Assembly (NCBI GenBank): GCA_963922205.1
Contig: CAWUHX010000234.1
Location: 527,189-591,188 of the forward strand
DNA from: Romanomermis culicivorax
Lineage: Eukaryota; Nematoda; Enoplea; Mermithida; Mermithidae
DNA length: 64,000 nt
Reading direction: 5' to 3'
Below are positions 1 through 64,000 of this stretch, piece after piece; the first letter of the stretch is position 1; the number at the start of each line of letters is the position of its first letter. The position numbers and the translations under genes were made by a program. The notes beneath the pieces were generated by a model. The model was not told the DNA's origin and searched no databases. It was given only the letters and a program-made list of their open reading frames with translations.

Positions 1-1
1 T

Positions 2-478
2 ATACTTCAACAACTGGTTGGAGCATACAACAATTCTACTCATCGTTCAATTGGTGAAAAGCCTGTGAATGTCACTTATGAAAATGAATCAGAAATTAGA
101 AATCGCCTGTACCCAAGAAAGAGCTCACAACATCCAATTCTACAAATAAATGACTATGTACGAATTTCTAAGTTTCGTCAGCACTTTGATGAAGGTTATC
201 TACCACAGTGGACAGAAGAAATTTTTTGTGTATATAAAGTATTGAATCGTACTACTGAGCCATTATATAAAATCAAAGATCTACAAGGAGAAGAAATACA
301 GGGTACATTTTATGCAAAAGAATTGCAAAGAGTTATCTTTGATAACACAAAAACCTTCAAAATTGAAAAAGTTTTAAAACGAAAAAGGCTTATTGATGGA
401 TCTGTGAAGCTTTTTGTCAAATGGAGTGGTTACCCTGATAAGTTCAATGAATGGATTAATGAAAATGACTTGAAATGA
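2..478 (+). CDS. Maverick retroviral-type integrase, C-terminal part with chromodomain (5' end outside window)
   Basis: The frame is open from base 2, so the gene starts to the left of the window. The first residues (LVGAYNNSTHRS) match the end of the integrase catalytic core in Mavericks. The middle part, with PILQINDYVRISKF, looks like the SH3-like C-terminal domain. The last 40 or so residues (FKIEKVLKRKRL... VKWSGYPDKFNEW) are a chromodomain with the conserved aromatic WSGY and W positions, which in this family is thought to guide integration to modified chromatin. The stop overlaps the next start as ATGA, which is compact and virus-like. The DDE residues themselves are off the left edge. 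The reading is undamaged within the window. Confidence 0.88.
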   Translation: MLQQLVGAYNNSTHRSIGEKPVNVTYENESEIRNRLYPRKSSQHPILQINDYVRISKFRQHFDEGYLPQWTEEIFCVYKVLNRTTEPLYKIKDLQGEEIQGTFYAKELQRVIFDNTKTFKIEKVLKRKRLIDGSVKLFVKWSGYPDKFNEWINENDLK

Positions 479-1005
479 ACTTGTACGAGCTTGTTCAACT
501 AATTCAGAGAGATGCATCTCTGAAGAAGGTTTTCCATGGGGTAATTGCTAGAGATCGGCTAAATTGGACGATAACTAGATATCCAGCAGCTATTATCGCA
601 AATACAGATACGTCAAATGAACCAGGGCAGCATTGGATCGCAATGTACTTTGATCAGAATGGACACATTGATTATTTTGACTCTTATGGTATGTACCCAT
701 ATATAAAAGAATATATTGATTTCATGAATCGAAATAGTAAAGTGCAAAATTATAACTCTGTGCACTTGCAGGGTTGGGATAGTTCAGTTTGTGGTGTTTA
801 TTGCTTGTACTTTTTATATCACCGGGTTCGTAGAAAGAAACTTCCGTTTATATTGAAACACTTTCGTCTGGAAGAATCAACTTTTAATGATAAACCAGTT
901 TGCAGTTTTTTGTACAAATACTTTAAGTTTTATCATCGTATATGTTGTAAAAACCATCAGAGTTATACATCTTTGCATTACTTCAAAAATAAAAATGGTA
1001 TATAA
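475..1005 (+). CDS. Maverick cysteine protease (adenain-like, PRO)
   Basis: 176 aa, intact. Family C5/C48-type maturation protease that would process capsid and core precursors. The catalytic set can be seen in order: His53 in GQHWIAM, an acidic residue at Asp69 in DYFDSYG (Asp66 is the alternative), Gln99 in LQGWDSS and Cys106 in SSVCGVYC. The spacing is that of adenovirus-type proteases, and the length is slightly shorter than typical. The region from about residue 150 onward is lower in similarity and Lys/Cys/Tyr-rich, so the genuine C-terminus could lie a little earlier. The start overlaps the integrase stop (ATGA). No breaks are seen, which contrasts with the damaged structural genes next to it. 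Confidence 0.87.
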   Translation: MNLYELVQLIQRDASLKKVFHGVIARDRLNWTITRYPAAIIANTDTSNEPGQHWIAMYFDQNGHIDYFDSYGMYPYIKEYIDFMNRNSKVQNYNSVHLQGWDSSVCGVYCLYFLYHRVRRKKLPFILKHFRLEESTFNDKPVCSFLYKYFKFYHRICCKNHQSYTSLHYFKNKNGI

Positions 1006-1058
1006 ATGCTTACATTCTTCACTTGACTCATTAATAAGTTTGCAGTCTAGATCAGAAG

Positions 1059-1865
1059 ATGACACAATTTTATGTTACTCTACCAAGCAATACTGAGGCA
1101 GGTGATTCAGCATCAAATTTCAGGGTTACTTTACCACAGTGGCTGAAATTATCAGGTCATTGGGAAGTTGGCTTAGCAGAAATTATCTATCCTGTAAGTT
1201 GGTATATTCTTGGCAGTGCAAATGATGCAAATGTGGTCAATATAGAGTTGCAGAATACTGAAATCCATGTGACTATTCCACCATTAAACTATGAAACAAT
1301 CTATCATCTAACAAATGCACTAAACAAAGCTGTTGTTTTAGAAAAAAAACGACCTGAATATCGAGATTTGTATTGTTTGTTTGAATATGATGACAAATAG
1401 AGACGAATCAAAGTAACTTCAGATTACTGGAATGTATCTGTTATTACTCCATCTAGAAGACTGATGGATCTATTAGGTTTTGATGATAGAATAATTTTTA
1501 ACAAATATCTGGTTGGAGGAGAGGAATATACAACAATAGATGATCGTAGAGCTTCCCAACTCGGCAGATTCAAACCAGATATATCTGCTCATTTTGAAAC
1601 CTTTTATGTTTACTGTAACATTGTTGAAAACCAAATTGTTGGAAACACAATGGCTCCATTATTATGCATCATAGATGTGCACGGAAAGCATGGCAGTGTT
1701 ATAAATAGAACATATGACAATCCTCATTACATACCTGTACTCCTCAAAGATGTTAGTCATATTGAAATCAATATAAGGACAGATACAGGAGAATTCTTAT
1801 CATTTGAATTTGGTAAAGTTGTTGTGAAGCTGCACTTTCGGAAAAGCTCTTACATATTCGATTAG
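1059..1865 (+). pseudogene. Maverick penton-like minor capsid protein, broken by one TAG
   Basis: A 269-codon frame that begins MTQFYVTLPSNTEAG and contains LSGHWEVGLAEIIYP, the signature N-terminus of the Maverick/adintovirus penton-like protein. This is a single jelly-roll that occupies capsid vertices. The frame is open from 1059 to 1865 except for a TAG at 1398-1400. The sequence on both sides continues the same protein, with MDLLGFDDRII just after the break. Because there is no length change, this is a point nonsense change or, less likely, a read-through codon. It sits 54 bp after the protease stop and is followed one base later by the core-like gene. Confidence 0.82.
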
Positions 1866-1866
1866 A

Positions 1867-2334
1867 ATGCATTCAGTATATCTACCAGAAAGTACTGCAT
1901 ACTGGCTGTCATTTTATGAAAGTTCATTGGGAAGTCAACGACAGTATCAGCTAGGAGGTGAATTACCTGCTTTCCGAGCTTATGCCCCCTATCACAGAGG
2001 TGCAGGATTAGGTAGTTTCTTCAAAAGTCTGTTCAGAATGGCTATGCCCTTACTAAGGTCAGCAGGAAAGCAAGCATTGACAACTGGATCGAGAATAGCT
2101 GCAGATCTGGCTGATGGTAGACCCTTATCAGACAGCATGAGAGAACATGGTCAAAAAGCAGCGAGTAACTTACTACATCAAGCTGCAGATAAAATTGTCT
2201 AAAAGGGTAGTGGCTTAGGGCGTACTCCAAAGCAGAAAACATATAAAAGGAAGAGGATGCATTCTCTTACTCCAGTTCATAAAAAGAAAAGCTTGCGTAA
2301 GGTGGTTGGTTTGAGAGATATTTTTACCAAGTGA
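1867..2334 (+). pseudogene. Maverick basic core-like (adenovirus pX/pVI-like) protein, broken by one TAA
   Basis: The start at 1867 lies 1 bp after the penton-like stop. The first 111 codons have a Gly/hydrophobic stretch (GAGLGSFFKSLFRMAMPLL) followed by a helical region (GKQALTTGSRIAADLADG), typical of the small membrane- or core-associated proteins of adintoviruses. A TAA at 2200-2202 interrupts. The same frame then runs another 43 codons, very rich in Lys and Arg, to the motif LRDIF and a TGA at 2332-2334. A basic tail ending in DIF is typical of this protein, so the tail belongs to the gene and the TAA is a nonsense change. Function is by family resemblance: DNA condensation or membrane interaction. 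Confidence 0.7.
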
Positions 2335-2336
2335 AT

Positions 2337-3705
2337 ATGAGCAAACTATTAGATGAAGGCTCACTACCAAGTACAAAATGTGAGCTTGACTTGTTCACAG
2401 TACCACCAACACAAGTGGCTATAAAAAGATCATTCTGGTCGGAAGTGCAACTCCAAAATCCCATGTACTAATGAAGGACCATAGGAATTCAAACTGTCCC
2501 CGGATTTGTACATGCTGGATTTATCAAAGAATTATGTATACTTTGTGTTAGGCATAACAAAACCCGATGGCAGCGACTGTAAAGTCACCCAAAATGCTGA
2601 TACTAATTCATATGATGAAGATTTAGTTTTACCAGTTAATCTGATAGGAAAGACATTCTTTCGCCAATGGGAAATTATTATCTGACAGGTAAATTTGTTT
2701 TTCATTTTGTAGTTGTGTTATGCATTGATTTTTTTAAATTTTAGTGGCGATAAATATGCTTATAGGGCATTGATGGAGATGGAACTAAACTTTAGTACTG
2801 ATGCAAAGCGTAGCCAACTGCAAGCCGGCATGTACTATGCAGATGAAGATCCTGAAAACAACCTGGATGGTATGGCAACACAAATACACATCTTCAAAAA
2901 CAGTGCATGGGTTCAAGTTATGGCACCACTCCATGTTGACTTGTTTATGCAAGATCGGTTTTTAATTAATCAATGTGAATTGCTTGTTGAGCTTCACTGC
3001 AACAGAGATACATTTTGCATTATTGACAATGGAAATGAAATTACCACTCCTAAATATCAAATACAAGTTAAGCAGATGTCCCTTTTTGTGCGTAAAGTCG
3101 AAGTACCTGAAAGCATCATCATGGCGATTGAATCAATGCTTCAGAAAACAAGCGTAAAGTATCCCATTAGAAGAACCCAAATAACGAGCTTGTTAATTAC
3201 AGAGAATAGATGCTCAACGCCTCTAAACTCCCTATTTAATGGTATTTTACCCAGACGATTAGTTATCGGCCTAGTTTTGGCTGAAGCTGTAAGGGGTACT
3301 TACAAAACTAATCCATTCAGTTTTCAAGATTTTGGTTTATCAGAAATCAAAATTACTTGTGGTACTACAGTAGTTCCATCTGTTCCATACAAATTGGATT
3401 TTGAACAAAATAGCTTCGTGAAAGCCTACACACAGATGTTTGAAGGCCTGAACATTGCCGGGGATAACAAAGGAAACATGATTAGTATGAATCGTTTCAG
3501 AAATGGGTCTAGCTTCTTCGTTTTTGAGCTAGGAAGTGATGGTTCAGACTCATGGGAATTGGTGCATGAAGGAACAACAACTCTAGGAATGTTATTTGGT
3601 AGAAATTTACCTGCTGGTGGAATTGAATGTATTGTATATGCAGAGTTTGATTCTCTATTGATGATTGATCATACTCATCAAGCTTATATGGATTACACAG
3701 TTTGA
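2337..3705 (+). pseudogene. Maverick major capsid protein (double jelly-roll), broken at the N-terminal third
   Basis: The start MSKLLDEGSLPSTKCELDLF at 2337 is typical, with the ELDLFTVPPTQ motif expected of Maverick capsid proteins. This frame ends at a TAA (2469-2471). Similarity continues in other frames: one stretch with a TAG at 2482-2484 and then MLDLSKNYVYFVLG, and from about 2745 a long clean frame to 3705 that includes YAYRALMEMELNFS and ends in the family C-terminal pattern around GGIECIVYAEFDSLLMID. At least two frame changes and one or two stops therefore separate the N-terminal third from the intact C-terminal two thirds. A GT-AG segment at 2689-2744 may be an intron. I do not give a repaired reading. 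Confidence 0.82.
2689..2744 (+). other. Intron-like 56-bp GT-AG segment inside the capsid gene
   Basis: The segment begins GTAAATTTG and ends in a T-rich tract with AAATTTTAG, a good nematode-type acceptor. Joining the flanks gives a codon that keeps the capsid reading on both sides (NGKLLSD before, GDKYAYRA after). The alternative is that this is simply inserted or decayed sequence in a pseudogene. Confidence 0.4.
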
Positions 3706-3779
3706 TAAATGTCATTTGTATGTTGTTTTGATTGATAAATAACATCAATGTTGTGTCATTCTCATCTTTATTAGGATAT

Positions 3780-4661
3780 TTAGACAATATCAACACATAC
3801 AATATTAGAAACAATATCATCCATCATCTTTGCTGTTTCACATTCTGGTTCTTTGATACATTGAAAAACAATGTCAGTTATGCATTTTTGGTTGATACTT
3901 GTACGGAGGAAAATTTCATCCAAAACCTTGGCAAAGTCGTCGCTGTAATCTTCACAATCGGCATACTTCTTTGTACACATTTTCTTGAAAGCTTGTTTCA
4001 CTTCTAGAGAATCTTTGCTCAATGAAGAGAAGACATCACTCAGTTTGTCTAGTAAATTGTGCTCCTCAAAAACATTGAAACATGTATGATATGGCTGCAC
4101 AAATCCATGGTTATTAAAGCAGCCAAAGCATGGATAGATATCGCTGACTCTTCCTCTGGCAACTAGTGCTGAACACATGAGGAATAGCTGCTGAATTTGG
4201 ATCAATTTCTTCAAGTGTGTCTTTTCATCCATAGTTTCATTGCCTCGGCTTTGATTTCCAATTTCGTACACTTTCCAAATGGCATCCATGATGTAATCAA
4301 TTTGTTTTGCAACTGAAGTCCAAGCCTCAAATTGCTCAAACGCAATCGTAAATGACTTTTTAGTATATGTATTGTCAAAAACTAAAATATTATGAGGTGG
4401 CGCTGTATTGGCGTTTTGTTTCATTCTCACAGTCAAATTATAACCCAAATCATACTCGGTCTGCCTTCCACTTTTGGCTTTAGAAAGTAAATCCTCCGAG
4501 ACTTGCACAAGCTTTTTATATTGCGGGATGATCAAATTCATACCATTTTTTGTGGGTATGACTTGATTGTTCTCGATAAAGCATCTCCTAAAGCCAAAGT
4601 TGACATAGCTTTTGTGAGCCGATATCAACAAATAAATATCAGAGCCGAGGCACAACTGCAT
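3780..4661 (-). CDS. PC4-like (ssDNA-binding/transcription coactivator-type) Maverick accessory protein
   Basis: 293 aa from the ATG at 4661; an upstream extension to 4721 has no ATG. Residues about 1-55 (MQLCLGSDIYLLIS ... PTKNGMNLIIPQYKKL) follow the PC4/p15 C-terminal domain pattern: a beta strand with LG and Y, an FRR strand, then PxKxGxxL and a closing helix. PC4 domains bind single-stranded DNA, so a role in element replication or transcription is plausible. The remaining 230 residues are helical with many Cys (CFGCFNNHGF, CMTKKYADC-like spacing) and unrecognised. It converges on the capsid gene with a 74-bp gap. It is the only uninterrupted full gene here besides the protease. Family assignment is by eye. 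Confidence 0.6.
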   Translation of the reverse strand: MQLCLGSDIYLLISAHKSYVNFGFRRCFIENNQVIPTKNGMNLIIPQYKKLVQVSEDLLSKAKSGRQTEYDLGYNLTVRMKQNANTAPPHNILVFDNTYTKKSFTIAFEQFEAWTSVAKQIDYIMDAIWKVYEIGNQSRGNETMDEKTHLKKLIQIQQLFLMCSALVARGRVSDIYPCFGCFNNHGFVQPYHTCFNVFEEHNLLDKLSDVFSSLSKDSLEVKQAFKKMCTKKYADCEDYSDDFAKVLDEIFLRTSINQKCITDIVFQCIKEPECETAKMMDDIVSNIVCVDIV

Positions 4662-4750
4662 TTTGAAAAAAGGAGGAGCATAAATGAAAAAATCTTCGTT
4701 GACGAGACTTGTACACCTCAAAATAATGAGTATGTTGATATTTTGTCATG

Positions 4751-5550
4751 AAAAATTAGCAACACTTGTGAATCATAATTTACATTCATTACTGTAAGTT
4801 TCTGATCCAAACAAAACTGTTATTTGTGTACCATTCCCTTCCAAAATACATCAAGTTTGAAAAAATGAACCAGTTTTTCAGTATGATGGAAAAAGCTGCA
4901 TCATTACTTTGCTTCAAATAACCAGTTGCATATTAAGAGAGTTTGGAAAGGGAAGAAGTGAGTTTCAATGATTTGTGTATGTGAGATTTATATAGGAGAA
5001 CTAGTTTACAGATAAAAAACAAACTACACAGTACAAAACCTCAAGCTGGAAAGTAAATATCAAGTTTTCGGAGAAATCTATTTTTAGAACACGCAAGAGG
5101 TAGAGGTTATACTTTATCAGTTTGTCTATGTGAGTTTTATATACGAGAACCAGTTTGATATGCATTAAGAAACAAGGCACGCAAGCTGAAAAGTAAACAT
5201 ACAGTTTTCAGAAAATGCGTGGGTGGCACCCTGAAGGGTCCAGGGGTACTACTTTTACCCGTATTCAAACTAAAATTTTAATGACAAAGCAGTGTATGTG
5301 AATCTCCACAGTTGCCAAACGGTGCACATTGATGATTCAAAAGAATGATTATGATTCTGCCTGTAGTTTGCAATTTATGTTTTGGCTTTTTTCAGTTGAC
5401 ATGTTGTATTCGTAAAAATGGTCAGGGCTTCCGGATAGTGGTAGGCAGGAAATGGGTCCAGGGATTGTCCTTAATGCACATGTTTCCAGCACCCACGCTT
5501 ACCCGATAAACTAATCTCTTAAAGTACTTAAACCCTACAATAATTTATCC
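4751..5550. other. Non-coding flank with an imperfect ~110-bp direct repeat
   Basis: No ORF of interest. About 4970-5085 and 5110-5220 are imperfect copies of each other: each has GTGAG-TTTATATA-GAGAAC-AGTTT, then a CAAGCTG-AAAGTAAA block, then CAGTTTTC/AAGTTTTC. This could be part of the Maverick end or an unrelated repeat. Confidence 0.45.
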
Positions 5551-5984
5551 CAAATTAGAAAACCTTCGGTTTCCTAATTTGAATTCCAGATGAGTTAAAA
5601 CCTAAAGAGGAGAGCTCCCTCTTGATAATTTTACCTACTAAAATAACACACTTACGTACAAAACTAATGCAGCTGCGGCAAGGGAACAATTTAACAAAAG
5701 TGGAGGCATTTGGTGGTAGAACATTTCGGAGCCTCTTACTGTATGGACGAGCATCTGCTGCATGGCCCTGAGGAAAACCAGTATGAACAGTAAAGCACTC
5801 AAAAAACAAGATTAGCAAAAAAGCGGGGTGAGAAACAAAAGTGTGGAAAAACAAAGAAAATGACAAAACAGAATTACTGTACAAAAACGGCCGCGGATCA
5901 ATGCGGACAGTGGTGACCCCTGTCCGAGGCAGAAAGTGGGTGGTTCTGATAATCATTGCGGATAATGTAGGGGTCATCACGGTA

Positions 5985-7379
5985 TCAGTCATGGCGACGG
6001 GGAGGAGGGTGGAGGCGATTATCGTAACAGTTGTCATACTGATGCGATTGCCAAGGATACTGGGTGCTGACCTGAGGGTTAGTGTCACACCTGCGGTGGG
6101 ATGATGAGGTGTATGTTTGTGTTGGAATCAGTGATAGCAGATTGGTTCCTAGCTGAGGAGTCGGCAGCAGAACCATAGTCGGGCGATCGGATGGCAATTT
6201 CATTGGTGGCAGTGGTCGCGGTGGGAGAAGGTTCCAGCGTGCCAAGAAATCATGGCGTTGTAACATGGGAACTATGTGATCTGTTTTGCTGTGGTATTGC
6301 AGAAAGATATGGTAAATATGAGCAGATTTGGGTGGTTGCGGGAGTGGGGCATATTGAGAATACGCCATCTATGAATCAATGAGGCCAACCGCAGTGTTAT
6401 AGGCCAGGATCAAACAAGAAGGGTTGTATAATCTGCGAGCTTCATAGAGAAATAAGGTAAAATGGAGGATTTGGACAGTGTCGATGCAACCGAGTTCTCT
6501 GGCCCAAAGACCCGCAGCTCGGCGCAAGATGAGAGTGGCAACATTGGGGGAAACCGGCAGCTTGGGTTCATGGTAATTTGTGCTCTGGTATTGGTAAATG
6601 GCCAAGGAGACGTTTGTTGCTCGGACGTGGACTGCCATTGTAAGACGAACTCTAATGTGACTGAAAAAGTTGATGAGGACTATCTCATGCAAGGTATGCG
6701 TCCAGAAGAACTCAACATTCGGGTCGATGCAGGGAGTATAACGCGGTGTTGTCAGGGTAATCGAATGTGGTGAATCCGTGGTGCCAAAATGAACATAATT
6801 TGGCAGAGTAATTTTCACGCTGGGCAATTGCGGTTAGAATTGCAAGTCTGTACCAGCCAGAAGGACTGCTCCTAGTATGGGACGGGTGGCAATAACCAGG
6901 CCCAACTCTGTGGGGGTCGTGCTGGAGATAGCGGCAGTTGAGGTGGTCAAGACCATTGTTGGTGTGACTGTTGTCAGGAGTACCGACATTGAGGTGGTGG
7001 TCGGCAACAACGTCTTAGTCATCACAGCTGTGGCCGATTTGGGGATGGTAGGTTCCATGTCCATCGGCAGGGTCCAAGGCAATGGAACTTTGAAATCTGA
7101 CTGTGGCAGCAGATTTTTCAACGCTTCAAGGCGGTGATCGGTGAAAAGCACTTTGATAATTTTTCTCGTAGAAGCTGGTAGAGTAAACTTGGCGTGTTTG
7201 TTCACTCTGCATGCGGTTATGGGTCGTGGTGTTGTGGCAGTCTTGATCACAGCTATCTCGAGTGTTGCTGTCAAGGCCATGGGAAGGATCTCTTTCTTGG
7301 CAGTGATGGTCTTCATGGTGATGTGATTCATGGCGAGAGCGGTTTGCCAGTGGTGTTTGCTGCAGTGGGACTGCTGCAA
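5985..7379 (-). pseudogene. Conserved nematode-type hypothetical protein (retroelement Gag-associated?), broken by two stops
   Basis: One minus-strand frame runs from 7379 to 5985, interrupted only by TAA at 6834-6836 and TAG at 6369-6371. The first third is Pro/Thr-rich low complexity (MEPTIPKSATAVMTKTLLP). The middle third is a compact, well-formed region with [20 protein letters not shown] and [16 protein letters not shown], then [12 protein letters not shown] just before the TAG; the last third is Pro/Gln/Tyr-rich. The middle region looks like a family I associate with mermithid nematode predictions, but I cannot name its function. GC content is higher than in the neighbours. A role as a retroelement structural protein is an inference from the flanking elements only. 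Confidence 0.45.
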
Positions 7380-7639
7380 GAACTGATTTTGTTTGGGTAC
7401 TGGAACCTTTCGTCGGCGTGACTTTCAGCTGTGCAGTCTCCGATGAACTGGTTTGACCAGCTATTTGTCATTCTTTTTGCTTGGCCCCTTGTTCATGGCA
7501 TCTGGTTGTGGGTTCATTCGCTCAGTGTTTTGCCGCATTCAGTATGGGACATGCTGGGCGGCAGTTTACGTTGGGTGTGTGGTTCATCAATCGTGCCGGT
7601 TTTATGGGCTTTACGGGATTCGACTTTTTCTAGCTGTTG

Positions 7640-8019
7640 AGTTTTCCATATGACTGAGTGCTCATACCAAGCCGGTTCAGTTGCTCGTAGAGATCGAGGT
7701 TAGCAGTTGAGGTGCTTGGTTGCTGGGGCTGTAGAACATCCATATGTACCATCAGCGGCAATTGCATAACCATCAGCACATGCATGCTGCCCACCAAGAA
7801 GAGCCATATCCCGTCTGAACGAAACCAACAGCTTCCTGGCTTAGATTAATCCGCTTGCCCAAAACCCCGCCTCCAGATGTGTGTTCCTGAAAGCCCAACA
7901 TTTTTTAGAACTGGAAAAATATAAATGAATGTAAAAATACAAAATTAAAAAAGGTTGGGCCAAGAAAAGCAACCAGTTCTGACTTCAATAACTTTGGAAT
8001 GGATGAATGTTTTTGATGC
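7640..8019. other. No gene seen
   Basis: A stretch between the broken minus-strand ORF and the large repeat. From about 7880 it resembles 28590-28690 and so probably belongs to the mariner-containing repeat family, although it is not part of the inverted arm match. Confidence 0.4.
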
Positions 8020-8109
8020 GGATTGATGCATTGGAATCCCCTATTGACCTCTGTTTTAAAAACAAAGTTTTATGGACGTAACCTTCATGGTTTCAACATA
8101 AACGGAAAT

Positions 8110-8386
8110 TTCATAAAAGTGACATCCAGACAGACTGTCAATTGGACCAACAAAATTTTCCTGATTTCTTGAGGCCTAACGAATGACCTCCAAATTATTC
8201 GGACTCGAATCCACCTGGTTACTATGTTTGAAAGGTTTAACAAGAAATTTTTTATGAAAAGTCAGTCTGTGATCAACGGAAGGAAAAGATCTTGCGAGAC
8301 TTGATCTAAATAAGCTCGATGCTGCCATTGACCACCTTGAAAAACGATCAAAATTAGTGGTGAAACAGAGAGGAGGGCTTATTTAA
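8110..8386 (+). pseudogene. Tc1/mariner-like transposase relic (C-terminal part)
   Basis: With several stops and shifts the region reads like the end of a mariner/IS630-type DDE transposase. A FPDFLRPNE segment is followed by a stop in place of the usual Trp and then PPNYSDSNPPGYYV, equivalent to the conserved WPPxSPDLNPxDY block. The last 22 codons (DAAIDHLEKRSKLVVKQRGG) resemble the typical C-terminus. The N-terminal part is not recognisable. Two other copies (28800-29075 and 53113-53460) carry the same blocks, which supports the reading. Confidence 0.6.
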
Positions 8387-9371
8387 ACGTCTCTTTTGTT
8401 TTTTTCTGCTGTTATCTAGTATTTATCATTAAATGAATTTTACTTTTTTCTCTCAAGAAACATGTTGATTTTTGTCATTTGCATTTGTATTTTTGCGAAA
8501 AATCGACGTTTAGTATTTTTGATTCCAGCCAGTCAATTTTTAGCGATATGGATACGCAGTATTCATGCCAGACGTTTTATCTGTCGATGGCCGCAAACCG
8601 TATTAGAAAAGCTTCATCCATTCGAAAGCATTGTAAGTCAGCATAGGTTGCATTCCTTCAGGGTCACCCTGTATAAGTACCATTTGCAGGCAAAAAAGCT
8701 CCTCAGAGTTTGAAAAAACCTCCGGATAAGGACCGATGAGAAAACCTCTAAGTGCATATCAGCTTAATTAGTGGATCGCCTAACTCAAACCTTTCCTCTG
8801 TACTCTAGGTATCAAAATCAACACAGCAGAGAAAGTAAAATATTCTCTCTCAGTTGACATTGTATGATCGTGACGGAATTTGGGTCCTTCCCAATGCAAA
8901 ATACGCTTATTTTTGATGGTCTGCTTTGGTTTTAAGTTATGACCTGTTTCTGCTGAACTATAGGTTCTTCTTGATTGCCAACTCAAACTCGGACGTTTTA
9001 ACACTATATACTGCTTGAAATCAATGCAAGTCCGCTCAACTATGGCTAGCATATCATGAACACAACTCTCAGTTCTTGATACAGGGTCAACATCACATGT
9101 AGGATTATGGAAATGCAGTGAAATATCAGACTGTTGTTGCAGAGATAGTAGTTGAATAACAAATTAATACATATTAATTATCCTACTGACTGCATTTTCA
9201 TTCATTTTCTCTTGAACGATTTTTCACACAGCTGAATTAGACAAATTGGATTTGTATTGAACCAGTTCGCCTCTTCATATCAAATCGTCTGCATCATTGA
9301 TATTCTAAATAACTCTAACTTGATCTTCTCTGCAAAACTCGAACCAGTATTCTTCATTGGTTCAGAGTTCA

Positions 9372-9427
9372 TGGTGTTTGAAACTGAATTGGCCAAATTG
9401 GTGTTTGAAACTGAATTGGCCTATTGG
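9372..9427 (+). repeat. 27-bp direct duplication
   Basis: GGTGTTTGAAACTGAATTGG plus the following bases occur twice in direct succession with a 27-bp period. The same duplication is recognisable in the inverted copy near 52090-52150. Confidence 0.7.
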
Positions 9428-9699
9428 CCAAATTGGTCACTGTGTCCTTCTCATCATTACTATGCTATTATTCAACCAATTATTTGCCATTAGTAATAAA
9501 GTGGTTTATGACGACTGCGTGCCACATGGTGTTGCATCACTGGGTTCACATGCATCATAGGACTGCAGTTCCATATTGGCCCTTCTCCGTTTAACTTGCA
9601 ACTTTTGGGCCGCCACGGTCATACACATCAGGGGTATTTTTTCGCGTGACAGCTATATTGGATGATACCCCGCCCACCTGCTCGAACGGGTCTTCATTG

Positions 9700-10380
9700 A
9701 AGGGTTCAGACATTTTGAAATCGGTTAAGAATTTCAAATTCGAGCGAACTTAGAATGTATTGCGATTGTATTACAAATTACAAATGAATTTCGAATGAAA
9801 TTTGTTTCTTTTGACATGATATTGGCACTGAATTTAGTGACAAATGTGTGCTTCACATGCTGAAATATCGAATTTCTGTTTGGCAACAAAATAAAACTGA
9901 CATGAAAAAATTAATCAGAAAATAAAGAAAAAAATTATGACTTAAAGCTGGACCTGACGGGTAATGTGCAATGAATTCTTAAATACAACAATGCACAGAA
10001 ATCCAAGCAGGTCAAGCTCACTGTCCATTCTAGATCGGAATTATGTACAATGTTCCGCCGAACTTTTTAAATCATTTATGCAATAAGCTGGCTGCGATAT
10101 AAGCTCTACAGTTGCTACAATATATCACTCGCCTACTTGCCAGAAAAATAGATCAAAACTGACGCTCAGGCTATATCGTAACGAATTTTCCGTCGATGGT
10201 CTCACACTCCTCAATGCTGAGTATGTCTCTAGTCATGATATTTCAACAAATGAAACACGACCAGAGGCACACACCCAGGACCGAAAGGCACGCCAAGCCA
10301 AGTTTTCGATGTGGTCCGCCGCTCGTTGCAGGGTTCAATCGTGCCAAATCCTAACTGATAAATGATTTAGGACGCAATCG
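9700..10380. other. No gene seen; AT-rich part of the repeat
   Basis: Non-coding. The stretch 10240-10300 carries a block (CACGACCAGAGGCACACACC) that recurs in either orientation at other repeat copies (near 12780, 19120 and 61940), so it probably lies close to the end of a transposon. Confidence 0.4.
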
Positions 10381-12519
10381 GACCCCGTAAGAGCAGAGGG
10401 TGGGTTATAGTCGAATATAGCAGCCACGCGAAAATAGGAACCAAGGGGCTGTGATATAGACCAAAGGGCGCACTATATCCCGAGCCCATGGCGCCTATTA
10501 CCGTCACGGTCAGAAATATGCGAATCAGGCGAAGGAGTCGGAATATGTATAATAAACGGAACCAGAGTCCCACAATGCATGTGAACCCGGTGATGTGACG
10601 TTGCATAGAAGGCAATACCGTAGTGCACATGCACTGCCGAACAGAGTCCGATAGTCGGAATGGAATAGCCGAAAGGACACAACGTTCAAGAAAACGGAAT
10701 AAATTCCGAATGACGTTCTCCTTCAAAATGCGACCTTTATAAATGTCTTCTGGCGTGGCAAGTGTCATGGCCGCCCGTGACACGATTGGTAGTTTTAGAC
10801 AAAGGCTTTTATTTGCATCATCATGGTCATTGTGGATGAGGTTTGTAGGCACAGTTTCTGTGAGAGTGTTCTTTGTTGGCGGTTGGTCAATAATAGGAAC
10901 AAAAAACATTACCAGTTCGAATTTTCACTCTAGTCTATTTTTTTCAAATGAGCATCAGAAATCGCAGTTGTCCGAAATTTTTTTTCTCAGTAAATGACCT
11001 ATACTAAATGTATCATGGGGTAATTGTGAGACTGTGAGGTAAAAGGCAGAAAATCAATTTTTTTATTTTTGAGAAGAAGGGAAAATAAATGATTGCAAAC
11101 CTAATGCTACAACTTGCACAAAAAACCATTCGGACTACACAAGGCAAAGTGGAGAGAAATAGAAGAGCGTTAACATATCCGCACTATACTTTTGGCACAA
11201 GAACCAGATTAGGTTAGCTAGAGGAAATTTCACCAAACAAAACGTTTGAAACGTACTTTGAGAGGAATAAAATGGCTAAGTTGTCAAGATATAAAAAGTA
11301 GAAACTGACCTTTTATGCAACTATCGAGAGCAGAAGTCATGGTTGATTGTCCACCATTCCTCATCTGTGGATAATATACCTTCAACTTGGCAGTTCACCT
11401 CGGGATTTTACAAATTTTATTTGTAAAAACAAATTTGTATTTTGAATTTACATTTATATCAACAATATGAAACAGTTTTTGAAATTAGAAGAATATTCTC
11501 ATGCTTTTTTGATATAAAATACAAGAATATTTGCCTCAATCAGTATCAATGTTGGGGTCATGTTTAGATAGACCCATAGCCAAGAGGATTTCTTATCCTC
11601 TTAGCATGAAGAAGCGATTCATTGATTTTAGCGATGAGACCCCTTCTCTGTTCTGCAAACCGCAAGGTAAAAAAATGAGAAAATTTTTTTGTTTTGTTTT
11701 TCTAATTTGCATGAATGGTCGATTTTTCTCGAAATGCGTGCATAGGCATTCGGATCAATTTGACCGTTCTTTCACGTCGTTAACTCATCGAGGTATAAAA
11801 AATAAACTGTAGATGATATAGTCAACCGAAAGTCAACCGAAACCGAAACCTGAATAGTCAACCGAAACTTTAATTGGACCCCAGTGTTCAGCCTGGAATG
11901 CAACTTTGATATTTCGTCATCAAGACAATCAAATGGGAATGAGCGCAGAATTTGATCTGTAATTTTACTCACATGAAAAACAGTTTTTATGATATAAATT
12001 CAATCGATTTCCGACGGCCAAATAAAACGACGCAGTAAATATAGTCTTATGTAAATTTTGTATATAGAAAACTAAGCCACAAATTCTGGTGCGGAACAAA
12101 AAACGGACGCCCAGAAAAAAGAGGAAAAAAAAACCTCAATGATACCTCTGTATTAACCTATCTCTTATATCCCACTTGTGGCGTGGCAAGTGTAATGGCT
12201 GCCCGTAGTCTGATTGGTTGTCGTGCAAAAGAGTCAATTGTTCCTTTGTGTGACGTCACAACAACCATGGCGCTTTGCTTCAATTTTGCTCGATGAAACA
12301 ACACACACTATATTTAGGCCGAAAAATATGGCCTCGATGAGTGTATTGGGGTTGGAAGTTCTATCATCATATCAGCTCCATTCTATCATCATATCGCAGC
12401 CCTTGACACTGGATCCCGATTATTTGGGCTTTTCTTCGATATTGCAACGATTCACAGGCCGTGTTCTGCAGTGCTTGTGCACTACAGTCATGCATTTTTC
12501 ACTTAATGCGGCATCACGG

Positions 12520-13302
12520 GGTTCACATGCATTGTAGAACAGCCAGTTCTTTCGATGTTTTTCACAAAACTTTTGACCACCACGAGCATAGGTGCCCTTG
12601 GCTAGTGATGAACCACGCACTGCATTAGTTTATATCAAAGCCCTTCAGCGCTTATTCTCGTGGGAGACTGATTTGTGGAACAGCGAACATTTATGATGAC
12701 TTCCATAGATGCGCCCTTCTATCCTGGGTGTGTGCCTCTAGTCTTCTTTTATGATGACTTCCATGGGAGCATGCTTCAGTCCTGGGTGTGTGCCTCTGGT
12801 CGTGTTTTATTCATGAAAATTTCATGACTAGAGACATGCCCGGCATTGTGGGATGCAAAACTTCTAACCAAGTTGCCTGGCTGTGGTTGTTTTCTGCTTG
12901 TTCGGTCGCTTCAGTTTTCCTCGCGGTATAGATTTTTCCTACGTGTTCGTTTCATTTTTGTATCGTTTTAAATATTAATTTTTTTTCATTTTATTTCTCT
13001 TTTGTCGTTTTAGAGTTTTTTTGTACTGTTTACTGCTCTTATTTTTGCTGAGTTTCTACTTTTTTCGTTTTTTTCTATAGTTTTTCGATCAAAGTGTAGA
13101 TAGATAGTGTAGATCCTTTCTGTTCCTTTTTTATGTTTCTTTTTTGCTTTCATTTTTTTCTTTCCTTGCACATTTTGTTCTGTTTGCACGGTGTTTTAGT
13201 TTTTTATTATGCTTTTAATCCTGATTTTTTTACAGTTACATGGGGGTATTCAATGTTACTTCAGTTGTTTATTGTTTTTCCTGTATTTTTGTTTCTACAT
13301 GT
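12520..13302 (+). repeat. Second repeat family (R2), copy A, left part, split by gypsy-1
   Basis: Matches 61741-62640 over its length (for example TTTTTGCTTTCATTTTTTTC and the TTTTATTATGCTTTTAATCC block). It is interrupted at CTACATGT by gypsy-1 and resumes at 18072. It contains a local duplication of the ATGATGACTTCCAT...GGGTGTGTGCCTCT block (about 12690-12800). Confidence 0.8.
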
Positions 13303-13552
13303 TGATAAGTGTGGTCGAGTATGCAAATTCAAATACTGGCAACCAACTATCGTAAATAATATACTTTATTCGGACGACAAAAATAAACAGTCACTGATAA
13401 GTGAAGGGCCAAAGGATACAATGACAAACACAAAGATGGCCGGACTATATATAGGCCATCTATTTGCATAACACAAAAAACAGGCGAGAAAAAGTGACGC
13501 TAATAAGGAAGCTATGTACGAGCAAAAATACTACACAAATTTACACATATCA
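13303..13552 (-). repeat. Gypsy-1 3' LTR
   Basis: 250 bp, TGATA...TATCA. It differs from the other LTR by several substitutions and an ~11-bp indel near its inner end, so the insertion is not recent. It contains a TATATATA box-like run on the + strand near 13450. Confidence 0.9.
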
Positions 13553-13605
13553 CTGTCCCCTTTGTAATATTAATATACATATCACTGTCCCCTTTGTAAT
13601 ATTGT
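13553..13605 (-). other. Gypsy-1 polypurine tract, duplicated
   Basis: On the element strand, AAAGGGGACAG lies immediately before the 3' LTR, as expected for the plus-strand primer. A second copy of the tract together with the last bases of the LTR (ACATATCACTGTCCCCTTTG) lies about 32 bp further in, a tandem duplication. Confidence 0.75.
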
Positions 13606-13747
13606 TTCATTGGGGGGAATATGGACGCGGCGGTCGGCCACAAGTTGATCGCGTAGAGTGACGTCGATGCTTGATTTTGGGTTTGGCAGTGTTCAACGGT
13701 AAGTTTATAGTTGCCGGTGGATAATAAGGCTGCATACAATGAGCGCT

Positions 13748-16645
13748 TTATGTATTACCATCGGATAGTTCGAATAGGTAATCGCCCAACACTTTGACGA
13801 CAGTGAGGACGTCGGAATACGGGGATTGTCCTTTGTGTATCATGGTCGATGGTCTTTTAACGCAGACTTTGTCGCCAATTTTGTAAAGCGGCGCTCGGCG
13901 TTGATTAATCGCATCGAGTTCCGGCACTCCCTCTTCTTTAAAATGGATGTGTCGTCCCTTCAGTTTCTTTTTCTTTGCTGGTTCTTTTATTCTGGTGGCT
14001 TCCTGCTCAGTGATTCGGGGTTCGAACGCTAATCGTGGGCGTCGATTAAACATAATTTCGGCTGGTGACAATATATTGGGTGCTGGACGTTCTGCTCGAT
14101 ATCGTGCTAATAGTTCGGTGATGCCCATTGGAAAAGGTGTTTGCGAAGGGGCTAACGTTTGAGTGTGAAATTTCGATGATCGATTGAATACTTCAACCTT
14201 GCCGTTCACTTGTGGATGGTAAACTGGCGTTTGATAATTCAAAATATCGCGGCTCGACAAAAATTCTTCGAACGCGGTTGATCTATACTCAGGCCCATTG
14301 TCGGAGACAATAATCGAGGGATTGCCGTAACCAGCGAATAATTCAGTCAAAAATTCGATTGTCGTTGTAACATTGTGATCAGGACACAGTCACACTTTGG
14401 GGTAGCCAGACAGGTAATTGACGACTACAATCGCCAATCGATTTTGATAATTTGTCGTTGCAAATGAACCAGTAACATCGATCCCTATCTTTTCCCATGT
14501 CGTTGTAGGTAACGGCAGCCCATCGGTTGGAATATTTGTTTTCGGATTTGATTTCCCAGAATCTTGACATCCTTGACAATGTCAAATCATTTCTTCAATA
14601 TCGGAGGTAATTCGACGCCACCAATATGTTTCACGTAACTTCACTTTTGCTTGAACAATACCGGGATGTCCATTGTGCGACTTCGCCAATAATGATTTTC
14701 GAAGGCCATTTGGGATGACAATTCGACCAGTTTTCCATAAAATTTATTGTTCGACCGCTAACTCTTTTCGTACAACGTAATAGGCAGCTAGCTTGACAAT
14801 TATGTGGTGATTTGGGTTCCAGCCGTTCAATTCGACTAACTTGATCACTTTCTGCAAAACTTTGTCTTTCACCATTCCTTTCGCGATGTTGTCGAGCAAA
14901 AAATTTCGGAGCTGAATCGATCGGACCCCTGCCATCGTTTCCAGTTGCGGTAACCGAGACAGCATGTCAGGTATAACGTTGTCTGCTCTGGGACAGTGTT
15001 GAATTTCATAATCAAATTCCGACAATCGAGCGGATTTGTGAGCTTTTCTTCCATCGCCAGCTTGAGCCAATATCGTGACAAAAGATTGGTGATCAGTAAT
15101 AAGCGTAAATCAACGACTCAATATAAAGTTTGCAAAATGTTTGCATGCCCATACACAACCAAGAGCTTCGTGTTCATTGGTCGCATATGCACGTTCTTGA
15201 TTTGTCAATGTCTTGCTCGCAAATGCAATCGGAATTAAGCGACTGCAGCTAATTTGGGATAAACATGCTCCGAGACCAATATTTGAGGTGTTGGTTGCCA
15301 ATATTGTAGGTCGATCGGGATCAAAAATTGCCAATTGCAAATCATTCGTAAGTAACGACTTTAATTTTTCGAATGCAGCGGTGCTTTGGTCATTCCACTC
15401 GAACTTCAATTGCTCTGACGTTCAGGTCAATTGTTGCAATGGTTCGGCATGGTCGGCTAAATGCGGCAAGAATTCGCGTAAATAATTAATCGAATCAAGG
15501 AAACTTCGCTTGTCAGTGATCGATTTCGGAATCGGAGCTTTTCGAATTGCATCGAGGCTTGATGGATCTGGCTTGATTCCTGACGCTGATATTTGATGTA
15601 CAAGGAACGAGATGTTGTCAACCGAAAAGCGGCATTTCGCAATGTTCAATCGGAAATCTTTGTCCGCCAACCTTTGTAAAACGACTCGTAAATGATCGTC
15701 GTGTTGATTCCATGTTGAACCAAATATCAATATATCCTCGAGATATGATATGCAACCATCGCAGCCTAACAATGTTTGTGAGACCAGACGTTGAAATACG
15801 GACGTGGCATCGGTCAGTCCCATGGGCAAGCGTTTGTATTGGTACAAACCATAAGGCGTAATTGTTGTCGTAAGCAAGTGAGATTCAGGTGCCAACTGGA
15901 TGTGGAAATACCCCTTCGCTAAATCGAGCTTCCAAAAAATTGTTGCACCTTGAAGTTGTAAATACAAATCACCAATATGCGACAATGGGTGACAATCAGG
16001 AATAACGAATTTGTTGAGCGGCGAAAAGTCGGTCGTAATTCGAATTTTGCCGTCAGCTTTTGGAACCATAACCAGGTTCAACGCCCATTGACTCGGGCCG
16101 TTGACTTGTTCCCAAATATCGTCTTTGACCCTTGGTTAAATTTCAGCTTCCACTGCGGCGCGTCGGCTAATCGGTACTGGACGGGCAGCTCGAGCGACTG
16201 GTAAAGCATCCTGCGACAATATGATCTGATATTTGTAATCAGGAAATTTGCCAATACCATCCGCAACAAGTTGTGGAAGTTCGTCAACAATTTTCGGGAG
16301 CGGTTTGATCGCTTGGACTTGAATGGTGGTATTATTATCACAGTGCTCATCCACTGTCACTGCGACGCAATGCCCATCCGATGTCATTGCAATTTTGGGA
16401 GCATCGGGGATATTATTATTTTGGATGGCGTTGATCAAACGGGTGCTTCCATCGATTACGAGATGGAGAGCTTCGATCGCGTCCACGCCCCACGTTGCCG
16501 TTCTGATTGTATCCAAAACGAGTAACGGTAACTTTGCCCTTCGATCGTTGTACTCGACGTAAATTGTCTGCGAAGACCTTTGATATGGGACCCATCGAAG
16601 TTGTACAATTCGGCCTTCGATTGTTCTAAGCGCCCATTGATCCAC
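13748..16645 (-). pseudogene. Gypsy-1 pol (end of protease, RT, RNase H, integrase), nonsense-broken
   Basis: One minus-strand frame covers the whole region with stops at about 16136, 15422, 15110, 14744, 14583 and 14393 and no frameshift that I can see. RT: LPMGLTDATSVFQRL and an active site that reads YLED instead of YxDD. RNase H: LATNTSNIGLGA, where Asp of the DAS motif is Asn. Integrase: zinc-binding HNGHPG ... HCQGCQ (HHCC), then catalytic Asp in IGIDVTGS, Asp in IVSDNGPEY and Glu in VNGKVEVFN. The altered RT and RNase H residues together with the stops indicate long decay. The protease and RT parts overlap the gag frame by about 190 bp. Confidence 0.88.
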
Positions 16646-17637
16646 TTTTTAAAAGCACTGTATGGAACCAATGAGGCTTCGGCACCGGAATCGACAATGC
16701 CATTGACGTAACAATCTTTGCCATTTGGATGCCTGACATGGAATGTACATTGGTATGCTGTTGATGATGACGACACTATACTTCCCATGTGGATCTGATG
16801 CACCGATTTGTTTTGATCTTTTGACTTGTTAAATCGCGACGCTGATTTTTCACGATGACATTGTTGGCACCATTTTCCGAAATGTCCCATGCGTCCGCAA
16901 TTGTTGCACTTTTGACCTCTCGCTTTGCACTCGTCGGACAAGTAAGCATGTCCCGACAATCCGCAGCCTCTGCAGTTGTGCGTTGCTCGAGCCGGTGATA
17001 ATGTTCGCTTTGATCGGGTTGGCGATCGATTGCATTGTTGGTCCTCTGGCACGGCGTTGACTTGCTTTTCTCCGAGGACGATGGCGTTGGAACTTTCTGC
17101 GTTTTCGACAGCTTGCATGATTCTGATAAAAGCATCGAGGCTGACAATCCGCGATGAAAATAACCACTTTTGTACTTCCAGCGAATAACAATTTTGAGCC
17201 AGCGTATAAGCGAGGTCTACGTCGGCATTAAAATTTTTGTATTTGCATTCTGCTTGTAAAGTTCGTAAGCGGCTAAGGAATTAAGTCGCCGTTTCATCTC
17301 GCTGTTGTTGACACGTTCGCAACTGGTAGAAAGTGACAGCTTGTGGCGTGGTTTGCTCGAACATTTCACTAATTGCCAAATAAAATTCGTCGGCGGTCAC
17401 GGTGTTGATTTGCGCCATCATAGGAGAATGTTCGAAATGGCGGATTGCTTCGGCACCGAGGTGCGCATACATTAAATTATTCTTATCACCATTTGAAAGT
17501 TTCTTGTCGTCGGCCAGCTGTCGATTGGTCAGGTTGAACATGACGTCCAGCTGTTGTTTCCATGTGGACAGGCGTCACGTCTCGGAACCAGGGTGTTCCC
17601 ATAGTGGGGCAACAGCTGGGATCGGAATATTCGCCAT
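16456..17637 (-). pseudogene. Gypsy-1 gag with protease start, nonsense-broken
   Basis: The ATG at 17637 opens a frame interrupted by TGA at 17575-17577 and a stop at 17281. It has a Gag capsid-like helical region (LGAEAIRHFEHSP, FEQTTPQAVTFYQL) and two zinc knuckles: CRGCGLSGH with an enlarged spacing to the last Cys, and CNNCGRMGHFGKWC with canonical CX2CX4HX4C spacing. An aspartic protease motif, IVDSGAEASLVPY (DSG), follows in the same frame. The protease then continues in the pol frame after about residue 190 of this segment, so either a frameshift mutation or a programmed shift falls inside the protease domain. Confidence 0.85.
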
Positions 17638-17786
17638 TTTCGATCGAAAATCGTGAATTTCGCGATGATGACGTAATGTTCGTTCAAAATGGATGCAAAA
17701 TTCGAATTCCTCGATGAATTTCGTCCAAGGGGGTTGTCAAATTCGGAAAGGTCGACGAATTTTGACCCAGAAATGCGTAAAATCGT

Positions 17787-17805
17787 CCAATAATTTCTGC
17801 GCCAA
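17787..17805 (-). promoter_or_regulatory. Gypsy-1 primer binding site
   Basis: On the element strand, TTGGCGCAGAAATTATTGG follows the 5' LTR directly. TGG at the start is expected for pairing with a tRNA 3' CCA. The tRNA species is not identified. Confidence 0.55.
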
Positions 17806-18066
17806 TGATAAGTGTGGTCCAGTATGCAAATTCAAATACTGGCGACCAACTATCGTAAATAATATACTTTATTCCGACGATGAAAATAAACAGTCACTGA
17901 TAAGTGAAGGGCCAAAGGATACAATGACAAACACAAAGATGGCCGGACTATATATAGGCCATCTATTTGCATAACACAAAAAACAGGCGAGAAAAAGTGA
18001 CGCTAATAAGGAAGCTATGTACGCGCAAAAATACTACACAAATTTACATAAGACGCGTACATATCA
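17806..18066 (-). repeat. Gypsy-1 5' LTR
   Basis: 261 bp, TGATA...TATCA, followed by the CATGT target duplication. It is longer than the 3' LTR by an AAGACGCGTA-type indel near its outer end. Confidence 0.9.
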
Positions 18067-18071
18067 CATGT

Positions 18072-18400
18072 TTTGTAGTTATTTCTGCTTGTTTCTATTG
18101 AAATTTATTGTATATTTCAGGACGGTTTTAGTATAGCTATGAATTTTTTGCATGTTTGTTTGTTCCTCCTTTGCTTTTTCTTAGCGTCAACTTGAGTTTC
18201 TACTGTTTTGTGTTAAGAACGATAAAATAAATCATAAGAATGATATAACGGATTAAAACTACACGAGAGCCGTTTCAAGGTGTTCTCCTTTCTGCTTCAC
18301 CACTAACTTCAATCGTTTTTCGAACTGGTCAATGGCGAAATTGATTTTGCTTTGATTTGGGTTTTTTCCAAATAAAAAATAAAAGCCCTTGATTTTGACG
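18072..18400 (+). repeat. Second repeat family (R2), copy A, right part, with mariner C-terminus relic
   Basis: Continuation of the repeat interrupted at 13302; it matches 62636-62985. At 18286-18350 on the minus strand it encodes an AIDQFEKRLKLVVKQKG segment, the same mariner-type C-terminal block seen in the first repeat family, so the two families share an ancestor or captured the same piece. Confidence 0.7.
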
Positions 18401-18589
18401 AACTTTTACCAATATTGAAACCAGAAGATTAGGACTTGCGTTTAAATTACAAAACTGGGGGATATTTAAAGATTCTTTTGTCTGGACAAGGTTTCAAAAC
18501 CTTTTTCACAAAAGGACACACAAAATTCATGTTTGCAAGGTCCATGAAGGCTTTTCTCTTACAACAAAGACAAATCGAAGAACATAGTG

Positions 18590-19160
18590 CAGAACAAAAT
18601 AAACCTCAATGATACCTCTCTATCAACCTATCTCTTATATACAACTTGTGGCGTGGCAAGTGTCGTGGCTGCCCGTAGTCTGATTGATGGCTGCCCATAG
18701 TCTGATCGCACAAAAGAGTCAATTGTTCCTTTGTGTGACGTCGGATCAACTATACGGCGCTTTGCGTAACGACAAAACGACACACTATATTTTGGCATTC
18801 ACTGGTTCAGGGTTCATGGTGTTTGAAACTGAAACCTGTCAAAATTCAACTGAATTGCATTTAATGAAGTTGGTTGAATTTGAAATATTGGTTTTTTGCG
18901 CTCGGAATTCAAATTCTCCAATTCATATAAAATTCGGCACCTTTCACCATTTGACTTTCGTGATGACAAAACTTCGAAGTTGCATTGCCATTATCACTGG
19001 CCGGCAAAATTAATCGAAATTGGCACTCAGGCTACATATATTGTAACGAATTTTTCATCGACGGCTTGACACCCTTTAGTGCTGTGTACGTCTGTAGTCA
19101 TGAAACATTAAAAAGTGAGACAGGACCAGAGGCATACACCACAACCGAAAAGCGTTCCAA
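18590..19160 (+). repeat. Fragmentary copy of the large repeat
   Basis: 18600-18790 matches 12120-12330 (CTCTTATAT...GGCGTGGCAAGTG), 18800-18850 matches about 9350-9400, and 19010-19150 matches 10150-10300. The pieces are in order but with internal deletions. Confidence 0.65.
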
Positions 19161-19199
19161 TAACTTGGTTATGTGATCAAGTTTTCCAAGCAAACTCAG

Positions 19200-20199
19200 T
19201 TTTTGACGTTTTTCATTGTGAATATTGTGTGGCAAATTAACCTAACTTTTTTGTCGTCACTCTGTCTGCAATTTCAAAGTAAATGGCCTATATGAATATA
19301 CTATATATATACTAAATTTGCAAAAAACAATGATCAAAATGAATTATATAATATGACTTTCTACTATTAATATTTATTTGCATTTTGAGGAAAACAGGAT
19401 ATTTCTGTTCGCACTTAGAGAGTACCATATTCCTCCGTATTTGATGTTGCTGTTGTGCTATCCCATTTATATACCAAACATTATTAACATCTGTTTTTTG
19501 TTCTAGAGGAAACTTGTGAACTGGATGGGAACTCGCGATTATTGCTAAACTGGAACTGTGTATTATAGAATCTAAAGTCAAGGCCAGATCATTCACTTTC
19601 GGTGTCGAACTCTAGATTCAGATCAAAAATATTCCAAGTTATCATCCCCAATTTTAATCCTTGAAAATTTTTTCTATCATACCAGCTATTCGCAGCTTGA
19701 AAGAAGTTCGTAATAATTTTCCGATTCTTTTGATCGGGTTATCTTATTTCTGCATTCCGACATGATCAACATACGAGACTGTTCTGATTGTTTCAGACTC
19801 ATAAGATGCGATGAAATATTTCAATAAAGGCATTCTTTTGTTCGAACCTGGCTCGACATCTAGTACAAAAACGGGTAAACCGAATCTGTATAAATACTGT
19901 GTAACACTAAAATACTGTACAGGCGAGGAGATAATTTTTTGATTTTCGTAGTTTGTATAAAAACTAGATTCAGAAAAAATAATATTAAAATACTGTACAC
20001 ACGAGAAGACAATGTTTTAGGTTTTTTTTAATTTTTAGTACAACTGGATTCATGGAAAAATAATATTAAAATACTGTACAGATGAGAGAACAATTCTTTA
20101 CATTCGTAAACCTTCATGGTCAGATCTCAAAATAATCACAACAACTTAGCACAACAAAGTAGTTAAATGAATAAGAAGACTAGCTCTGCAGGACTCACC
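19200..20199. other. AT-rich non-coding with a three-copy ~70-bp repeat
   Basis: No gene. At about 19905-20095 three imperfect copies carry AATACTGTACA followed by GAGGAGA/GAGAAGAC/GAGAGAAC and a CTAGATTCAG- or TGGATTCATG-type block plus AATAATATTAAAATACTG. Confidence 0.5.
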
Positions 20200-23100
20200 T
20201 TAGAATTCAACTTCAAACTCATCATCACTAAGTCGATCATCAATAACTTCCTCTGGATTGTTAGAACTCTGGAGTGAAGATTTTTTGAAAATCCGTTTTT
20301 TGGGTAAGAAACGTTGGCTATCCTTCACTGATGCCAGGAGATGATGTTGAAAAATTAAAGGCATGAACCTACCTGGACCTCCCATTACAAATAATTGGCG
20401 AATCCGGTTCATCTCTGCATGTAGGCTTTCAATACCTTGTTCTGAAAATGATCCGCAACATCAATGGGTCTTGGCAAAATCGGGTACATGGTCGGTTAGC
20501 ATGTGCAGCTTCAGGGTCGTTGTCCAGTCCGCAAACTTTTCGGCCATCATTTTCTTCAAGTCTTTACAATATCTTTGTAAATTGGCGATCTCGGTGTCAT
20601 TAAGGAAGCCAACTTTTGTTGTTATAGCGAAAATCTTTCCAAGTTGAATGAGGGCATTGTAGAACATTTGCCTGTACTCATCTTTGCTTTCCAGGCACTT
20701 GGTCAATAAATCGGGTCCATTGATTTCCTTATTGATCTTCAACATACGGAAAACGTGGTTGCCAACAAATGACCCAGAATGGTATGCCTTCAAGTCCACT
20801 CCAAGGATATCTAAAGCAGAGAATAGTCTTTTTTCACAAGGGCCTACATTTTCACACAATTTTCGATCCAACTTATCTGCTTCTGCACTGTTCTGATCTC
20901 AACAAGTTTTCAGTGTGGCCAGCTGGTCTTTCAGATCACTTTCTTTCGTGGCAATCATCTATAATTTCATGCAAAACATATATGTAATTGAAATTCAGCT
21001 CTGATAAGTTATGAAAATCTTGTTGAGGCACTGAATCTGGAAAAAATTAAAAGACAAGCTTAGGTTTGTATTATTGCACTGCAATAAGATCAGGGCAGCT
21101 AAAATATAAACATGTATTCTTCAGACCTGCAAGATATCCTGAGACTTGTTCACGTCTCTACAGCCGAAGCATTTGAATTTCCCTCCATTGATTGCTGACA
21201 TCTGATGTTTTGTCAAAACTAGGGCCCAAACGGTATGAGTCATATTCGGACAATTGCTGCAGTAAAGCCAGTTGATGCAATATTGCTTAAAGAAAGGTGA
21301 ACTAGAGAAACAAAAAACTGAGCTACAATGCCTGGATGCTTTTAAAGGTTTGACCTGATTCTTGATGCAGGTAGTGATCATGTCTCGAAGCCTCTCATAA
21401 ACGTCAATGTCCTCTTCTAAGTAGGTAATTTCGCGGGATAGGCAGTCAATACGGTCCTGAATTGCGGCTGGAAAAGATTCATTATTTATTCGAGAATAAA
21501 TAGAAAACCAGTTCATCAAAGAATAAAACCAAGTTTTCATGCTTCAAATTCGGAACAATCTTCCTTAAGTAAACAATATAATGGGAAAACAGAATAACAA
21601 AAATATTTTCCTTTTGCAAGATAATGTTTATGTACAGTAAATCATTAAGTGAGGAATATTTGAGCTTACCTGACAGATCTTGGATAGTGGTGTCCTTTTT
21701 TAACATATCCTGCTCACTGTCCAGTCTGATGATGAATCTGGTAGCCAAATCGATTTTCTTGCATATAATCCGGATCTGTTTGAATATATCATTAAATAAT
21801 CCAAGTGGAATATGTAAAACAGGTGGCACAATGTTTTCTAATTGGATCGAGAAAAGTGGGTACAAAATTTGGGAATTTTGCAGTTTTTTTGGGAATATAT
21901 TCCTGGTCTTATAAGTGTTATTCAGGGCACTTAGCTTGCAGAATCCAGTCTTCTTCAAATCACCAAGTTTTACCATGCAGAAAAGGCATGGAAATGATTA
22001 TGCTGGCCCTCGATGTCCATTGAAATATGATAGGAACATTGTATCGCCGACGAGGAACAATTTGATCTTTCTTTGCTCGGTTAATCCACTTTTCAATGGG
22101 TAAGGCAGGGTCAATGAGTTTTGAACATGTCGAACTTGGTCAGCCAATCATGAAAAAGCTGCACGTAAATTTTCGGCTTTATCTGCACCTTCGTAAAATC
22201 TGATAATTCACACATTGTGAACACTGTTCGGCTTGACAACATTCATAAAACTGAGGGTCAGCTTGGTCGTTTTCCCTCCATTGTTGCCGCCAATAGAAAT
22301 CCAAATTTCGTTGTTGAATCTTGGGTCATCATTGGTCAATTCGCCACTCTTACAGGTCTCTAGCCAGCATTCCTCAATAAAATCAGACAAATTAGAGACA
22401 ACCAAAAGAGGCTTTTCTGATTTTTCATCTTTTTCAGTCAGGTTCAAGAAGGAGAAAATCAATTCTGATTTGACCTTTCGATTGCATGTTTCGTCAATGG
22501 CCTTGTTGGTTGGAGCCAGAAAATCGTTGTCATATTTCGACATGAAGCACTCGATCTTGCCATAGTCACTCCATGAGAGTCCTGAGAAAAAATGCCAATA
22601 ATTTCACTAGTTTCAGTAAAGCACACATTGGGCGTATGATGAAGAGTAACACAAACCAAGCCTATCTATTCTTACCCAAAGCCAGCTTGAAATCTAGTGA
22701 GTCTGATGCACTAAGATGGAATCTTGTTTGGTCATGACAATATTGAAAGACATGTTGTGCAACAGACGGATTTCGAAGCAAAAAATCTCCTAAAAAGATG
22801 ACACAAGTCATTCGAGTTTGAAATTCACATACAGACAAAAAAGCATGACATTGCATCAGAAATTAACTAGATAAAGCATAAGATCACTTGATTATAGAAA
22901 TCATGTCTTCATCTAGAGAACTTCTTTAAGCAATGAGTAGCAACTGATTTGCATCAGTGAAGTAGAAAGCATAGAAGACTGCAACAAAGTAGCTTACCCA
23001 AACACTTGCCAACATCTATCGTAGCATCACCTCTTGCTAAATATTTCACAAAATCAGTCAGGATATCAAGACGTCGCATTTTGTCACGCTGGTGAGAAAG

Positions 23101-23526
23101 GGATGCATATGATGTGGCTGATTCTATAGTCGCAAAGAATGCCCAGTTCGATGTCAAGTTTGAACTAATTACGGCCAATTTTCCATTCTCTCTAAAATCT
23201 ATAGACGGACTAGTTTTTCCAGAGTAAAAGAGATGATCAGTAGGAAAATTCGAAGATAATTGATTTTTGAGATTAATGTTTTCATTTTCAAGAGTACCAA
23301 TCAAATTTTTGCAGTCAAAATTTTCTTTCCTTAGTTGAATTACTTGATTTTCAAAAATTATCAACTTAGCTTTAGAGTCCGCCAATTCTTGTGCTTGAGC
23401 CAGAAGACTACATTCCAAACACTTGATCTTTTCTTTGAGATCAACGATTTGACCATCGGGTTTGGGTGGCAATCTTCGATCAGCAGACCGCGGCGTTGAG
23501 TGAGTGATAAAAGAGCCTAATCCCAT
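20200..23526 (-). pseudogene. Five-exon gene of a multi-copy, element-associated family; reading frame broken only by nonsense codons
   Basis: Predicted exons on the minus strand: 23526-22998, 22789-22676, 22581-21670, 21467-21127 and 20958-20200. All junctions are GT-AG, and phases agree throughout (2655 nt, 884 codons). In-frame stops lie at 22208 (TGA), 22148 (TGA), 21998 (TAA), 20899 (TGA) and 20461 (TGA); there is no frameshift. Exon 1 has a coiled coil (ENEN, KEKIKCLECSLLAQ). Exon 3 has IWISIGGNNGGKTTKLTLSF, KIKLFLVGDTMFLSYF and PPVLHIPLGLFNDIF. Exon 4 has Cys pairs (YCSNCPNMTHT, KCFGCRD). Exon 5 has HMLTDHVPDF and FSEQGIESLHAEMNR. I recognise the pattern as one found in many copies in invertebrates, probably mobile, but cannot name its function. 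Confidence 0.6.
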
Positions 23527-23602
23527 GGAGAAAATATTATGTTAGTTTCCATGATTTTATGTGTAGGCTTTTGATCTGCCTTCAAAGTTACTGTGCTACA
23601 TA

Positions 23603-24685
23603 ATCAATTTTCAGCCAAAAATCGTCAATTTTCACAGATCTGCGTCGGAAACTCAAAATTCCATCCGCAAAAATATCATCATCAAATTCGCATATGTCGA
23701 ATTCAGCTTTTTATGTCAATTTACAGTCCGAGAAGAATCGAAAATATTCTTTTTTTTCCGTTTTTGGAATATGATCAATTTTCAGCCAAAAATCGTCAAT
23801 TTTCAAGGATCTGCGTCGGAAACTCAAACTTCCATCCGAAAAAAATATCATCATCCAATTCGCACATGTCGAATTCAGCTTTTTATGTTAGTTTACAGTC
23901 CGAGAAGAATCGAAAATTTTCTTTTTTTCCGTTTTTGGAATATGATCAATTTTCAGCCAAAAATCGTCAATTTTCACAGATCTGTGTCGGAAACTCAAAC
24001 TTCCATCCGAAAAAAAATATCATCATCAATTTCGTACATGTCGAATTCAGCTTTTTATGTTAATTTACAGTCCGAAAAGAATCGAAAATTTTCTTTTTTT
24101 TCCGTTTTTGGAATATGATCAATTTTCAGCCAAAAATCCTCAATTTTCAAGGATTTGCGTCGGAAACTCAAACTTCCATCCGAAAAAAATATCATCATCC
24201 AATTCGCACATGTCGAATTCAGCTTTTTATGTTAATTTACAGTCCGAGAAGAATCGAAAATTTTCTTTTTTTCCGTTTTTGGAATATGATCAATTTTCAG
24301 CCAAAAATCGTCAATTTTCAAGGATCTGCGTCGGAAACTCAAACTTCCATCCGAAAAAATATCATCATCCAACTCGCACATGTCGAATTCAGCTTTTTAT
24401 GTTAATTTACAGTCCGAGAAGAATCGAAAATTTTCTTTTTTTCCGTTTTTGGAATATGATCAATTTTCAGCCAAAAATCCTCAATTTTCAAGGATCTGCG
24501 TCGGAAACTCAAACTTCCATCCGAAAAAAATATCATCATCCAATTCGCACATGTCAAATTCAGCTTTTTATGTTAATTTACAGTCCGAGAAGAATCGAAA
24601 ATTTTTTTTTTCCGTTTTTGGAATATGATCAATTTTCAGCCAAAAATCGTCAATTTTCAAGGATCAGCGTCAGAAACTCTTCAAA
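23603..24685 (+). repeat. ~171-bp tandem satellite, seven copies
   Basis: Seven copies start at 23603, 23774, 23944, 24118, 24289, 24459 and 24628, each with ATCAATTTTCAGCCAAAAAT; period 169-174 bp. The last copy is cut off after about 55 bp at the Harbinger exon. Long ORFs appear here only because the 171-bp period is a multiple of three. They switch frame between units, so the array is unlikely to be coding. Confidence 0.95.
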
Positions 24686-24699
24686 ACTTAAACTTTTAC

Positions 24700-25069
24700 C
24701 TTTTCTGCACATAAAACTTTGTGGGTATGTTGATGGTGCAATAATTTTCACTAGAGTTCCGTCAATACAGCCACTAACATGAGGAAATCCATCTGTGTTG
24801 TAAAATTTATGTTGATAATCATTCAATTCCACACCAGTTGGATACTACACAAATCGGTTTAATCTTTGACAAAATGACAAGCAAAGTTTATTGACAATGC
24901 AGCTTGCTGTTGACTTGCTACAGCACACAGTATCCCCAACCACTTGCAAAAAAGAATTTGAAGATAAGTACCCAAGAGCAATTAAGACTTGCAAGTTTGC
25001 TGTCAAAGATTTTGACCGACTAGTATTATGTTCTAAATGGCACTCAACTAGATCAGTAATTTCTAGCAC
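24700..25069 (-). pseudogene. PIF/Harbinger (HARBI1-like) transposase exon, broken by one TAG
   Basis: An exon with acceptor AG at 25070-25071 (CTTTCTTTTAG) and a possible donor (AAAAG|GTAAAA) at 24699. It encodes the N-terminal and start of the catalytic region of a Harbinger DDE transposase: LQVLIALGYLSSNSFLQVVGD, a helix-turn-helix-like SKSTASCIVNKL, then GFPHVSGCIDGTLVKI with the first catalytic Asp in CIDGT. A TAG lies at 24845-24847. The rest of the catalytic domain should follow to the left, but the satellite array begins there, so the gene is cut or its next exon is displaced. Confidence 0.8.
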
Positions 25070-25442
25070 CTAAAAGAAAGGGATAGGTGTATAAGTATGA
25101 CATACTAACTTTCTGAAAGATAGTTTAAAATATATTAGCTCGATCAAATCGATATCTGACATAAAAATCTGTATCAAACAAGGAATCAAATGGATTTGTA
25201 TGATCTCGAATTATGCTAAAATGACAAAATGGCCGAAAATCAACATTTTCGTCCAAGATTTCAGCGGCAATTCAGGCAGCCATAACCCTAAAATATGCCA
25301 ATTGAAATATAGTACAAGATAAGTCAATGAAACAGCAGCAAAATATTAAATATTGCATTATGTGGCAACAAAGAACCCAAAAGAAATCAATAACCCATCA
25401 ACAATGTTTATTAAATCTGACGCAATTCAATGCCTAATGTAA

Positions 25443-25706
25443 TTACCTTAATGAAGCAATTCCATTAAAAGTATCAAAACTAGGCGAAACAATCTGACAA
25501 TGAGATGAGCCAGCATGACACTGAAAATGTTGACTTGTTGTTAAAAAATAAGTTTCAAGCACCTGGTAAGCACTTGATGCTGCTTGATTTCGTAAAATTT
25601 CCAACTTTTTGGCCGCTACTGCATTTGTAGCATCCACAGCTTCTTCATATCCCATCGCCATGCCCTCTTTACGGAATGAGTAATGTTCTATGGACTTGTA
25701 AGCCAT
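25443..25706 (-). other. Unrecognised 87-codon ORF (possible exon)
   Basis: MAYKSIEHYSFRKEGM followed by a helical, Ala-rich segment (EEAVDATNAVAAKKLEIL). A GT (CAG|GTGCTTG) at about 25562 could end an exon. It could belong to the Harbinger element upstream of its transposase exon, but nothing shows this directly. Confidence 0.25.
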
Positions 25707-26859
25707 TTTATTTGAAACAACATTGGTTATGTAGCTTTGAGTCGATTCTGTGAATGTCCCAGTGAACCAATCATTTCAGTAAGATGACTGTGAAATAGGT
25801 GAAATATAGATAGAATGGAACATGGAAAAAGTGAAGAATCAAAATATGGACATTGGCAGTGAAAGTGGAAAAGAAACTAATGAATGGATAGTGCTATTAT
25901 GAATCAAATACAGGAAAAACGAGAAGACAGCAACAGTAAATAGATAAATGTGCAGCCAGGTGGGATGCTGTCGTCATAAACAGCTTCATTACAAAGGAAA
26001 GACACAGTGACTGACTTCGCCAAAAAGCCCACTCAATAACAACAAACACAACTTGAATGGTTATGTAAATTTCAAGAGTATGGACAAAATTAGGAAAAGA
26101 AACACATAAACAAATTTTATACCAGGTTGGCTATTTTAGGGAGCTTCACTCTAGGAAAAAAATTAGAAAAAGGAGGAAGTATCAGTACAGCTAACATGTG
26201 GTATATTACACTACTGTCCCAGTGAGTTGACCATCCCAATACATGACTGTTCTAGATGGTCAGCTGCAGTGCAGATCACCGAGTCTTGCCTCAATGAGCC
26301 CAAGCCTAAGCCCTGAAAACAATCTGACCTCACAAATGTTGATTAATATACTGTCATGGAATTTGTGCAAGTCTGGCTCTGATCAATTTGAGTATAATCG
26401 ACTTCATGAGGAAGTTGACTTACAGGGACAGTCGACCAACTGGAACATCGTATGATGTCTAAAAAATAACAGTTTACTAGGGTAGTTGACTTACTAAGAT
26501 AGTAGACCTATTGAGATGATATCTTTCACCTTTTGCCTTTGGTTCACACCATAGTTGATGATTTACTGGTATTGCCTGTGGCAGGAATTTTTGGACCCAG
26601 TTCCTGATCACCAGGGCCCTCAAAACGTGTCACATGTTATGTTTAGGTCTGTGCTTAGATGGGAGGATGTGAGCAATATAACTGAAGAGGCTATTTGCTT
26701 GTGTCCTACCAACTACAGTAGGTCACTCAGCCGAGCTTCCTATAAGTAAAGCAGTGTTACTAGTCAGGATGACTAGAAATGTCATTAAATTCAATTGGTT
26801 GGAAAAATTTAGTTTACTACTACATTCGAAAATCTCAGTCTAAGCTTAAGATTAACAAA

Positions 26860-27205
26860 ATCCCTAAGCCTGAGTTAAACCTGCCAAAGCCTATGCCTAA
26901 GCCAGGCCTATGCATAAAGCCTAAGCCTAAAGGGTCATTTATACTTGCCTTTTCGGATCAAATGGAATGGAACGAATTGTCAACAGCTTGAGACGCTGTG
27001 CCTAAAAATCCTATTGGTGGAAAAGGAGAACTGCAGTTTTGTGGGAAGGGACCGGCAGTTATTTACTGAACGAAAATTTTTTTTCAATTCAGTTACCTTC
27101 CATCGATTGTGTTCCTCTCGATTCCCTTATATTGGACAAGGCAAGTAGCTGTGACCCTTAAGCCTGAGCCTAAGGTCTAAGCCTAAAACTAAGCCAATAA
27201 ACGTG
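26860..27205. repeat. Degenerate interstitial telomere-like hexamers (CCTAAG)n
   Basis: CCTAAGCCTGAG, GCCTATGCCTAAGCCAGGCC and AAGCCTAAGCCTAAAGG occur at 26863-26932, and AAGCCTGAGCCTAAGG with TCTAAGCCTAAAACTAAGCC at about 27155-27200. CCTAAG is the reverse complement of a rotation of TTAGGC, the nematode telomere unit. It is too degenerate to be a functional telomere. Confidence 0.5.
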
Positions 27206-27784
27206 AGAAAAAATTGAAAAAATCGATAAATTTATTTTGGCCCATAATTGATTACAAATCTCGTTCGGCAGGGGTCGTCAGAGGTTAGTTGACTCTATTC
27301 CATTCCCAGGGTCGTGGGAGGTTAGCTGGCTCTATTCCAATAAAATTTTTTCTGTTACAAAGTCCTTGATGATCACTCGTTTTAATCACTTCAGGATCAT
27401 ATAAATAGATTTCCTGATATCTAGTGAGGCTGTGTTGAAACTCAGCCCACATGGGTCATTTTGAAACGAATGTAGTAGTAACCAGTGACTAGTAGGGATG
27501 GGATGAATCTCAGATTCGGATGGATTCGGTCTTTTTTTCTGGAGTCGGATTTGGATTCGACTTCACTGCTTTTCCAGATTCGGATTGGGGTTCGGATTTG
27601 GTAGTCTTGCCTAAAATTTTAGACCGAATCCAAATCCATTCTTAATTTAAAGTATGTTGGTAAAATGAGAAAAAAGTAAAAATGAAAAAATGAGCGAATG
27701 TGGGCAGTAGTTGGCGGGTGCCTTAATTTCGGGTTCCTGATTTCATTCAAAAATGTCAGATTAGCCGGAAAGCAGTAACTCCAT

Positions 27785-27955
27785 ACATCCCGTCCAAGGT
27801 CCGGCCCCCTATATCTCACCCCCAGTTAAGGACAAATGGAGGATAGTCATGCCAAACAGGGCATCACAGTTGACATTACCAGAAGTCTATTAATCTCATC
27901 TAGGGTCTGGCTCCCTATACCTACCCCCAGTTAAGGATGAGTGAAGAATAGTTTC
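27785..27955 (+). repeat. Imperfect duplication (period about 115 bp)
   Basis: GGTCCGGCCCCCTATATC...CCCCCAGTTAAGGA at 27799-27835 is repeated as GGTCTGGCTCCCTATACC...CCCCCAGTTAAGGA at 27903-27940, each followed by GAGGATAG/GAAGAATAG. Confidence 0.7.
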
Positions 27956-28579
27956 ATCAAAGGTTAGTAACATCGATACCTATAGTCTGTTTTTCTTGAA
28001 ATGCTTCTAAATAATGAAAGTGGAAAGCAAGTAGTATTTCAGATTTTCACGATTTTCTGGCAAGCAGTATATCATATGGGACTGGAAATTTGTAAGCATA
28101 CTGACCTAACCTTTAACAATTTTTTGAATGAAAAATTTAACAGTAAGAGCTTCATGTGAACGATTTTGACGACAGCACTGATTTGTGTCACTTTTTTATT
28201 TGGAAGCATTTTTTAAAGGGCAGATTATTGGTATATTCTATACTTGTCTTTCTTGATTCCATCGAGCAGGCAGCAAACCACCTGCACATCAGGCTCGCAT
28301 TTAGAGGGGTGAAGAGTGGGAATTCTCCCCCCCTAAATTTTTTTACATTAAAAATTTTTAGCAATATCATTGTACTTATACATCACAATTCCCAAATTAA
28401 ATTTGCGTTTTAAAATGGAAAAAAAGTAAAAATTTTCCGGCACTTTGCGCCGGATTTTAATTATTTAGTAATTTTTCTATATTACTGCAGTGCGCAGTGT
28501 GTGATTGAAACGCAGTGTGTGATCACTGTGATCGAAAAACTACAGAAAAAACGAGAAAAGTAGAAACGCAGCAAAAAAC

Positions 28580-30000
28580 AACAATCTGCACAAATGTGTG
28601 TTTCTAAAGGCCCCACATTTTTTAGAATTAAAAAAATCGAATATAAAAATACAAAATAAAAAAAGGGATTGGCCAAGAAAGGCGACCAGTTCTGACTCCC
28701 ATAACTCTCGAGTGGATGAATGTTTTTTAATGCGGATTGACGCATTAGAATCCCCGATTTTTCTGCTCTCAGCCTCTATGGTTTCCACATTAACAGAAAA
28801 TTCGTAGAAGTGACATCCAGACAGACTGTCAACTGGATCAGTCAAAATTTTCCTGATTTTTTGAAGCATGACATATGACCTCCAAATCTTTCGGACTAGA
28901 ATCAACTTGATTATAATGTTTGAAAGGTTTTACAGGAAACATTTTACGAAAAGTCACTCCGTGATATTGATCACATGAAGGAAAAGATTTTTTGGGTAAC
29001 TTGATCACTGCTAAATCGATGCTGCCATTGACCAGCTCGAAAAACGTTCAAAATTAGTGGTGAAACAGAAAGGAGGCTTCATTAAAACGACTTTTTTCAG
29101 CTGTTACATATTTCTCTATTTTACTTTTTTATCTGATAAAACATGTTGATTTTTGTCAATTTCTTTTGTTTTTTGCAAAATCTCGACCTTCAGTATTTTT
29201 GAGTCTGGCCGTTACATATTGAGCAATATGGCTGAAGCTTCTCAGCATTTATGCAAGACCTTTTATCTGTCGATGGCTGTCGGAAGCTTCATCCATTCAA
29301 AAGCTAGTCAGCATCGGTTGCCTTCCTTTAGGGTCACCCTGTGTAAGTTCCAGTTGAAGGCAACAAAAAACTTTTTGAAAAGTTTGAAAAGGCCCCCGGA
29401 TCAGGTACGATAAGAAAACCTCAAAAGGTATATAGGTTCAATTCTTTTCCTCTGTACTCTAGGAATGAAAATCAACATAGTAAAAAATAAAATATTCTCT
29501 CTCAGCTTACTTCATATGATCATAACGGACTTTTGGTCGTTCCCCATGTGAAATATGCTTATTTTTGATGGCCTGCTCTGGTTTCCGGTTATGGCCTGTT
29601 TCTGTTAAACTATAGATTCCTCCTGATTGCCTGCACAAACTCCGACGTTTTAACACTGTATACTGCTTGAAATCAATGCAAGTCGGCTCAACTATGGCTA
29701 GCATATCATAAACACAACTCTCAGTTCTTGATACATGGTCAACATCACATGTAGGATTATGGAAATGCAGTGAAATATCAGACTGTTGTTGCAGAGATAG
29801 TAGTTAGATAACAAATTAATACATATTAATTTTCCTACTGACCGAATTTTCATCCATTTTCTCTTGAAGGATTTTTTCACTCCTCTGAATAGACAAATTG
29901 AATTTGTATTGGAATTTGTTCGCCTCTTGATGTCAGAATATCTGCATCATTGAAGTTCTTAATACTGCTAACTTGATCTTCTCTACAAACTTCGAACCAG
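28580..30000 (+). repeat. Partial copy of the large repeat (mariner-containing part), direct orientation
   Basis: Matches about 7880-9400: CACATTTTTTAGAA, TGGATGAATGTTTTT, the mariner blocks, the CTTTAGGGTCACCCTGT segment and the CACAACTCTCAGTTCTTGAT segment, in the same order and orientation as arm A but more diverged. Confidence 0.8.
28800..29075 (+). pseudogene. Tc1/mariner-like transposase relic, second copy
   Basis: It has FPDFLKHDI followed by a stop in the Trp position, then PPNLSD and NQLDYNV with stops between. The C-terminal block AAIDQLEKRSKLVVKQKGG can be read in a shifted frame near 29015-29075. Stops at tryptophan positions (TGG to TGA) are shared with arm A. Confidence 0.6.
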
Positions 30001-32387
30001 TTTCTTTTTTCGGATCCAGGGTCTATATTGTTTGAAAGTGTTGTAGTGACATTTCCAGTCTCCCACAACTGTTTTAATCTCACTTTACAACTTCTTGCAC
30101 CTCACAACAAAAGATGAGCATGTCTCAAGCATCTCATCATCACCGGGCGACGCAATTACTGTAGTCATTGCGTCATGTGCCAGAATTTTGGTCAGTGAAT
30201 CAGAGTTAGTGTTTCATATTTTATCAACTGTACTTACCTCTGCCGAGTAAACTCCTGGCCGCACATTTGCCGTCGTCATTCGAATTATTTTAAATTGAGA
30301 AATCGAAGATTTCTCAATTTAGAATATTTAATTATTGAATAAAATTTTGAGCGTTTGTTGTGTGAAAGGGGGTACATGCCCCGGCCAAGCACCAGGTAAG
30401 TCTTAGTATTAAGGTCTGAATTTTTGGAACTCCTGCCTAAAACTTTTTTGAATTCAAAATTAATCTTATTTCTTGGTGAATCACCAGATCCAGAGTCCTT
30501 GATAGAAATAAGGAGAATTAAAATATAAACGAGCGAATGGGGAATGTCAAAACTGATCGAATTGAATCTAATGGATTTTGATTGATTTCAAAATATGGGT
30601 TTTTGCACTTGGAATTCAAGTTATCAAATTCCAGATAAAATTCGGCGCCCTTCCACATTTGACTTCCTTGGGGACAAAACGTCAAAGCTGCATTACGTGC
30701 CGAAAACTGGGGTTCGATTGAGTATTGGTTGAACCATTTGGATCTCTGACTTTAGCACTTGAGAATGTAAACACATGTTGGCTATAAATCTATATAAGCT
30801 ATCAAAATAGAATTATATTCTGTTTGAGAAGCTTGTAAACCCTGAGAATGGAAAACATGTAGTTCCCTTTTTCATATTTTTACTATTCCCAGCTTAACCA
30901 TTCATTGCATGAGAACTGAAAATTTGTGAACTCGCTCGACTAGGGCTTACTTTTTGGAAGAAGTTCTATTGTGAACCTGGAAAGTTCATATTTTTTTGTA
31001 TACTCTGACTGCATACACATGAGTTACATGGTTCATTTGGTTTAGTTTTCAAAATAGTGAAGTCGAGCTGCATATCAATACTTTGTTGGGGGTTTTAATA
31101 TTGTACACCTATTGCAATAATGTGACTTATATTTTTCAAGTAGCATGCTGCAGAAATGCTTCACAATTGAAATATTTGAGGTGTTAAAACAGAACAGCAG
31201 GCAGGACGGCCCTTTTGTGCAAATGTTGAAAAATGTTAAATTCGTGCAAAATATCTTCTCCGCAAATTCAAATATTTTTTCATGTTGCAATGTTTGGAAA
31301 TGTCATACATATCGATTCAAAAAGGACATAGTAATTTAGAATAGAACCAATGATGGACACCAGTCAATTTTTGATGTTCAATGTTCCATAATCATGTTGT
31401 AGTGATGCGTCTGGCTATTCATACGTGGCATAGTTTTGTTATCCACGGATTTGATGGTTCCTACTTCAACATTGACTACTGGTTGACAAAAATCGCTGGA
31501 ACACCACTTGTGTTCCAGAGTGAGGATGTTGTTGGTGATTTAAACCCCATTTTGAATTATGACAAATGATTGGCCTTCATACACTTTATTAGTCCATACT
31601 TGTCCACATATGCTAGGTGTCACAATTTCCTGTTTGGTGGTGTCTAGAACTATTCCTCCTGCTCCAAAAAATCCTCACAGTTCGATCTCTAAGTAGACAT
31701 CGCACAGCCTCGATTTTATTCAAGTGACCACTTGTTGACCAGACAATCAATGGAATTTATTTCTTTTCCATGGCAAATAAAGATGGTGGTTGACAGGGTA
31801 CTCCCCAAGGAACAGTGATAGCTCGGCCTCCTCGAGACATGCTACATCGATAAAATGGTTTGGCTGTTGTTCGACCAATGAGAAAAGAGAACAAAATAAC
31901 CAACATCCAAGCTAGAAATCAACTTTTCGTTTGTGATGGTTTTTGTATTTTGTAGAAAAACGTGAGAATGGTGGTTCAAATCAGGGTGAACAAATTCGAA
32001 CTCCTGAATGCTTGAGCATTTCTAAATCTTCATCTGGCCCAAGGTCAATATCTTCAATTTATCTGTCTGTGCATTTCAGAACTATTTGATGAAATGGTTT
32101 GAGTGCGATAAACTGTTACCAAATCTTCCGATTCAAAGTCAGGGACACTTTCGATCTATGACCTTCTATTTCCTCTTTGTATTCTCGGATTAATTTGGGT
32201 AGTAGGTTGATTGTGGGATGTATTTTCGTCTCCTTGTCTTCTTTTGGCTCCATTTGACACTTTCAATGGCCTATCTCGCCCCCAATTAGTTCGAAAAGAT
32301 GGCTGCAATCATTCACTGGATGACTCGGCAGGTCCTTGGTCTGTGTCACTAAATCGCCTCAGCCAACTTGGATTGACAGTTTGCCAA
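30001..32387. other. Non-coding; one hairpin, no recognised gene
   Basis: Only short unsupported ORFs. A perfect inverted repeat lies at 30291-30321. A 62-codon ORF at 31381-31569 (MFHNHVVVMRLAIHTW) has no recognised relative. Confidence 0.4.
30291..30321. repeat. Perfect 14-bp inverted repeat with 3-nt loop
   Basis: TAAATTGAGAAATC, then GAA, then GATTTCTCAATTTA. It could form a hairpin in DNA or RNA; it could also be the tip of a small element. Confidence 0.8.
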
Positions 32388-32972
32388 TCATGATAAGTGA
32401 CTGGCACCTGATTCGCCTGGCAACTGACTGCAAGCAACCAGCTGTTCGTATTTGACATCAGTCTGCCTATTGTCCGGGAAACTTTTCAAAAATGCATTTG
32501 ACCACTCTTCCCATGTGTGAAGAGGGGGATTCCTAGCTTCGAAGTCTGCAATGTAAATTAAGGCAGGGCCTTGCAGATAGGTGGACAAAAGTGCAGTTTT
32601 CCTATTTAACGTAGTGGATCTGGCTGACACTGATATTCTTGAAAATCGTTTTTTCCAATTGGTCCAATTGATATCCTCCAGAGAAAGGTGTCAGGTCTCC
32701 AGAGTGTTGAATTATCGGTCGTGTGTCATACATTTTTCCCACATGATTCACAGTTTGAGGCAGTAATTCTTGCATTTCTTGTAAGTTTGCCAATGGAGTT
32801 GGTTGGGCCATTTCTGGATCAGTGCTAATTCTTTTTCGCTGGATGAGCTACTGTCTGATCCTGGGAGTGAAACTGTGTCTGCAATTTTTCTGGTTCTTCT
32901 AGGTTCAAATAAATTGTGAGTGGCGTCTGCAATGATATCATCAACAGTATGGAAAAGTGATCTGTGAGCCAT
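32388..32972 (-). pseudogene. Retrotransposon Gag relic (frameshifted)
   Basis: The N-terminal piece (MAHRSLFHTVDDIIAD...SDSSSSSEKE) at 32972-32748, a middle piece with FSGGYQLDQLEKTIFKN (32811-32602) and a capsid-like piece, LLSTYLQGPALIYIADF...WEEWSNAFLKSFPDN (32630-32388), lie in order in two frames with two frame changes. The pattern ALxYLxG-Ax-W-x-F-xxFP is that of the retrotransposon Gag capsid domain. No LTR or pol is seen next to it. Confidence 0.65.
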
Positions 32973-33129
32973 GATTGGACAGTGACCAAAGACAAAGCTT
33001 TGTGGTCAGTAAGATTTGTGTTAGCAAAATTTACTGAGTGAAAGAAGTTTTTGTACAAAGTGTTACTTTGAGATAAGAGAAATCTGTTTTTCAAGTCCAA
33101 ATAATTTTGGTGATCCTTTGACAAAATAC

Positions 33130-34960
33130 GATCCGAAATATGATGAGGTCTCGAGTCCTGCCTTGACTCACCACTTGTGGGGCTGTTGGGTTGTCAAAAA
33201 CTGAATGTGATTTTCAGGTAAAAATTTGTGATCCTATGATTTTGATGTTTGTAAGCCTCATTGTATTCTTTGCTGTTTTTGGTTCTTCACTCATGTTTTA
33301 GGTTAGATGACAGAGTGAACAAAGAGGATAAATAAAACGGGAAGACGATGATGTGAAACTGGGGCAATACTCGGAAAGTGAGTTGGATGTAAGACTCAAA
33401 AAGATGTGAACAAACTTTAATGGAGCTAAGAAGACATACAGTAACCATTTCAAAGATTCTTTTATTTACAGGCATGGCTATTACAAAGCGGCAAGAAAAA
33501 TGGAGACCATGGGTGAACAAAAGAGCGAAAAATACATTACCCCCCAAAAGTAAGAAGTTCGAAAAGATGGCTGCAATCATTGCAATCAATCAATGCAAAA
33601 CAACTAGAAAGAGGAAAGGTCAGATATCATCAAATTTCATGAACTATTCTTTTTCTATAGGATTCTAATCGGAACGAGGCCTATGACGCAAATCATCCAT
33701 CAATTCCAATCTTTTGGTAAGTCTTTATCATCTAAATTTATCTAAAGTTCTTTTTCCTATCTTTTTTCTTCATTAGAACAACTCAAGTAATGGGAATGAG
33801 CAATGAATTACTGTAGGATGACGTCAAAGAAAGCTAAGATGATAGTTTTACTGTAGCTTTTTCATCAGCTTTCGGAAAAGTGTAATTAGAAAAATTGTTC
33901 AACTTACAAAGAATTGTCTACTGTTTGTAATGAATGTTTTACTGTGCAATGTTTTGTCTTTTCTGCGCTTTGATGTTTGAATAGCCTGCATAAAATGCTA
34001 TAAAATTGGAAGATTAAAAAGTTCAAGGGCCAGCTTCATCAACAAGACTTAAGCTGCAGTTGAGCTGCAGATTAAGCAGTAGCTTAGCTCTGTTGTTAAG
34101 CTGTAGCTGAGCTGCACTTTAGAGACTATGTTATAACACACAGACTTGAACTGCAGCTCAGCTGGAGCCTGAGTCTTTTGGCCCCCGGATACTGCATATG
34201 CATGAAATTTGCCTATTATGCACAATAAATTTCTGAACTATACTCAGCCTGTAAAACTGAGTAATATAGCTGATTTTCAGGCATGATTAATTCTCAACTC
34301 ATAATGGTCAAGGTCGAATGCTTCAGAAACTGCCTCAAAAACACATGTAATTTTTTAATAAAGATAAACTCTCAATACTGCATCGTTCATTTCAAAATGA
34401 ATGAAGTATTGGAATTAGCATTAGAATTCACACGTTACAATTGAATATTCGCCTAATTCATGTTAATCGGTGGACACCAGATCTGGAATTTGGCCGATTG
34501 GAGTCACATACATATATGGGTCAGTTTATACTTGACGATTTACTGCACACAATTTTACATCACTAAAATTCTATCATCATTCTAAACTCAAATATACTAT
34601 TGAATGAATGATAAATTTTCGATAATGCTCTTATTAACAGTAATTTTATGGCTCGCTATAAATGATGACCACAATTTCGGAAATCAGCTAGATTCATTCT
34701 TTTAGATAAATTTTTTCGTCTATTCGTCATTAGAAAAATAAATTCGGAAAAGAATATGAAAAAAATCACGAGCGTAGAGACGATTAGTATCGCACGGACA
34801 CATTTGGAGCGGACGTAACATGACTAGGCAACATATTCATATCTATTACAAAGATCTTTTGTGTATAAATTTTGACTTACATAATTTATACGATTTGTTA
34901 ACATGATTATTAAAAGTACTGTAAACAAAAAAATAATTTGACTCCAAAACGCTGTTACCA
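33130..34960. other. Non-coding; AGCTGCAG-rich block
   Basis: No gene recognised. 34045-34170 is rich in alternating AGCTGCAG/TTAAGCTG words that can pair with one another (for example TTGAGCTGCAG, AACTGCAGCTCAGC). Confidence 0.4.
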
Positions 34961-35745
34961 ATTATAGAATAAACATAGCATGAATCAGTTATAGTTCTTC
35001 CCAATTCAAGAGAGTTCAGACTGGTGGACTATAATCTTTCTTGATGATTCCTAGAATCAAAGCCATATAATCGTTTTGTGAACCACCTCTGAACTTTCTC
35101 AACCCATTTGTATTCCACCCATTAGATAAGGATTCCAACTAAGACTACCATATTCAAGGATTAGACGAACATAAGTTATAAATGCCCTGATTTTTAATTC
35201 ATTTGTATTTGAGTTGAAACATTTAAAAATTAGATTCGATGCCCTAGAAGCTTTCTTTATCATGTATTCACAGTGCGAAACAAAACTGAGTTTTTCGTCA
35301 ATATAAACACATAACTCAGTCTTCCATAACTCAGTGATAGCATCAAAATCACATTCACCAATTTTGAACCGATTGGATGGATTATTTTTCCCCAAATGTA
35401 ACACAGCACATTTGGGCAATGATATGCTAAGTTGCCACTCCTCAGACTATTTAAAGAAGCTGTTCAAATCTTCCTGCACTAATACTGAATTGCATGCGTC
35501 ATCAATTTTATATCCTTGTAGTTTTTGTAAGAGACCTAATGTGAGACAGTATTAAATGCTTTCTTAAAATCGATATACACAACATCAACAGGAACTTGAT
35601 CGTCCAACCTCTTAATCCACTTAGTTTTACATTCAAGTAGTTGTAAGACACATGATTCATTCTTTCTGAATCCAAACTGTTTATTACTGAATAAGGCATA
35701 TCTGTCAAGACGACTTACAATATCCTTATTAGTTATTCCTTCCAT
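34960..35745 (-). pseudogene. Non-LTR retrotransposon (CR1/Jockey-type LINE) reverse transcriptase relic with internal deletion
   Basis: The segment 35745-35540 encodes the RT fingers/palm block SNKQFGFRKNESC and VDVVYIDFKKAFNTVSH, with the first catalytic Asp in YIDF. The segment 35520-35099 encodes the later part, with MPKCAVLHLGKNN, LGV-like CVYIDEKLSF and YVRLILEYGSLSWNP. The middle of the RT, including the second catalytic motif (YADD), is missing. Further decayed matches run to about 34960. The absence of the 5' part and endonuclease is typical of LINE copies. Confidence 0.8.
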
Positions 35746-36479
35746 GATTTTTCTATTAATTATTCACACACAAAATATTCTATGAATTATTCACAAAAAA
35801 TATCGCTCGAGACTTGTCAACTTTTAGGACCCACCAATTTATGTTTATCTTTCTACTCTACTACTGAAAAATCGACCATTTACACAACTATTGGCTGCGT
35901 CGATATTCGAAAAAATTTAACAAAAGATCTCTCTCAAAACTCGTTCCGGCCATTGATTGTCCATTTTCGACACGTCCTTTAGCTGGCTAGCTATGTTCAA
36001 GAAAAATTGTTGGAAAAGTCCGCACTTGTTCAACCTATTTTTCAATTGAAAAAGACAGGATTTTTCAGAATGTTCGAATCACAATTGAACGGCTGCAAAA
36101 CACGCAATTACCAATGAGTTGTTTTGAGTAAGGATTTTGTTTTTGTATGCTCCTTCACTAAAGTAAAACCGGAGAAATGTCTTTCTGACGTCAAACATAT
36201 TTATTCTTTTTTGAAAATCCATGCACTTGATCGCTTTTTGTCAGTCATACTCTTTAAACTGGCCGATGCATAACAGGGACAGTAGGCCATGCCTTATAGG
36301 GACAGATAGCCATGCCCAAACCTATTTTTTTAAATTTAAATTTTTGAAATTTTTTTTTAAATTTTCAGAATTTTTTAAAAATTAACCATGTATAAAAACC
36401 TTTATAAAAGCTCATTGAAGTTTTATATTTGGTCATCTTCATATCAAACAGTTAGTAAAAAACGATCTCAAAGCTACTA
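35746..36479. other. No gene seen
   Basis: Non-coding, AT-rich. Short ORFs only; a duplicated phrase (ACAGGGACAGTAGGCCATGCC / TAGGGACAGATAGCCATGCC) lies at 36272-36317. Confidence 0.4.
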
Positions 36480-37095
36480 ATTCTCACTTGTAGTAAAAGA
36501 GTGTAAAGTGACCACTTCATTGAATTCCCCATGATCAAGAATTGCCCAATCCAAAAAACCGCAGAAATACCTTTGTTGGCCCACAGAACATTTTTTTGTG
36601 TAAAGTGACTGTGTCCATTGGATTCTCTATGGCAAAAACCCCTTAGACCAATAAATGACAAAAATACGTTTGTTTACATCCAGGAAAATTTTTCGTGTTA
36701 GGTGATTGGATTCAATAAATTCCCCATGGTTGAAAACCCCTTCCACAAAAAAATCACCGAAAACGATTGTTTACACACAGCATAATTTTTTGTGTAAAGT
36801 GAGTGGATTCATTGAATTCTCCGTGGTCTAAGATCCCTTGCCCCAACTAATCACAAAAACACTTTGGTTTACACCCAAGATAATTTTTTGTGTGAAGTGA
36901 TGCATCTATTGGACTCCCTGCAGTCGGAAACCTCTTCCACCAAAAAATGACGAAAAATGAAATTTTACATGCCAGATAATTTTTTTAAGTGAGTGCATTC
37001 ATTGAATTCCCCGTGGTCTGAAACTCCTTGCCCCAAAAAATTTCGAAAATAGGCTTGTTTACACATGGGACATTTTTTCCTGTAAAGTGAACAAA
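36480..37095 (+). repeat. Tandem repeat, about six units of 95-100 bp
   Basis: Units share TTGTTTACAC-x-TAATTTTTTGTGTAAAGTGA, then GGATTCATTGAATTC-CC-TGGTC and CC-AAAAAAT. Starts recur near 36570, 36668, 36766, 36864, 36960 and 37055. Units are diverged from each other. Confidence 0.8.
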
Positions 37096-37099
37096 GAAT

Positions 37100-37770
37100 T
37101 ACCAATGCTTGGAAATCCATATCCGCTTTGTATTTCCACTGATTAGATATTCTGCCAATGGCGGATATGTATCCACCCTCTTCTCCAAAATCCGCCTTTT
37201 AGACATGCATATCCTCAAAAAAATGCCGTCTCTGGCAACACATTCCGAAATTTTCGAATATAATATGCGCAATTCGCAAAACATATCCGTCTTTTAGACA
37301 TGAAAAAGGCGGATTCCACATCTGCCGAATACATATAAATATCGGCAAAAAAAATTGTGGATATATATCCACCAACAATTGTAATGAAAAGCCAATTCCA
37401 TTATAATATTTTCGAAAGTTTTTAAGTATAAACATGTGCTGTCATTAATCAAATGTTAGCTTAGATATTTTGTTCATAAAAATAAGTGTGTTGCAAAAAT
37501 AAAGAAAAAGAAAGTCGTTTGATTATGCCCCTGTTTATTACAATGGGGGGCAATCGAAATATATAGTGGAAAAATTTGGTGGACATAGAATTTGATGAAA
37601 TTTTTATTTTTGTGGATTTTTTTGAATATTTCCGAATTTTACATTTATTTGGGGTCTATTTGGCCAATAATACCTGTTGTGGATATTAGCTGTTACGCCA
37701 ACAATTTGTGAACATTTTTCGTTTATTATTGATGGTACTTACGAGAAGCAGTACACATAGACAAGGAAAC
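37100..37770. other. Non-coding with inverted GGCGGAT/ATCCGCC words
   Basis: ATCCGCCTTTTAGACATGCATATCC (near 37189) and ATATCCGTCTTTTAGACATG (near 37283) are direct repeats. AAAGGCGGATTCC (37306) is their inverted partner. This could be the end of the LTR element that follows, but no LTR could be defined. Confidence 0.4.
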
Positions 37771-38895
37771 ATGGATGATTTACGAAATGAAATTGAACTT
37801 CAAAAAACTGAACTGGAGCAATTACGAATTTCTGCCACCCGACCACAAAATCGTTAGGATTTTGACGTCTTTTACCGTAGGCCGGGGGAGAACTTTGAAT
37901 TATGGGTCGATCGTTTCAACAGGCATGCACAGGCAAACAATTGGAAAGATGACCATAAGTGACTGGTCATGCCTTCACTATTCCGTGAAGCAGCAGAGAC
38001 AGTTTATCCTGCCATTCCTTTGGCACAAAAACAAACATTAACGTTCCAAGGGCTAATTGACAAGATGAAGACACGATTTCTGCCAGCCCAAGCATCAGAA
38101 TTAAAGAGCGCCGAAGTACAAACCAGGTGTCAGCGTCCAGGAGAAACAGTGACGGAATTTGCCATTGCTATCCAACAGCTAGCAACCGAAGCTTATCCAG
38201 AGCTGGCTGATGATTCACGAAATCAAATCATGCGCGGATTTTTTATCAACGGCCTTAATGAAACTTTATGGCAATGTGTTTTCAATCGGGGAGCAAAAAA
38301 GTTCGCTGAGGCAGAAATGGCTGCCAGGGATGCAGAGGCGCAGTCCGTTTTACCTAACAAGAACAGGACACGTGTCCAAGCAATGGAACAACAGCCCCAA
38401 CAGAGTCGTCCAGTGGTACAGCGTCATACAACAACATCCAATTATAGAAGACCATCTGCAAGACCTACGGATCGGACAATCAATGGACGCCCCATCTGCT
38501 TCTTTTGCCAACAACCGGGTCGTGTGCAACAGGTGTGCAAAAAGTGTCTCGCGCTACAGCGTCCATACAACAATAATAATAATGGTCATGCTCGCACAAA
38601 TTTCTCGAATTGGAACCATGGTCAGACATCTTCAGATGCACAACAACAACAATATCGCCAATACCAGCCGAGAGGAGTTTATTCCATGGATATGAATACG
38701 AACCAAACAGCAGTGGAAGAAGATCTAGCATCTGAACTCGAAAAGGGACGGAAGTCCTCCAGGCAATTAGCAAGCCAGTGTGCTGCTTTACGACGTCAAG
38801 TGGATCGTATGGTTTTGGAAAGTGTAAGCAACAATTCAAATGCACGTATCAATTTCTATTATGCAAATCAAGTTCAGAAAAGTTCGAATATTTAG
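37771..38895 (+). pseudogene. Gypsy-2 gag, broken by two stops
   Basis: The ATG at 37771 opens a 374-codon frame with TAG at 37855-37857 and TGA at 37960-37962. It has an N-terminal coiled coil (LRNEIELQKTELEQL), a retrotransposon Gag capsid domain (FELWVDRFNRHAQANNW, FQGLIDKMKTRFLP, ETVTEFAIAIQQLATEAYPEL), and one degenerate zinc knuckle CFFCQQPGRVQQVC in which His is replaced by Arg. A second coiled coil (LASELEKGRKSSRQLASQ) follows. It is distinct in sequence from gypsy-3 gag. No 5' LTR could be defined upstream. Confidence 0.8.
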
Positions 38896-38988
38896 TTTGT
38901 CAAAAATTTTTAAAATGTTTCTTGTAGTGCAAATTTAAAAAATTGTGTTAAGGAGTCAATTGGTGCAAGTGTAAAAAGTACTTTTCAT

Positions 38989-40316
38989 GTGAATTCGACG
39001 TATTTTTCGAGTGCAGTTTCAGTAATTCGCAACATAAGCATGCCAGTAAGAAACAAATTTTTACGTTTCAAAATGGGTCCACAAGTCAAGTCATGCATAA
39101 ATGGTGTTAAATCACACAAAATATGGTCAAAATTTGGTGCATGCAGTAATTTTTCTAATTTGCTTTTGTTCACCCTTTTATTTGCGAATTTATTAATTTT
39201 TGCATGTGGTGAAACTCATACTTTTTATCACTGTGGGTCTGGAAAAGGTGGGCAGTTATTTGCAGTACCCCCGATATTACGTGTTTGCCACCACCGTTGA
39301 ATTCCCCAAAAGAAGTTAGTGTCAAATTATTTCTGCCCAGTCACGAGTTGAATTCAGTGCATGCATGGAAATGCCGGATCAGAAAACGAAAAGTTTGCAC
39401 ATATGTGGGCATTGTTGGGTCCAAAGGTCTAATTTCAGACACAGTCGTCGAAAATTCAGTTTCTCATGCCGAATGTAAAGCTACTGTCATGACCAAACAG
39501 TGGCGTGGTCAAAATTTGGTATCATTCAATGATGATACTTTTGTTATAAATAACAGTTTAATTGTTCAGTTTAAGTACTGTTGTGCAGAACATTGCACAG
39601 ACGTAGAAAATTTTATCATTGAAAAAGGGCAAGTGGCCACCCTCGATGGTCACCTAATCACCACTGACCTAGGCAATGTTGGGTCATGCTTAGCCCAAAG
39701 TGGTTACTGCAACATGCCTGACGGTGTAATTTTTTGGGATAAAAGTAAGTTGCAACCTGCCTGCCGTTTTGTAGAGTCATCTTGACCATATTTAGCACGG
39801 CAGAATGGTAATTTTTACATCATAGATGACATACAGGGTGCTTTTTCTTTGCTAAATATCAGTGTCAGTAGCATGACAGGTAGACACTGCCTTCCATCCA
39901 ATGCCTTTCTTACACATCAAGGCCCTGCGTTACAAATTCTGTCTATCAACGGTAGCAGTCCCAAAATTTCACATAAAAATCGTGCCGCCAAGACGTCTAC
40001 TGCAGCTAAAGCTGCAAAAGAGCGAAAAGTAGCTGATACTATCGGGTTCAAGATTTTGAATGATGAAAAAGATCCAATTAATTCCAAATTAGAATATTTA
40101 GAAATGTCCATAGAAATGTTCCATCAAAGCCATTTCCGGGAAATCTGGATGTATTTGTGTGAAATCTCCAGACGTCAGTTAAGCCTTATAAAGGTTCTAC
40201 TACAGATTGATCCATCCTTGGGTGCCCAAGTCTTACTGCAAAAAGAAAACTTGCACGCTCAAATCGTGGGAGAAGCCATTTCTATGTCAGAGTGTGATCC
40301 TGTCCACCCTGATACG
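38989..40316 (+). pseudogene. Gypsy-2 envelope-like glycoprotein, directly after gag; frameshifted and truncated
   Basis: The N-terminal part at 38989-39300 contains a strong hydrophobic signal-like segment (LLLFTLLFANLLIFACG) in one frame. The ectodomain continues in another frame from 39285 to 40316, with a TGA at 39783-39785. The Cys pattern and motifs correspond one to one to the gypsy-3 envelope: CRIRKRKVCTYVGIVGSKG, YCCAEHC, IEKGQVATLDG, LGNVGSC, GYCNMPDGVIFW, and later NSKLEYLEMS and LLQIDPSLGAQVLLQ. The gene is cut at 40316 by the inverted repeat arm, so no membrane anchor or pol is left. Surface-protein function is by similarity to gypsy-3 and by features only. Confidence 0.7.
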
Positions 40317-42432
40317 TGATGCCGCATTAAGTGAAAAATGCATGACTGTAGTGCACAAGCACTGCAGAACACGGCCTGTGAATCGTTGCAATATCGAAGA
40401 AAAGCCCAAATAATCGGGATCCAGTGTCAAGGGCTGCGATATGATGATAGAATGAAGCTGATATGATGATAGAACTTCCAACCCCAATACACTCATCGAG
40501 GCCATATTTTTCGGCCAAAATATAGTGTGTGTTGTTTCATTGAGCAAAATTGAAGCAAAGCGCCATGGTTGTTGTGACGTCACACAAAGGAACAATTGAC
40601 TCTTTTGCACGACAACCAATCAGACTACGGGCAGCCATTACACTTGCCACGCCACAAGTGGGATATAAGAGATAGGTTAATACAGAGGTATCATTGAGGT
40701 TTTTTTTCTTTTTTTTCTGGGCGTCCGTTTTTTTTCCGCACCAGAATTTGTGGCTTAGTTTTCTATATACAAAATTTACATAAGACTATATTTACTGCGT
40801 AGTTTTATTTGGCCGTCCGAAATCGATTGAATTTATATCATAAAAACTGTTTTTCATGTGAGTAAAATTACAGATCAAATTCTGCGCTCATTCCCATTTG
40901 ATTGTCTTGATGACGAAATATCAAAGTTGCATTCCAGGCTGATCACCGGGGTCCAATTAAAGTTTCGGTTGACTATTTGGGTATCTGATTTCATCACTTT
41001 ATAATGTATGAATCAAGTCACCAAATGGAAAGACTTTTAGAAGCTGGAAGAGTGGGAGGCAGGTGATACTGGTCTCAGTGACCAAATCTGAAGTGTGTTC
41101 GTATTTTGTTCCAATTTTAAAATTCGCAGTTGAAATGTCGTTATTTGCTGGCATGCAGCTCCATGATGCGGGAAATGCATGACAAAATGCTGTTCTCTCA
41201 GTCCTTTCATCAGTAACACGAAAATACACATGCTAAAACTGTTAACAGGTAATACCTTGTCAATTCAAAATAGTTACGTTCCAATTCGAAATACGTTTAG
41301 AAAAAAAACTGATCTTCTGTAAAATTCACTCAACTAAAAATCCGACCATTCATGGATCAATAGAAAGAAGAGTAAAAGAAGCTCAGGGTTTAATTTTTGA
41401 TGGCATTACTTTAAAGAAGAATAAAAAAGTGTTTTATCCCCCTATTTCGACCCTCTTCTAATAAGAAAGATTCCAATAATTTTGGACACAAATTTTGTTC
41501 TAGAAAAATGAAAATCTACAGTTTATTTTTTATACCTCGATGAGTTAACGACGTGAAAGGACGGTCAAATTGATCCGAATGCCTATGCAGGCATTTCGAG
41601 AGAAATCGACCGTTCATGCAAATTAGAAAAACAAAACAAAAAAATTTTCTCACTTTTTTACCTTGCGGTTTGCAGAACAGAGAAGGGGTCTCATCGCCAA
41701 AAACAATGCATCTCTTCTTCATGCTTAGAGGATAAGAAATCCTCTTGGCTATGGGTCTATCTAAACATGACCCCAACATTGATACTGATTGAGGCAAATA
41801 TTCTTGTATTTTATATCAAAAAAGCATGAGAATATTTTTCTAATTTCAAAAACTGTTTCATATTGTTGATATAAATGTAAATTGTAAATACAAATTTGTT
41901 TTTACAAATACAATTTTGTAAAATCCCGAGGTGAACTGCCAAGTTGAAGGTATATTATCCACAGATGAGGAATGGTGGACAATCAACCATGACTTCTGCT
42001 CTCGATAGTTGCATAAAAGGTCAGTTCCTACTTCTTATATGTTGACAACTTAGCCATTTTATTCCTCTCAAAGTACATTTCAAAAGTTTTGTTCAGTGAA
42101 ATTTCCTGTAGCTAACCTAATCTGGTTCTTGTGCCAAAAGTATAGTACGGATATGTTAACGGTCTTCTATTTCTCTCCACTTTGCCTTGTGTAGTCCGAA
42201 TGGTTTTTTGTGCAAGTTGTAGCATTAGGTTTGCAATAGTTTATTTTTCCTTCTTCTCAAAAATAAAAAAATTGATTTTCTGCCTTTTACCTCACAGTCT
42301 CACAATTACCCCATGATACATTTAGTATATGTCATTTACCGAGAAAAAAAATTCGGACAACAGCGATTTCTGATGCTCATTTGAAAAAAATAGACTAGAG
42401 TGAAAATTCGAACTGGTAATGTTTTTTGTTCC
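40317..42432 (-). repeat. Large compound repeat, arm B, left part
   Basis: Reverse complement of 10882-12519, plus about 0.5 kb (40930-41450) that is absent from arm A. It truncates the gypsy-2 envelope at its left end and is itself split by gypsy-3 at 42433. Confidence 0.85.
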
Positions 42433-43322
42433 TGTAACGTACCTGCTAAAGCAGTACTGTAAATATGTAGCATACTGTATGTAATAGACATTTATTAAAT
42501 ATTGTTAATTTTCACATTTTATCGTCTCAAGGGTGTCTGGGATTCACACCCAAACATTCCTACAAAATTACGTGAAGTAGTTTATTTTGATCCGTTCACA
42601 CGCCGGTAGCCCAATTAAGATGCCCTAATTAATTTGCACAAACGGCAGCTGTTCCCCTAGAACCCACACTAAACTACACATTCCACAGCTACCGTAATCC
42701 CCAGTAAAAATCATAAACAACACCTGCACACAGTAAAATGCATAGAAGCCCCGCCGTACAGTAGTCTCAAGTGTAACGGTAGCGGCGGCCCCACAAAACA
42801 TGTGTATACAGAGAAACCGATACAGGAAGCATGCACAGAAGCACAAAGGTGTGGCCAAGCCCACCGTAGAAAGCAAGCGAAGCACAGAAAGCATACAGTA
42901 CCAGAAAAGCATTAGAGAGGCGTAATTAAGTAGCATAAAAAGCGTAGCAGGAAACGACGATTGGCGGAAGAAGATGGACAGAAGCTCGACCTCCCGCGAC
43001 GCCCAGGGAGTGGCCAAGATCGCCGTATAAAAGAAGAAGCAAAGCGTGATTTTTTTCATTCTTGTATCATTCAATTTTTCGACCCAGCGCCCGTATTTGC
43101 AAGCATTGTTTTGAGAGCGAGTCTCATTTTTATTCGGAAGCAATTAAGCCGTGTATACTCGCCGCGTTATTGTATCATTGTCGTATCGACGTCTAAAGCA
43201 GCCGTCGAGTATTGTAAAGCCGGATATTATCGTCCCCGTATTGTACCGTCCGTGCCCTTTTTCCCCGCTGTATCGTCCAATTGGTTAGAAGTAAAGTACC
43301 TCACACAAATCTGGTCGTTACA
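42433..43322 (+). repeat. Gypsy-3 5' LTR
   Basis: 890 bp with perfect 7-bp inverted termini TGTAACG/CGTTACA. It closely matches 50813-51374; diverged relatives lie at 57885-58416 and 63065-63890 in reverse orientation. Confidence 0.92.
43026..43033 (+). promoter_or_regulatory. TATA box in the gypsy-3 LTR
   Basis: TATAAAAG, well placed in the second half of the LTR for transcription of the element. The diverged LTR at 63065-63890 has a TATTTAAAG at the corresponding place. Confidence 0.6.
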
Positions 43323-43327
43323 TATTT

Positions 43328-43345
43328 TGGTGACCGTACCGTTAC
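43328..43345 (+). promoter_or_regulatory. Gypsy-3 primer binding site
   Basis: TGGTGACCGTACCGTTAC starts 5 bp after the LTR end; TGG matches the CCA end of a tRNA. TGGTGACCG resembles the Arg-type primer sites of insect gypsy elements, but the tRNA is not determined. Confidence 0.55.
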
Positions 43346-43565
43346 GTTAACCACTGGAACTCCCTGCCCCCAATTAGGTGTACTCTTATCCGGGCATTTA
43401 GAAGCATTAGATAATACAGTAGTAATCATTTCCTACAGTAAGACAGTGTTCGTAGAAAGCAAACTGGAAATCCCCTCCAATGAGACATTAAGTGATACAT
43501 TTAAACGAATACAGCGTGAAGCAAAAATTGAAGCATTTAAGCAGAAATCCCATCGTAAACCAAGA

Positions 43566-45140
43566 ATGACCCACCAAACGCAAGATCATTTAGGAGAAAT
43601 CGTTAGAGAACAGATAAACGATTTGTTTTCAGAACATTTTCGTACCCTACGCACACAATTGAATCAGAATACAGTAAACCCTACCCTAATAGACGATCTA
43701 AGAACAGCAAACATTCGTAATAACATGGCAAACAATTTCTACGCGAAACCTACAGTATTCACGGGTGGCGTGACCCAACATTTTGGTGAATGGAACAAAA
43801 GATTAGAACAATTCATGGCACTCCAAGGCATGAAAGATACAGACGTACAGTTAAAGTTGGCATGTTTAGAAATTCATTTAGGAGGAGCTGCGTTAGCAAA
43901 TTTCAAAAGTTTAGCCAATTCCGAAAACCCTCCCCACACATACGAGCAGTATAAAGTCGCATTACAGTCATTCTTCCCAAACAATAGAGATAATGAGCTA
44001 CATCAACAATTCTTACCCGAAAGAAAACAAAAGCGTTCAGAAACAGTAACGGAATTCTTATTTGATCTAGAACATCTCGCAACCCTCGCCTACCCTAACT
44101 TTAACACAGACGCACGAGAAATGATCATAAAACCCCTCTTTGTAGAAGGCATGCAAAACGAAATCAGGGAAGCAATTAAGTATAGAAGGTTTGCAACTCT
44201 AAAAGAAATGTCAGACGAAGCAGCTTACATTGAACAGCAAATTCTTAGAAACGAATTAAAATCTAATGCCCTTCCCTTCATACCCCCAAAACCCGAACCC
44301 ATCTTTTCCCTAACCAAAAACACAGACCAACAGGATCTTTTGCATCAGTTAGAACAACAAGTAAAAGATTTACAGTTGCAGATCAAACAAAAACCTCAAC
44401 CCCCACAACAAAGTAGCTACAACAATTTCAGTAACAATACTTTCAGCAGGAATAATGCTTGCAGGAACAATACCACCCCAAGGCAACCCACATGCTTCCA
44501 GTGTGGACAAATCGGACACGTAGCTCGTAATTGTAAATCAGTAGGCATCTGAAAATCATGTGAAATCTGTTTCTGTAATAATCACAGTACACGTGATTGT
44601 AAAAGCCGATGCATCCACTGTTCCCAAACAGGACATAGATCAGATAACTGCCTTTCAAAACCCTACTCCAATTTTCAATGTTTCACATGCAAGCAGAGAG
44701 GTCATACAAGCAGGTATTGCCCAAATCAGCAGAGCCATAATATTCAAAATTGCATTGAGTACAGGCAACCCCAACCCCTCATGGACATTGATGACCCCGC
44801 ATTTTACTCAAAATTACCCGCCATAACTAACGGCCCTCAGACTATTTTAGGAACTATCATGCCCAACACCCACGGCCGTAGTGACGAATACGTCCTTGAT
44901 CTGGACGTACCCGATTGGTGCGCCATGTCACCACCCCCCATGCCTGAAGCCGCAAAAATCGAAAAATTGCCGCCCACCATCCCCGTAGGCTACAAGATCC
45001 CCCGAAAGCCAAACACTACGCTGCCCACCGCCCCCGAAACCCCGTCAAAAACAGGCCGCAACTTGTTATCCCTTCTCCATGGCCTGACCCCGAACCCTAC
45101 CAATTCCGCCCCTGCCAAACACTTCTACCGACCCCCATAA
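43566..45140 (+). pseudogene. Gypsy-3 gag with four tandem zinc knuckles, one nonsense codon
   Basis: The frame is open from before 43281; the first ATG after the primer site is at 43566, giving 524 codons with one TGA at 44550-44552. Residues about 60-240 form a Gag capsid domain (FGEWNKRLEQFMALQG, LFDLEHLATLAYPNF). A Gln-rich coiled coil (LLHQLEQQVKDLQLQI) follows, then four CX2CX4HX4C knuckles: CFQCGQIGHVARNC, CEICFCNNHSTRDC, CIHCSQTGHRSDNC and CFTCKQRGHTSRYC. The last three lie just after the TGA, and their preservation suggests the stop is recent or is read through. A Pro-rich tail ends at 45140. Gag would package RNA and form the particle. Confidence 0.85.
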
Positions 45141-45325
45141 GTAAGCAAGTCCAAACCCCATCCCATAACTCAACTTCTAAAGTTTTACAGAACCTTCAGA
45201 TTGCAAACCGGCCACCCCCCCAGCGCAAAACTGCAAAATGACAACACCAAAAGTCCCAACACCAAACCGGCCACAACGAAAACATACAGTGCCCCGCCGC
45301 CTCCACTAAAACATTCTATTGGCCG

Positions 45326-48300
45326 ATGTTTTGTATTTTTCTTTGTATAATAATCCCCACATCATGTAGTGCCCAATTTCAGATGTGTGGAACTTCATTG
45401 AGCGGTCACTCAGTCAGCATACCAAAACTTGTATCATGCATGACCCCTTCCACAATAGACAAACCCGTACAGACATTCGGAAAAATCTATATCCCCTCCA
45501 CCAAACCTCACATAACAGACGCATACAAATGCAGTGTTTGCAAACGGAAAATTTGTACTAATACAGGATTTTTTGGATCAAAAGGTATTGTCTTCGACCA
45601 AACCGAAATGCAAAATCTAACCCCGCATGTTTGTAAGGCAATCGTTATAGACAAAGAACACAACGGTCAAAAATTATAGGAAACCCAGCCAGGATTTTGG
45701 TCAACAAACAACTCCCTAAGCATAGAATACACATGGTGTTGCACAGACCACTGTACCTCGGTCACTAACATCATCATAGAAATAGGACAAATAGCATCTT
45801 GGAATGGAAAATCTATGACAGGTACATTAGGTGACCTGGGGTCATGCAAACCGACATCAGGTCATTGTGTCACAGCGGATGGATGCATTATCTGGAATGA
45901 AACAGCATTTGAAAACTTATGCCCCTTCAAATACAAAAACACGCATCCCATAAAACTCACGCAAACCCACATGATACTAGAAGAGCTACAAGGTGCATTC
46001 TCAGTTAAAAACACACTGTTTTCGAGCCCCAATTGCCCAGAAATCCAAGACAGCATTCTAACCGAACAATGCATTATCGTACAATTAGACAAAAGCACCC
46101 CACATTGTAACGCATTTTTAACCCCAAAAACCAACAAAACTCATACTACATTATACGATTTTGATGATTTTGAACCCATTAACGCAAAACTAAATTATCT
46201 AACAGACAAAATCTAAGAATTCGAAGATCAAAATTTTAAAAACCTATGGAGTGAATTATGCAGACAGGCACAGCATCACCTTGATCTCGTATGGCAAATT
46301 TTGCGCCTTGATGCAACCCTTGGAGCGCGTGCATTCCTACAGGGAACCGACATCATAGCAGAATTCACAGGAGAAGCCCTCACTGTCTGGCCCTGTAAAC
46401 AAGTAAACTCATCTAAAGTCTTCTACAACCATAAAATCAACCAAACATGCTACAAACTTTTGCCCATTCTCGTAGGAACTGAACTCATGTTTTCAAATCC
46501 AGGTGGCAACGATTTGACCCCTTTCTCACAAACCATTGACTGCCATCACATTCATGTAGCCCTTTACAAACAGAATAGTACATGGGTAAGTGAAACAGGA
46601 TCCCCGCATGTCACAAATTTACCTTTAGAAATCGTCTGGAACCAAAATTTCTCCCTTTTCCATTTTAATACACCCGCCATTTTTCATGATCAACTTGCAA
46701 CTATTTCAACCAACTTACTCTTTTTGAAACAATACATTTACAAAACTCACACACTCGAAAACATTGTCAAAAAACTCGTCAATTACACCACCCAAATGTC
46801 TCTCAATTCCGATACAGTTTACAACATGATCTCAGGCACTGGCCAAGCACTTGGAAATACACTCTCTGGTGCCGGTCAAGGCATAGAACATGTAATAACT
46901 GGTACCACCCAAAGTCTCACGGATGGATTAAACAATTTACTCAAAGGACCCTTGCAAATCATTATCAATCTCACCGTTATTTCTGTAGTTATTGCAGGCG
47001 TCTTTTATTCGTTTCTCGTTCTTCGAAAATATTTCCCCTCTCCAGAGCATCATGCCACAAACGAACATGCATACGAAATACCATCAAACAACAGACATTT
47101 ACATGAGACCATTCCCCCATCATTCGGCCATGCTCTCTTAGAATTAGCTAATCGTCCTGGGGAACAAACACAGCAGAAATACGTCCTTGTTGATATTGAT
47201 ACCCCCCGAACTCCTGCAATCCAACTCATTAATCAAATTCACCAATCTGCATCAAATAAGCCACCCCAAAACGTACCTGAGAAACATACCCCTCATATTC
47301 CAATCACACTTAACGGCAAATTAATGACAGAAGGCATGATTGACACTGGTGCAGTTTACTCACTCATTGATTCCAGAATCGCTCAACTTTTACAGTTAGA
47401 CATGAAACCCCCGCTAGTCCAAGCAAAAGCAGCAAATAATCTTCCGATTCACTTTGTAGGTACCACTTTTGTCACAGTGACAGCCCAAACAATCCAGGAA
47501 ACAATCATGGTCCATGTCCAAAAAGATTGCACAGCAGACATCCTTCTAGGCAAAAAATTTCTCAGTCGATTTTCGGAATACACTATCAACAATCAAAAAT
47601 CACAGGTCAAATTTGGCAATGTTATACTACCGTGTGATGGCCTAGAATACAGCCCTCTTTCAACTCGTGGTGGAACTTATTTGGACGAGAAATTAGAATT
47701 ACCACCCCGTACAGTAACCGAATTTACTGTCCCCTTGCCCAAATCGTACTTACAGGTCAAACAGCTTGAATTCACCCCGAAACCCAAACAGAACTCTAAA
47801 GTCCGTTTCGCAGCTTGTATATCTGAGAATCAAAACAGTCCCATACGCATATCGGTCCTAAACACACAAGAAACAGCCCAAATTCTTTACCCTGGAACAT
47901 GCATTGGTACAGTCTCCTGTTACATCCCGAAACAAAATACTCCCGCTAACGTAACCCCTTCCACGCAAAACCAGCCCAACCGTTTTGATACATTCACATG
48001 GTTAAGAGAAAATGTTAATTTAACCTCCAGTGACCTCACAGAAGCAGAAAAAATGCAACTCCTACGCGCCCTATCGAAGTACCCTACATTATATGCTAAA
48101 TCCAAAATGGACGTAGAGAGAACCACCCTCGTTTCACATACAATTGACAACAATGGCTCCCAACCCGTACGTAGACAACTTTATCGGACTTCCCCAAAAG
48201 AAAAGCAAATCATACAAGCAGAAGTTGAGCAACTCGCAGCAGCAGGTGTCATAAGCAAAAGCAATTCCCCATGGTGTACCAACACAGTTTTAGTTCCCAA

Positions 48301-50416
48301 AAAAGATGGAGGCCATTGTTTATGCAATGATTTTTGAGGCCTCAACAAAGTCACAAAAAAAGATACCTACCCCTTGCCCCGGATAGACGAAATTCTAGAC
48401 ACCCTCCGTGGAATGAAATATTTTACGTCCCTTGACCAATCCAATGCATACTATTCCATTCCCATAGCACAAGTAGACAGAGAAAAAACGGCCTTCAATT
48501 GCTCAGCCGGCCAGTATCAATTCAATTACCTCCCCTTTGGACTCACCAATGCCCCAGCCACATTCCAAAGGTTAATGGATGTTATTCTTTCGGGTCTGCA
48601 ATGGAACACATGCCTTGTGTATCTCGACGATGTTTTGGTATTCGCAGACTCCCATGCCCAAATGCTGGAACGTTTAGACACTATTCTTGCCCGATTCTCA
48701 CAAGCAGGCCTTAAGCTAAACATACAAAAATGCAAATTCTGCCAGCCCCAAGTCCAATACTTAGGCCACGTCATTTCTCAGCAAGGCATTTCACCAGACC
48801 CCCATAAGGTACAGGCAATCTATGACATACCCACACCCAAAAGCTCAAAAGAAGTTAAATCATTCCTTGGCCTACCCTCGTACTATCGCAGATTCATCCC
48901 AAATTGCTCTCAAGTTTCTAGCCCACTCACATCGCTACTCAAAAAGAATTCCGAATTTTCCTGGGGCCCTGAACAACAAAATGCATTCACTAAGCTAAAA
49001 GAATTACTCATTCATGCCCCAATACTGCAGCATCCCGATTTCACCAAACCGTTTATTCTGCAAACTGACGCCTCAAAACTCGGAATCGGCGCCATTCTCA
49101 GTCAGCTAGATAGTAAAGGTCAGGATCGCCCCATTGCTTTTGGGAGCCGCACATTGAAACCCGCAGAACGCAACTATCCGATCACTGAGTTGGAAACCCT
49201 TGCAGTAGTCGAATTTGTCAAGTATTTCCGCCCCTATCTTTTCCAGCAACATGTTATTGTACACACTGACCACACAGCAGTTCAGGCAGTCTTACAAAAG
49301 GAAAACCCGTCCCCTCGCATTGCCCGTTGGGGATTAGCCCTCTCTGGTATTCAACTCGACATTCGACCTAAGAAAGGCACTGCTAACCGCAACGCAGATG
49401 CAGTTTCTCGATTCCCCTCACAGACAGCAAAACAATCCTTTGATATTGAGCAATTAGAAACCCGCCCCGAAATATCCACTATCAATTCGGTTTTGGAAGC
49501 TGAAGCAACTGAACAAGAAGAACAACAGAAAAATTTTGCTGAACTCCAACGCACTGATCCAACTGTCAAGAGTATTTTAGCAAAAATTGCCCAAAAACAC
49601 CCCCTTACCCTTATCAAATTTGCAGTGCATCAAAACATTCTCTTCCGTATAGTCGACAAACAGGCAAAACTATACATTCCCAAGTCGCAAGTCCAGCATC
49701 TCATTGCCTCACATCATGACAGCAAATTCACAGGTCATTTTGCAGCCCGGAAAACTTTACACTTGCTCAGACAGAAATATTTTTGGCCCCAAATGAGCCG
49801 TGATATCAAACGTTACTGCAAAACTTGCCACCCATGCCAGACACAGAAAGCTCTTAGACACAAAGTGCATGCAAACTTGGTACCAATTCAGCCGACTGGC
49901 CCATTTGATAGAGTCGGTGTTGATTGCATGGGACAGTTACCCCTCACTGAAGACGGCAACCGATTCATTGTCGTTTTCATCGATTATTTCACAAAGTATG
50001 TAGAGGCATTCCCGACCCCTGACATCACCGCAGCCACTATTGCCAAGCTATTCGTAACCAAAATTGTTTGCCGTCATGGGTCCCCAAAAATCATCCATTG
50101 TGATCGTGGCTCCGATTTCGTGTCTGATCTCTTTTCCGGGATCACCAGTTTATGCAATACTCAGAAAATTCACACTACCCCATATCATCCCATTGCCAAT
50201 GGGGAAGTTGAGCGTTGCAACCAAACCCTAGCCACCCGTATCCCCATGTACATCAATTCAAATCACACTGATTGGGATACTTATCTGCCCTATGCCGTTT
50301 TTTCGATCAACATCCATAAAAATGATAGCACATCATATCCCCCATTTGAATTACTCCACGGTAGACAAGCTAATCTGCCGTCAACTTTTTCCCCACGTCC
50401 TACATGGTTGATTTAG
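45326..50416 (+). pseudogene. Gypsy-3 envelope-protease-RT-RNase H-integrase in one frame (three nonsense codons)
   Basis: A single + frame of 1697 codons, interrupted only by TAG 45677, TAA 46214 and TGA 48335. Residues 1-17 (MFCIFLCIIIPTSCSAQ) form a signal peptide. About 18-540 is a Cys-rich, N-glycosylatable ectodomain (CKRKICTNTGFFGSKG, LTPHVCKA, WCCTDHC, LGDLGSC). A Gly-rich stretch leads to a membrane span near 543-567 (LTVISVVIAGVFYSFLVL). After a ~90-residue linker comes protease MIDTGAVYSLID. RT has YLPFGLTNAPATF and YLDDVLVFA; RNase H has LQTDASKLGIGA and VHTDHTA; integrase has HH...CKTCHPC and Asp, Asp, Glu in VGVDCMG, IHCDRGSDF and NGEVERCNQ. All catalytic motifs are intact. The integrase tail continues in another frame. 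Confidence 0.85.
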
Positions 50417-50781
50417 AAGATTATGCCCTTCGTGTAAAATCGCATTTCACAGAAGCACTCTCAACCGTGCAGAAAAGTTTGCAAAAAGCCCAAGCCCACT
50501 ATACCCGTCAGTATAACAAGCATGCTCAGAACATACATTACAAGGCAGGTGATCTTATTCACTACAAAAATCACTCGTGTAAACAAGGGCTGACTCCCAA
50601 ATTCCTCCCTCGCCAAAACGGACCCTATACAGTTACGAATTTCATGTACCCCAATGTTACACTCAAACACCCCCATAAGAATATTACATTTACGGTGCAT
50701 GTAAATGAGACAACCCCTTTCTACCCTCCGAAAGCAACTATCGAATCTACCCCCACCCCTCCTCAACCTCGAAAGCCTTGA
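50404..50781 (+). pseudogene. Gypsy-3 integrase C-terminal domain, displaced by a frameshift
   Basis: A new frame from about 50404 continues the integrase: helical KSHFTEALSTVQKSLQKAQA, then YKAGDLIHYKN and GPYTVTNFMYPNVTLK, the SH3-like C-terminal domain of Ty3/gypsy integrases, ending in VHVNETTPFYPP and a Pro-rich tail. The upstream frame stops at 50416, so a one-base shift lies just before. This is the only frameshift I see in the pol region of the element. Confidence 0.8.
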
Positions 50782-50796
50782 ACGAGGACGTTCAAC

Positions 50797-50812
50797 TCCG
50801 GAAGGAGGGAAA
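50797..50812 (+). other. Gypsy-3 polypurine tract
   Basis: CCGGAAGGAGGGAAA directly before the TGTAACG of the 3' LTR: the plus-strand primer site. Confidence 0.85.
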
Positions 50813-51374
50813 TGTAACGTACCTGCTAAAGCAGTACTGTAAATATGTAGCATACTGTATGTAATAGACATTTATTAAATATTGTTAATTTTCACATTTT
50901 ATCGTCTCAAGGGTGTCTGGGGTTCACACCCAAACATTCTTACAAAATTACGTGAAGTACTTTATTTTGATCCGTTCACACCCTGGTAGCCCAATTAAGA
51001 CGCCCTAATTAATTTGCACAAACGGCAGCTGTTCCCCTAGAACCCACACTAAACTACACATTCCACAGCTACGGTAATCCCCAGTAAAAATCGTAAACAA
51101 CACCTGCACACAGTAAAATGCATAGAAGCCCCGCCGTACAGTAGTCTCAAGTGTAACGGTAGCGGCGGCCCCACAAAACATGTGTATACAGAGAAACCGA
51201 TACAGGAAGCATGCACAGAAGCACAAAGGTGTGGCCAAGCCCACCGTAGAAAGCAAGCGAAGCACAGAAAGCATACAGTACCAGAAAAGCATTAGAGAGG
51301 CGTAATTAAGAAGCATAAAAAGCGTAGCAGGAAACGACGATTGGCCGAAGAAGATGGACAGAAGCTCGATCTCG
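50813..51374 (+). repeat. Gypsy-3 3' LTR, truncated
   Basis: The first ~562 bp of the LTR, nearly identical to the 5' LTR, ends abruptly at AGAAGCTCGATCTCG and joins repeat arm B. The last ~330 bp and about 0.7 kb of flanking repeat have been deleted together. Confidence 0.9.
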
Positions 51375-53490
51375 TCAGTTTTGAACTATTTTTCCGGCAA
51401 GTAGGCGAGTGATATATTGTAGCAACTGTAGAGCTTATATCGCAGCCAGCTTGTTGCATAAATGATTTAGAAAGTTCGGTGGAATATTGTATATAATTCC
51501 GATCTAGAGTGGACAGTGAGCTTAACCTGCTTGGATTTTTGTGCATTCTTGTATTTAAGAATTCATTGCACATTACCCGTCAGGTCCAGCTTTCAGTCAC
51601 TTTTTTTTTCTTTATTTTCTGATTAATTTTTTCATGTCAGTTTTATTTTATTGCCAAACAGAAATTTGATATTTCAGCATGTAAAGCACACATTTGTCAC
51701 TAAATTCAGTGCCAATTTCATGTCAAAAGAATCAAATCTCATTCGAAATTCATTTGTAATTTGTAATACAATCGCAATTCATTCTAAGTTCGCTCGAATT
51801 TGAAATTCTTTACCGATTTCAAAATGTTCAAAATCTGAGTCCTTCAATGAAGACCCGTTCGAGCAGGGGGCGGGGTATCATTCAATATAGCTGTCACGCG
51901 AAAATAGGAGCCTGCACCCCTGATGTGTATGACCGTGGCGGCCGAAAAGTTGCAATTTAAACGGAGAAGGGCCAATATGGAACTGCAGTCCTATGATGCA
52001 TGTGAACCCAGTGATGCAACACCATGTGGCACGCAGTTTGAATAATAGCATAGTAAGGATGAGAAGAACACAGTGACTGATTTGGCCAATAGGCTAATTC
52101 AGTTTCGAACACCAATTTGGCCAATTTAGTTTCAAACACCATGAACTCTGAACCAATGAAGAATACTGGTTCGAATTTTGCAGAGAAGATCAAGTTAGAC
52201 TTATTTAGAATATCAAAGATGCAGATAATTTGATATCAAGAGGCGAACTGGTTCAATACAAACCAATAAAAATCAGCTGTGTGAAAAATCGTTCAAGAGA
52301 AAATGAATGAAAATGCAGTCAGTAGGATAATTAATGTGTATTAATTTGTTTTTTAACTACTATCTCTGCAGCGACAGTCTTATATTTTACTGCATTTCAA
52401 TAATACTACATATGATGTTTGACCGTGTGTCAAGAACTGAGAGTTGTGTTCATAATATGCTAGCTGTAGTTGAGCCAACTTGCATTGATTTCAATCAGTG
52501 TACAGTGATAAAACGTCCGAGTTTGAGTTGGCAATCAAGAGAAACCTATAGTTCAGCAGGAACAGGTCATAACTGAAAACCAAAGCAGACCATCAAAAAT
52601 AAGCGTATTTTGCATTGGGAAGGACCCAAATTCCGTCACGATCATACAATGTCAACTGAGAGAGAATATTTTACTTTCTCTGCTGTGTTGATTTTCATAC
52701 CTAGAGTACAGAGGAAAGGTTTGAGTTAGGCGACCCACTAATTAAGCTGATATGCACTTAGAGGTTTTCTCATCGGTCCTTATCCGGAGGTTTTTTCAAA
52801 CTCTGAGGAGCTTTTTTGCCTGCAAATGGTACTTATACAGGGTGACCCTGAAGGAATGCAACCTATGCTGACTTACAATGCTTTCGAATGGATGAAGCTT
52901 TTCTAATACGGTTTGCGGCCATCGACAGATAAAACGTCTGGCATGAATAATGTGAATCCATATCGCTAAAAATTGACTGGCTGGAATCAAAAATACTAAA
53001 CGTCGATTTTTCGCAAAAACACAAATGGGAAGGACAAAAATCAACATGTTTCTTGAGAGAAAAAAGTAAAATTCATCTAATGATAAATACTAGATAACAG
53101 CTGAAAAATACAAGAGAGACGTTTAAATAAGCCCTCCTCTCTGTTTCACCACTAGTTTTGATCGTTTTTCAAGGTGGTCAATGGCAGCATCGAGCTTGGT
53201 TAGATCAAGTCTATCAAGATCTTTTCCTTCAGTTGATCACAGATTGACTTTTCATAAAAAATTTCTTGTTAAACCTTTCAAACATAGTAACCAGGTGGAT
53301 TCGAGTCCGAATAATTTGGAGGTCATTCGTTAGGCCTCAAAAAATCAGGAAAATTTTGTTGATTCAATTGACAGTGTGTCTGGATGTATCTTTTACGAAA
53401 TTTCCGTCTATGTTGAAACCATAAGGGTTACGACCGTAAAACTTTGCTTTTAAAACAGAGGTAAATAGGGGATCCTAACGTATCAATCTG
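51375..53490 (-). repeat. Large compound repeat, arm B, right part
   Basis: Reverse complement of 8020-10165 with high similarity throughout, including the block CTTTTTTGCCTGCAAATGG and the mariner relic (53113-53460). Confidence 0.85.
53113..53460 (-). pseudogene. Tc1/mariner-like transposase relic, third copy (in arm B)
   Basis: Counterpart of 8110-8386 on the minus strand, with the same PPNYSDS-type block and C-terminal helix. It differs by a few bases. No intact frame. Confidence 0.55.
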
Positions 53491-53523
53491 TGTGGTTGAT
53501 CTGAAGTCCTAGGATGTCTCCAA

Positions 53524-54120
53524 TGTTGTATTTTAGGATGTGATTGGCGTTTGGGGCTGGCTCTGCCCGATTTCTTGCCTCCTTGATCCGTCAGGTCGGA
53601 GGAAGGGGTGTAAAATGGGCAAGGGGAATTGATGTGCAGGAGAGATAGCCAGGGATCGACTTTAACACCAGTGCTTCCCTGCGCCTGCCCTAAACTTTGG
53701 AATGACTCCTCAGTCAGGGGGGAGAAGTCCAGTACAAGAATACTACCTGCCCAAGAAATGCCTGACTAAAACTAGCCAGACAAGGCGACACACTTTTGAA
53801 CACAAATAAAACGTTTTTCTAACTAAACATTTATTTATAAAACTTACCTAAAAATCGCCCCTTCCAAAAACGTGACGTCTTACCAATATAAAAACTAGGT
53901 GAGTAATGTACAGGCAAAAATGGCAATTATAATATACGGACAATATGCACAAGAAGAATCAATAATATACACTAACTAAATCACAAATTTCGTCTTCTAC
54001 AGTAACCGTTGTGCTGGGCCAGGTCGGGCATGGTTGGATGTGTTGGACTTGCGGACGTTTTTACAAAATCAACAAAACTATTAGAAAATCGTGAAAAATC
54101 GGCAGAAACACACTACAACA
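53524..54120 (-). repeat. Gypsy-4 LTR (3' LTR, minus orientation)
   Basis: 597 bp with inverted termini TGTTGTA/TACAACA. On the minus strand it follows a purine tract. An AATAAA is seen inside on the + strand; no second copy of this LTR is found in the window, so the partner is deleted or outside. Confidence 0.7.
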
Positions 54121-54138
54121 CCCCTCCCCCCTTTCGGT
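54121..54138 (-). other. Gypsy-4 polypurine tract
   Basis: On the minus strand, CCGAAAGGGGGGAGGGGTG-type purine run immediately before the LTR. It fixes the orientation of the element as minus. Confidence 0.7.
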
Positions 54139-56100
54139 AGATCACCTTAAGTGATCATCATGTGAACAAAAAAAAATGACAAGGGGAGGGACTCCCCCAC
54201 TACAGGCCATCACCGGGGATGCCAAACATGAAATCAGCAGCGCACAGTGGGGCCGACAGAGTTGTTGTAGTGTTTTGAGCCAATTTGGTGATGTGTAGGG
54301 TGAGACCTTCCGATGCGGTGCATAATTGGCGAGGCCGTAAATTCGGCAACACCGCAGCCCATGTCGGCACTCCATCTGCAGGGATATACTGGAGTGCACC
54401 AGGCCACTACCTTCAGGATTCAGAGAGGGAAGGTCCAACCAGTCCCCGGGAGGACGGAAGATAGCAAAAATATGACATGGCAGGCAAAAAGGACAAACTA
54501 TTGGCGGCGGCTTGCAGTAGAACATTCCCCGGCAGATGAGAAAGTTGTAGTGGGAAATCCGACCTGCGATGAAAACCAAGGGGCAGTGCCATGGGAGTCA
54601 AACATCTGTAGCAGAGCCAGCCGAGTTATGTTGATCTGATGTTGTGAGGAAATCGAAAATCGAAAGCGGTAAAGCCAGCCAAGTTGAACATCGTAGTTGC
54701 ATGCTGCAATTGGGTGGGTGTCCATCCAAGACGGTTGACATTGGAGAAGATGATTGATACAAAACAAACGAGCAAATGAAAGATATATACAAGAAAACAG
54801 TGAGAAATACGATTATACTATACAGTAAACAGATGAACAATTTTTTTGGGGCGATTTAAAGGCTATATTTAGATAGTGAATTTGGACCAAGAATAAGAAT
54901 AGTTTTTTGAAATTAGAAGTAAATTTTTGGGAAAAACTAAACTGTAATCGGCTCCATGTTGCTGATCTCTTCTTTCGTATGGGTGTGGATTTAGATTCCG
55001 GGTTCTGAGTGGTCAACTTCACAAAGTGGTGTTCAAGCAGCGGTAGATGCATGATAAACTGCAATGTGTCAAATCAATGGTCCGAGTCCAAACTGTCGTA
55101 GGCGAAAGGCGGCGGGAACAGTCAGCAAAGAAGCCAAAAGCTCGAGCCAGCTCCATAGTTATACCAAAAAAAGAGTGCATTTTGAAAATTTAGAATAGTG
55201 GTGCGACACCATAGAAGGGAACTATGGGGTGGCCTATGCACACACTAATGGAATGAAATCTGGATTTTTGATTTGAGAATGAAAAGAAAAGTTTTGACTG
55301 AAATGGATTGAAAAATTGTAAAAATGATATTCTCACTTGGATGGCAGTAACATTGGGCATGAAATTCACCAAGACTGGGGTGGTCTTGCCATTTGCAAAT
55401 GTCCCACTTGAGCGAGGCATCGAGAAGAAGGTGTAGGGCACCAGTCCAGGCAGCAGCGAACCATGGCATCGGAAAATGCACGAGCTAGGCCATGGGCGAA
55501 AGTCGCAGCGGCTGACCACTGATCTTCCTATTTGCGGCTGTGGCGAGGATGAGTCGAGTGGGAACCCAAGGTTACCGGGCAAGTAAAAACATGCTTATAT
55601 AAAGAAAGGGAAAAAAAGAACGAAAATATGCATGCGAAAAGGAGAGAAAACCGTCCATAGTGGGCGTCGATGTTGTTGTGGTCGGGATCAGCAGACGATT
55701 TATGCGGCATAGTAGGATAGGATAGAATAAAAGATAATGAGGGAAACAAGAAAAAAAAATCCAGGGGTCATCCCAACCAAAAAAAGAACTTGCACTCGGA
55801 AGTCTGAAAAATATTATGACAAAGAAAGAATTAAAGAATTACACATAACAGAGCCGACAACCACTTTCAGGGGTTCAAGATGCATGCCCTGTGTGGCGGT
55901 GTTAAAGTGTAACAAAGTATAGATCTGGGAGACACGGCAAACATTAAAGAAAGTAGGCCAAGCACCTCCACTGATCCTGCAATTGGTTAAGACACCAATG
56001 ACAGTCAGTTGACACCACTAAAATTTATAGAAATGTGGGAAAATTGAGGACCAAAAGATATGTGAAGAATTTGGGCAGTAAGTACAAAATAATTACAACA
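54139..56100. other. Gypsy-4 internal region with no recognisable pol
   Basis: About 2 kb between the protease and the 3' LTR. Minus-strand ORFs exist (for example 55190-55582 and 54142-54579) but none shows RT, RNase H or integrase motifs. Either pol was deleted, or the element carries unrelated sequence and depended on other elements for pol. Confidence 0.5.
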
Positions 56101-56111
56101 AAGATTGAAAC

Positions 56112-56582
56112 TCACAACTGATGCTGCTGCGGTGGCATGGTACATTGTGGCTGCGGCAATTGTTTGGCGTCAGGGTGAGGGGCATTTTCGGTAATTCGCA
56201 GTGGTAAGCATTTGTTTCCAATTTCGATATATTCATTTTTGAAATTGAGCACGGCATTAATTTCGGGATGGGTGAGAAAGTCGGTGCCGATGGTGAGTTG
56301 ATCTTGTGTATCATCGTCGAGGACAACACATTTGAGGGGATAGTTGCCAAATTCAGATTCCATGTTTATGATGACTGGTCCATGAGCTTGGACGATGGCA
56401 CTGTCAGCAACTCTGATCTGCCCCCAAACAGGCAGAGTCAGCATTTTGTTGTCAAATGCATGTTTCATTAGGCCAGACGAGATGACGGAGCATTGAGCAC
56501 CAGTGTCAATTAGAGCGTTCGTGTTGATGCTGCCGATTTTGGTGAGAATATGGAAGGCATTTGTTCGGGTATATTTTCTCAA
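56112..56582 (-). CDS. Gypsy-4 retroviral-type aspartic protease
   Basis: 156 aa, uninterrupted. The active site NALIDTGAQCSVIS (DTG) lies near residues 25-38. A flap region follows (GPVIINMESEFGNYPLK), and IGTDFLTHPEINAVLNF near residue 100 corresponds to the conserved Ile-Gly-x-Asp-Leu segment near the C-terminus. It would cleave Gag and Pol precursors. It lies downstream of gag on the minus strand with a decayed zinc-binding region between them (56600-57160). The 3' end is a Gln/Pro-rich tail. It is likely part of a larger broken gag-pro reading. Confidence 0.75.
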   Translation of the reverse strand: MRKYTRTNAFHILTKIGSINTNALIDTGAQCSVISSGLMKHAFDNKMLTLPVWGQIRVADSAIVQAHGPVIINMESEFGNYPLKCVVLDDDTQDQLTIGTDFLTHPEINAVLNFKNEYIEIGNKCLPLRITENAPHPDAKQLPQPQCTMPPQQHQL

Positions 56583-57168
56583 AGCCTGGGTAGCTGATGG
56601 AACTTCCTTGACATTGCAAATAGCGGAGCAAAAAACCCAAGGCAGTTGACCTTATGGTTCCACGGAATCCCAGCCAGCTATGCAAGGCGTGATGCTGGCT
56701 ACAACATTGGTAGTCTTCGGCAGATCAGCGACCATATTGGCAGCAGGTCTAGATTGAGAGGAAATGGCAGCACCCGATGAGTGGGCCATGGTATCGGCAG
56801 CAGTCCTCGGAGGGGCTGGCAATCCAGCGGCAATGGAGGTGCTGTAGGGTTGAAACATGGAATTATGGTGTGGCAATCATGATTGTAGTAGTGTGTCCGC
56901 AATTGTGTCTCCATTCATCTGTTGTTCCAACATCATTGTTGAAGGCGCGATTGTTGAAATTGACATTGGGATTGTTGTTGTGGGGCACCATTCATCGATC
57001 TGGATTTTCATTGTAGTTTCGGTACTGTTCATTCATTTGTTTCAGCCAGATACAGTTCTCGGTATTGTGAGTGTGTGTTTTATTGGCATCATACCACATA
57101 CTAGAAAACTGGGATGGCGGAAACAAATTGCGGTCGTGGTTGGCTGGTCTATTGTATTGGTCATGAGA

Positions 57169-57885
57169 TCAATTGCGGCTTCGGAATGTGTCACGATCTT
57201 GGCGTTCATAGTTGTCATTTCCTTTAGGCAGCATGGACAAGCTGGATATTCTTTCTTCTTGTTCGTCTATACGATCCATTATCTTTTGTAAAAGGATGAC
57301 GGTTTTATCAATTGGAGAGCCGCTACTCAATTTGACATGATTTCTATCAGATGTAGAAACCATATCATTTTCACGGCAATCCATAAGCTTATCACCACTA
57401 GGATGGCCTTCAAAACGTCTAATTGGTCGAGGCGAGGAAAGCTGGGTCACAGCTTCTGAAGCCACATGATTCACCTTAATCGGTTGGTCAACAGTGCGGA
57501 TCTCGGCTTTTGTAGCATTGAGCACATTACAAGCTTTCGTGATAGCTGCAGCCAATTGTTGGACATTTGTGAAATTTTCTGCTTCTTTACCAATAGTTAT
57601 TTGATAGAAAAGTGGCATTTTAGTTAGAGAAATTTTAATGATTGTTTGATGCCGAAAAATTTGATCTTTATGTTGGTAAAGAAGTTGCACATACGTCATT
57701 ACCCGGCTTAGAAAAGTGGCAGGCTCTTCTCCAGCTTCGGGGGCAATTGCTACTAATCCACGTTCAAGCATCATTTCGTTGCAATCAGGAGCAAGTTGGA
57801 ACATGAACAGATGTTTGGCTTCGCCATATTGATTAACATCTAGAATCATATCACTGGGGGCATCATGCCTGAGATGGTGGAGTGA
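57169..57885 (-). pseudogene. Gypsy-4 gag, N-terminus replaced by LTR sequence
   Basis: The frame extends to 57924, but its first codons lie in LTR sequence of another family, so the original start is lost. The remaining ~240 codons contain LFMFQLAPDCNEMMLERG and PGEEPATFLSRVMTYVQLLY-type helices (EEPATFLSRVMTYVQLLYQH), followed by QQLAAAITKACNVL and a coiled coil (IMDRIDEQEERISSL), consistent with a retrotransposon Gag. After the stop, the continuation has HTHNTENCIWLK, a zinc-knuckle-like remnant. Assignment as Gag rests on its position before the protease and on composition. Confidence 0.6.
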
Positions 57886-58416
57886 AATCTTCTTCCGCCA
57901 ATCGCTGCTTCTTGCTCCTTCCACTTCGCTTGTTTAGTCATGCCTTCCAATGCTTTCCTGGTACCATATGCTTTTACACTTCTCTTATGCTTGCTTCCTA
58001 CAGTGGACTTCACCATGCCTCTGTGCTTCCGTGTATGCTTCTATATCTATTTCTTCTGTATATACATGTTTTTGTAGGAACCATCACTACTGTTCCACTT
58101 GAGACTTGTGTCTGGCTGGGCTTCTACTTTTTACTGTGTGCAGGTGTGTTTACGATTTTTATGGGGAATTAATGTAGCCATGGAATGTGTACTTTCATGT
58201 AGATTCTAGGGGACCAGCTGCCGATGCACAAATTAATTAGAGCATCTTAATTGGGTCAATAACAGCAGGGTGTCGGACAATCAAAATAAAGTACTTCACA
58301 TAAATTTATAGGAATGTTTTGGTGTGAATTCCAGACACCCTTGAGACCAAAGATTATGAAATGAATTTAGTGAACAATATGTATTCACATTAATGAGTTA
58401 GCATGTACATTACATT
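57885..58416 (-). repeat. Gypsy-3-family LTR fragment (U3 part)
   Basis: Diverged but continuous match to the first ~530 bp of the gypsy-3 LTR in reverse orientation (CTTGAGA...GTGTCTGG, TTAATTGGG, CCAGCTGCC), with a recognisable outer end (TAGCATGTACATTACA). It is joined directly to the gypsy-4 gag. Confidence 0.75.
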
Positions 58417-58453
58417 ATTTAGGTTTTGTACTTCTTTCCTGTTTATGTTTCAG

Positions 58454-59046
58454 GTGTTGGCAGCAAGGAACAATGGCAATGGAAATGGACCATGTCAGCA
58501 AGTGAGCCGAAAACAGAGACGTTTGGTAAGTTTCTCTGCTCAAAATATAAAGTCTGAGGTTGATCTGAAGTCCTAGAATGTGTCCAACAGGTGAGTTTCT
58601 TGTTTATTCTGGTGACTCAAGTAAACGCCGTAACCACTAAAAATATACAATAAATCAGCGGGTTTCTATTTACAGTTGATGAATAGAAAGGTGGACAAGC
58701 GAGAGGATCTTGAAAGGAAGAAGGCAAAATAATACGCAGACACCCCCAAAAAGTAAGTTTTACATGCAATATATATGGTAAATTTGTTACATAAAAACTT
58801 ACAAAAAACAAAAATGTTTCTAATTTATTTTCTTATTTTTCGTCTCTTTCTTCATAGGATCCCATTGAATGAGGGAAATCAGTGTTTGAGTTGACTTTTC
58901 CATGAGTTACTATCTCAAATTATATTTAATTCTAAGTTTCTAATGTTTTTTATTCATTTAGACAGCGTTTCCTTTGAAGAAGTGAAGGAGGGGACAACAA
59001 ACGCAAATAAAAGGAAAGTTGGACAATGAAGTCAATGGAGAAACAG
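58454..59046 (+). other. Series of exon-like segments with good splice sites
   Basis: Segments with T-rich acceptors and GTAAGT/GTTAGT donors: 58454-58525 (TTTCAG before, GTAAGT after), 58676-58752 (TTTACAG, GTAAGT), a segment starting at 58858 (TTCATAG) and 58962-59046 (CATTTAG, GTTAGT). The first two read through in one frame (GNGNGPCQQVSRKQRRL, then MNRKVDKREDLERKKAK and a stop), a very basic C-terminus. I do not recognise the protein. These could be the last exons of a host gene whose upstream part has been disrupted by the LTR insertion. Confidence 0.35.
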
Positions 59047-60250
59047 GTTAGTTACTGTAGCTTAGTTTCTATATTTCTTACATTTTCCTCCCCTAATAGC
59101 AGATCTCCTGGGACGCAAAGAGAATTCTCTGCTTCTAAATATATTTCTTCATTCTAAAGTCCCTAATCTCATTTTCAATATCTATTCAAGTTGGGTTTCT
59201 TTTCGAATTTCTTTTTTTTCAGTAACTCCTATTTTGTTTCCTCAATCACTTCATAAGTTTCTTTTCCTGAGTTTCGGTTTTCCTATGCTCAATTTGACTC
59301 TTTTTTTTATTTGTTGTCCCTATTCCTTTCTTTTTTGTCTCTTTCTCAGTTTCAGTTCCTTGGTAGACGATCAAGCAATGTAATTTATTTGGGGTGGCTA
59401 CTCACTAAAAAAAAAAATAAGTGTGAAATAAAAGAAAATTTCGGTTTCACAAAAATACTATTTCATAAAATATTTATATATATTTTTGTTTGTTTTTTCA
59501 CCAGTTTCTATTAATATGGGTGCTGGCATCGACCTTGTCCTTCCAGTCTCTCACAGTTCCATGGATTTGCGTAAAAACGCAAATGAGCCTTGGCGTAATC
59601 ACAAAGTAAAAGTTGCACTTTGCCTTTTTCTTTGGTTTCATAAATTCCGATTCTTTTGTTTCATAAATTCCGATTTGTTGGGGTAGCATTGGGATTGCTA
59701 ATAATCGTTTCTGATCAGCTACTAGATGTTGTAAGCTAGAAAAAATGGGATAATAAGCATCTAATACCAAATAAAGGTCTAAGGTGACTAGCGATTTTAA
59801 TGCAGGATAAAGAATATGTTTCTCAGTGGTTTCAACAGCAGGCCAATTTGGTTCTTCCTCAAAGGTTGGGCCGAAAATGTTTTTCCATTCTTCTTCGGCA
59901 TTTGCATTGGCGTCATAATCGATATATAATAATGAAAAAAAAATAAAACTGTCGAATAAGTAAACAAGTTCTGTAAACAAAAATACAAGCAAAAATAAAA
60001 TCTACAGTATACAGTGGCGATAATTAATAAAGATGTCTCATCAAGCTTCAAAAAGTATTTTTTTGGTGATAAATAATTACAAATAAAATATTTAGCTCGA
60101 CAGAAAAATAACTTGGTGGAAAACGAAGCTACTTGCAATAGGTAAAAGTAATAAAAATGAGAAAAATACGGGCAATGCTTCTGCAAAAAGTTACTTTAGA
60201 GGCATACGAAAAATAACTAATGGACAGAGACAAATGAAGATGAAAAGTTA
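59047..60250. other. Mostly non-coding; one unrecognised minus-strand ORF
   Basis: A minus-strand ORF at 59498-59992 contains an acidic then ordered segment (EEEWKNIFGPTFEEEPNWP, LPQQIGIYETKESEF). It might be an exon, since a T-rich tract precedes it, but no family is recognised. Confidence 0.3.
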
Positions 60251-60303
60251 CATGGGCAAATTTTTCATGCGAAATATGTACAAGCATTTTTTTATATGTG
60301 ATT

Positions 60304-61740
60304 TCACAAAGATGGCACGGGTGTATAATTCGAAAAGATGTGAGCCTCTTTTTGCATATTTTGTTTCAATGTGGGGTCTGTTGCATTCCTTAGGGGTTTT
60401 TCTGTTTCTGTTACTTTATTCGAATGTTTCTCAGCTAGGGCACTTTTTTTCTTAAGTAGATTCACATGTACCCATTCAGCTCCTGTTTCTTGTTCATTAG
60501 GTAGATTTATCTGCACTATCGGGGGCTTTACATCTAAAAATTTGTACAGGCCTTGCCAGGGGATGGTGAATTTTGGTCAGTGGCATAGTTTCACAGTAGG
60601 ATTATACTTTAAAACTTCCCTTTCTGCACATGCAGTTCGTGTTGTTTCTTATCATACTGTAACTTTTGGGTTTCTTGAGCTTTTTCAATGTTTTTTCTTG
60701 CAGATTCCCATGCCTCAGCCAAGAATCGTTGGAAATGGTCGCTGTATTCATCGAGATCAATGTGCTAGCAACTCAGTTGGAAGGTCAAAGGGAAGTCAAT
60801 CAGTAAATTCAGAAGGCGCCTGAACAAAAGGAAAAAAGGTGAGTACTTTGTTGATTTTTGTGGTGTGCTATTGTATGCAAAACAGGTATATATCCCAATC
60901 TGTGTGCTTGTTATTGACATATATGGAAATCATGGTAGCTAGTGTCTTATTGAATCTTTCTGTAAGGCCATCTGTCTGTGGGTGATAAGGCCTTGTGTAA
61001 ACTTTCCGGGAGCCACATAATTCACAAATTTTGAGCACTAATTCTGAAAAAAAATTTGCTCCTCTGTCTGACAAAAGAACAAGGGGGGCACCAAAGCGCA
61101 AAACGATTTCTGTAAGAAAGACTTTTGCTGATGTTTCTGCTGTTCCATCTGGTATGGCTACGGCGGTTGCATACTTAGTTAGGTATTCTGCGAAAACCAT
61201 GGCATATTTGTTTCCATTTTCTGTCATTGGTAAGCATCCCGATATGTCAACAGCCATTCTGCCAAAAGGTCCTGTTAGGGGTATGGGTACCAAAGGTGCT
61301 TTTGTTCTCTTCCCTGTCGTTTTTTTCATTGTGCAACTGATACATTTTTCACAATGTAACTGGGTTTCTTCATACATTCCTGGCCAGAAATAATGAGTTC
61401 TGATTCTGGCTAAGGTTCTAAAAAATCCTAAGTTACTGGAAAAAACATCATCGTGACAAGCTTCTAAAGTTTCTTCTACCAAGCTTCTGGGTATGACTAA
61501 CTTAGGTCCAGTTTCTGGTGCCTTAGGTGTACAGTACAGAATATTTTTACTGATCACATAATCAACACTCGTGAGTTGCACATGTTGCATTTCTCTAAAC
61601 TCAACTGGTAATCGATTAAATAGCATATACTCAAGATACCTTCTGCAAAATTCATGTTTCTGTTGTGCTTCCCAAATCTTTGTTAGCATCTCTTGAGTCT
61701 CACTAACATTGGTAACTGCAGCACAAATGAGATTTCTTGA
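60304..61740 (-). pseudogene. Gypsy-5 integrase (Ty3/gypsy), 5' truncated, tail frameshifted
   Basis: An open frame from 61740 to 60868 gives the zinc-binding and catalytic domains. Zinc region: CHDD...SNLG...HCEKCISC, in which the second His of HHCC is Asn. Catalytic residues: Asp in MAVDISGCL, Asp in LLSDRGANF and Glu in DGLTERFNKTL, all present. A TAG at 60868 ends it. The tail continues after a disrupted stretch: WESARKNIEKAQETQKLQYDKK and then WVHVNLLKKK near 60450, the C-terminal domain. The gene is cut at 61740 where the second repeat family begins; RT and RNase H are absent. It is different in sequence from the other integrases here. Confidence 0.83.
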
Positions 61741-62985
61741 AAGTGCTGGCTGCCACTAGCATAGGTGCCGTTGGCTAGTGATGTACCACTTGGCTGCCAC
61801 TAGCATAGGTGCTGTTGGCTAGTGATGTACCACGCACTACATTAGTTTATATCACAGCCCTTCGGCGCTTATTTTCGCGGATGACTTATTTGCAGAACAG
61901 CAAACATTTATGATGACTTCCATAGGTGCGTCCTTCAGTCCTGGGTGTGTGCCTCTAGTCGTGTGTTATTAATGAAAATTTCATGACTAGAGACATGCTC
62001 AGCATTGTGGGACTCAAAACTTCTAATCAAGCTGCCCGGCGGTATACTGTAGTCGCTAGCCTTAACGCAGGATTCCGGTAATTTGTCTGGTGGTCATTAG
62101 TGCCACCCGCAATAGACCACATTCAGTGACGCATGTGTGCCGAGGTCATGCATTTTTCACAGAAGATTTCATGATCGGGTTCACATGCATCATGGAACTG
62201 TGGTCTTGTACTTTCTGGGGTGCTTATTTCTGTCAATATAAGCTATTTTCCCAATGAATTTCCTACATGTTAGTTTCATTTTTGTCTCGTTTTAAATATT
62301 AATTTTTCTACATTTTTTCTCTTGTGTCGTTTTAGAGTTTTTTGCACTGTTTACTGCTCATATTTTTGCTGTGTTTCTACTTTTTTCGTTTTTTATTTTT
62401 GCTGTGTTTCTACTTTTCTCGATCACAGTGTGGATAGATTGTGTAGAGCTTTTCTCTTCCTTTTTTATGTTTCTCTTCTGCTTTCATTTTTTTCTTTCCT
62501 TACACACTTTATTCTTTTCCCACGGTGTTGTAGTTTTTTATTATGCTTTTAATCCTGAATTTTTTACAGTTACACGGGGGTGTTCAATATTACTTCAGTT
62601 CTTTACTGTTTTTCCTGTATTTGTGTTTCTACATGTTTTGTAGTTATTTTTGCTTGTGTCTATTTAAATGCTCGATTTTTCTATTGTATATTTTAGGATG
62701 GTTTTTAGTATAGGTATTAATTTTTTGGGTGTTTATGTTAGTTTGTTTCCTCTTTTACTTTTTCTTAGCGTCAACTTGAGTTTCTACTGTTTTGTGTTAA
62801 GAATGATAAAATAAGTCATAAGAACAATATGAGGGATTAAAACCACAAGAGAGCCGTTTCAATGTGTCTTCATTTCTGCTTCACCAATAATTTCAATCGT
62901 TTTTGGAACTGGTCAATGACAGAAATGATTTTGCTTTAATTTGGCTTTTTTGCAATTCAAATAAAAAAATGTGGGGCCTCAGAGG
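61741..62985 (+). repeat. Second repeat family (R2), copy B, uninterrupted
   Basis: Full-length counterpart of 12520-13302 plus 18072-18400. It starts with a ~52-bp tandem duplication (TGGCTGCCACTAGCATAGGT twice). At 62630 it shows the CTACATGTTTTGTAG site that is occupied by gypsy-1 in copy A. A mariner-type C-terminal relic lies at 62869-62935 on the minus strand. Confidence 0.85.
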
Positions 62986-63064
62986 CTAAAACTGAACTGG
63001 ATAGGTTGGTACACATTTTAAAATTACACTGGGTTATTGTTAACGCTAGGTTACACTACTTATT

Positions 63065-63890
63065 GTAACGCCCAGATTCTAATTGTACTTTTACTTGATC
63101 TTGATACTGCATGTTTCACAGTCCGCGGGGACGCAGGTAATGACAATTTACGAGGATAATAGGATAAAGGCGAACACTAAATCAACGATTGCTTTCCTCA
63201 TGGACAAAATACACGAATACCCTTCTTCACAAAAACAAGTCTCACTTTTGAAAAAAAGGTTTCTAACAGTCTCCCTTTAAAAGACACCCTTTCATAAAAT
63301 CTCGCATAAGAAGAACATGATTTCAAAAAATCTGATGGAATCACGCTTTGCTTCTCTTTAAATACTGCTTTTTTAGCCACTCCCTTGGCTCGGGGGAGGT
63401 CTGTTTCTGAAAATCTTCTTCCGCCAATCACTGCTTCTTGCTTCTTCCACTTCACTTGTTTAGTCACGCCTTCCAATGCTTTCCTGGTACCGTATGCTTT
63501 TACACTTCTCTTATGCTTGCTTCCTACAGTGGACTTTACCATGCCTCTGTGCTTCTGTGTATGCTTCTATATCTGTTTCTTCTGCATATACATGTTTTTG
63601 TAGGAACCATCACTACTGTTCCACTTGAGACTGGTGTCTGGCGGGGCTTCTACTTTTTACTGTGTGCAGGTGTGTTTACGATTTTTATGGGGAAATTAAT
63701 GTAGCTGTGGAATGTGTACTTTCGTGTAGATCCTTGGGGACCAGCTGCCCATGTGCAAATTAATTAGAGCATCTTAATTGGGTCAATAATGGCGGGGTGT
63801 GGGATGATCAAAATAAAGTACTTAACATAAATTTATAGGAATGTTTGGGCGTGAATTCCAGACACCCTTGAGATGATAGATTATGGAATG
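63065..63890 (-). repeat. Gypsy-3-family LTR, diverged, minus orientation
   Basis: Starts with TGTAACG (the inner end in this orientation) and follows the gypsy-3 LTR in reverse complement through the GGAGTGGC/TATTTAAAG promoter part and the CTTCTTCCGCCAATC and CTTAATTGGG segments, to the CCAGACACCCTTGAGA segment, after which it diverges. No gag or pol of this copy is visible in the window. Confidence 0.75.
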
Positions 63891-64000
63891 AATTTATAAT
63901 TAATAAACGAGAATCACAGGGTGTACAATTTTTTTTTCTCGTATAAGCACGTTTTTTAAACAATACAATCCAGCGTCATAGTACTCTGCGTTGATACCAC

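Follow-up and report, generated by a model that had tools for sequence, protein, structure and literature searches.

Retroviruses are taught as having the order gag-pol-env, with Env made apart from the other proteins, and the Env of errantiviruses (gypsy, ZAM) and retroviruses is made from spliced RNA. A locus in the nematode Romanomermis culicivorax raises the question of whether an envelope can instead lie between gag and pol and be translated as one protein with the latter. The window analysed is a stretch of 64,000 nucleotides (contig CAWUHX010000234.1), in which a sequence-only reading had placed an envelope-like glycoprotein before the protease and in frame with it. Pfam matches confirm this order, with gag knuckles followed by Monjiviricetes_fusion and then protease, reverse transcriptase (RT), RNase H and integrase.

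The surrounding element belongs to the LTR retroelements, has enzymes of Ty3/gypsy type and covers 8941 bp in this focal copy (42433-51373; Table 1). It has the LTRs with TG...CA ends, the polypurine tract and the Pfam-defined order protease-RT-RNase H-integrase of Ty3/gypsy elements (Metaviridae), as well as a primer site, judged by eye, which we take to be like tRNA-complementary primer sites. The best solved relative of its RT and integrase is Ty3 (7q5b, 7.9e-108), which ranks far above the retroviral chains, though this is a ranking of matches and not a tree. The two LTRs are 98.0% identical over the 561 bp kept in the 3′ copy, and the 3′ boundary of the 5′ LTR was set from its inverted terminus and the TGG-type site beyond it. 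The focal copy is decayed: env-pol contains three nonsense codons and gag a single one (44550, ahead of the terminal stop at 45138; the first in-frame ATG is 43566), the integrase is frameshifted and the 3′ LTR is truncated. Searches of Rfam at the gathering threshold, for tRNAs and against phage records gave nothing useful.

Table 1. Features of the focal element and of two further elements in the window.
Feature	Position	Strand	Remarks
5′ LTR	42433..43322	+	890 bp, termini TGTAAC...GTTACA; TATA-like box at 43026
Putative primer-binding site	43328..43341	+	TGG..., 5 bases past LTR; judged by eye
gag	43566..45140	+	CCHC knuckles; capsid-type matches under Pfam's cut-off
env signal peptide / internal signal segment	45326..45382	+	hydropathy
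env ectodomain, class III fusogen type, Cys-rich	45383..46948	+	nonsense codons 45677, 46214 in focal copy
env membrane span	46949..47020 (about)	+	hydropathy
Linker, span to protease, in frame, ~93 codons	47021..47299	+	
Aspartic protease	47300..47569	+	Pfam PF13975, PF13650; E 7.3e-8
Reverse transcriptase, YLDD, start approximate	48014..48775	+	E 1.1e-33; nonsense codon 48335 in focal copy
RNase H	48962..49345	+	PF17919, PF17917
Integrase: zinc-binding, core, C-terminal tail	49676..50781	+	PF17921, PF00665; tail in another frame in focal copy
Polypurine tract	50800..50812	+	sequence
3′ LTR, truncated	50813..51373	+	561 of about 890 bp kept
Second, diverged element	37870..40313	+	gag 37870-38895, env 38914-40313 directly after, then cut by another repeat
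Third, decayed element	31429..32669	-	gag match 32669-32439, then env matches 31855-31429

From the ATG at 45326 to position 50416 the focal copy is read in a single plus-strand frame (position mod 3 = 2) through the signal segment, the Cys-rich ectodomain, one span, the linker, protease, RT, RNase H and integrase, interrupted by just three nonsense codons (45677, 46214 and 48335). The fusion and its three nonsense codons are thus as originally read, while a single frame through the integrase holds only in part, the tail running on in a different frame to a stop at 50779. In the other two plus frames, stops number 35 and 26 in the ectodomain, 41 and 56 from protease to integrase, and 3 and 7 in the span and linker. 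An open frame by chance was rejected: among 5000 Markov shuffles, 1.9% left the linker open and none did so for the segment 46217-48334. The codon-usage signal of the linker is weak, with 69 of 2000 shuffles scoring equally high and two of the three minus frames scoring higher.

A 2.1-kb piece containing the junction matches at least 39 other places in the same genome, over 2117-2121 bases at 96-97%, so the junction is not peculiar to this copy and a rearrangement confined to it was rejected. These 39 are a lower bound, and the frame counts below use them or, in some cases, 20. Of these 39 copies, 33 have an open linker, six have a stop in it and none has a frame-breaking change in length. Neither result that would have spoken against the sequence-only reading was obtained, since the junction recurs and most relatives lack a stop between span and protease. 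The longer segment from signal to RT (45326-48334) is open in 24 copies and not in the other 15, and the env ATG at 45326 is kept in 26 of 39. Further downstream, one frame extends from 48338 to the stop at 50779 in 11 of 20 other copies, which therefore do not share the integrase frameshift.

The sequence-only reading had also treated gag as separate, which is correct for the focal copy, where gag and env lie in different frames, and incorrect for most copies examined. In 28 of the 39 other copies the env frame also contains all three gag knuckles (the gag anchor is out of phase in the remaining 11), which indicates that the plan of the family is one Gag-Env-Pol frame. The whole 3.8-kb piece from the gag tail into RT forms one frame in 16 of 39. 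In all of 20 copies the gag frame has its first ATG at 43566, and in 16 of them it stays open as far as the gag piece reaches (44700). An initial count, which began at the very edge of the piece, had found the gag tail open in 0 of 39; it was set aside as an alignment-edge artefact because the two later counts (28 of 39 in phase, 16 of 39 open) disagree with it.

Variation among the copies shows that the frame has been under purifying selection, and that this selection extends through the linker. Considering variants present in at least two copies, pN/pS in the Env-Pol frame is 0.08 for env, 0.13 for the linker, 0.07 for the protease and 0.10 for protease-RT, compared to 1.2-4.9 across regions in the other two plus frames (2.70 and 1.37 for the linker). 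One of the three minus frames in each region also gives a low ratio (0.13-0.21), weaker than that of the coding frame, which is the expected shadow of mirrored codon positions. Linker variants fall 2, 4 and 17 times on the three codon positions, mostly the third (binomial p 8e-5). Since shared variants are under purifying selection through the linker, the junction is translated, and this codon-level selection rejects an intron in the linker as the sole explanation.

The same gene order is found in part in three database proteins (P0009, P0010 and P0011) and in a second family in this genome, one copy of which has a single open frame over gag, env and protease. P0011 (1925 aa) aligns from residue 6 to 1743 with positions 45326-50374 in one tblastn match and one frame at 28% identity, and the alignment to genomic DNA crosses the env-pol junction without an intron. 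P0011 starts at its own signal peptide, and its Gag may therefore be a separate product; P0010 has gag fused to env. The linker is open in P0009 and P0011, whose models could contain introns, and the linkers of different families give no convincing alignment. The only protein from the initial search, P0008, is a Pol that starts near the protease and lacks an envelope; related Pols without the fusion therefore exist, and the focal RT-integrase is closer to P0008 (39%) than to P0011 (34%). Scans of viral contigs with P0005, P0011, P0010 and alignments A1 and A3, and of genome contigs with A3, gave pattern matches among which no relative was confirmed.

Judged by profile and fold match, the envelope is a class III fusogen of the herpes gB/chuvirus type. 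The ectodomain matches Pfam Monjiviricetes_fusion (PF24664) with an E-value of 2.3e-14, and P0009, P0010 and P0011 do so with 6.1e-12, 7.6e-19 and 8.2e-14. The 50 Foldseek matches listed for a P0009 model are herpesvirus glycoproteins (E down to 2.5e-9, TM-scores low), all gB by title except two titled only varicella-zoster glycoprotein, though the model is poor (mean pLDDT 44) and gives at most a hint of fold class. Free-standing viral glycoproteins were absent from the hits of two of the searches for relatives. Hydropathy finds hydrophobic regions only at the signal and the span. Sequons for N-glycosylation are enriched in the ectodomains (33 in 2105 aa, compared to 19 in 3528 aa of other stretches, focal gag being left out; p 1e-4), although the P0009 linker has as many per residue as the ectodomains.

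The analyses above demonstrate the gene order, the fusion of env to pol, their spread over copies and families and the purifying selection through the linker. The locus is probably one decayed member of a multicopy family of endogenous, retrovirus-like Ty3/gypsy LTR elements, a family with one frame encoding Gag, signal segment, class III Env ectodomain, span, linker, protease, RT, RNase H and integrase. How such a protein might work is suggested by its two hydrophobic segments, which would return Pol to the side of the membrane where Gag lies. Gag would be made in the cytosol; insertion into the ER would then begin at the internal signal segment, and signal peptidase would free Gag. The ectodomain would be luminal and the span would act as stop-transfer, so that the linker and Pol would again be cytosolic, beginning as the tail of Env. 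Assembly of Gag at the membrane could gather Env-Pol, and the protease, activated by crowding, could cut the linker and free Pol inside the particle. Env would thus take the packaging role of the retroviral Gag-Pol fusion, with no need for frameshifting or a separately spliced env. A membrane-tethered Pol is plausible in that it fits the predicted topology. The full proposal is more tentative, and we would put it a little short of even: a compact Ty3/gypsy-type retrovirus lineage in which Gag, class III Env and Pol may form one polyprotein crossing the membrane twice, with Pol packaged as the cytosolic Env tail and released by its own protease. The equal output of Gag, Env and Pol (1:1:1) that one polyprotein implies is unusual for particles and counts against it.

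Other ways of using the same DNA have to be weighed. Gag-Env and Env-Pol could be joined in the DNA while ribosomes initiate internally, or reinitiate, at the signal-peptide ATG to make Env-Pol separately. The start of P0011 at its signal peptide, the retention of the env ATG in most copies and the out-of-phase gag anchor in the focal copy and 11 others all point this way; against it are the in-phase majority, the joining of gag to env in P0010 and the second-family copy open from gag to protease, and we consider this reading improbable, if well worth keeping in mind. Splicing offers a different route, whereby unspliced RNA would give Gag-Env(-Pol) and working Pol would come as Gag-Pol from RNA with env spliced out, making the junction partly incidental. 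Retroelements often splice, and two acceptor-like AG sites lie near the span and the start of the linker (46988 and 47047). However, selection acts on the linker at the level of Env-Pol codons, stops are absent from it in P0009, P0011 and most focal-family copies, and the genomic DNA around the junction aligns to P0011 without an intron. These points leave room for an additional spliced form, and splicing as the source of working Pol seems to us unlikely. That an ordinary gag-pol-env element was rearranged by recombination or deletion in the focal copy, or received a separate envelope insertion, might be suggested by the decay of this copy, but the junction is common to all the other places matched, and the second family and three database proteins have a matching partial order, which refutes this explanation and leaves it with a negligible probability.

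The one-frame plan has a precedent. The sequence-only reading knew of no described element with this layout, a claim overturned by Burro, a group of giant Ty3/gypsy-like LTR retrotransposons of planarians for which an in-frame env between gag and pol has been reported (PMC6431247), the one prior report of this arrangement that our literature searches found. Burro and the focal family share a long polyprotein with env in the middle. Burro, however, exceeds 30 kb, with an ORF1 of 4,873 or 5,140 aa that includes BCL2, ankyrin, BIR and other domains (PMC6431247), whereas the focal element is about 9 kb and a Pfam scan of its pieces found none of those three. The Burro env is described there as a homologue of gypsy Env, which the text relates to the fusion proteins of baculoviruses, retroviruses and paramyxoviruses, and matches to fusion glycoproteins of arthropod and fish mononegaviruses are reported as well (PMC6431247). 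Its class may therefore differ from the focal class III, although the mononegavirus matches leave room, the comparison being one of descriptions only.

Other envelope-carrying elements resemble the focal one in different respects. Anakin elements, mosquito BEL/Pao elements, likewise pair LTRs with a chuvirus-type (class III) glycoprotein, and three other BEL-Pao elements are described as having env downstream of the polyprotein (PMC7642597); the focal enzymes are, in contrast, of Ty3/gypsy type. With errantiviruses and retroviruses the focal element has in common LTRs, gag, protease-RT-RNase H-integrase and an envelope, but in both groups Env has its own gene, located after gag and pol, and in insect errantiviruses it is F-type (PMC12992720), unlike the class III env ahead of pol described here. 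Envelope-carrying gypsy elements across metazoans, of which the focal element would be one, are attributed to Chary and Hayashi 2025 (eLife 108449) in PMC13172572 and PMC12859917, the former mentioning type III fusion glycoproteins in gypsy elements. As far as our literature searches reach, the compact (~9 kb) form, the class III envelope, the occurrence in several families and the evidence of selection are new, though Chary and Hayashi 2025 may already describe the layout.

A selected design, found in several families, with Env in the middle means that gene order is not fixed, and it suggests another route for Pol into particles. It also opens to testing how Gag and Pol can come to share one face of a membrane by means of an internal signal segment and a span. 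Elements of this kind will escape annotation that expects env solely downstream of pol.

The region between the LTRs of the focal element encodes, in order, gag, an envelope and protease-RT-RNase H-integrase. The placement of env between gag and pol, noticed in the sequence-only reading, is borne out: env and pol share a single plus-strand frame from 45326, interrupted by three nonsense codons at 45677, 46214 and 48335. The gag carries CCHC knuckles, with Ty3-capsid and PNMA matches under Pfam's cut-off, and Ty3 is the nearest among solved structures for the RT-integrase piece. The flanks of the element (40315-42433 and 51373-53488) match, reversed, one repeat copy at 8021-12518 (92-98%), of which about 730 bases are absent at the focal insertion; since the 3′ LTR is cut exactly at that point, a deletion probably followed the insertion.

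Elements in the window and related protein records
Feature	Position	Strand	Description
Focal LTR element	42433-51373	+	LTRs with gag, env and pol between
5′ LTR	42433-43322	+	890 bp; starts TGTAAC, ends GTTACA
3′ LTR	from 50813	+	start preceded by purine tract; 561 bp kept, 98.0% identity to 5′ copy
Second element	37870-40313		gag then env directly
Third element	32669-31429	-	decayed; gag/env matches
P0009 (protein record)			Env-PR-RT; own start missing
P0010 (protein record)			Gag-CCHC-signal-Env; ends at span
P0011 (protein record)			1925 aa; signal peptide through integrase within one protein

We searched the genome that holds the window (359 Mb in 595 contigs) at the DNA level with a 2121-bp piece covering the junction from envelope to protease. 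At least 41 matches were found, namely the window, 39 other places and one partial place adjoining one of those, a lower bound because 40 of 1261 candidates were scored. The 39 places, fetched as the copy set with the partial one excluded, show 96-97% identity along 2117-2121 bases; the copies differ by 0.8-4.4%. The junction, which might have been unique to the focal copy, therefore has at least 39 counterparts, and a single-copy accident as its source is rejected. The linker between membrane span and protease, where stops in relatives had been named as evidence against the fused frame, is open in 33 of the 39 copies and stopped in the other 6, with a frame-breaking length change in none. Span, linker and protease together are open in 32 copies, and 45326-48334 in 24. 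Of the focal nonsense codons, those at 46214 and 48335 are absent from all 39 copies, and the one at 45677 is present in one.

The same frame extends back into gag. Relative to the env frame, a gag anchor is in phase in 28 copies and not in the other 11, and a check on the zinc knuckles is concordant, all three lying in the env frame in 28/39. This frame stays open back to where the piece begins in 21/39, and the entire 3.8-kb piece, from gag tail into RT, is a single open frame in 16/39. For the first 20 copies a gag and a pol piece were fetched and counted apart: gag is open from ATG to the end of the piece in 16, and in 11 the first stop met by pol from 48338 onward is the one at 50779. From these counts we conclude that the family plan is a single Gag-Env-Pol frame, of which the focal copy is a decayed form.

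For variants shared by two or more of the 39 copies, pN/pS in this frame is 0.08 for env (32 N, 105 S), 0.13 for the linker (7 N, 16 S), 0.07 for the protease (4 N, 17 S) and 0.10 for protease-RT (21 N, 61 S), and ranges from 1.2 to 4.9 in the remaining two plus frames. These ratios point to purifying selection on the frame through the linker, and so to translation of the junction. Inclusion of singletons gives 0.18-0.25 in the right frame compared to 0.98-1.42 in the other plus frames. The mirror minus frame is low too (0.13-0.21), the shadow that a third-position bias would cast. Of the linker variants shared by two or more copies, 2, 4 and 17 fall on codon positions 1, 2 and 3 (p 8e-5, assuming independent variants, which the kinship of the copies does not ensure); codon usage is a weaker signal there.

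A protein search with the whole focal piece returned P0008 alone, a Pol protein without envelope. The focal envelope part found P0009 (1 of 1810 candidates), and the P0009 envelope found P0009, P0010 and P0011 (3 of 7452). The C-terminal half of the focal envelope matches Pfam Monjiviricetes_fusion (E 2.3e-14), as do all three of these relatives, known as protein records alone; P0010 also matches herpesvirus glycoprotein B weakly. A poor structural model of P0009 (mean pLDDT 44), searched with Foldseek, gave herpesvirus glycoproteins in all 50 matches listed, nearly all titled gB. These sequence and model matches are consistent with a chuvirus/gB-type class III fusogen. Genome-wide, the second family gave 20 matches, counting the one in the window. 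Two are shorter than 65 bases and some of the rest are partial; the other longer ones show 72-98% identity. Among four places read, one has a single frame of 1366 codons that stays open throughout the stretch and takes in gag, env, span and protease, two have env followed by protease in another frame, and in one no protease match was found within 1.7 kb.

Signal and span are the only hydrophobic regions (P0009 being without its start). The ectodomains are richer in sequons, with 33 in 2105 aa against 19 in 3528 aa for the stretches of gag, linker and pol that were counted. Membrane insertion of a Gag-signal-ectodomain-span-Pol chain would, through the signal and span of one chain, place the ectodomain outside and keep both Gag and Pol in the cytosol. 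In the most likely working mode, as we infer it, Pol would begin as the tail of Env, would be gathered into particles together with it and would be set free there by its own protease.

The sequence-only reading named no described element with this layout, but the 30-kb Burro elements of planarians are a precedent: their description puts env in frame between gag and pol, as in the focal family (PMC6431247). The focal family differs from Burro in size, in the absence of Burro's accessory domains from the scanned focal pieces and, it may be, in the class of its envelope. Anakin combines a glycoprotein of chuvirus type with BEL/Pao enzymes (PMC7642597). Dezordi 2023 reports gypsy fragments adjoining such glycoproteins in insects but speaks of “no clear evidence” for glycoprotein capture by gypsy elements (PMC10084718).

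Other retroelement pieces lie in the window. An LTR-like repeat pair (57885-58369 and 63411-63896, 93% alike), which matches the focal LTR reversed at 77%, encloses an integrase piece at 60868-61755 (-). A further gypsy-like element is represented at 13748-16135 (-) by pieces of its RT and integrase, with about 30% identity to the focal Pol, and 56112-56651 (-) carries part of a retroelement's aspartic protease. There are also two tandem arrays, one at 36592-37090 (period about 97 bp, 69% matches) and one at 23603-24679 (171-bp units, 6.3 copies, 95% matches), the latter overlapped by open frames of up to 278 aa.
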